Positions 1-27,703 of a stretch of 27,703 nucleotides of DNA are shown piece by piece. The first letter of the stretch is position 1. Each line of letters begins with the position of its first letter. A program made the translations under genes and the position numbers. The stretch is from a virus: the IMG/VR virus record IMGVR_UViG_3300008117_000335, positions 1-27,703 of that record. One strand, 5' to 3'. The notes beneath the pieces are model-generated. The model worked only from the letters and a program-made list of their open reading frames with translations, was not told the DNA's origin and searched no databases.

Positions 1-226
1 TTTCTCTATATGCTGCCATTGCTCTTTGTCTAGCTAGCCACAATCTAAATTTTACATAATCTGATAAATCATCGTCTTCAACAAGTTTACCAAATGTATG
101 TGATCTTAGATTGCGTCCAAATGTAATTTCATCATCAACGACAAAACTATCACTGTCTTCTAGATCTCGATTACTTAGCGGCTGGCTTTGCGTCTGCTTT
201 AGGTGCGTCTTTCTTAGCAGGCTCAC
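1..226 (-). CDS. Partial unidentified protein, cut by left edge; start unclear
   Basis: A leftward reading frame is open from the window edge up to about position 370 and looks protein-like between about 1 and 178. It encodes an acidic stretch (LEDSDSFVVDDEITFGR) followed by KLVEDDDLSDYVKFRLW and ARQRAMAAYRE, running off the edge. No ATG precedes this part. The only plausible near starts are non-ATG; a GTG at 224-226 is used here as a placeholder. The upstream portion overlaps the AKP-rich gene in another frame, so the true start may lie after that gene's stop at a codon I cannot identify, or the frame may be a decayed 5' end. I do not recognise the family. The amino acid composition is that of a genuine soluble protein rather than a shadow frame. 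Confidence concerns coding status only. Confidence 0.4.
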   Translation of the reverse strand, partial: MSLLRKTHLKQTQSQPLSNRDLEDSDSFVVDDEITFGRNLRSHTFGKLVEDDDLSDYVKFRLWLARQRAMAAYRE

Positions 227-392
227 TTTTGGCAGGCTTTTTCTCGTCCTTTTTGGCTTCTGCCTTAGCTGGTGCAGTAGCACTTGCTGCTGGTGCTGCT
301 GGCTTAACTTCTTCTTTCTTAGCAGCAGGTGCCTGGGCAAATGCTGATACTGCAAACAATGATGCTACTACGATTGCGATTGCTGATTTCAT
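171..392 (-). CDS. Small secreted Ala/Lys/Pro-rich protein with signal peptide
   Basis: The 73-residue product starts with a textbook Sec signal peptide: MKSA, a hydrophobic core IAIVVASLFAVSA and a likely cleavage after AFA or AFAQ near residue 19-20. The mature ~54 residues consist almost wholly of Ala, Lys, Pro, Glu and Asp in KPAA/KKDE/PAKK-type repeats, so they are highly charged, cationic and probably disordered. Export to the periplasm is inferred. This style of short AQAPAAKK protein is familiar from Betaproteobacteria genomes and is unusual in a virion-gene neighbourhood; acquisition from the host is a reasonable inference. It sits alone, downstream of a strong terminator, so it needs its own promoter. 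The leader has no clear Shine-Dalgarno (only an A-rich stretch before ATG). The role is unknown: possibilities are an envelope-binding or lysis-related peptide, or a nucleic-acid or LPS-binding polycation. Confidence 0.8.
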   Translation of the reverse strand: MKSAIAIVVASLFAVSAFAQAPAAKKEEVKPAAPAASATAPAKAEAKKDEKKPAKSEPAKKDAPKADAKPAAK

Positions 393-431
393 TTTAAAGT
401 TTCTTTATGTTATACGCAAAGAATTGTCCCT

Positions 432-448
432 GCGTATATATATAACGC
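432..448. repeat. AT-core inverted repeat upstream of the AKP-rich gene
   Basis: GCGT and ACGC flank nine alternating A/T bases, forming a near-perfect palindrome about 40 bases before the start codon at 392. On the minus strand this stretch supplies TATATA/TATACG hexamers with a weak TTGTAG 14-16 bases upstream, so it may be the promoter region or an operator of that gene. The promoter match is poor and the assignment is tentative. Confidence 0.3.
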
Positions 449-480
449 TGTAGCCTACAATTCCGTTGACAACTGATTTA

Positions 481-507
481 GCCAAAAGAAAGGGCACCTA
501 AGTGCCC
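481..507 (-). terminator. Rho-independent terminator after the virion gene ending at 550
   Basis: On the minus strand a perfect 6-bp stem GGGCAC/GTGCCC encloses a 4-base loop and is followed at once by TTTCTTTT. It lies about 40 bases beyond the stop codon at 550 and closes the leftward late operon. It also insulates the AKP-rich gene from that operon. Confidence 0.85.
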
Positions 508-549
508 AATCTAATAGAGTTAACTAGACTCTAACTGCTACGAACAATC

Positions 550-1464
550 TTAATAGCCTGCAAGTTCCCTAATACGAGCCAATTCTGCAATCTGTGGATC
601 TTGTTGTTGTGGTGCCATTCTTTCTACCATTTTGCGAGCAATCATTTCTGCCTGTTCACCAAACTTCTTGCCTACCATAATAGAAACGCCTTCTGGACCT
701 TTAGGGAATGTTCCTGATTCACGATCATAAAAACTGTGAATAAATTCTGCAAGTTCTTGTACATTCATTGCCTTCTTTATACCTTGCTGTGCTAGATGTT
801 TAGCCTTAGAATACTCTTGACCATGCTTACCAGGTGTCACTGGCTTGCTTGGTGTTGGATCCGGATCAAATGGGGGATCATCATCTTTTTCACCGGGTTC
901 ATTATCAGCTTCGCCCATTCCTAATTCTTGTTTTCTACGTGCTAGGCCTGCTGAGCTTGTTGGAGATTTAGTTTTTTCATCTTCTAGATCCGTTAGAGTC
1001 ATTGGATCTTCGCCTTTTTGTTTACGTAGATATGCTGGAACATCACTTTTGTTAGGACCGTCTGCTGCTTCTTGAGGTAATTCCTCGCCTTCTGGCGGTT
1101 GTTCACCGGCCGGCTCTTCTTCTTGGAAGTCGCCAAAGTCTAGGCCTTCAAGTGCCTCTGGCACATTAGATTCTAACCAATCTTTGACTAGTCCTCTAAC
1201 ATCTGCATCTGGATCCAATTTTGCTGCTTCTTTAATCTCTTTGAATAGTGTAGGATCTTCAATGATGCCTTTTAGACTTTCAATGGCATTACTACCGTCG
1301 ACTCCAACGGAAAATGCTTGTCCTACTAGTTCTTGTAATTCTTGTTTTGCTGTCTGTTGTTCTTCTGGATCTTGACTAGCAATAGCAGAATCTTCGCCTA
1401 ACCCTATAACCCAAGATTCAAAACGATCAAACTCTGAATGGTCTATACAAGACTGGGAACACAT
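550..1464 (-). CDS. T4-like virion or prohead-associated protein, C-terminal part
   Basis: This 304-residue acidic protein has low-complexity Glu/Pro/Gln/Asp stretches around residues 110-220. A better conserved tail (roughly 230-304) has an AEFIHSFYDRESGTFPKGPEGV segment and a helical, methionine-rich end. I associate this tail with uncharacterised T4-like cyanophage virion proteins, from memory and not verified. The ATG at 1464 lies inside the 3' end of the preceding gene in the +1 frame and has no good Shine-Dalgarno. Its first residues (MCSQSCID) look unconserved, while the sequence becomes protein-like from HSEFDRFESWV. Reading straight from the preceding gene with one base skipped gives VLYR-HSEFDRFESWV. 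The two reading frames may therefore be one gene split by a frame change. Function is unknown; a structural or scaffold role is inferred from its position behind gp17. Confidence 0.75.
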   Translation of the reverse strand: MCSQSCIDHSEFDRFESWVIGLGEDSAIASQDPEEQQTAKQELQELVGQAFSVGVDGSNAIESLKGIIEDPTLFKEIKEAAKLDPDADVRGLVKDWLESNVPEALEGLDFGDFQEEEPAGEQPPEGEELPQEAADGPNKSDVPAYLRKQKGEDPMTLTDLEDEKTKSPTSSAGLARRKQELGMGEADNEPGEKDDDPPFDPDPTPSKPVTPGKHGQEYSKAKHLAQQGIKKAMNVQELAEFIHSFYDRESGTFPKGPEGVSIMVGKKFGEQAEMIARKMVERMAPQQQDPQIAELARIRELAGY

Positions 1465-2425
1465 TTTTAATATCTTCTTTGAAGTTTCTAACTGTGAATT
1501 TTTCTGTAAACTCTTCTACAAATTCTTGTGGAACTTCTTCTTGTGGCTGTGCCTGGAATGATTCACGATATTGTTCGTAATGACTTTGCTTGCTCATTGC
1601 CTTGATTTGTTCACGCAATTTGTTTAATTGCTCTGCTGATCTTTCTACAACATTATTAGTTTCTGAATTCATTAAGTCATTACGCACAACATAATTGCCA
1701 AAGCTCTTTAGTTGAGCAATTTCTTCACTCATGTTGATAATACTTTTGCCAAGATCGTCGTAAGGAACACCACCGTTGGCCACATGTCTCTGCATTGCAC
1801 GAGCGCCTGCTAGGTGAATGAACGGATACTTAAAACGTTCACCGTCTTGATTTTCCACAAACAGTCCAGAAATGTTTCTGCTTCTAGCACCGGGTGCTGC
1901 ATCATCCATAACTGCTTGACTGTGTTTGATAATTAGACGTGTATCCATTAACTTTTGATAACTAACGGTCTTTGATCCGTATAGTGCGCTTTCACTCATA
2001 ATGCTTTCTCCAACAGGTTTAACCACTGTGTTTGGTTGTTCTTTAGGTTGATTGTTTTGACTTAGAAATTCATAATCTCGTTGATCTAGATTATCTTTAG
2101 CAATATCTCTAGTGTCAAACGCCATTAGTCTACGCTTGGCAAACTGTCTTAACTCTTTTAAAAATCCGTACCAATTTGTTTTTTGATTGCCGTCCATTGA
2201 CTCTGTAATTCCTGTAGAGAAATATACCTTCAGTGAACTTTGTTCTGCTAGGCTAATACTAACATGTCCAATGGCTGTTTCACCTTCCATATAATCAAAA
2301 TCAAAGAAGCGAGCATCCTCGGGATTGATAGTGATAGCGCCGCTACTATCGCCTAATTTTAGGCCTTTGAAGCGGCTTCTAATTTTATAGAATAAATCGG
2401 TGGCTATATTGTTTGTTGCGTCCAT
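1427..2425 (-). CDS. T4-like virion protein, N-terminal part (conserved, unknown function)
   Basis: The 332-residue product begins MDATNNIATDLFYKIRSRF. The first half has FFDFDYMEGE, WYGFLKELRQFAKRRL and ARDIAKDNLDQRDYEFL-like segments. The second half has GARSRNISGLFVENQDGERF, KYPFIHLAGARAM and RHVANGG. I recognise this architecture as a conserved, uncharacterised virion protein of T4-like marine phages; I cannot give a T4 gene number. The start was moved from an upstream TTG at 2440 to the ATG at 2423-2425, because the late-promoter box TAAATA sits exactly 5 bases upstream and would lie inside the longer version. It starts just after the gp17 stop at 2437. It ends in FKEDIKNVFPVLYRPFRV, where a +1 change would lead into the next gene. 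Structural role inferred. Confidence 0.85.
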   Translation of the reverse strand: MDATNNIATDLFYKIRSRFKGLKLGDSSGAITINPEDARFFDFDYMEGETAIGHVSISLAEQSSLKVYFSTGITESMDGNQKTNWYGFLKELRQFAKRRLMAFDTRDIAKDNLDQRDYEFLSQNNQPKEQPNTVVKPVGESIMSESALYGSKTVSYQKLMDTRLIIKHSQAVMDDAAPGARSRNISGLFVENQDGERFKYPFIHLAGARAMQRHVANGGVPYDDLGKSIINMSEEIAQLKSFGNYVVRNDLMNSETNNVVERSAEQLNKLREQIKAMSKQSHYEQYRESFQAQPQEEVPQEFVEEFTEKFTVRNFKEDIKNVFPVLYRPFRV

Positions 2426-2438
2426 AGTTATATTTATC
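2426..2438 (-). promoter_or_regulatory. Late promoter box GATAAATA, 5 bases before ATG 2425
   Basis: TAAATA occupies 2431-2436 on the minus strand, followed by TAACT and then ATG. It matches the core of the T4 late promoter TATAAATA. With T4 spacing, transcription would begin at the A of ATG, giving a leaderless mRNA. It overlaps the gp17 stop codon region. Confidence 0.75.
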
Positions 2439-4023
2439 AAAAACCACTAGACACAAATATCGGCATTGGCATTTGATCTTCGGTTATTTTTTCTGTCATT
2501 TTTTCGTAGATCTTGGGATCCCAGTCTGATAATATGCCAGCCATTCTTATGATTAGTAGCATAGCACTTACTAGGTCGTCGTGTTCGCCTGTTTTTGCGC
2601 CAAATCCTACTCCGTGTGCTACGAACGTCTTTAATTCAGAAATTAAGGGTTTACTAGAAATTTTCATTTTTCCTGTTTCTAACATGTGTTTAACCTGGCT
2701 ACAAGCAGTGATTTTTGACTTGTGAGTAGTATTAAATCCTTTTCTGAATTTGCGTACATGACCCTTACGAATCGGCTCAGAAAGGAATAAACCTGGAAAA
2801 TTCTCTTCACCTATGTTATTGATCACAATTAGAGCAGCTTCACCTAGAGTGTTATTTTCCACCGAATAGTATAGCTGAGGAGCACTGCCTTTTTCCATAC
2901 CACGGTCTTGAATGTACTTGCATATTTCTCGTAGATGTTTAACCTGTGCTTGTATAGGAGTTAGATTATGTCGCCACTCTGCTACCTGTTCCATACTAGG
3001 CATTTCAAATACTTGAATAGCACCATAGTCTCCACCTGTGCCTAAGCTAGGATCTAACGACACTAGGTATGTTGCCCTAGGATCAATGTCTTTGTACCAG
3101 CGGGTTTGACCCATGGTCATTATAGGATCAATACCTTTCATTTCTGCAAGACGTACTGCGTTGATTAGCGTTTCGTCAAAAATCAAGAACTCGCAATCAA
3201 ACTCACGGCGGAAACGTTCTTCACCAATCTTACTACGCTCAGTTTGTGCCCATTTGTCATCGCGGTCTGGATGCTCTGCCCAATGTGCAAAGAACGAAGC
3301 AAATCCGTTTTGACCTAATTTTTGTTCGTTGCCAAACTCATCAAACTTCTTATTAGCTTCTGTCCAAATAAGCGCAAACTGATCTTCATCACTGTTTGGG
3401 GTTGATGTAATAATACACTTACCACCTGTTGATAATGTAGGTGATAGTGCAGTCCAGAACTCTTTGGCTTTTTCTGGTGGTTGCACAAACGCAAACTCGT
3501 CACAATAAATTAACGAAAGAGATTTACCACGACCTGTATTTTCTGTAGTAGTTGTTGCCTGTATACGTGCGCCATTATCATATTCAATGGTGTTTCTATT
3601 ATAACTGTGTACCCCAGCACGAATAAAGTCGGGCAAGTTTTCATAACCATATCGATAGCGGTTCATAATATCTTGCGCACCTTCATACTTGTGAGCAGCA
3701 ATTAACACCTGTGCTTCTGGAATAAACATTGTATACCATAATAGATAACCAGTAGCACACGTGGTCTTGCCCATCTGTCTAGGCAACATGGCAATACACT
3801 GTTTATTATTGTGATAAGATTCAATTAGACGTTCTTGATATTCATAGGGCTCAAAGGGAATTGAACCTCGAACAGGATGTTGAATTTTTAAAAAGTTTTT
3901 ACAAAAATACAATGGACCAGTTATAGGATCCATGCAGGCTTCAAGATGCTTGACTTCCTCTAGGGTATACCTTTGAGGAGCATGAGCTTTCTTAATTAAT
4001 ACGCCATCTAATGATTTTGACAT
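2437..4023 (-). CDS. 17: Terminase large subunit (gp17-like), packaging ATPase and nuclease
   Basis: This 528-residue DNA packaging motor carries all expected motifs. Walker A PRQMGKTT is at residues 81-88, Walker B LIYCDE at 171-176, and the coupling motif TSTP near 206-209. The C-terminal RNase H-fold nuclease has acidic residues SLDPS (D324), GGD (D332), YSVENN (E389) and GEHDD (D482/D483). T4 gp17 uses D401, E458 and D542 in equivalent places. It translocates DNA into the prohead through the portal and cuts the concatemer when the head is full. It is slightly shorter than T4 gp17 (610). It begins directly after a terminator and a late-promoter box with the ATG 5 bases downstream, and has no Shine-Dalgarno. 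The small subunit gene is nearby at 5572 but separated by two other genes. Confidence 0.97.
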   Translation of the reverse strand: MSKSLDGVLIKKAHAPQRYTLEEVKHLEACMDPITGPLYFCKNFLKIQHPVRGSIPFEPYEYQERLIESYHNNKQCIAMLPRQMGKTTCATGYLLWYTMFIPEAQVLIAAHKYEGAQDIMNRYRYGYENLPDFIRAGVHSYNRNTIEYDNGARIQATTTTENTGRGKSLSLIYCDEFAFVQPPEKAKEFWTALSPTLSTGGKCIITSTPNSDEDQFALIWTEANKKFDEFGNEQKLGQNGFASFFAHWAEHPDRDDKWAQTERSKIGEERFRREFDCEFLIFDETLINAVRLAEMKGIDPIMTMGQTRWYKDIDPRATYLVSLDPSLGTGGDYGAIQVFEMPSMEQVAEWRHNLTPIQAQVKHLREICKYIQDRGMEKGSAPQLYYSVENNTLGEAALIVINNIGEENFPGLFLSEPIRKGHVRKFRKGFNTTHKSKITACSQVKHMLETGKMKISSKPLISELKTFVAHGVGFGAKTGEHDDLVSAMLLIIRMAGILSDWDPKIYEKMTEKITEDQMPMPIFVSSGF

Positions 4024-4036
4024 AGTGTTATTTACA
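4024..4036 (-). promoter_or_regulatory. Late promoter box GTAAATA, 5 bases before gp17 ATG
   Basis: TAAATA is at 4029-4034 on the minus strand, followed by ACACT and ATG. It immediately follows the T-tract of the terminator at 4038-4066, so termination of the upstream operon and initiation of gp17 are only a few bases apart. A leaderless gp17 mRNA is predicted. Confidence 0.75.
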
Positions 4037-4037
4037 T

Positions 4038-4066
4038 AAAAAAAGCACCCCGAAGGATGCTTTTTG
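4038..4066 (-). terminator. Rho-independent terminator with UUCG tetraloop
   Basis: The minus strand reads AAAAAGCATCC-TTCG-GGGTGC followed by TTTTTTT. The loop is the exceptionally stable C(UUCG)G tetraloop. It lies 18 bases beyond the stop at 4084 and ends the gp54-like to unknown-305-aa operon. Since the A and T tracts flank the stem on both sides it could also work weakly on the other strand. Confidence 0.9.
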
Positions 4067-4083
4067 GTATTGCTGTAAACTAA

Positions 4084-5001
4084 TTATTTTTTCAAACGGC
4101 CGTCTTTTTCAGCAGACTTCAACATGGCTGCACGATCTGCATAGCTACCACGCTTGACATCTTTGGCAGCATCTTTTTCACCTTGTGTAGGATTCTTAAC
4201 ATGCTTTAAAGGGTCAAACTTAGCTTCTGCTAAACGAGCACGTAGTTCTTCTTTGATACTAGCACGTAGTTCTTCTTTGCTTTCGTAAGCGCCAGCAGCC
4301 ATAGGATTGTCGCCACGATATGGTTTACCGCTAAAACTTTTCTTTGGCTTGTTTAAGTCGTCGCCGTCTGGAATAGCAGCATCCATGCCGCGATATTCTT
4401 GATCTGGTGCGTCAGTAGGAGCATTACCAAATGCTTCTTCCTTGTCTTTCTTGCCATCTTTTTCGTCGTCTTTTTCCATGTCGTGATCGTCCATGTCATG
4501 ATCGCCGTCGCCGTCACGATCGCCCATAGACTTTTGAATAGAGTCAATGCCTTTATCGTCACGGTCTAGATCACCCATTGGAGGCATATTGTCTGCATCC
4601 ATGTCACTAGGACCACCCATGTTATCTGCATCAGGTTCACTGTGAGGTTCTTTTTTGTCTAAGTCAGGCAACATTTTTAATGGACCTGAATCTAGATTGC
4701 CTAGATCACCTATACCTGGCATTGGTGGTTTGATACTCATAATACTAGGTTCTGCACTAATTGGAGGCATCGCCATTGGTGCTGGTTGATTAATCATGTC
4801 TGGATTGACTTTGGTCATCAACTTCATTAATTCAGCAATGTTGTCCATGCCCTGTGCATTGAGGTTCACGCTCATGCTTGGAGGCGGCTCATCTGGTTTA
4901 GAAGGAATAGTTGGAGCAGGCATTCCCATAGGATCTCCGCAAGCTTCTACTGCTGGTTGGTCAAGCTCGCGCATTCTTTGCATTAATTCATTGAAATTCA
5001 T
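4084..5001 (-). CDS. Acidic, Met/Pro-rich conserved phage protein of unknown function
   Basis: The 305-residue product starts MNFNELMQRMRELDQPAVEACGDP. A VNLNAQGMDNIAELMKLMTKV segment follows near residues 45-65. A long low-complexity middle rich in Met, Pro, Asp and Glu contains a run of alternating Asp (DRDGDGDHDMDDHDM, around 160-180) that resembles tandem EF-hand-like DxDxDG loops. The C-terminus is basic (KSAEKDGRLKK) and includes DPLKHVKNPTQGEKDAAKD. I associate this organisation with uncharacterised proteins beside terminase genes in T4-like marine phages (memory, unverified). A good Shine-Dalgarno (AGGGAG) lies just before ATG and the upstream gene stops one base before it, so translation is probably coupled. 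A scaffold or internal head role is possible but unproven. Confidence 0.85.
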   Translation of the reverse strand: MNFNELMQRMRELDQPAVEACGDPMGMPAPTIPSKPDEPPPSMSVNLNAQGMDNIAELMKLMTKVNPDMINQPAPMAMPPISAEPSIMSIKPPMPGIGDLGNLDSGPLKMLPDLDKKEPHSEPDADNMGGPSDMDADNMPPMGDLDRDDKGIDSIQKSMGDRDGDGDHDMDDHDMEKDDEKDGKKDKEEAFGNAPTDAPDQEYRGMDAAIPDGDDLNKPKKSFSGKPYRGDNPMAAGAYESKEELRASIKEELRARLAEAKFDPLKHVKNPTQGEKDAAKDVKRGSYADRAAMLKSAEKDGRLKK

Positions 5002-5002
5002 A

Positions 5003-5563
5003 TTAACTCCCTAAGGCGCTTTTTACGCCTGTCTTATCAGTTTTGGCCTTAGGCAGTTTATACTCTGACTGACCGTTGTCTTTCTTTTGTTGTTTAGCAA
5101 CTTTGCTTAAATCTTTTAAGAAGCTCTTGTTAAAGTCATCTCCAAAGAAATCTTTGTGTTTGACATTAGCGGCTTCCTTATACTGACTGTCTGTTAATAA
5201 CCCGTCAGCGTTTAAAATTTCTGTTTCACCTTGATCAGTTTCGGAAGATTCGTTGCTGCCTCTTACTCTAAAACAAGTTTCATCTAAGCCCATGCTCTTG
5301 ATATCACTACTGATTTCAGGACCTGTAATTGGGTATTCGCAAGCAACTTCAAATACGTGAACTTCACAGTTCTTCATGGTTGGAAAATCCATGGGCACTG
5401 CCTGGATTGGTGTTGTACTGATTTTTTCCATTTTCATAACTTTACATCTTTCTAGAGATGTTTTCAAGTTTGATTGGAAATCTTCGGGCAAATCACCAGC
5501 AACTTTAATCTTAAAGCTGTATGATTTTTTACCCTCGGCAAGATATTCTTTGAAAGTTTTCAT
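5003..5563 (-). CDS. Conserved T4-like phage protein, unknown function
   Basis: The 186-residue product begins MKTFKEYLAEGKKSYSFKI. The short MKxFxEYLxE N-terminus resembles the leader-like ends of T4-group head or core proteins. A compact alpha/beta part follows (KVAGDLPEDF, PMDFPTMKNCEVHVFEVAC, near 20-95). The C-terminal half is Lys/Asp-rich and probably flexible (FFGDDFNKSFLKDLSKV, KLPKAKTDKTGVKSALGS). No catalytic motif was recognised. It is one of the genes with a late-promoter box exactly 5 bases before ATG, so it can be expressed independently of the upstream gp16 gene. It is followed with a one-base gap by the 305-aa acidic gene. A virion or packaging-associated role is inferred only from its place between gp16 and gp17. 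Confidence 0.85.
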   Translation of the reverse strand: MKTFKEYLAEGKKSYSFKIKVAGDLPEDFQSNLKTSLERCKVMKMEKISTTPIQAVPMDFPTMKNCEVHVFEVACEYPITGPEISSDIKSMGLDETCFRVRGSNESSETDQGETEILNADGLLTDSQYKEAANVKHKDFFGDDFNKSFLKDLSKVAKQQKKDNGQSEYKLPKAKTDKTGVKSALGS

Positions 5564-5576
5564 AGTAGTATTTATG
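5564..5576 (-). promoter_or_regulatory. Late promoter box ATAAATA, 5 bases before ATG 5563
   Basis: TAAATA is at 5569-5574 on the minus strand, followed by CTACT and ATG. It lies at the 3' end of the gp16-like gene, whose stop is at 5572. A leaderless transcript is predicted. Confidence 0.75.
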
Positions 5577-6054
5577 CTTTTCCGCTTAATTTTTTAATAA
5601 GATCGTTACGATCAGTTATTACGTAGCCAACACCGTTAAGAACATCATTTGGATCTTCGTTATTGTCTTTATCTATCTTGTACTTTTTAAGCTGTAGATC
5701 TACAGCCTTTAGTTTTTTTTCAATCTTATTGGTTTTTGCAGTAATTGCATGTCCAAGCATTGAACTTGCAACTTCAAAAATTCGACTGCTATATCGTACT
5801 TCTACATTCATACCCAGATCCATTAGATCGTCATAGGCTTGTTCGGCTTTTGAAGCTAGATTTTCTAACTCGTTATCATCTAGATCGTCAAGCTCTTTGA
5901 TCTGTGGCAGTCCGCGAGTAATTTCAGCTACCGCTTTGTAGCTATCGTCTAGGCTGCGTACTTCAGTATGGTCAACTTTTACTTCTGGAACAACTTCTTC
6001 CTTTGCAGGTTTTGATTCTTCCAAATTAAAAAGCTCTTCTAATTTTTTAGTCAT
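5572..6054 (-). CDS. 16: Terminase small subunit (gp16-like)
   Basis: This 160-residue protein is close to the length of T4 gp16 (164). It has an acidic, variable N-terminus and then a helical core. The core includes DNELENLASKAEQAYDDLMDLG, a segment SRIFEVASSMLGHAITAKTNK and LKAVDLQLKKYKID, the pattern I recognise as the conserved coiled core of gp16-family small terminases in T4-like phages. The family assembles a ring that recognises packaging DNA and regulates gp17. It lies seven bases after the gp4-like gene, and its mRNA leader shows no Shine-Dalgarno. A TAAGTA hexamer 4 bases before ATG resembles, but does not match, the late-promoter rule seen at neighbouring genes. Confidence 0.75.
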   Translation of the reverse strand: MTKKLEELFNLEESKPAKEEVVPEVKVDHTEVRSLDDSYKAVAEITRGLPQIKELDDLDDNELENLASKAEQAYDDLMDLGMNVEVRYSSRIFEVASSMLGHAITAKTNKIEKKLKAVDLQLKKYKIDKDNNEDPNDVLNGVGYVITDRNDLIKKLSGKA

Positions 6055-6061
6055 ACTTTAC

Positions 6062-6502
6062 TTATTTCCGTTTGGAGCCTTGGTGAAAAATATCACCTTC
6101 GTTTACGATTCTAAATCGAATACCTTGTTGTTTGCACCATGCTTGTGCAGCTTCCCATTTTGCCATATTCTTAACATACTGTTGTTGATTGTATTGACTC
6201 TTTCCTACATTTTCCAACCGTGTTTGACTCAATGGTTTTACTTCAATGACCTCTGCATGTTTTTTACCGTTCTTGTCTACGTATACAATAAAAAAATCAG
6301 GAACATATATTGTATATTTTCCTGTTAATGGATCTCTGTATGGAATCTGTATGCTTTCACTAGCCCAGCTCTGTACACCCTGATGTTCGTCTAACATCTT
6401 CATGAAAATAAACTCCCAACTGCTACGAGCCAGTGGTTGTTTCTTTCCTACATATTTGTCGGCATTCTTAACTTCGAAACGCCCTTGTGCAAATTTAGCC
6501 AT
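6062..6502 (-). CDS. 4: Head completion nuclease-like protein (gp4-like)
   Basis: The 146-residue product matches T4 gp4 (150) in size and order of motifs. After a basic N-terminus (KYVGKKQPLARSSWE) the RSSWE box gives E30. IPYRDPLTGK is followed by YVPDF (D69), then HAEVIEVKP with E87 and K89. These form the PD-(D/E)xK-type nuclease core also seen in TnsA-like enzymes. T4 gp4 acts late in head maturation, joining heads to tails after packaging. The ATG overlaps the stop of the upstream 121-aa gene (TAATG), which suggests translational coupling. No separate promoter is seen. Confidence 0.9.
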   Translation of the reverse strand: MAKFAQGRFEVKNADKYVGKKQPLARSSWEFIFMKMLDEHQGVQSWASESIQIPYRDPLTGKYTIYVPDFFIVYVDKNGKKHAEVIEVKPLSQTRLENVGKSQYNQQQYVKNMAKWEAAQAWCKQQGIRFRIVNEGDIFHQGSKRK

Positions 6503-6867
6503 TATGCAAAAATATTTCTAGTTTGATTTAGTTTTTCAAATATATCAACTCGATAGCCTAATGTGCTGGTAGATGATCTGTTATTGTTAAGTATTTCAGC
6601 AACAACGGCACTAATTTGAACTCCGTTGAATGTTTTTAATGTGTCAATGATTTTAAAAACAGGAGTACCGTCAACTTTTGCTTGTTTTAATAATACTTGA
6701 GCAGTTAGTGTTGCGGCATCGTCATCAAACCCTCTGCTTTGAAAAAAAGCAATTGCCGCAGTTACTTCATTGGCACTAAATTCTAAAGGCTGCTGACCAT
6801 ATTGATCAAAAAATAATTTTGTGCCGGCTGCACTATCTTGTTTTACTGGTATTGGTAAACTAGGCAT
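6502..6867 (-). CDS. Small conserved virion-region protein, unknown function
   Basis: The 121-residue product starts MPSLPIPVKQDSAAGTKLFFDQY. It has an AAIAFFQSRGFDDDAATLTAQVLLKQAK segment (about 40-65), then VFKIIDTLKTFNGVQISAVVAEILN and a final LGYRVDIFEKLNQTRNIFA. I recognise this as a small protein that recurs beside baseplate and head-completion genes of T4-like marine phages (unverified recollection); it has no assigned function. It is mostly helical and lacks membrane segments. Both ends are coupled by TAATG overlaps, with the tube-domain gene upstream and gp4 downstream. Its ATG has a Shine-Dalgarno (GGAGA) nine bases before it. Confidence 0.85.
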   Translation of the reverse strand: MPSLPIPVKQDSAAGTKLFFDQYGQQPLEFSANEVTAAIAFFQSRGFDDDAATLTAQVLLKQAKVDGTPVFKIIDTLKTFNGVQISAVVAEILNNNRSSTSTLGYRVDIFEKLNQTRNIFA

Positions 6868-7970
6868 TATAAAAATTCTCCAAGGTCTTGGACGGGAGGT
6901 ACTATTGATCGTTGTGTGGCTGGAGTATTGTCGATATTTCCAGAATTTTTAGGCAATACTAATCCTACTATTCCGCCAACACTACCTATAATTCCACTAA
7001 TCGCTGCCGGACTACTTAAAACATTAATAGCTTCGTTCCGTAAACTTGCACCAGATAGTTTTCCAATATTCTTTGCGGTGTTCACTGCTTTTATGGCTGT
7101 CCCTAAAAATCCACCCACACTGCCAAATGCTGATCCGCCTGCAACGTCCCCGAATATACCTTCTAAACCATCTAGTACTCCGCCTTCACCTAATAGATTT
7201 CCTACGCCGCCACCTGCTACAGTCAACGGGCTAGGTACATTATCATAATAAAGATTGGCAAAGCCTTTGGGTGTGTCACGTGAAACATTTCCAGAACCGT
7301 AAACAACCGATTCGTATTCTATATTCATTGACATCTCATTAAACTCATTTGCCGAATAACCAGCATCACCGTGCTGCCAACTTGTTATTTTTGGATTGAT
7401 TAGTTTATAACTTAAAAAACGTCTTCGACTCATAGTAAATATGGTAATAGAGTCAAAGAAGTCTACTGTTTTTCCTTGTCTGTCTAGGCTGTATCTAAAA
7501 CCTTCAAATGCTGTTCCTGATGCCTGTAGGTTAGTTTTTGAAAATGCAGCTTCTGGATTATGTCGATCCTGTACATATGATCCCATATACAATGCCCATA
7601 ACGCATTTATAACGCCAGCGGTATCGTCATGAAATTTCATGCTGATGCCTTCATAACTGAAGTTTTTATAAATTATGTGTTTTCTATTGTATTGATTTTT
7701 AGTGACTGTTTCAAATTTATACTTGGGTAGATCTGTACTTTTTATCAAATAGCCAATTTCATCAGCATGAGTGTTTGTAAATGTTGCAGATGTTAACACG
7801 CTCTTGTTAATTTCAAATTTCACATAGAACATGAACTTGCTACGAGGCATCATCCTGTAGCCGTTTTCTACAAACAATCTGCTAGCATGGCGCCAGCTGG
7901 CTAGGCCACCTTTAGGTGTTAGTAGGCCGTCTCCGACACCACCAAGAAATCTTGTGAATACATTTGACAT
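6867..7970 (-). CDS. Tail tube-domain protein (gp54/gp19-like, baseplate tube initiator candidate)
   Basis: The 367-residue product has a probable tail-tube fold in its first ~240 residues. Segments include RSKFMFYVKFEIN, IGYLIKSTDLPKYKFETVTKNQYNRK, ISMKFHDDTAGVINALW, SITIFTMSRRRFLSYKLINPKITSW and MSMNIEYESVVYGSG, the usual order of tube-type strands. The C-terminal third (about 250-350) is Gly/Ala/Val-rich and hydrophobic (GGGVGNLLGEGGVLDGL, SGIIGSVGGIVGLVLP). In T4, gp54 and gp48 initiate tube assembly on the baseplate, and their size fits (320 and 364). The identification as gp54-like rests on fold-like pattern and length, not on clear identity. It follows a terminator and a late-promoter box 5 bases before its ATG. 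Confidence 0.65.
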   Translation of the reverse strand: MSNVFTRFLGGVGDGLLTPKGGLASWRHASRLFVENGYRMMPRSKFMFYVKFEINKSVLTSATFTNTHADEIGYLIKSTDLPKYKFETVTKNQYNRKHIIYKNFSYEGISMKFHDDTAGVINALWALYMGSYVQDRHNPEAAFSKTNLQASGTAFEGFRYSLDRQGKTVDFFDSITIFTMSRRRFLSYKLINPKITSWQHGDAGYSANEFNEMSMNIEYESVVYGSGNVSRDTPKGFANLYYDNVPSPLTVAGGGVGNLLGEGGVLDGLEGIFGDVAGGSAFGSVGGFLGTAIKAVNTAKNIGKLSGASLRNEAINVLSSPAAISGIIGSVGGIVGLVLPKNSGNIDNTPATQRSIVPPVQDLGEFL

Positions 7971-7983
7971 ACAATTATTTAGT
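7971..7983 (-). promoter_or_regulatory. Late promoter box CTAAATA, 5 bases before ATG 7970
   Basis: TAAATA is at 7976-7981 on the minus strand, followed by ATTGT and ATG. It lies directly after the T-tract of the terminator at 7983-8018. A leaderless transcript is predicted. Confidence 0.75.
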
Positions 7984-8018
7984 CGTAAAAAAACCTGGAG
8001 TTTAATCCAGGTTTTTTA
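7983..8018 (-). terminator. Rho-independent terminator after tail tube gene
   Basis: On the minus strand AAAAAACCTGGA pairs with TCCAGGTTTTTT around a short AT-rich loop and ends in seven T. It begins about 15 bases beyond the tail tube stop at 8032 and closes the sheath-tube operon. Confidence 0.9.
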
Positions 8019-8031
8019 ATAGTTAAAACTA

Positions 8032-8664
8032 TTAACCGCGACCAGTTACTGATTCGCCAATAGTTCTTCCAACCAGTGCTCCGATACCACGCTCTGGGCC
8101 TGTACCGTTTGCACCTGCAAACTGAACAGCATTATCACACTTGATGGTTAGTGCTATAGACATTGGTTCGTTTGTTCCGTAGTTAGCTTCACCGTAGTTT
8201 ACTTCAGAAACAAAACAACCATAAATTTCCCATTTTTCAAGGATGTTTGGTTCCAATGTTCCGTTGCCACCATCTAACATTTCGATGTTCATTTGGAATT
8301 TATAATCAATACCAGAACGTGCAGAAGCCTGTTCCATGAAATCGTATTGTTTCTGGATCTGTTGTCCAACAATCTTTTGCACCTGTCCGTTAGCATCATC
8401 ACGAAGATTCAATGTAAAATCGCCCCACGATGGTTTACCAGCAAGTTTGACCTTTGAGTTGTAGATCTCAATTGTCATTTCTTCAAAAGTTACTGTTGGT
8501 CTAGTAACGTCAGAAACTTGTTTTGTTAATTCTGTACTAGCTTCAACACCAAAACCTAGCAATAGCACCCTAAAGCGATATTTTAGTTTTGGCATCAGCA
8601 GCGCAGTGCCGCTGTTGCCGTTTGAAGTAGGAACCGAAATTCTATTTAAGGAAGTTAGTGCCAT
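8032..8664 (-). CDS. 19: Tail tube protein (gp19-like)
   Basis: The 210-residue product is the likely subunit of the inner tail tube through which DNA passes. T4 gp19 has 163 residues. Characteristic pieces are the N-terminal YRFRVLLLGFG strand, a VSDVTRPTVTFEEMTIEIYNSKV segment, KPSWGDFTLNLRDDANG, the QQIQKQYDF helix and KWEIYGCFVSEVNYGEANYGTNEP near the end. It lies two bases after the sheath gene, has a strong Shine-Dalgarno (AGGAGA), and is followed by a terminator, so sheath and tube form one late operon. The extra length over T4 is at the ends (first ~25 and last ~20 residues, Gly-rich). Confidence 0.9.
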   Translation of the reverse strand: MALTSLNRISVPTSNGNSGTALLMPKLKYRFRVLLLGFGVEASTELTKQVSDVTRPTVTFEEMTIEIYNSKVKLAGKPSWGDFTLNLRDDANGQVQKIVGQQIQKQYDFMEQASARSGIDYKFQMNIEMLDGGNGTLEPNILEKWEIYGCFVSEVNYGEANYGTNEPMSIALTIKCDNAVQFAGANGTGPERGIGALVGRTIGESVTGRG

Positions 8665-8666
8665 TT

Positions 8667-11600
8667 TTAAATTTCTCCTGTATTCTTAATACGCAATGGA
8701 ATGTAAATAAATTCTACCGCTTTTACTGGCTCAATAGCAATATCTACCCATAGCTCGTTGCGATCGACTCTTGCATTTGTGTTATTAGACTCGTCGCAAA
8801 CTACTGCGAAGTCATATAGAGCACGTAAGCCTACCAACTCGATCAATAGACTCTCAACAGCGCCTTTAATCTCGTCTCGTGTAATCTTGTCATTTGGTTC
8901 AAAGATATAAGGACGAGCAAGTTTAGTCAACTGACTACGTAGATATACTGTTAAACGTGCTACGTTAATACGATCTAATGCTGATGCATTTCTTGCACGA
9001 GTCTTTTGACCGTACGCAACTAGACCAACTCCAACAAAGAATGGAATTGGATTAACTTTTAGATCATACAATGTATCGCGTTGACCTTCGTTCAATGCCA
9101 CTGACTGGAATTCACCAGTTGCTGCATCAATGTAGCCAACGCCTGTTGCATTGGTAATACCACCACGTCTTGTACCTGCTGGTGCAAACCATGGATAGCT
9201 AACTTGGTCGCTTAGAGCGATTGTACGCAACATCATGTGTGTTGCTGGAACAACTGCGTTAGCACCGCCCAAGTCTGTGGTAAATCCGTTTGGATACCAA
9301 ACTGCTGAATACTCGTCATAGCTAACAATACCTGTATCACCGTTGTCTAGTGCTCCGTTAGCATTAGTGCCCCAAGCTGTTAGGCTTGTTGCATCCGATG
9401 GTAATCGTAATGGTGTATCACCTAGAACAAACGCTGTCATGCCGCGATCTAAGTTCAAGTTGATCAAGTTGCTGTATGCTTCTGGATATCCAGGGCAAGC
9501 AATTAGGTTAAAGTTTCTACGCTCTTCGTCACGGATTTCTGAACTTGTATCGATAACGCTCTTTAGTTTTTGTACAACTAGAGCACGTTGAGCTTTACGA
9601 CCAAATGATCCTGAACCGTCTTCGTTATTTGGAGAAGCTGTAATCCAACGATCAGTTGCATAAGCACTTTGTCCGTCACCAATTACTGGACTATTGCCGG
9701 CATCGTTATAAAATGCTTCGTAGCGGACGTTCTTAGCTGCTGTATCGATGTAGCTGTTAGCATAACGTTTAACGTTGCCACCACTTCTACGTAGGTTCCA
9801 TAACAACATACCTTTTGGATATAGTGCTGGATCTGGACAGTCAAAGTCTACATAGTTACTGCTTAACAAGTCTTTAATCGTTGCTGCTGTATTACCGGTT
9901 GCACCACTTGCACCATAACGTGCATCGGCAAATAGAACACCGTCTTCTGTAGTTTGATCTGTTTTGTCAACGAAAACCCATTCTAAATTTAATCCATCAT
10001 AGCGATAGATAGTTGGAAAGTTTTCTAAATCTGCTGTACTAATCCAAAGATCGCCGTTGGCTAAATTACTGCCGCCACTTTGTTTTGTTGGCTCGCTGGC
10101 TGCAACAATAGGACCATTAACATCAGTTCCTGTATAAGGACTTGATGCATCTTTGTATCCAACCCAAATTTCGCCGTTGTGGACCATCATGTCAACTTGA
10201 TCAAACGCTGGGTTATACCACAATTGACCATCTTGTGGTTCTGCCAACGGAGTGGATGCTGTAGCATTATAATCGTCGGCAGCTAACGGAATCCAGTTAG
10301 TTGCTACAAAAGTTTCTGTTGCTCCAGTACCTACTGCATATAAATTTTGTGTACCGTCACCTGTGTCGATATCATATGCTGCAAATACACTAGTAATTGG
10401 ATTAAAGGTACCGTCTGTGAAGCGCATATCACCACCTTGTTTGTGATAAATTTGTACTTCGTTATCGGCAGTAACCGCAGCTTCAACATTTGTTAGTCCG
10501 GCTGCATTAATTTCAGTTGCTAGTGTTTCAGCATCAGTAGAATTTCCAAGAGCTGAGAAAGAAACAGTGACAGGAGCATATGCAGGAGTAGGCAATGCGC
10601 CATTTGATGTTCCTAATGTTACTCTACCTTTTAATGATTCTGCAATCGTAAACGTGTTTTGACCAACGCTAAATGTTCCGGAACCAATGACATCGGAAGT
10701 AATTACAGTATTTCCTGTAGTTGCTCTCTTCCATAGTCTAAAGGATGTAGTTTCTGGAGTAGCATCGATAGAAGAATTTTCAGTGCTATTACTTTGAACA
10801 AACAGGCTGTTTGCAGCGATTCCAACGCCTCCACCACTACGATCTAAGTAGTAAAGGGCTGCATGTGTGCTAGAATAGATAGGAGCTGAATATTCAACCC
10901 ATGTCTTAGTTGCTGCATTCCAACGCTTGACAATCCAACGAGCACCATAGTTAGGCTCAGTTGTTTTGATCCATACAGAACCTGTAGGGCGTGGCTTAGT
11001 GTTTGTTGATTTCCACTCCGGAACACTTGTGTGTGGAGTTTGTTGCAATGCTGGACTGAAATAAGTACCAATTGCTAGACCTAACTCAGTTAGTGCTGTT
11101 GCAGAATTTGTACCACCACCTGCAATAATAATAGCATCTGAATTTGTTGAATCATCAGATGCTGATAAATTACCGCTATCAGAATGCAAATATAATCTGT
11201 TATTGCTTACAACTGCTTGAACACCGTCTACTGCTAATGTAATATTGTTAGCTAATGTTGTAAGATTCGAAACAACAGTTATCAGTGTGCCGTTAATATA
11301 AAAAGTATTAGAAGGTGTTAATGTGCCAACAGTAGTTGCTCCGCTGACTGTAGGATGGCTTTGTGCCCAGTCGTTGCTACCAACTTCTACCCAGGTGTCG
11401 CCGCCTAACAATGTAGTGTTTCTCTTGTAATAAATTACAACTGGCTCTTTAAACAAGCTAAATCCAGCTTCGCCGGTATTGCCGATAGTTTGTGCAACCA
11501 CCGCATAATCACCAATGGAGCCTACTGAATCTTTTGGTTTCCGTGTGCCTGAATCAATTTTTACTGTATCGTCATCAGTTAATACCAATGGAGTTTTTAC

Positions 11601-12089
11601 TGCAAACTTCTGGCCGCCTGTTGTGGTAGCTGCTGCGCCATTCCACTCTTGGATACCCCAGGATGTTGCTCTTGTATCAAACCACCATGCGCCATCTGCT
11701 GGCTCTGCTCCCGGGGCGGTTGTTTGACCTTCAAGTTCGTCTAGATTGACATCAGCACGAACAATGAATGCTGCGTTAGATACACCCAAGAAGCTATATG
11801 CTGCTAGTAAACCATATTCGTTTCTTTCGCCACCATGTATAGGGCTCGAAGACGCTGTCTTCTCAAAGAAAGGAACACCGTAAGTGTCAACAAGTTCTCG
11901 TTGACTAGTGATCTTAAATGCTTTGCCGGTGTTAGCCGGTGTTGTTCCTGCGGCAGTACCTGTACCTGCTGCATTAGATTTGTTTTCTGCGGTTGCAATT
12001 ACAATAAGAGGAGTCGTACCAGGTTCTGCTGGTGTGTAAAAACTCTCATCAATTACTGTAACTTGTACGCCGGGTGATATTAGTGCCAT
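8667..12089 (-). CDS. 18: Contractile tail sheath protein (gp18-like), greatly enlarged
   Basis: At 1140 residues this is much longer than T4 gp18 (659). The N-terminus (MALISPGVQVTVIDES, and YSFLGVSNAAFIVRADVN near 105-115) and the C-terminal ~400 residues are sheath-like; the latter include FNLIACPGYPEAYSNLINL, RGGITNATGVGYIDAATGEF, ARNASALDRINVARLTVYL and VEFIYIPLRI. Between them (about 130-720) are repeated modules with a W(F/Y)(D/N) pattern: ADGAWWFDTRATSW, PTGSVWIKTTEPNYG, QDGQLWYNPAFDQ and ANGDLWISTADLENF. These probably form surface-exposed beta domains. It has a normal leader with AGGAGA and its own CTAAATA late-promoter box about 32 bases upstream. The tail tube gene follows at once. 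Confidence 0.95.
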   Translation of the reverse strand: MALISPGVQVTVIDESFYTPAEPGTTPLIVIATAENKSNAAGTGTAAGTTPANTGKAFKITSQRELVDTYGVPFFEKTASSSPIHGGERNEYGLLAAYSFLGVSNAAFIVRADVNLDELEGQTTAPGAEPADGAWWFDTRATSWGIQEWNGAAATTTGGQKFAVKTPLVLTDDDTVKIDSGTRKPKDSVGSIGDYAVVAQTIGNTGEAGFSLFKEPVVIYYKRNTTLLGGDTWVEVGSNDWAQSHPTVSGATTVGTLTPSNTFYINGTLITVVSNLTTLANNITLAVDGVQAVVSNNRLYLHSDSGNLSASDDSTNSDAIIIAGGGTNSATALTELGLAIGTYFSPALQQTPHTSVPEWKSTNTKPRPTGSVWIKTTEPNYGARWIVKRWNAATKTWVEYSAPIYSSTHAALYYLDRSGGGVGIAANSLFVQSNSTENSSIDATPETTSFRLWKRATTGNTVITSDVIGSGTFSVGQNTFTIAESLKGRVTLGTSNGALPTPAYAPVTVSFSALGNSTDAETLATEINAAGLTNVEAAVTADNEVQIYHKQGGDMRFTDGTFNPITSVFAAYDIDTGDGTQNLYAVGTGATETFVATNWIPLAADDYNATASTPLAEPQDGQLWYNPAFDQVDMMVHNGEIWVGYKDASSPYTGTDVNGPIVAASEPTKQSGGSNLANGDLWISTADLENFPTIYRYDGLNLEWVFVDKTDQTTEDGVLFADARYGASGATGNTAATIKDLLSSNYVDFDCPDPALYPKGMLLWNLRRSGGNVKRYANSYIDTAAKNVRYEAFYNDAGNSPVIGDGQSAYATDRWITASPNNEDGSGSFGRKAQRALVVQKLKSVIDTSSEIRDEERRNFNLIACPGYPEAYSNLINLNLDRGMTAFVLGDTPLRLPSDATSLTAWGTNANGALDNGDTGIVSYDEYSAVWYPNGFTTDLGGANAVVPATHMMLRTIALSDQVSYPWFAPAGTRRGGITNATGVGYIDAATGEFQSVALNEGQRDTLYDLKVNPIPFFVGVGLVAYGQKTRARNASALDRINVARLTVYLRSQLTKLARPYIFEPNDKITRDEIKGAVESLLIELVGLRALYDFAVVCDESNNTNARVDRNELWVDIAIEPVKAVEFIYIPLRIKNTGEI

Positions 12090-12120
12090 TCCCTATTCTC
12101 CTGGTAATAGTTGCTCATAT

Positions 12121-12127
12121 TATTTAG
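12121..12127 (-). promoter_or_regulatory. Late promoter box CTAAATA for tail sheath operon
   Basis: CTAAATA on the minus strand, with predicted start near 12115. This gives a leader of about 26 bases that includes AGGAGA. It differs from the leaderless-type boxes elsewhere in the window. The box overlaps one arm of an 8-bp inverted repeat. Confidence 0.65.
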
Positions 12128-12141
12128 CGGTATCCGCTAAA
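12123..12141. repeat. Perfect 8-bp inverted repeat overlapping the sheath promoter
   Basis: TTTAGCGG and CCGCTAAA are separated by TAT. One arm contains the CTAAAT part of the sheath late-promoter box. There is no T-tract on either side, so it is not a typical terminator. It could be an operator or an RNA hairpin in a read-through transcript. Confidence 0.5.
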
Positions 12142-12182
12142 ATTGGTACGTTATACCTAGAAGAAAAGGGGTTGAAAAGGTG

Positions 12183-12193
12183 TAAATAGATAT
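12183..12193 (+). promoter_or_regulatory. Late promoter box GTAAATA, 5 bases before ATG 12194
   Basis: TAAATA is at 12183-12188, followed by GATAT and ATG. It shares the spacing and the T before ATG with the minus-strand sites. An AAAAGG stretch further upstream is too far away to be a good Shine-Dalgarno. Confidence 0.65.
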
Positions 12194-12529
12194 ATGAGAC
12201 CACTTTGTAGGTGCGGACAACGACCCCGTGCTGTTAATTATAAAAAGAATGACAAGATTTACTATCGTAGTCTATGTGAAATCTGCATGTCGCACGGAGT
12301 TAATCATGGAATACCCCGCTGGGCTAGAGCAGGGTATAGGATAAAATCACAATGTGATAAATGCGGTTTTAAATCAATGCATTCTGAAGTTTTTAGAGTA
12401 TTTCACGTTGACGGTGATCTCAACAATTGTAGGCACAGCAATCTAAAAACTGTCTGTGTCAACTGTGCTACTGTGTTAGGCAAGGACGGAATAATGTGGC
12501 GGCAAGGGGATCTCGTCGCCGATTACTAG
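12194..12529 (+). CDS. Cys-rich HNH-like zinc protein
   Basis: The 111-residue product has CxC near residues 5-7 with CEICMSHG in the first third, then CDKCGF and CVNC pairs that can bind zinc. The segment VFHVDGDLNNCRHSNLKTVCVNC (about 70-92) follows the HNH nuclease pattern HxDGDxxN...NLxxxCxxC. The last histidine of a classical HNH core is replaced (CVNCAT), so nuclease activity is doubtful; a zinc-ribbon DNA-binding role is an alternative. I recall similar short proteins in T4-like marine phages. It runs against its neighbours and its 3' end overlaps the convergent dNMP kinase gene by 54 bases. A late-promoter box 5 bases before ATG suggests leaderless late expression. Confidence 0.8.
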   Translation: MRPLCRCGQRPRAVNYKKNDKIYYRSLCEICMSHGVNHGIPRWARAGYRIKSQCDKCGFKSMHSEVFRVFHVDGDLNNCRHSNLKTVCVNCATVLGKDGIMWRQGDLVADY

Positions 12530-13132
12530 GCCTTTTGATCGATCATATAATTCATCAATAGATCCGTTGTTATCTATAATTCCATCAAATTTACAACCAA
12601 TCCATGCCCACTCGCTGGCATGGATCTTTTTCATTTTCATAGAATTTAATCCAACGTTGTTGCCTTGATTTGCGCTAAGGGCGTCTTCATACCATGCGGG
12701 TAGATCACCTCGCTGCACCCAATAAATTTTTCCACCTGCTTTTTTAATAGCTTCAATTTCGTTAGGAAAACGACAATCACTAATTACCACATGATCTTTA
12801 CTATTGCGTATTTTGTTTTCTAAACTGGCAATCCAGATATCATCATGAAATGCTTTACGGCAAACTTCTGTACCCCAATATTGTAATACCCATCTAGGAG
12901 TTAATGTAGGCATGTCTAATCGTTCAGCCCACCAAGTATCAACTTGCTCTCGCCATTCGCGAGCTTCTTTAGTGCGCCCTTCTAACATGGTTCTGTCCCA
13001 GCCGAATACATGGGCAACAGCATCTTTTAGTGTTGATGCAAAACTTTCTCTTCTAAATTCGTGGAAGTTAACTAGATAGTCAGCGACTGTGTCCTTGCCG
13101 CTGCCAATAAATCCGCATATTCCTATAATCAT
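12476..13132 (-). CDS. 1: Deoxynucleoside monophosphate kinase (gp1-like)
   Basis: This 218-residue P-loop kinase has GFIGSGKDT at residues 7-15, the GSGKDT form typical of phage dNMP kinases. A DCRFPNEIEAIKKAGG segment near 120-135 is equivalent to the T4 gp1 DTRQDHEMDAARAMGA region. T4 gp1 phosphorylates dTMP, dGMP and hydroxymethyl-dCMP. Which nucleotides this enzyme accepts cannot be told, but a phage with modified bases would need it. It has a good Shine-Dalgarno (AGGAGAC) and a near-consensus sigma70 promoter, unlike all neighbouring genes. It is therefore an early-type gene set within a late region. The 3' end overlaps the convergent HNH-like gene. Confidence 0.9.
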   Translation of the reverse strand: MIIGICGFIGSGKDTVADYLVNFHEFRRESFASTLKDAVAHVFGWDRTMLEGRTKEAREWREQVDTWWAERLDMPTLTPRWVLQYWGTEVCRKAFHDDIWIASLENKIRNSKDHVVISDCRFPNEIEAIKKAGGKIYWVQRGDLPAWYEDALSANQGNNVGLNSMKMKKIHASEWAWIGCKFDGIIDNNGSIDELYDRSKGLVIGDEIPLPPHYSVLA

Positions 13133-13152
13133 AAATGTCTCCTATTAGATAC

Positions 13153-13181
13153 ATTATACTATAGAAAGTTTATAAGGTCAA
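13153..13181 (-). promoter_or_regulatory. Sigma70-type promoter for dNMP kinase
   Basis: On the minus strand TTGACC (13176-13181) and TATAAT (13153-13158) are separated by exactly 17 bases. This is nearly the perfect host housekeeping consensus. The predicted start near 13146 leaves a short leader with AGGAGAC before ATG at 13132. It indicates early expression by unmodified host RNA polymerase. Confidence 0.85.
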
Positions 13182-13187
13182 ATAAAT

Positions 13188-13946
13188 TTAACCAATTATG
13201 AATGTGTATCCGCTGCCACCTGATACTAGCGTTTCTAGTTCTTTAGTCAATCTTTCCAAATCAGCAGTTGCTTCTGATTTCATAGCAGCGCCGTTGAGAC
13301 TGCTGCCGCCTCCGGGTCCTGCAATTTGAGCAAATTTTTCACGTGCCTGTCCAAGCATCATTTTACAGTTGGCCAATGTATAGTCTTTGATCCATTGCCC
13401 TGCATAGGTATCTTCAATGATGGCAAAGTCGGGCTTAGTATTATAAACCTGTATCATGATTTCTTCAAATCCACGGGGACGCTGTAAGATTGTTAGTTTT
13501 CGACTCTGTGGATGCCAATTAAAACCAATAAATGATCCAAACATTTTGCCTACTAGTTCCTGATACTGACTAAACAATTCATAGGTTAGTAGGCCGCCCA
13601 TGTTTGTTGATGATAACAAATAGGTATTTGTATAGGCCAAGTTGAATGGTTCAAATACAGTGCCACCAGTACCATTGCCGGTTCTTGAGCCCACTGATCG
13701 TCTAAAAATCTGTCGTACCTGCTGAACTTCTTTTGGTAGAATATAGTCGTTTTGATTTTCTTGAAGTGTCAAAAACATATAGCTTTCTTCTACAGCATTA
13801 TCTGAACGTTGGCGGAAAACGCCTAGACTGCGGGTTAGGGCAGTTTCGTAGTGTATAGGATCTAGTTCTACATCAATCATGCCGTCGCCCAGCATGGTTT
13901 TACAGTAATCGTACACGCTTTGTTTGGATTGATCAATTTGGCTCAT
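13188..13946 (-). CDS. Neck / head-tail connector protein (gp13-like)
   Basis: The 252-residue product begins MSQIDQSKQSVYDYCKTMLG. Segments are GMIDVELDPIHYETALTRSLGVFRQRS (N-terminal helical region), NQNDYILPKEVQQVRQIFRR and LTYELFSQYQELVGKMFGS. These are followed by RGFEEIMIQVYN, YAGQWIKDYTLANCKMMLGQ and EKFAQIAGPGGGSSLNG, with a helical end and TFIIG. The combination of a YILP strand with a late LANCKMMLGQAREKF helix is that of T4-group gp13-type neck proteins, as I recall them. It seals the filled head and receives the tail. The start was placed at the ATG at 13944-13946, not at the longer frame, because the late-promoter box lies 5 bases upstream and the extension overlaps the divergent gene. 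Confidence 0.7.
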   Translation of the reverse strand: MSQIDQSKQSVYDYCKTMLGDGMIDVELDPIHYETALTRSLGVFRQRSDNAVEESYMFLTLQENQNDYILPKEVQQVRQIFRRSVGSRTGNGTGGTVFEPFNLAYTNTYLLSSTNMGGLLTYELFSQYQELVGKMFGSFIGFNWHPQSRKLTILQRPRGFEEIMIQVYNTKPDFAIIEDTYAGQWIKDYTLANCKMMLGQAREKFAQIAGPGGGSSLNGAAMKSEATADLERLTKELETLVSGGSGYTFIIG

Positions 13947-13959
13947 ACTGTTATTTATC
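13947..13959 (-). promoter_or_regulatory. Late promoter box GATAAATA, 5 bases before ATG 13946
   Basis: TAAATA is at 13952-13957 on the minus strand, followed by ACAGT and ATG. It is back-to-back with the rightward box at 13967-13972 inside a 33-base divergent intergenic region. Confidence 0.75.
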
Positions 13960-13966
13960 GTAGCGG

Positions 13967-13979
13967 TAAATATACTACT
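13967..13979 (+). promoter_or_regulatory. Late promoter box GTAAATA, 7 bases before ATG 13980
   Basis: TAAATA is at 13967-13972, then TACTACT and ATG. The spacing of 7 differs from the 5 seen at six other genes and would leave a leader of about two bases. No Shine-Dalgarno is present. Confidence 0.6.
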
Positions 13980-15245
13980 ATGCCAAGACTCTCTCTTTAC
14001 CGTCCCGAAAAGGGCAATGACTACAAATTTATAGATAAAACCGCCTGGGAAATGTTCCAGGTTGGCGGTACGGATGTACTTGTTCATAAGTATATAGGGC
14101 CCGGTACAAGTTCTGAAAACACACCATCTACTCCTAATTATACAGGAGATAGTGTAAGCAATATTCAAGACCTACTATTTTTAGAAAATAGAGACAGAAA
14201 ATACGATCCCGACATTTATCAGTTGCGTGGAGTTTATAGTCTACAAGATATAGATTTTAATCTAAGCCAGTTTGGCTTGTTCCTACAAAACGACACTATT
14301 TTTATCACCTTTCACATCAATGACACTGTGGAAAAATTAGGCCGTAAAATTATTGCAGGAGATGTCATTGAACTTCCTCACTTAAAAGACGAGTATGCAC
14401 TTAACGATTTACAGTTTGCGTTAAAAAGATTTTTCGTCATAGAAGAAGTTAGCCGAGCTGCTGAAGGATTTTCAGTAACTTGGTATCCACATCTTTATCG
14501 TGCAAAATGCAAACCTTTAGTTGACAGTCAAGAATTTAAAGACATTCTAGATGGTGTTGCCGGAGAAGGCAGCGATAAAACATTGCGTGATATCATGTCA
14601 ACATATGAAAAAGAAATGCAGATTACACAGGCAGTTCTTGATCAAGCAGAAAGTGATGCTCCTAAAAGTGGATACGATACTACACGTCATTACATGATAC
14701 AAAAAGATGATAATGGCAGGGTAGAACTTGTAGATGCATCGGGTACAATAAATCTTGCCAGTCATCAAACTCAAGCAACAGATGCCAACGGTAATTTGTT
14801 GTTTGACGACGATAACAATCCAATATATGTGGGAGCAACTGCTAGTACCATATATCAGAGTCCAGAATACAACGGTCCTATGACAGGTGACGGCGACGGT
14901 ATTCCACCAAACGGTGCGCCATTTACCGCAGGAATTACATTTCCTATTACTCCGTCTATCGGGCAGTTCTGTTTAAGAACAGATTATCTACCTAAGAGAT
15001 TGTTTAGATACAACGGCACTAGATGGATAAAAGTAGAGGATGTAAATCGAATGACTATGAGTAATATGGGACACGAGGATGTTATTAATGGTGGGTCACC
15101 CGACAACGTATTCTTAGACAAAGAAGTAAGATTAACACAAAAGACTAGTTTTATTAATAACAATGCTGAGGCCAATGTTAACGGGCACACAATTAAAGAG
15201 AAGCAAAGCCTTAGTAAGGCGCTTAGACCAAAGGCGGACGAGTAA
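13980..15245 (+). CDS. Neck protein (gp14-like)
   Basis: The 421-residue product begins MPRLSLYRPEKGNDYKFIDK. In the N-terminal ~190 residues DVLVHKYIGP, IYQLRGVYSLQDIDFNLSQFGLFLQNDTIFI, GRKIIAGDVIELPHLKD and FALKRFFVIEEV are followed by YPHLYRAKCKPLVDSQEF. This order (connector loop, FGL strand, GD-I-P strand, final Y-C strand) fits gp14-type neck proteins; I rate this moderate. The second half has a region where short segments with Gly, Pro and Asp suggest flexible loops (MTGDGDGIPPNGAP) and a WxxVEDVNRMTMS segment. T4 gp14 has 256 residues, so this is enlarged. The ATG at 13980 was chosen over an upstream one inside the divergent promoter. It is translationally coupled to gp15-like (stop and start share TAATG). 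Confidence 0.65.
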   Translation: MPRLSLYRPEKGNDYKFIDKTAWEMFQVGGTDVLVHKYIGPGTSSENTPSTPNYTGDSVSNIQDLLFLENRDRKYDPDIYQLRGVYSLQDIDFNLSQFGLFLQNDTIFITFHINDTVEKLGRKIIAGDVIELPHLKDEYALNDLQFALKRFFVIEEVSRAAEGFSVTWYPHLYRAKCKPLVDSQEFKDILDGVAGEGSDKTLRDIMSTYEKEMQITQAVLDQAESDAPKSGYDTTRHYMIQKDDNGRVELVDASGTINLASHQTQATDANGNLLFDDDNNPIYVGATASTIYQSPEYNGPMTGDGDGIPPNGAPFTAGITFPITPSIGQFCLRTDYLPKRLFRYNGTRWIKVEDVNRMTMSNMGHEDVINGGSPDNVFLDKEVRLTQKTSFINNNAEANVNGHTIKEKQSLSKALRPKADE

Positions 15246-16885
15246 TGGATTATTTTTATGATGGGCAGATAAGACGATATGTCACACAATTCATGCGTGT
15301 GTTCATAGGTTTCAAATATAAAACTGGCGACGGAACTATACGCCATGTGCCAGTGATGTATGGCGACATGACTAGACAAGTGGCTGCTATTATCAAAGAA
15401 AATTCAGAAAATAAAATGTCCACTGTGCCTAAAATTGCTTGCTATATTAGTGGATTAGAAATGGATACTAGTAGACTAGCTGATGCTAGTTTTGTCAGCA
15501 AGTTAAATATCAGTGAACGTGCTTGGACTGAAGAAAACGGAGAAGTTGGTTATAAAAACTACCAAGGTGCAGGCTATACCGTTGAAAGACTAATGCCCAC
15601 TCCGTTTAAATTATCTATGAAAGCAGATATATGGACTTCAAACACTGATCAGAAACTTCAACTAATGGAACAGATACTGGTGTTGTTTAATCCCAGTTTA
15701 GAAATTCAAACTACGGACAACTACATTGACTGGACCAGTCTCAGTGTTATAGATCTTTCAACTCTTAATTTCAGTTCAAGAACAATACCACAAGGCAACG
15801 AAAGCGAAATAGATATTTGTTCAATAGAATTTAAAATGCCTATCTATATTAGTCCACCTGCCAAAGTTAAGAAACTTGGAGTTATTAGAAACATTGTTGC
15901 CAACGTGTTTGGCGAAACAGGCGACATATTATCACTAGATGATTTAATCTATGCCGGCACAGGCAACACAATTCATACTAGAAATGTCAACGGGCGTTTT
16001 AGAGTTCTATTATTAAAGAGCAATAATGATCAAGACAATGATTTTGATGTTTCTATTGTTTCTCCTAATGAAGTTATAATAGCTAACAAATTAGAACCTC
16101 CTACAAAGACTGGAGAACTAGTTGATTGGAATACCGTTATAAACATGTACGGTGGATATATTTCTGGGATCAGTAAAATATTCTTTTTGCAAGCTGACGG
16201 TAATGAGTTAGGTGGTACATTTGTAGTAAACGAACTAGATCCTACTCGATTGCTCGTTAGCCTAGAAGATCGACCATCTAATACTGTATTATACAGCTCA
16301 GTATATCCTAGTGGAAGAACCACCGTTGATGCTATTGTTGATCCCTACAAGTTCAATCCTAAAAGACCCAATAAAGAATCGTCTGATCAAGCTATCGTAG
16401 CAGGTGTAAGATATTTGGTGCTCGACGATGTTAATCCTAGTACATCAGTTGGTACCGTTGTTAAAAATCCACCGTTTAATCCACAGTTTACATATGATGG
16501 TCCAGATGCATGGAAAAATTTAAACGGTAGCGATCCAGTTATTGCAGCTAACAGTATTATAGAGTGGAGTGGTACTGAATGGGTCAATCTAATGCTTACA
16601 TGGGTTGTTTCAAATCCCTTGCCTTCTCAATATTCATTAATTGCATATAGTCTAAACCAAATTGTGATATACGACGGTGTTGCCTATCGTGCCACAGCCA
16701 ATATAACTCAAGAAGAAAATACAGCTATTCCTTCGGATAACGATAAATTTTTAGAAATCAGCATTCTTTTCCAAAATTTAAAAACTGGTATCCAATATCG
16801 TTGGGGAGCCGACGGACAATGGATGAAGAGTTTTGAAGGCGAATATGCGTCAGGATACTGGAGACTTGATCTGGATCCGCAATAA
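15245..16885 (+). CDS. 15: Tail sheath stabiliser / tail completion protein (gp15-like) with C-terminal extension
   Basis: The first ~220 residues match T4 gp15 in order. They run MDYFYDGQIRRYVTQFMRVF (T4: MFGYFYNSSFRRYATLM), RHVPVMYGDMTRQ, VPKIACYISGLEMD, RLMPTPFKLSMKADIW and a QKLQLMEQILVLFNPSL helix. The region ends with CSIEFKMPIYISPP. Gp15 caps the tail sheath and tube and binds the neck. T4 gp15 has 272 residues; here 546, so the last ~320 are extra. They include beta-rich parts and, near 480-515, YSLNQIVIYDGVAYRATAN, which resembles the small carbohydrate-binding CBM5/12 or phage 'W...Y...G..Y' modules. Such an extension would decorate the neck. Spacing to the next gene is 7 bases. Confidence 0.85.
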   Translation: MDYFYDGQIRRYVTQFMRVFIGFKYKTGDGTIRHVPVMYGDMTRQVAAIIKENSENKMSTVPKIACYISGLEMDTSRLADASFVSKLNISERAWTEENGEVGYKNYQGAGYTVERLMPTPFKLSMKADIWTSNTDQKLQLMEQILVLFNPSLEIQTTDNYIDWTSLSVIDLSTLNFSSRTIPQGNESEIDICSIEFKMPIYISPPAKVKKLGVIRNIVANVFGETGDILSLDDLIYAGTGNTIHTRNVNGRFRVLLLKSNNDQDNDFDVSIVSPNEVIIANKLEPPTKTGELVDWNTVINMYGGYISGISKIFFLQADGNELGGTFVVNELDPTRLLVSLEDRPSNTVLYSSVYPSGRTTVDAIVDPYKFNPKRPNKESSDQAIVAGVRYLVLDDVNPSTSVGTVVKNPPFNPQFTYDGPDAWKNLNGSDPVIAANSIIEWSGTEWVNLMLTWVVSNPLPSQYSLIAYSLNQIVIYDGVAYRATANITQEENTAIPSDNDKFLEISILFQNLKTGIQYRWGADGQWMKSFEGEYASGYWRLDLDPQ

Positions 16886-16892
16886 GTAATAG

Positions 16893-17285
16893 ATGCAACA
16901 ACGTGCTGGGTTATTATTTCTCGCTAAAAATACAAATAGACTGCTGTTGATCTTAGAGGATCAAAAGTGGACTGTGCCCACATTTCCTAGACAGGCTTCA
17001 TTGTTAGAGGACGCTCAAGAATTATTAGATGCATATTCTATAGGAAGAATATTACCTATAGAATTATATCTTAGTGAGGATCGAGGGTTTGAATACGGTA
17101 CATATGTTTGTCTAACTGATAGTGAGTTTTTAACTTCTGCCAGTCAAACTATTTGTTGGGCAAGTTTTGAATGCCTGCCAAAAAACTTGCATGGTGGACT
17201 GAAAACCACCTTAAATAATCCGCTGATAAGAGCAAAAATTGATACTATAATGGTGCTAGAAAATGATTCCAAAAATACAAAATAG
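16893..17285 (+). CDS. Degenerate Nudix-fold-like protein
   Basis: The 130-residue product begins MQQRAGLLFLAKNTNRLLLIL and has WTVPTFPRQASLLEDAQELL where a Nudix hydrolase has its GX5EX7REUXEEXGU box. The Gly and the catalytic Glu series are lost, so phosphohydrolase activity is unlikely. The C-terminal strand-helix (CWASFECLPKNLHGGLKTTL) resembles the end of cyanophage Nudix proteins. The fold assignment is by overall pattern and is moderate. It lies in the rightward neck cluster, 7 bases after gp15-like, and overlaps the next gene by 23 bases. A structural or regulatory role rather than a catalytic one is inferred. Confidence 0.65.
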   Translation: MQQRAGLLFLAKNTNRLLLILEDQKWTVPTFPRQASLLEDAQELLDAYSIGRILPIELYLSEDRGFEYGTYVCLTDSEFLTSASQTICWASFECLPKNLHGGLKTTLNNPLIRAKIDTIMVLENDSKNTK

Positions 17286-17541
17286 TCAACGTTTTACAGA
17301 CGACTATAAAAATTATCAAGAACGGATTATTAAAATATCCGACCCGATTGCACAAAAAGAATTAATTAATCTATTGGTGCAGTTAAAAGAACAAGTTTCT
17401 TACATTGATCGTAGTCACGAAAGTATGTTTATTACTGGAAGAATAAACAGTGAAGTTTCTGATCTACGATCAAATTTGATGACAATCAAAAAATCTTTAG
17501 ATCAGAAACTTACTCACTGGGAACGCATCAAGCAAAATTAA
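17263..17541 (+). CDS. Small helical protein, unknown function
   Basis: The 92-residue product is predicted to be almost wholly alpha-helical. YKNYQERIIKI is followed by an ELINLLVQLKEQVSYIDRSHESMF segment and a final SDLRSNLMTIKKSLDQKLTHWERIKQ, with heptad-like spacing that could form a coiled coil. Small proteins with this LxxQVxxIDxxH pattern occur near neck genes in T4-like phages, as far as I recall. No catalytic motif. The start overlaps the Nudix-like gene by 23 bases. Its stop shares the palindrome TTAA (17538-17541) with the convergent large tail gene's stop, so there is no room for a terminator between them. Confidence 0.8.
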   Translation: MIPKIQNSQRFTDDYKNYQERIIKISDPIAQKELINLLVQLKEQVSYIDRSHESMFITGRINSEVSDLRSNLMTIKKSLDQKLTHWERIKQN

Positions 17542-20500
17542 GCCTGCGCTTCACCCCATCGTAGAATAATGCTGGTGCTAACCGCTGTGCCAGATACTTT
17601 ATACACATTAATCGCCAATACGTCAGGACCATTAGGGAATGTACCGCGACCGCCAATTGCAGTTGTTGTAAGTTCTTTTAACTCTGCCAAACTTAGCTCG
17701 CCTGTATTTCCTGGATTTGAAATAAAGGAAAATACCTGTTCTCCCGGTAGAGCAAAAGCCACGTCACCAAACTGGAAAGTTATATTTGCTGCTGCTGCAA
17801 CTGTGGTATTGGCATTCTGAGTAAATGTCACTCGACGAACAGTGGTAAATCCTAGTGTTCTAGTTGTGACCGCTGACACTGAAGTCCCTGCAGGAAATTG
17901 CGTAGTTGTAGTATCTACCCTAGTTCCAATTGAAGCTCCTGAACTGTTCCATGAAGCATTGGTAAAGAATAGATAGTTAGTACTTGGATACGATGACGCA
18001 GTTTGAGGAATTTGAGTTGTTACAGAAATTCCAGTATTATTAGGACTGTTTGCACTGGCGTTTGCATTCATAGTAATAATAGTATATGGTACGGTACTAA
18101 TAGTAAGAGCAGTCCTTTGGGCGTTAGTCACTGTTCTATTTCCTACAAGATAGGTACCATTGATTAAAATATCTCCAATTTGCAATCCACTTGCATCGTA
18201 TTGAGCATTGGTGATAATAAATGTATTTCTATCAATTCTAAACGAGTTGGAATAGGTTCCACCTGGTCCAGGGTTTAATGCTGGTGTGCTAACTGAGCTT
18301 TGAACAAGTCCAGCAACCTGAGCTGTTGCAGTTGTTAGAGGAACACCACCCCAGTTAATTGAACCGCCTAGTGCAATTTGTGCAAAGCTAGGCTGTCCGC
18401 CTGCTCCAGAACTTGATAAACCAGTCCAAATAATATTACTTGGGTTAGCAGGATAGTTTCTAGGATTCAATACCCCTTCAATAACCAAGTTGCCGGTTCC
18501 CGTGTCAGCAGCAATAGCAATACTCTTTAATAGCAACTGGGCTCTGTTTAGTAGATCTCTTTCGCCCAAATCGCCAACAAGTGCATTAGACACGCTAGGT
18601 GCCAAACGAATCATGAACGCTGTTTGTTTAGTGGTAGTAACACTAACCGCTGCTGCTGCATAACTGAAAATGTATCCTCGATCTTCATCGAACAATCCGT
18701 CAGTTAATAATGCTGAACCCCAGTGACTAATTGTAGGTGTCAGTGTACAACTAATTAAATTAACGCCAACTCCGGCAGAGTGAGATGCTGCAACGCTACC
18801 AGTAAACGAACGATTCAATCCTGCAACAAAATTACTTAAAGTTGTTGCTCTTGTACAACCAGTCAGCGTATCTCCAGATCTGTTCGAGTATGAAATAATT
18901 TCATTGTCGATATATACAGTGCCCGCATTTGGGAATCTAGATGCATCTATTAATGTAATTGATGTAGCAGAAGAATTAATTGTTGTTTTTAATTTACTTC
19001 TTGCAGAAGCATTTTCAACTTCATAACGAACTGGTAAGTTAGCAGTTCTCATATATGCTTCTGTATTGACGTTTGAGTTACGAATTCTATGCAAGAAAAT
19101 AAACTTACCGTCAGATCCCCTAATCATAAATTCAATAAATCCCGCAGCATACCAAGAATATTGAATACCGATCATCTGCATTCTAGATACATCAAATACA
19201 TATCCCGAAGGACCAGTACCGTCAGCTTTGTCCATATTCCATTCGTGTTGAGGAATTAACAACTCAGTAACTAGACACAACTTAGCTCCGCTGATAGCAT
19301 TCACACCTCGCCAGTCAGGAGTCACTGTCATTTGAGTATTACTAGTTATTCCGGTAACTGTGTGAGTCATACCTCTCAATACAATTTTATCTCCAGCTTT
19401 TAATTGTTCAGCAAATCTTGTGCCGCTTCCGCTGATAAGATTGCTTTCAATGTTTGCTGATACTGTACCAGTTAACTGTTGAGTACTGCTACGTCTAACA
19501 AGAGCCATTTCTTGTCCATCGTATTGATAGAAAATTCCATTCTGTTCGTCAAACGCCCCTACTCTAACTGTAGATCCATGCCATGTTTTTGCCAGCATCC
19601 TGGTGTCAGATCCTAATTCAGCTGTTGTTGTAGATAATGGCACAATTGATCTTACAGTAAATGTTCTAGAACTGAGTACAGATTCAACAATATAGGTTCC
19701 GTTGTATTCAAACGATACCATTCCAACAATTTCAATAGTTGCTCCAGGTTGTGCTCCGTGATCAGTATCGTCAGTAGTAACGGTTATAATACTGTTTGCT
19801 GCCAAGCCAGTTGCCGTTGCCGATGCAATATTATAACTAGGTGCAAATAGTGCTCCAGTAGTATACATCATGCCTTTACCAGATTGGTATCGAATGTATT
19901 TTTTACTCTGTCGAATTGCCTGCGAACCATATTGCGGACCACCTGTACCTAATTGTACACCACCGTCAAACGGTCTATGTGTAAAGAATGTATCAGGTCT
20001 AGCATAAAGTGCTCCTGTAATTGCAGCAGTGGAATTTATAGCACCCGTACTTCTTGCAGGATATCTAAGTCTAGTATCAGACGGAACTTCTGTAATAACA
20101 AAAGGACCAGCAGCTAACTGATGATTGGCCGAGGTTAATGTAATTGCCTGTGCTGCTGACGAACCGGTAGCTACCGCAACAAATTTACTAGAAGCCCCTG
20201 AATATGTACTAAATCCAATACCTTCATAGGCGATAGCGGCAGCACTAGATCTTTCAGTAAATCCGCCAGTTTCACCAGTAAACGATGTTAAAACAAGCCC
20301 GCCACTGTCTGCCACAATAACAAAATTATCGTCACCAAAAATTAAATCATTCCAAGTACCCGATACCGGTAATGTAATTGAAGTCCAAGATGTTCCGTTA
20401 GTTGATAATGCTGCTACCGCAGTATTTTTTGCCACCGTTAAAAATCTAGAGTTTCCAAATGTAACAGCGTTCCACGTTGTGCTACTAGGCAGTGTTGATG

Positions 20501-23468
20501 CAGTCCAGTTTGCTCCGTTATCTACAGAATATGCTGCGGCTGTTCCCCCTGTGGCTACGGCTACAAAAAATGCTGAGGTGCCTACAGTTCCGCCAGATAC
20601 GTCTTGCCAATTGGATGAACTTGGCAATGTTGCTGCGGTCCAAGTAATACCGTCTGTAGAGTATGCTGCGGCGGTTGAACCACTCCTTACCGCAACGAAA
20701 GCCGAGTTGAAATAGGCAACACTGGTCCAAGAACCTGAACTAGGTAATACACCCCCCACTGTCCAAGTTGCGCCATTGTCTGTGGAATAATTAGCAACAG
20801 TACCACCGCTGGCAATAGCCACCCAGAATGTTGTAATACCTCCAATTGGTCCTACAGCAATACTAGTCCAAGTTGTAGAGGCGGTTAAATTTCCGCCTAC
20901 TGTCCAAGTTGTTCCGTTGGTTGAAACTGCTGTACCGTTACTGCCAGATTTAATAGCAACAAATCTTCCATTATAACCTGCTACGTCAGTCCATGTGCCG
21001 GAATTAGGCAAATTAGTTGCAACAGCAGTTACTTCCGGAGCAGGTGTTGATGTAATATTAGATAGTATAGTTGCACCTGGAACTAACCCGTGCTTGGATG
21101 TAAAATCTACTTGAACAGTGCCAATAGCACCAACATCTAAGCTGGTGCCTGTTGGCAACTCACCGGTTAACGATTCGCTTAGTGTCAGCGAAGGATATAT
21201 CAAAAAGCTATCGCCGGTAAACGGTGTTCCGTTAGCTGAAGCAGAAATGATTGAACCTGCAGATGAATTTGCTACAGTTAATAATAGATCGTTTAACGGA
21301 GATGCTCCCCCAATATCTGTTCCTAATATTAAAATTTGATTTCCATTTCTATAATTTGCGCCGCCGTCTGTCACTATGCTTGAATATGCTCCAGAAATTC
21401 GTTCTATTGTAAACTCGGCTCCTGCGCCAGAATTTGTAAGATTATTAGAAGGCGGAGTTGTATAAACAGCATCACCGGATACACCAACAGGAGTTCCAAC
21501 TAATTCCCAATCAACAATTGCACCACCAGTAACTCCATTGACTTGAATAACGATATCGTTTTCTGGACTAGTTCCGCCAAAGCTAGTACCGGCCCAAGTA
21601 ACAGTGTCTGCTGGAACAAAATCCGCCCCACCATTCGCCAGTGACACAGTATATTCTCCTGTGCCGCCTGTTCTTATAACTGTAATAGTTGCGCCTGCAC
21701 CCAATGTGCTTGTTGTAGATGATTGACTAACTGCTGTATATGTTTCACCTCCAGATACAGCTAGTCCGCTATAGGTAAATCCAACAATTGCACCACCGCT
21801 ATCAATAGAAGAAACAGTAATAGTTATATCGTTAGTTCCTATTGATCCACCAACTTGATTACCGTCAATTCTTATTTGATCTCCAATTGCATAATTAATA
21901 CCGTTTGATGTGCTATCCTGAGCATCAGTTACGGTATATTCTCCAGCGGTTCTAGAAACATTAAATGTTGCCAATGATCCAATAGCTGCTACGATTGTGC
22001 CAGTAACACCAGTATCAATTCCATCGGCCCCTAACAATGTAAGACCACAAGCTGCTGAAAGATTTGCCTCACCACTTAAAATAGAATTAATATAGACAGC
22101 ATCACCTGACCCATTGTCGAACGCCATTCCGCCTTGTACTCCAGTATAGCTAGTTAATGATATTGAAGTATCAGTTGGGTTAATGTCATTTTTTGCATAC
22201 ACTGTTGCTACCGCATTTCCGTTGATAGCCGATACAGATGTTCCTGCTGGAATAAATGTACTACCAGTAATTGGTGATCCAGGTGTAGGAGCAGAGCCGC
22301 TGTACGCAATTCTTAATGAAGAGCTTGGTGAATCAAATACCGAAACGATTGTGCTTGTTGTTCCGTTACTAGCAACGCTGAATACAGGAGCACCAATACT
22401 TGCGCCGGTGTAGAATCCTGCCTGTCTAATTTGAGCAAAAGAAGTGAATAAACTTTCACCAACTGCTGATCCCACTTTTGCAGAAGCATAGTAAGTAAAA
22501 GCTACCGCACTAGGAATGCTGTGAACTAAAAAAGTACCTTCTGCTCTCGAAAATCCGTTAATGTTATTAGACAATCCCTTAACAGTGATAGGAGTTCCAA
22601 CACTATAACCGTGACTACCATTTGTCGAAACTGTTATTAAAGAAGCTCCAAAAAATCCAGTAGTTGCTGACGCATCTGTAGTTATGGCATTAATGGTTAA
22701 GTCAGTTGCAGGAATTTCGTAAAAACTAGGATAACTTCTCAATAATCCAAGAGCCTGCCATTTAGTTGGTTGCAGTCCGTATTCAAAGTCAGCGTCAAGC
22801 ATGGCCTGCGGAGCGGCAACACGCATACGCTCAATAGCATCTGTACCAAAGTCCCAAGGACGAATTGTTTGATATGGCTCTTCTACAAATATTTGTAAAT
22901 CCGTTGATGCCGAAAGTGTCGAAGTATCTTCTGATAGATTAATTGTGGTAATTGTATCAGTAGTTTGCCACCACGACGGAAAATCTAAATCACTTAATAG
23001 TTCACCGTCACCACTGCTCCTACCATTTTTATATTCAAAATTAACTGTGTTTGAAGGATCAGCAAAATTATATAATATTTGCCCAGTATTAGTATTTGTT
23101 ATTAATAGGACATCACTAGGCAAATAACTGCCTAGAATTCTAATAGAACTTACTCCAGGAACCTTTGTAGCCATTGCTGTTGGTCCGTTCTGAATAACGT
23201 TACCTAAGATTTGAAATTCACTAGTAATTCTTGCAGCGGCTCCCTGCTCTCCCGACGATTGGTTTGTGACTTGCTCAACAACAGTCTGTCCGTAAGTTGG
23301 AGTTACTGGATTATTTGTAAAGATATAATTGTTGATAATATCTCTTATATATTGTTGACCTGTAATTTCCGGTGATACATCACCTCGAATCATAGGTTCG
23401 CCTTTAATATGAAAATAGTCAGCTACCTGTCTAATTTTTACATTGCCGCCATATTTTAAATCGTGCAA
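17538..23468 (-). CDS. Giant multidomain tail/baseplate structural protein (main part)
   Basis: A 1976-codon frame whose 5' end is odd. Its first available start is a TTG at 23468 without Shine-Dalgarno; see the 50-residue ORF upstream, which a -1 change joins to it. The N-terminus (LHDLKYGGNVKIRQVADYF, then PEITGQQYIRDIINNYIFTN) is the conserved opening of large T4-like cyanophage virion proteins (recollection). Then come beta-rich repeats: three ~80-residue modules with GxxYxxGD and GGxxxxND signatures (about 21230-21950), and five or six ~40-residue Asp-box repeats (S-x-N/D-G-x-x-W, about 20290-21010) that suggest a beta-propeller. A conserved core (RPFDGGVQLGTGGPQYGSQ, KYIRYQSGKGMMYTTGALF) and a long C-terminal beta region follow. 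Tail fibre, collar or baseplate peripheral function is inferred; no enzyme motif. Confidence 0.9.
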   Translation of the reverse strand: MHDLKYGGNVKIRQVADYFHIKGEPMIRGDVSPEITGQQYIRDIINNYIFTNNPVTPTYGQTVVEQVTNQSSGEQGAAARITSEFQILGNVIQNGPTAMATKVPGVSSIRILGSYLPSDVLLITNTNTGQILYNFADPSNTVNFEYKNGRSSGDGELLSDLDFPSWWQTTDTITTINLSEDTSTLSASTDLQIFVEEPYQTIRPWDFGTDAIERMRVAAPQAMLDADFEYGLQPTKWQALGLLRSYPSFYEIPATDLTINAITTDASATTGFFGASLITVSTNGSHGYSVGTPITVKGLSNNINGFSRAEGTFLVHSIPSAVAFTYYASAKVGSAVGESLFTSFAQIRQAGFYTGASIGAPVFSVASNGTTSTIVSVFDSPSSSLRIAYSGSAPTPGSPITGSTFIPAGTSVSAINGNAVATVYAKNDINPTDTSISLTSYTGVQGGMAFDNGSGDAVYINSILSGEANLSAACGLTLLGADGIDTGVTGTIVAAIGSLATFNVSRTAGEYTVTDAQDSTSNGINYAIGDQIRIDGNQVGGSIGTNDITITVSSIDSGGAIVGFTYSGLAVSGGETYTAVSQSSTTSTLGAGATITVIRTGGTGEYTVSLANGGADFVPADTVTWAGTSFGGTSPENDIVIQVNGVTGGAIVDWELVGTPVGVSGDAVYTTPPSNNLTNSGAGAEFTIERISGAYSSIVTDGGANYRNGNQILILGTDIGGASPLNDLLLTVANSSAGSIISASANGTPFTGDSFLIYPSLTLSESLTGELPTGTSLDVGAIGTVQVDFTSKHGLVPGATILSNITSTPAPEVTAVATNLPNSGTWTDVAGYNGRFVAIKSGSNGTAVSTNGTTWTVGGNLTASTTWTSIAVGPIGGITTFWVAIASGGTVANYSTDNGATWTVGGVLPSSGSWTSVAYFNSAFVAVRSGSTAAAYSTDGITWTAATLPSSSNWQDVSGGTVGTSAFFVAVATGGTAAAYSVDNGANWTASTLPSSTTWNAVTFGNSRFLTVAKNTAVAALSTNGTSWTSITLPVSGTWNDLIFGDDNFVIVADSGGLVLTSFTGETGGFTERSSAAAIAYEGIGFSTYSGASSKFVAVATGSSAAQAITLTSANHQLAAGPFVITEVPSDTRLRYPARSTGAINSTAAITGALYARPDTFFTHRPFDGGVQLGTGGPQYGSQAIRQSKKYIRYQSGKGMMYTTGALFAPSYNIASATATGLAANSIITVTTDDTDHGAQPGATIEIVGMVSFEYNGTYIVESVLSSRTFTVRSIVPLSTTTAELGSDTRMLAKTWHGSTVRVGAFDEQNGIFYQYDGQEMALVRRSSTQQLTGTVSANIESNLISGSGTRFAEQLKAGDKIVLRGMTHTVTGITSNTQMTVTPDWRGVNAISGAKLCLVTELLIPQHEWNMDKADGTGPSGYVFDVSRMQMIGIQYSWYAAGFIEFMIRGSDGKFIFLHRIRNSNVNTEAYMRTANLPVRYEVENASARSKLKTTINSSATSITLIDASRFPNAGTVYIDNEIISYSNRSGDTLTGCTRATTLSNFVAGLNRSFTGSVAASHSAGVGVNLISCTLTPTISHWGSALLTDGLFDEDRGYIFSYAAAAVSVTTTKQTAFMIRLAPSVSNALVGDLGERDLLNRAQLLLKSIAIAADTGTGNLVIEGVLNPRNYPANPSNIIWTGLSSSGAGGQPSFAQIALGGSINWGGVPLTTATAQVAGLVQSSVSTPALNPGPGGTYSNSFRIDRNTFIITNAQYDASGLQIGDILINGTYLVGNRTVTNAQRTALTISTVPYTIITMNANASANSPNNTGISVTTQIPQTASSYPSTNYLFFTNASWNSSGASIGTRVDTTTTQFPAGTSVSAVTTRTLGFTTVRRVTFTQNANTTVAAAANITFQFGDVAFALPGEQVFSFISNPGNTGELSLAELKELTTTAIGGRGTFPNGPDVLAINVYKVSGTAVSTSIILRWGEAQA
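20290..21010 (-). repeat. Asp-box repeats inside giant tail protein (probable beta-propeller)
   Basis: Five clear copies of an S-T/V-(D)-N/D-G-x-x-W motif (STNGTTW, STDNGATW, STDGITW, SVDNGANW, STNGTSW) recur about every 40-45 residues, with W-x-x-V/I before and FVA(V/I) strands between. This is the signature of BNR/Asp-box propellers known from sialidases and other sugar-binding beta-propellers. Confidence 0.75.
21230..21950 (-). repeat. About 80-residue tandem modules in giant tail protein
   Basis: Three successive protein-level repeats share the signatures (Y/F)xxGDxIxIxG or equivalent, GGxxxxND(I/L) and GGAIVxxxxxG, with a GAGA(T/E)xTIxR stretch between copies. Copy number is by eye from the conceptual translation. 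Confidence 0.6.
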
Positions 23469-23608
23469 GATAGCATCGTAAAAGCTACAACTTGCGCCTG
23501 GATGAAGGCTTTGTTTGCCGACAACAGAGCATAAGCATTAGGAAAAGCATTAGAATCTTTGCTTAATCCTGGTTCAAATACGTAATTGAGTAATTTCTTT
23601 TTTGCCAT
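23456..23608 (-). CDS. Short ORF: probable true N-terminus of the giant tail protein
   Basis: Fifty codons starting MAKKKLLNYVFEPGLSKD and continuing AFPNAYALLSANKAFIQAQVVAF before an unconserved tail TMLSCTI and a TAA. It has a good Shine-Dalgarno (AAGGAAAA) and starts 13 bases after the upstream gene's stop. The sequence is the typical start of large T4-like virion proteins (KLLNYVFxPG, PNAYALL), but here it is in a different frame from the following 1976-codon frame. A -1 change at the four T's (23480-23483 on the plus strand) gives QVVAF-YDAIL-HDLKYGGN, a smooth join of about 2023 residues. Either the assembly misses one T, the gene is broken, or -1 recoding occurs. Confidence 0.75.
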   Translation of the reverse strand: MAKKKLLNYVFEPGLSKDSNAFPNAYALLSANKAFIQAQVVAFTMLSCTI

Positions 23609-23620
23609 TTAATCTTTTCC

Positions 23621-24136
23621 TTATGCTCCGAATGCTATTGAAAACGCTGTTACTCTTGCATCAACATAGTCTTTTCTAGTCAAGTGACTGGCTAATGTTG
23701 GTGCATTGTTTGCTGCTGCATCTAAAAATGTAGCGTCTGCTGGAGTATTTTGTCCAATTGCTATGTTATCCATGCCACCAATTTCCGAACTGTTAATAAC
23801 AACAGCGCCGTTATCTATACTGATAAAATTAGTAGATGCTATTCCAATATAAACGTCACCATCTACTTCTAATCTTTCTAATACACCGAGATTTCTTAAG
23901 TGACTGTTTGTAATATCTTTTGATAAAGACAGTGTCGAATCGTCATTTTCTATAATATCAAATGCTGCGCCACTGCCGCCTATTTGAATGTTAGCTGCAA
24001 ATAAAGTCCCGTTTATTGTAGCGTCGTTGTCTATAACTATATTGTTATCTAGATTAACATTACCTAGATCGTCTACAGCAAATCCAGGACTTGCAAATCC
24101 GTAGTTTGATTTTAGTGGGGAGTATTCAACTGTCAT
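23621..24136 (-). CDS. Small tail-fibre/baseplate type virion protein
   Basis: The 171-residue beta-rich product has alternating Asn/Asp/Gly/Ile strands (GNVNLDNNIVIDNDATINGTL, VDGDVYIGIAS, FISIDNGAVVINSSEIGG). IAIGQNTPADATFLDA follows, the common phage tail-fibre motif 'IGxxTPAxATF'. The C-terminus (LTRKDYVDARVTAFSIAFG) is helical and then strand. It resembles a collagen-free trimeric fibre-shaft segment. It lies between the 129-residue protein and the giant tail gene in one leftward operon; the following gene's start is 13 bases beyond its stop. The leader has an AAGAGAAT element about 5-12 bases before ATG, a modest ribosome site. Confidence 0.8.
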   Translation of the reverse strand: MTVEYSPLKSNYGFASPGFAVDDLGNVNLDNNIVIDNDATINGTLFAANIQIGGSGAAFDIIENDDSTLSLSKDITNSHLRNLGVLERLEVDGDVYIGIASTNFISIDNGAVVINSSEIGGMDNIAIGQNTPADATFLDAAANNAPTLASHLTRKDYVDARVTAFSIAFGA

Positions 24137-24145
24137 TTTATTCTC

Positions 24146-24535
24146 TTATAGGTCATTTATAGCATGATAGTAGCTAACGCTGAATATCAATCTTTTCGAT
24201 TCTGGACCAATTGGGGATGCAATTAACGTGACTTTTGAATCATTGACCGTTGCAGACAATGTAATCATATCATCCTGTAATGAAGTTCTGCCGTATATTG
24301 TAATACTAGCCGAAGACGGCCCAGCAACTACTAAACATTTGATAATTTCTTTATCAACAGATCCACCATCTACGCACATGGTGTATTCCGCAGACATAAA
24401 ATCGCCCACGTAGAATTCGTCAATAACTGTGTTAGGGAAAATTTCAACCCAGGGGCCTTTATAACTGAGATTAACTCCGTTGTTAAATCTCAGGGTGCCC
24501 TTGAGTCCGCGTAAAAAATATCTAGTAAAGTCCAT
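24146..24535 (-). CDS. Small conserved virion protein, unknown function
   Basis: The 129-residue product begins MDFTRYFLRGLKGTLRFNNGV. It is beta-rich with AEYTMCVDGGSVDKEIIKCLVVAG, SITIYGRTSLQ and a final RLIFSVSYYHAINDL. It resembles a single beta-sandwich domain protein that recurs next to large tail proteins in T4-like phages (recollection). No enzyme motif or signal peptide. It is the first gene of the leftward tail block, behind a CTAAATA late-promoter box with a predicted leader of about 17 bases. The next gene starts 9 bases past its stop. Confidence 0.8.
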   Translation of the reverse strand: MDFTRYFLRGLKGTLRFNNGVNLSYKGPWVEIFPNTVIDEFYVGDFMSAEYTMCVDGGSVDKEIIKCLVVAGPSSASITIYGRTSLQDDMITLSATVNDSKVTLIASPIGPESKRLIFSVSYYHAINDL

Positions 24536-24557
24536 ATCGATCCAATGGTGTATTGAG

Positions 24558-24564
24558 TATTTAG
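24558..24564 (-). promoter_or_regulatory. Late promoter box CTAAATA for tail block
   Basis: CTAAATA on the minus strand, predicted start near 24552 and ATG at 24535. It lies in the 65-base gap after the carbamoyltransferase stop. Leader type is conventional rather than leaderless; only a weak GGAT lies before ATG. Confidence 0.6.
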
Positions 24565-24600
24565 CATAAACAATATCAGCATTGAATTAACGGGTTCTAA

Positions 24601-26412
24601 TTAGTTGGCAATTTTTAGCAGTTTTTTGTATTCTGGCAGGTACAGGTATTCTATCTTGCTTTTTTGCAGCGTTTCTACGGCATCAAACAAGGTTTCTACT
24701 AGCGGATCTCCGCCTAGATTAAAACTAGTGTTGAAAATTATTGGGCAACCTGTAGTATCATAGAACTCTTTAATGAGGTTATAATAATGTTGATTCTGCT
24801 CAGCAGTCACTGTTTGAATACGGCAGGTTCCATCAATGTGTATAATACTAGGAATCTTTTCTTCTATACCCGGTTGGCAATTTACTGCATACATCATGTG
24901 TGGAGTATCTTTCATTCCACGTAAATCGAACCATTCATGTACGTGCTCCTGCATAATTGATCCTGCAAACGGGCGGAAATATTCTCTATTCTTAACACTG
25001 TTTACATAATCTTTTCCGTCACTAAATCTTGGATCAAATAGAATACTTCGATTACCTAGTGCTCTAGGGCCGTTCTCGCTACGCCCTTGAAAAAATGCCA
25101 CGATATTTTTGTTAATCAAAAGATCTACAATGTCTTGATCAGTAGCATCTGTAATTTCAGCGCCATGGGATTGTGTAAATGCAGCAATATCTGCATCAGA
25201 ATAATCATACTTGAATCCTAGATATAGCCCGTCTTTTGAATAATCTATATTAGATTGTGGTTCTATACTCTTATAAAACATTAAGGCTGCGCCTATTGCA
25301 GTTCCGGCGTCATTACTAATAGGTTCTACGTAAATTTCAATTCCTTCGGCTCTTAGATGTTGTAGATAGTAGTAATTTGCTACACAGTTTAGTCCGTAAC
25401 CTCCGCTAATTACCACTTTCTTTTGTCCAGTCATTTCTACAGCTTTTCGAATTAATCTCAAAACTTGTTCTTGAGTTTGAGTTTGACAAGCATATGCTAG
25501 ATCTCTGCGATTGTCTAGATATGTAACATCGCTATTATCACCCCAGGACATCTGTGTAGCATCGCTACCTAGATAAGAAAATAACTCAGCATTTACTACA
25601 GCACCGTTTGGATACGTTGGAACAATAAGATTCCTATTGGCCACTGGAGATATACTTGTGTCATCAAACAATTTAGGAATATTTGAATTTTCTTTTCCAT
25701 ATGGGAACAATCCCATAGTTTTTCCTGCTTCAATACTTGACCATCCACAATATTGTGTTACAGCTTCGTAGACTTTGGTAATACCTGCACGATCTGTAAT
25801 CAATGCTTCGTGCGTCTGCCCTGGTTCGTCGTACATGGTACCATCAAAACTTTTAACTAATGCACCAGGATTTGGCCCTCTAAGTCCAATGTGTTTGTAC
25901 ACCGTTTTAAAACTTGCAGGATATTTACAGTCATAGATACTTTCAGTTTCCCATCCAATGATTTGTTCACCACTAATATTAAGTGGAATAAATGTGCCGG
26001 CGCCGTCTACAATTAGTGCTGTTGCTTGATCAAACCCTGACCTGTAAAATGCACAAGCAGCGTGTAGTTTATGATGCACGTGACTAAGATCAATTACCTG
26101 CGGATGTTTGTAAGGATTTTCTTTTCTACTAATTAATCCTAGTTTTCTTGCAAGTCCGGTATAAATGTCGTCACCGCTAAAGTCAACTCTACCTGCGGTT
26201 TCTTGTAGACTTTGTGTATGTGCTATTACAAGATAATCAATCTTGTCAGTGTAGTCTAGTATTTTAAGCATTGCAGCGTACGGGCCGCCGTCATACTTAT
26301 TTCTACTTAATCTCTCTTCCTCAATCGAAAATACGATTTCGCCATTTTTTAAGAGACACACACTGCTGTTATGTCCTCGAGCTAATGCTGCAATCCAGAT
26401 ATCTTTTTTCAT
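24601..26412 (-). CDS. Carbamoyltransferase (NodU/CmcH/TobZ family)
   Basis: This full-length two-domain enzyme has 603 residues. The N-terminal ASKHA-like domain has GHNSS (13-17), EEERLSR (31-37), the metal-site motif HHKLHAA (113-119), DGAGT (136-140), KTMGLFPYG (231-239), GGYGLN (337-342) and SNDAGTAIGAA (367-376). The C-terminal YrdC-like domain has GRSENGPRALGNRS (443-456) and VKNREYFRPFA. All key signatures are intact. The family forms carbamoyl-AMP from carbamoyl phosphate and ATP and transfers the carbamoyl group to a hydroxyl. The acceptor is not visible from sequence: a phage or host glycan, or a hydroxymethylated base, are options. It lies 9 bases from two SGNH-like genes and has a good Shine-Dalgarno (AAAGGAA). 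Confidence 0.95.
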   Translation of the reverse strand: MKKDIWIAALARGHNSSVCLLKNGEIVFSIEEERLSRNKYDGGPYAAMLKILDYTDKIDYLVIAHTQSLQETAGRVDFSGDDIYTGLARKLGLISRKENPYKHPQVIDLSHVHHKLHAACAFYRSGFDQATALIVDGAGTFIPLNISGEQIIGWETESIYDCKYPASFKTVYKHIGLRGPNPGALVKSFDGTMYDEPGQTHEALITDRAGITKVYEAVTQYCGWSSIEAGKTMGLFPYGKENSNIPKLFDDTSISPVANRNLIVPTYPNGAVVNAELFSYLGSDATQMSWGDNSDVTYLDNRRDLAYACQTQTQEQVLRLIRKAVEMTGQKKVVISGGYGLNCVANYYYLQHLRAEGIEIYVEPISNDAGTAIGAALMFYKSIEPQSNIDYSKDGLYLGFKYDYSDADIAAFTQSHGAEITDATDQDIVDLLINKNIVAFFQGRSENGPRALGNRSILFDPRFSDGKDYVNSVKNREYFRPFAGSIMQEHVHEWFDLRGMKDTPHMMYAVNCQPGIEEKIPSIIHIDGTCRIQTVTAEQNQHYYNLIKEFYDTTGCPIIFNTSFNLGGDPLVETLFDAVETLQKSKIEYLYLPEYKKLLKIAN

Positions 26413-26421
26413 TGTATTCCT

Positions 26422-27339
26422 TTAAAATCCGTTAGGCCAAGTTGGCCACACCATATGACTCACTGAACTGGGCCAATCTATTCGTTTAGCCAGGGTAAGT
26501 TCGAATGTAATTTTGTCAAATTTCATTTTTTTCTGCAAACTATGTATACTGTCTGCAAGTTCTTTAACAGCATTAATTGAAGTTTCTGTTAATTCTAATT
26601 TGTCTTTTAATTCTTGTTCTATCCATATAATGTTTTGATGTGGAGAAGGGTGGATGTCAAAAAACTTTTCACCAGGAGCATTAGTATCATCAAATTCAAA
26701 AGTTAAATCTAAATGTTGTTTTGCTATAGTTTCTAATGGAGTAAGCCAGTGATCTGCATGATCATTCCATATTTTTTCTTCATAGAACTTTAAATTAGCA
26801 ATTTTGTCCCAGGCAAGACCAGTTTTTGATCTATTAGGATTATCATAGATATGTTTTTCTCCTGATCCAGGAGCATCTCTAAAATCATCCCCCATATCAC
26901 GTATATCTCCTATACTAGTCATGTACCATTTGCAACCGGTTGAATTTAAAAAACCCTGAGTTAAACTTATATTGTTTAAGGTATGCATGAGATATGCTGG
27001 TTCATAGAAAAATGTATCAACCCATTTTTGATCATATAGAGATTGATTTAGGTAATTAAAAATGCTACCAGCAGTTTTCCAATTAGAACGTCTTTCAGGT
27101 AGACTGTGTTCGTGATACCAATCATTACGTAGGTGACTGCTCCACTGCACTATAATTAAGTCATCTTCAGTAAATGTGTGTCTGTGATGCGCCTCTACTA
27201 TTCTCTCAGCAATCGCTCTGTTTCCTAATCCTGCAAGACCCCAATTGTAAAATTCATCATAATCAATAGACAACAAATTAGCCCAGGTAGGCCAAGAATA
27301 ACTGGTATAACTACAACCAAAGGTGAATAATCTTTTCAT
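26422..27339 (-). CDS. SGNH/GDSL hydrolase-like protein, copy 1
   Basis: The 305-residue product begins MKRLFTFGCSYTSYSWPTW. GCSYT (8-12) is the phage-type form of the SGNH block I with Ser10. GLAGLGNRA (35-42) matches block II, LIIVQWSS (61-68) block III, and FFDIHPSPHQNIIWIE (227-241) contains the histidine of block V. In the D-x-x-H pair the aspartate is shifted (FDIH versus TDDFH in copy 2), so activity is uncertain. Family members remove or add acyl groups on glycans. The C-terminal half has a paralogous match to copy 2: DHWLTPLET, then IHPSPHQ, IWIEQEL, and a WPxxxxGF C-terminus. It overlaps nothing; copy 2 stops one base before its ATG and the carbamoyltransferase follows. Confidence 0.8.
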   Translation of the reverse strand: MKRLFTFGCSYTSYSWPTWANLLSIDYDEFYNWGLAGLGNRAIAERIVEAHHRHTFTEDDLIIVQWSSHLRNDWYHEHSLPERRSNWKTAGSIFNYLNQSLYDQKWVDTFFYEPAYLMHTLNNISLTQGFLNSTGCKWYMTSIGDIRDMGDDFRDAPGSGEKHIYDNPNRSKTGLAWDKIANLKFYEEKIWNDHADHWLTPLETIAKQHLDLTFEFDDTNAPGEKFFDIHPSPHQNIIWIEQELKDKLELTETSINAVKELADSIHSLQKKMKFDKITFELTLAKRIDWPSSVSHMVWPTWPNGF

Positions 27340-27340
27340 A

Positions 27341-27703
27341 TCAAAATCCCATCAACTGTGTAGGCCATTGCATTTTGTCATATTTCTTTTCAAAAAACTC
27401 ATTAGAAAATAATTTTTCTGTAAATTGCATTTTGCTAAATTTAAATTTATTAAAATGATCGTCGACTCTTTCAGCTACACTGTAGGCAAAATCCATAGTC
27501 TCTTTTGATAAATTTAATCTATCAGCTAATTGACTTTCAATCCACAACGCATGTTGTCTTGGGGTTGGATGAAAATCGTCCGTAAACTGTTTAGTACCGC
27601 CTCGGCCATCGTCTATGTACTTGTAGGTATGTTCGTTATGTAGCTGTGCGTGAGTTTCCATGGGCATAAGCCAATGATCCTGATTGTCTTCCCAAATTGT
27701 TTT
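27341..27703 (-). CDS. SGNH hydrolase-like protein, copy 2, C-terminal part (cut by window edge)
   Basis: The frame is open to the right edge, so an internal ATG at 27665-27667 is not a convincing start; no Shine-Dalgarno precedes it. The extra codons read KTIWEDNQDHWL, matching KIWNDHADHWL of copy 1. The visible part contains HNEHTYKY, the block V motif TDDFHPTPRQH with an intact DxxH, IESQLADRLNLS, a helical stretch and the end KMQWPTQLMGF. It is clearly paralogous to the last ~120 residues of copy 1, so a tandem duplication is likely. The N-terminal catalytic Ser lies outside the window. Confidence 0.8.
   Translation of the reverse strand, partial: KTIWEDNQDHWLMPMETHAQLHNEHTYKYIDDGRGGTKQFTDDFHPTPRQHALWIESQLADRLNLSKETMDFAYSVAERVDDHFNKFKFSKMQFTEKLFSNEFFEKKYDKMQWPTQLMGF

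Follow-up and report, generated by a model that had tools for sequence, protein, structure and literature searches.

Bacteriophage T4 provides the textbook system of late transcription. In the T4 numbering, the first T of the 8-bp late box is located at -13, and the box of phage Aeh1 differs from that of T4 at positions -13 and -12 (PMC2988020, available part). A late-promoter-like motif, ATAAATA, is also found before structural genes of the jumbo phages CBB and GAP32 (PMC5259590, available part); the word "leaderless" is absent from the main text of that paper. In phiKZ, the late motif T-A-T-G overlaps the start site, with +1 at G (PMC7598289, available part). Phage messages without leaders have been described: in Thermus phage phiYS40 most middle and late transcripts have no leader, and IF2 goes up and IF3 goes down in the infected cells (PMC3594737, available part), while the paper on AR9 notes that leaders are often absent from phage transcripts (PMC5312081, available part). 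In view of these two sources, the initial annotation of the DNA analyzed here goes too far in stating that a systematic leaderless class is not known. On the cellular side, TA-led leaderless genes of bacteria have a -10 element about 10–12 bp before the start codon (PMC3160421 and PMC12340547, available parts). For leaderless T4-type late promoters, no report was found in the literature searched, which did not cover most subscription papers; in PMC7403470, "leaderless" occurs only inside a reference.

The window, a stretch of 27,703 nucleotides (IMG/VR record IMGVR_UViG_3300008117_000335), covers only part of the genome of an uncultured jumbo myovirus, whose terminase is 54% identical to those of the best-matching isolates (PA5oct and kin). 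Judging from sequence alone, T4-type late promoters are in all probability fused here to start codons, which would yield mRNAs with little or no leader alongside a leadered class. The leaderless state is an inference, because no RNA 5′ end has been mapped; promoter activity, the exact +1 and leaderless translation are inferred as well, and so is late timing, which rests on gene identity and gp55. The relevant features are as follows.

1427..2425, minus strand: virion structural protein gene (PHROG 13484), predicted leaderless
2426..2436, minus strand: TAAATA (2431-2436) and 5-nt spacer, fused to ATG 2425; 79 orthologs, spacing 5 in 76 and 4 in 3
2437..4023, minus strand: terminase large subunit gene, predicted leaderless
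4024..4034, minus strand: TAAATA (4029-4034) and spacer, fused to ATG 4023 of the terminase large subunit gene
4035..4064, minus strand: intrinsic terminator by folding (-12.4 kcal/mol, z -5.6), T tract ending 3 nt before the terminase box
5003..5563, minus strand: virion structural protein gene (PHROG 14802, E 3e-6), predicted leaderless
5564..5574, minus strand: TAAATA (5569-5574) and spacer, fused to ATG 5563; spacing 5 in 68/68 orthologs
6867..7970, minus strand: tail tube-like protein gene (PHROG 4542, E 2e-9), predicted leaderless
7971..7981, minus strand: TAAATA (7976-7981) and spacer, fused to ATG 7970 of the tail tube-like gene; 59 orthologs, spacing 5 in 57 and 4 in 2
7984..8013, minus strand: intrinsic terminator by folding (-10.8 kcal/mol, z -4.1), T tract ending 5 nt before the tail tube-like box
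12090..12126, minus strand: for contrast, leadered TAAATA (12121-12126), 31 nt before the sheath ATG, with AGGAG motif; spacing 31-36 in 38/38 orthologs
12183..12193, plus strand: TAAATA (12183-12188) and spacer, fused to ATG 12194; spacing 5 in 37/38 orthologs
12194..12529, plus strand: gene for a 111-aa protein with CxxC-type cysteines, predicted leaderless
13188..13946, minus strand: head-tail adaptor Ad2 gene (PHROG 211), predicted leaderless
13947..13957, minus strand: TAAATA (13952-13957) and spacer, fused to ATG 13946 of Ad2; 21 orthologs, spacing 5 in 20 and 4 in 1
13967..13979, plus strand: TAAATA (13967-13972) and 7-nt spacer before ATG 13980; spacing 7 in 11/11 orthologs (4 distinct)
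13980..15245, plus strand: virion structural protein gene (PHROG 11591), predicted nearly leaderless (0-3 nt)
24536..24563, minus strand: for contrast, TAAATA (24558-24563) at leadered spacing, 22 nt before ATG 24535

TAAATA-N5-ATG occurs at exactly the six starts for which it had been annotated (2425, 4023, 5563, 7970 and 13946 on the minus strand and 12194 on the plus strand), in each case with T directly before ATG, and the seventh start, 13980, does have its box at spacing 7. The initial annotation had proposed a scan against shuffled controls; in the window, six sites were never reached in 100 dinucleotide shuffles (mean 0.84, maximum 4). TAAATA is overall rare in the window, with 15 occurrences versus 35.5 expected: six at spacing 5, one at spacing 7, two leadered and six within genes. 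The 111-aa protein encoded at 12194..12529 gave no family match in the search. It had also been claimed that the box genes have no Shine-Dalgarno (SD) sequence while genes without the box do, and this is mostly right: GGAG, AGGAG or AAGGA is found at the genes starting at 8664, 6867, 12089, 13132, 26412 and 5001. Lack of SD is nevertheless an imperfect marker, since the box-less genes 5572-6054 and 6062-6502 also have no clear SD motif and purine-rich stretches lie upstream of two box genes (5563, 12194).

There is little room for leaders at several of these sites, because the T tracts of the two terminators stop just 3 and 5 nt short of a box and only 33 bp separate the divergent ATGs 13946 and 13980, whose boxes stand back to back. 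A terminator-then-box layout like that of the terminase gene can be seen in a majority of the 80 listed relatives. Both terminators were missed in a sequence-pattern scan, probably because their T tails were taken into the stem, and were revealed by folding; sigma-70-like sites in the pattern scan gave no excess (38 versus 41.9 in shuffles).

Comparison with relatives, likewise proposed at the outset, bears out the constancy of the spacing. Across 80 related contigs, spacing 5 is found in 327/345 orthologs of the six sites, and the distinct spacing-5 starts of each gene show 11–28 different spacers; the 80 terminase orthologs have spacing 5 in 69, 4 in 7 and 6 in one, with the box absent in three. 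These counts are not independent; for g5003, only one change of state is seen on the terminase tree. In a set of 712 distinct starts from 160 contigs, picked without regard to the box and superseding an earlier class comparison in which starts had been picked with the box in view, the box lies at 4–8 in 283, at 9–15 in none and at 16–39 in 135. Within the short class of 283, spacing 5 accounts for 199, and spacings 6, 7 and 8 for 15, 40 and 9, respectively. Median SD energy is -0.2 kcal/mol in the short class versus -4.9 kcal/mol in the long class of the same set. There are less clear-cut cases: SD energy fails to separate the states at g12194 (p=0.71), g5572 (p=0.43) and Ad2 (p=0.11), short g5003 starts have a median of -3.5, and box-less terminase starts have only -0.2.

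Genome-wide counts were made on four long relatives of 270–364 kb (G001-G003 and G009), with genes called by our own script and all in-frame ATGs in the initial part of a gene considered. Pooled, these have 87 genes with TAAATA at 4–8, 5 at 9–14 and 149 at 15–32, versus 5–26, 6–18 and 29–75, respectively, for the 12 permuted hexamers without a five-base overlap with the box. At 4–8, high counts are also reached by some permuted hexamers (ATAAAT 56, AAATAT 36, ATAATA 26, versus 87 for TAAATA), of which ATAAAT and AAATAT have five bases in common with the box. The pattern TAAATANNNNTATG outnumbers its reversed form 13 to 0 in a 353-kb relative, and only 9 to 3 in G002 and 5 to 3 in G005. In the long relatives the spacing is well above chance, and the refutation foreseen in the initial annotation, that it would be no commoner than chance genome-wide, did not come about. 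An element near enough to the start for an absent or few-base 5′ UTR is present at 283/712 distinct starts and at 87 genes in four genomes, its promoter activity being inferred. The fused class, with TAAATA 4 to 8 bases before the start, extends over a large family of T4-related giant environmental phages, at about 16 to 28 genes per genome; outside the window, many of its members have no known function and some are non-structural.

That the box is a promoter is inferred from several lines of evidence. Transcription had been assumed to start about 6 bases past the box, which agrees with the T4 numbering of PMC2988020 (available part): +1 would be the sixth base after the box and therefore the A of ATG at spacing 5. 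In the leadered class, 68% of sites carry A and 8% carry G at this sixth position, a predominance of purine that lends indirect support to such a start. At spacing 5, a T or C immediately precedes ATG in 196/199 distinct starts and in 37/38 genes genome-wide, versus 177/290 starts without the box, which fits +1 on the A because initiators follow a rule of pyrimidine at -1 and purine at +1; at spacing 4, there is no clear preference (pyrimidine in 14/24). Furthermore, genes avoid TAAATA on both of their strands. Relative to synonymous shuffles, no hexamer scores as more strongly depleted than TAAATA/TATTTA in the coding sequence of G001-G003 (89 vs 232, 39 vs 251 and 71 vs 277, respectively), and in G009 it ranks fifth of 1974. 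By ratio, words containing TGCA are more depleted in G002 and G003, so depletion alone does not mean a promoter. A gp55-family late sigma is encoded in all four long relatives (E 1e-79 to 7e-83), in G001 at 203609-204382; none was seen in the window itself, which is a fragment, and the gp33/gp45 models PF16805 and phrog_223 each matched in 0/7 genomes, in a search without a positive control. The TAAATA core stands at the -10 position, on the gene strand, before late (by inference) or structural genes, while the full 8-bp TATAAATA is not kept (11–15 per genome vs 144–229 TAAATA in G001-G003). The original reading, that the constant spacing reflects selection for leaderless initiation, is supported by the spacing kept among orthologs, the two classes with an empty zone between them, the avoidance of TAAATA in genes and the gp55 homolog.

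In the proposed mechanism, host RNA polymerase equipped with the phage gp55-family sigma would recognize TAAATA as the core element of a late promoter of T4 type. Transcription would start at the A of ATG at spacing 5, and within about 3 bases of it at spacings 4 and 6–8; some leaders may be of 1–3 nt, since spacings 4, 6, 7 and 8 also occur. As the message would begin at or within about 3 bases of AUG, with the box only 4 to 8 bases before the start, no ribosome-binding leader is expected, and such leaderless or nearly leaderless mRNAs would be translated by 5′-AUG recognition instead of SD pairing. A second, leadered set has TAAATA at least 16 bases upstream, often with an SD motif; given such sites in the same phages, the leaderless starts make up only one of the classes of putative late genes. 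In evolution, genes can pass from one state to the other. A more far-reaching possibility, which we regard as speculative and rather unlikely, is that one sigma drives two parallel late programs, leaderless (terminase, tail tube, neck) and SD-led (sheath), that shifts of the box set leader length, and that ribosomes are changed late, possibly by phage bS21, to favor 5′-AUG over host messages. bS21 was found in 2/6 records (G009 not among these) and is therefore not shown to be general; the C-terminal domain of IF3 (IF3_C) was found in 0/6 records of a different set.

Transcription might start within the spacer between box and ATG, giving very short leaders (1–4 nt) without SD and not strictly leaderless messages, a possibility that overlaps the main reading (0–3 nt) and that we hold to be unlikely, though not negligible. 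Polymerases can start a base or two off, and spacings 6–8 are common at some genes (15, 40 and 9 of 283), but the predominance of spacing 5 (199/283) and the T or C before the A of ATG (196/199) point away from it. Or the boxes may be real late promoters while protein is made mainly from read-through or polycistronic mRNAs begun upstream, the leaderless product being minor or non-coding. Genes 5563 and 2425 lie only 8 and 11 bp past the preceding gene, so coupled translation is possible there, and three of the 80 terminase orthologs are without the box; this account is nonetheless improbable, as terminators precede the boxes at 4023 and 7970, read-through on one strand cannot serve the divergent pair 13946/13980, and exact spacing to ATG would not persist were the start irrelevant.

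That TAAATA-N5-ATG is no promoter and serves as a translation-initiation or mRNA-processing signal would suit its place at start codons with weak SD. The same box is found, however, 16–39 nt before other starts, often ahead of SD leaders, it is avoided on both gene strands, gp55 is present, and TATAAATA is the late promoter of T4 (PMC2988020, available part), so that such a signal is very improbable. Coincidence of AT-rich intergenic DNA with TAA stop codons could be suspected at 5563, where the preceding gene (5572-6054) uses the TAA of the box as its stop codon. Chance and composition are ruled out by shuffles, reversed patterns and permuted hexamers, and stop-codon overlap as a cause by the same spacing behind terminators; with conservation added, virtually nothing is left for this explanation. 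Fusion of late promoters to start codons thus remains the preferred reading.

Short-spacing boxes as a class were found in no other T4-type phage examined. No gene has TAAATA at 4–8 in T4, Syn9, GAP32 or 220 kb of KVP40; in T4 this means 0/192 called genes, with a box peak at 21–30 nt before the start. Counts of TAAATANNNNTATG and its reversed control give no clear enrichment in PA5oct (6/7), T4 (3/2), Phosso (2/1), Atu_ph07 (7/3), GAP32 (1/2), Syn9 (1/2) or KVP40 (2/2). In PA5oct the box lies at spacing 5 before two genes, which does not exceed background (2 vs mean 3.5). One of them, gp262 at 144985, is annotated as structural with a note of ESI-MS/MS; its G009 ortholog belongs to the short class (spacing 4), and those in G001-G003 are leadered. 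A match of gp262 to other short-class genes of G001/G003 was ruled out.

The peak of the T4 box leaves room for a leader, and the same core is fused here to the start codon at many genes. These phages offer a natural experiment on the leader length needed for SD function, on how genes move between leaderless and leadered modes, and on whether host ribosomes can be biased by a phage toward leaderless messages, and annotators gain a simple start-codon rule for such genomes. Leaderless phage late mRNAs are already known from phiYS40; what is added is probable late-box fusion in a widespread uncultured sister group. Like phiYS40, these are phages with (here predicted) leaderless late mRNAs, but phage and host are different, and the available description in PMC3594737 has no gp55/TAAATA system. 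TA-led bacterial genes, including those of Deinococcus-Thermus with -10 motifs adjoining ORFs, resemble them in a promoter element placed so that the mRNA has no leader; as far as the available sources go, those genes are cellular with a sigma-70-like -10 box (TANNNT), whereas here a phage late-sigma box is putatively involved. phiKZ, a jumbo phage too, starts late transcription inside TATG, but with its own multisubunit polymerase and +1 at G and not by a gp55 system, according to the available part of its description. CBB and GAP32, which are related jumbo phages, have the late-promoter-like motif, but GAP32 has no called gene with TAAATA at 4–8. The T4 late promoters (TATAAATA; gp55, gp33, gp45) have in common with the present ones the TAAATA core, a gp55-family sigma (here in the relatives) and structural genes on either strand; the leading TA of the box is mostly missing in these relatives, and it is only on their side that the fused leaderless class is found.

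The 27.7-kb virus record comes from a jumbo myovirus related to T4 and covers only part of its genome. Among 2544 matching phage records, the best-ranked are Pseudomonas phage PA5oct and its kin, with which the terminase shares 54% identity; for the terminase type of the relative G009, the same isolates are top-ranked, also at 54%. TAAATA, the putative core of a T4-type late promoter (the box), lies close before the start codons of seven genes: those for terminase, the head-tail adaptor Ad2, a tail tube-like protein, three virion structural proteins and a protein without known function. The structural protein of gene 1427-2425 varies greatly in length: it has 332 aa here versus 655 aa in the orthologue of the long relative G001 (272684-274651). 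A carbamoyltransferase gene (Pfam) lies at 24601-26412.

The initial annotation had placed the box five nucleotides before the ATGs at 2425, 4023, 5563, 7970, 12194 and 13946, always with T directly before the ATG, and a seventh box at spacing 7 before the ATG at 13980. Indeed, every one of the six coordinates is exact, T occupies that position in 6/6, and the seventh box is as described. Where 0.84 occurrences of TAAATA-N5-ATG are expected, there are six, and in none of the shuffles did the count rise that high. Starts 4023 (terminase) and 7970 (tail tube-like) are preceded by strong terminators (-12.4 and -10.8 kcal/mol, respectively); the T tract stops 3 nt ahead of the box at 4023 and 5 nt ahead of it at 7970. 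The divergent starts 13946 (-) and 13980 (+) have only 33 bp between their ATGs, so that hardly any space remains for leaders if promoters are placed there. The boxes of these two divergent, putatively late genes stand back to back in the common promoter region (13944-13982), like those of G001 261111(-)/261136(+) in a region of 24 bp; two polymerases could therefore hardly occupy either region simultaneously.

Spacing was followed in 80 close-relative IMG/VR loci from a terminase search (best 80 of 594), with orthologue starts picked by protein alignment.

Spacing between box and ATG in orthologues at the close-relative loci
Gene 2425 (virion structural): 5 in 76/79, 4 in 3
Terminase (4023): 5 in 69/80, 4 in 7, 6 in 1, no box in 3
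Gene 5563: 5 in 68/68
Tail tube (7970): 5 in 57/59, 4 in 2
Gene 12194: 5 in 37/38, no box in 1
Ad2 (13946): 5 in 20/21, 4 in 1

Pooled over the six genes, spacing 5 is kept in 327 of 345 orthologues among these best 80 of 594 loci, and gene 13980 keeps spacing 7 in 11/11. Near-identity is common among the loci, and the distinct upstream sequences number 28, 21, 26, 22, 24 and 9 in the order of the table. None of seven other genes checked at these loci has a box at 4-8; the sheath gene has one at 31-36 in 38/38 orthologues, and gene 8664 at 19-22 in 24/58. At one terminase start (L036 10001, from a close relative with a terminase about 90% identical), the box is lost and a purine-rich aaggattgacccc stretch is found instead.

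With the PA5oct terminase as query, another search supplied 80 further, more distant loci, and the 1184 starts of 14 genes in both sets were reduced to 712 distinct ones. Among these, the spacing is 4 in 20, 5 in 199, 6 in 15, 7 in 40 and 8 in 9 (the short class, predicted to be leaderless or nearly so), 9-15 in none, and 16-39 in 135 (the leadered long class); it is 0 in 4, and 290 have no box within 45 nt. The empty zone fits, by inference, leaders of about 4-10 nt being too short for a Shine-Dalgarno (SD) motif and too long for a leaderless start. Either state is possible for one orthologue: gene 2425 has 72 short and 12 long distinct starts, and gene 5563 has 41 short and 28 long ones. The minimum number of state changes on a 164-row terminase tree (FastTree) is 7 for 2425, 14 for terminase, 9 for gene 5572-6054, 1 for 5563 and 3 each for tail tube and 12194.

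Called genes were also counted by box spacing in four long relatives (270-364 kb, completeness not known), whose terminases are 88-94% (G001-G003) and 57% (G009) identical to the one studied here. Genes were called by a simple purpose-written script, and absolute numbers are approximate.

Called genes with a box at 4-8 / 9-14 / 15-32
G001: 28/1/30
G002: 19/1/37
G003: 16/1/25
G009: 24/2/57
PA5oct: 2/3/34
T4: 0/8/24
Syn9: 0/0/21
KVP40 (220 kb of it): 0/1/18
GAP32: 0/4/30
Atu_ph07 (400 kb of it): 3/2/40

As a control, 14 permuted hexamers at spacing 4-8 averaged 0.4 to 4.8; the highest reached 10-19 in the four relatives, and in the pool the top words overlap the box. The exact pattern TAAATANNNNTATG was matched in 8/8 related records, most weakly in G005 (5 versus 3 in controls) and G002 (9 versus 3). 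G001 has 28 short-class genes, of which 20 were scanned in PHROGs after exclusion of four across piece boundaries and four orthologues of genes in the window; no family was found for 10 of these 20 and only families of unknown function for 5; those named include tail-fibre-like, virion structural (the 2425 orthologue), peptidase and metallophosphoesterase-like proteins. Among those without a PHROG match is an iron/manganese superoxide dismutase (L094:1665-2225, G001 101665-102225; Pfam Sod_Fe_C, 1e-22). Of 10 scanned among the 24 short-class genes of G009, four could be named (ATP-dependent protease, virion structural protein, deoxyribonucleotidase, acetyltransferase), and the other six gave no family or none with known function.

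Initiators generally consist of a pyrimidine followed by a purine. At spacing 5, T or C precedes the ATG in 196/199 distinct starts versus 177/290 starts without box, and in 37/38 genes genome-wide, which suits such an initiator; no such preference is evident at spacing 4 (14/24). In the long class, 68% of starts have A as the sixth base after the box and 8% have G. In T4, the late promoter is a box of 8 bp lying one turn upstream of +1, its first T at -13 (PMC2988020); by this numbering, +1 would be the sixth base after the box, i.e., the A of ATG at spacing 5.

Furthermore, the box is avoided inside genes. By a depletion score, (observed-expected)/root expected against synonymous-codon shuffles, TAAATA/TATTTA ranks lowest in G001 (1/1935), G002 (1/1934), G003 (1/1785) and GAP32 (1/1575; 66 versus 271 expected), followed by G009 (5/1974), Atu_ph07 (6/1757), KVP40 (18/1676), T4 (32/1107), PA5oct (134/1368) and Syn9 (137/1439). 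Both strands are depleted (in G002, sense 25 versus 130, antisense 14 versus 125), and the control words ATAAAT and TATAAT less so. A minimal promoter core would be expected to show this pattern, with removal from both strands inside genes and retention at gene starts. Of G001, G002, G003, PA5oct, Phosso, Atu_ph07 and GAP32, 7/7 encode a late sigma of the gp55 family, as do 3/6 further records, one of them with an internal stop. In GAP32, avoidance is as strong as in the clade studied here, yet no gene has the short spacing; the six-base late box thus seems wider than the leaderless class. By ratio, some TGCA words exceed TAAATA in depletion (G002, G003). Such words are strongly depleted in the coding sequence of these two (TGCAAA, 10 versus 183 expected, G002), as are words with AGCT in G001 and G009; the pattern resembles avoidance of restriction-type sites.

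The two classes also differ in SD pairing energy: the median is -0.2 kcal/mol in the short class (-5 or better in 15/283), -4.9 in the long class (61/135) and -3.2 in starts without box (96/290). By gene, pairing is weaker in the short state than in all other states pooled for 2425 (p 0.008), terminase (2e-6), 5563 (0.004) and tail tube (5e-8), and not for 12194 (p 0.71), 5572 (p 0.43) and Ad2 (p 0.11); terminase starts without box are also weak (median -0.2). In the short class, the first 40 nt of genes are slightly less structured (-2.22 versus -2.91 kcal/mol, p 0.005), and codons 2-6 are slightly richer in A (0.451 versus 0.416, p 0.012). Ribosomal protein bS21 is encoded in 2/6 related records (G001:33352-33510, +; G002:292290-292445, -), and the IF3 C-terminal domain in 0/6, a partly different six. 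Late-stage ribosome substitution has been proposed for other bS21 phages in a paper whose main text does not contain the word "leaderless" (PMC9723584); a link between it and the leaderless class here is speculation.

TAAATA lies further upstream, with a purine-rich leader, in the 5563 and 8664 orthologues of PA5oct, Phosso and Atu_ph07, the Ad2 orthologue of PA5oct and the 2425 orthologues of Phosso and GAP32; terminase orthologues of PA5oct, Phosso, Atu_ph07 and GAP32 have no box near the start. The simplest story, with its direction inferred, is that in the group studied here the box moved to the start codon or the leader was lost there, with later reversals. The open-access literature searched yielded no description of leaderless genes as a class in late systems of the T4 type. 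Thermus phage phiYS40 is reported to have leaderless middle and late mRNAs (PMC3594737), promoter boxes adjoining start codons are known in bacteria (PMC3160421; PMC12340547), and the late motif ATAAATA is known in jumbo phage CBB (PMC5259590).
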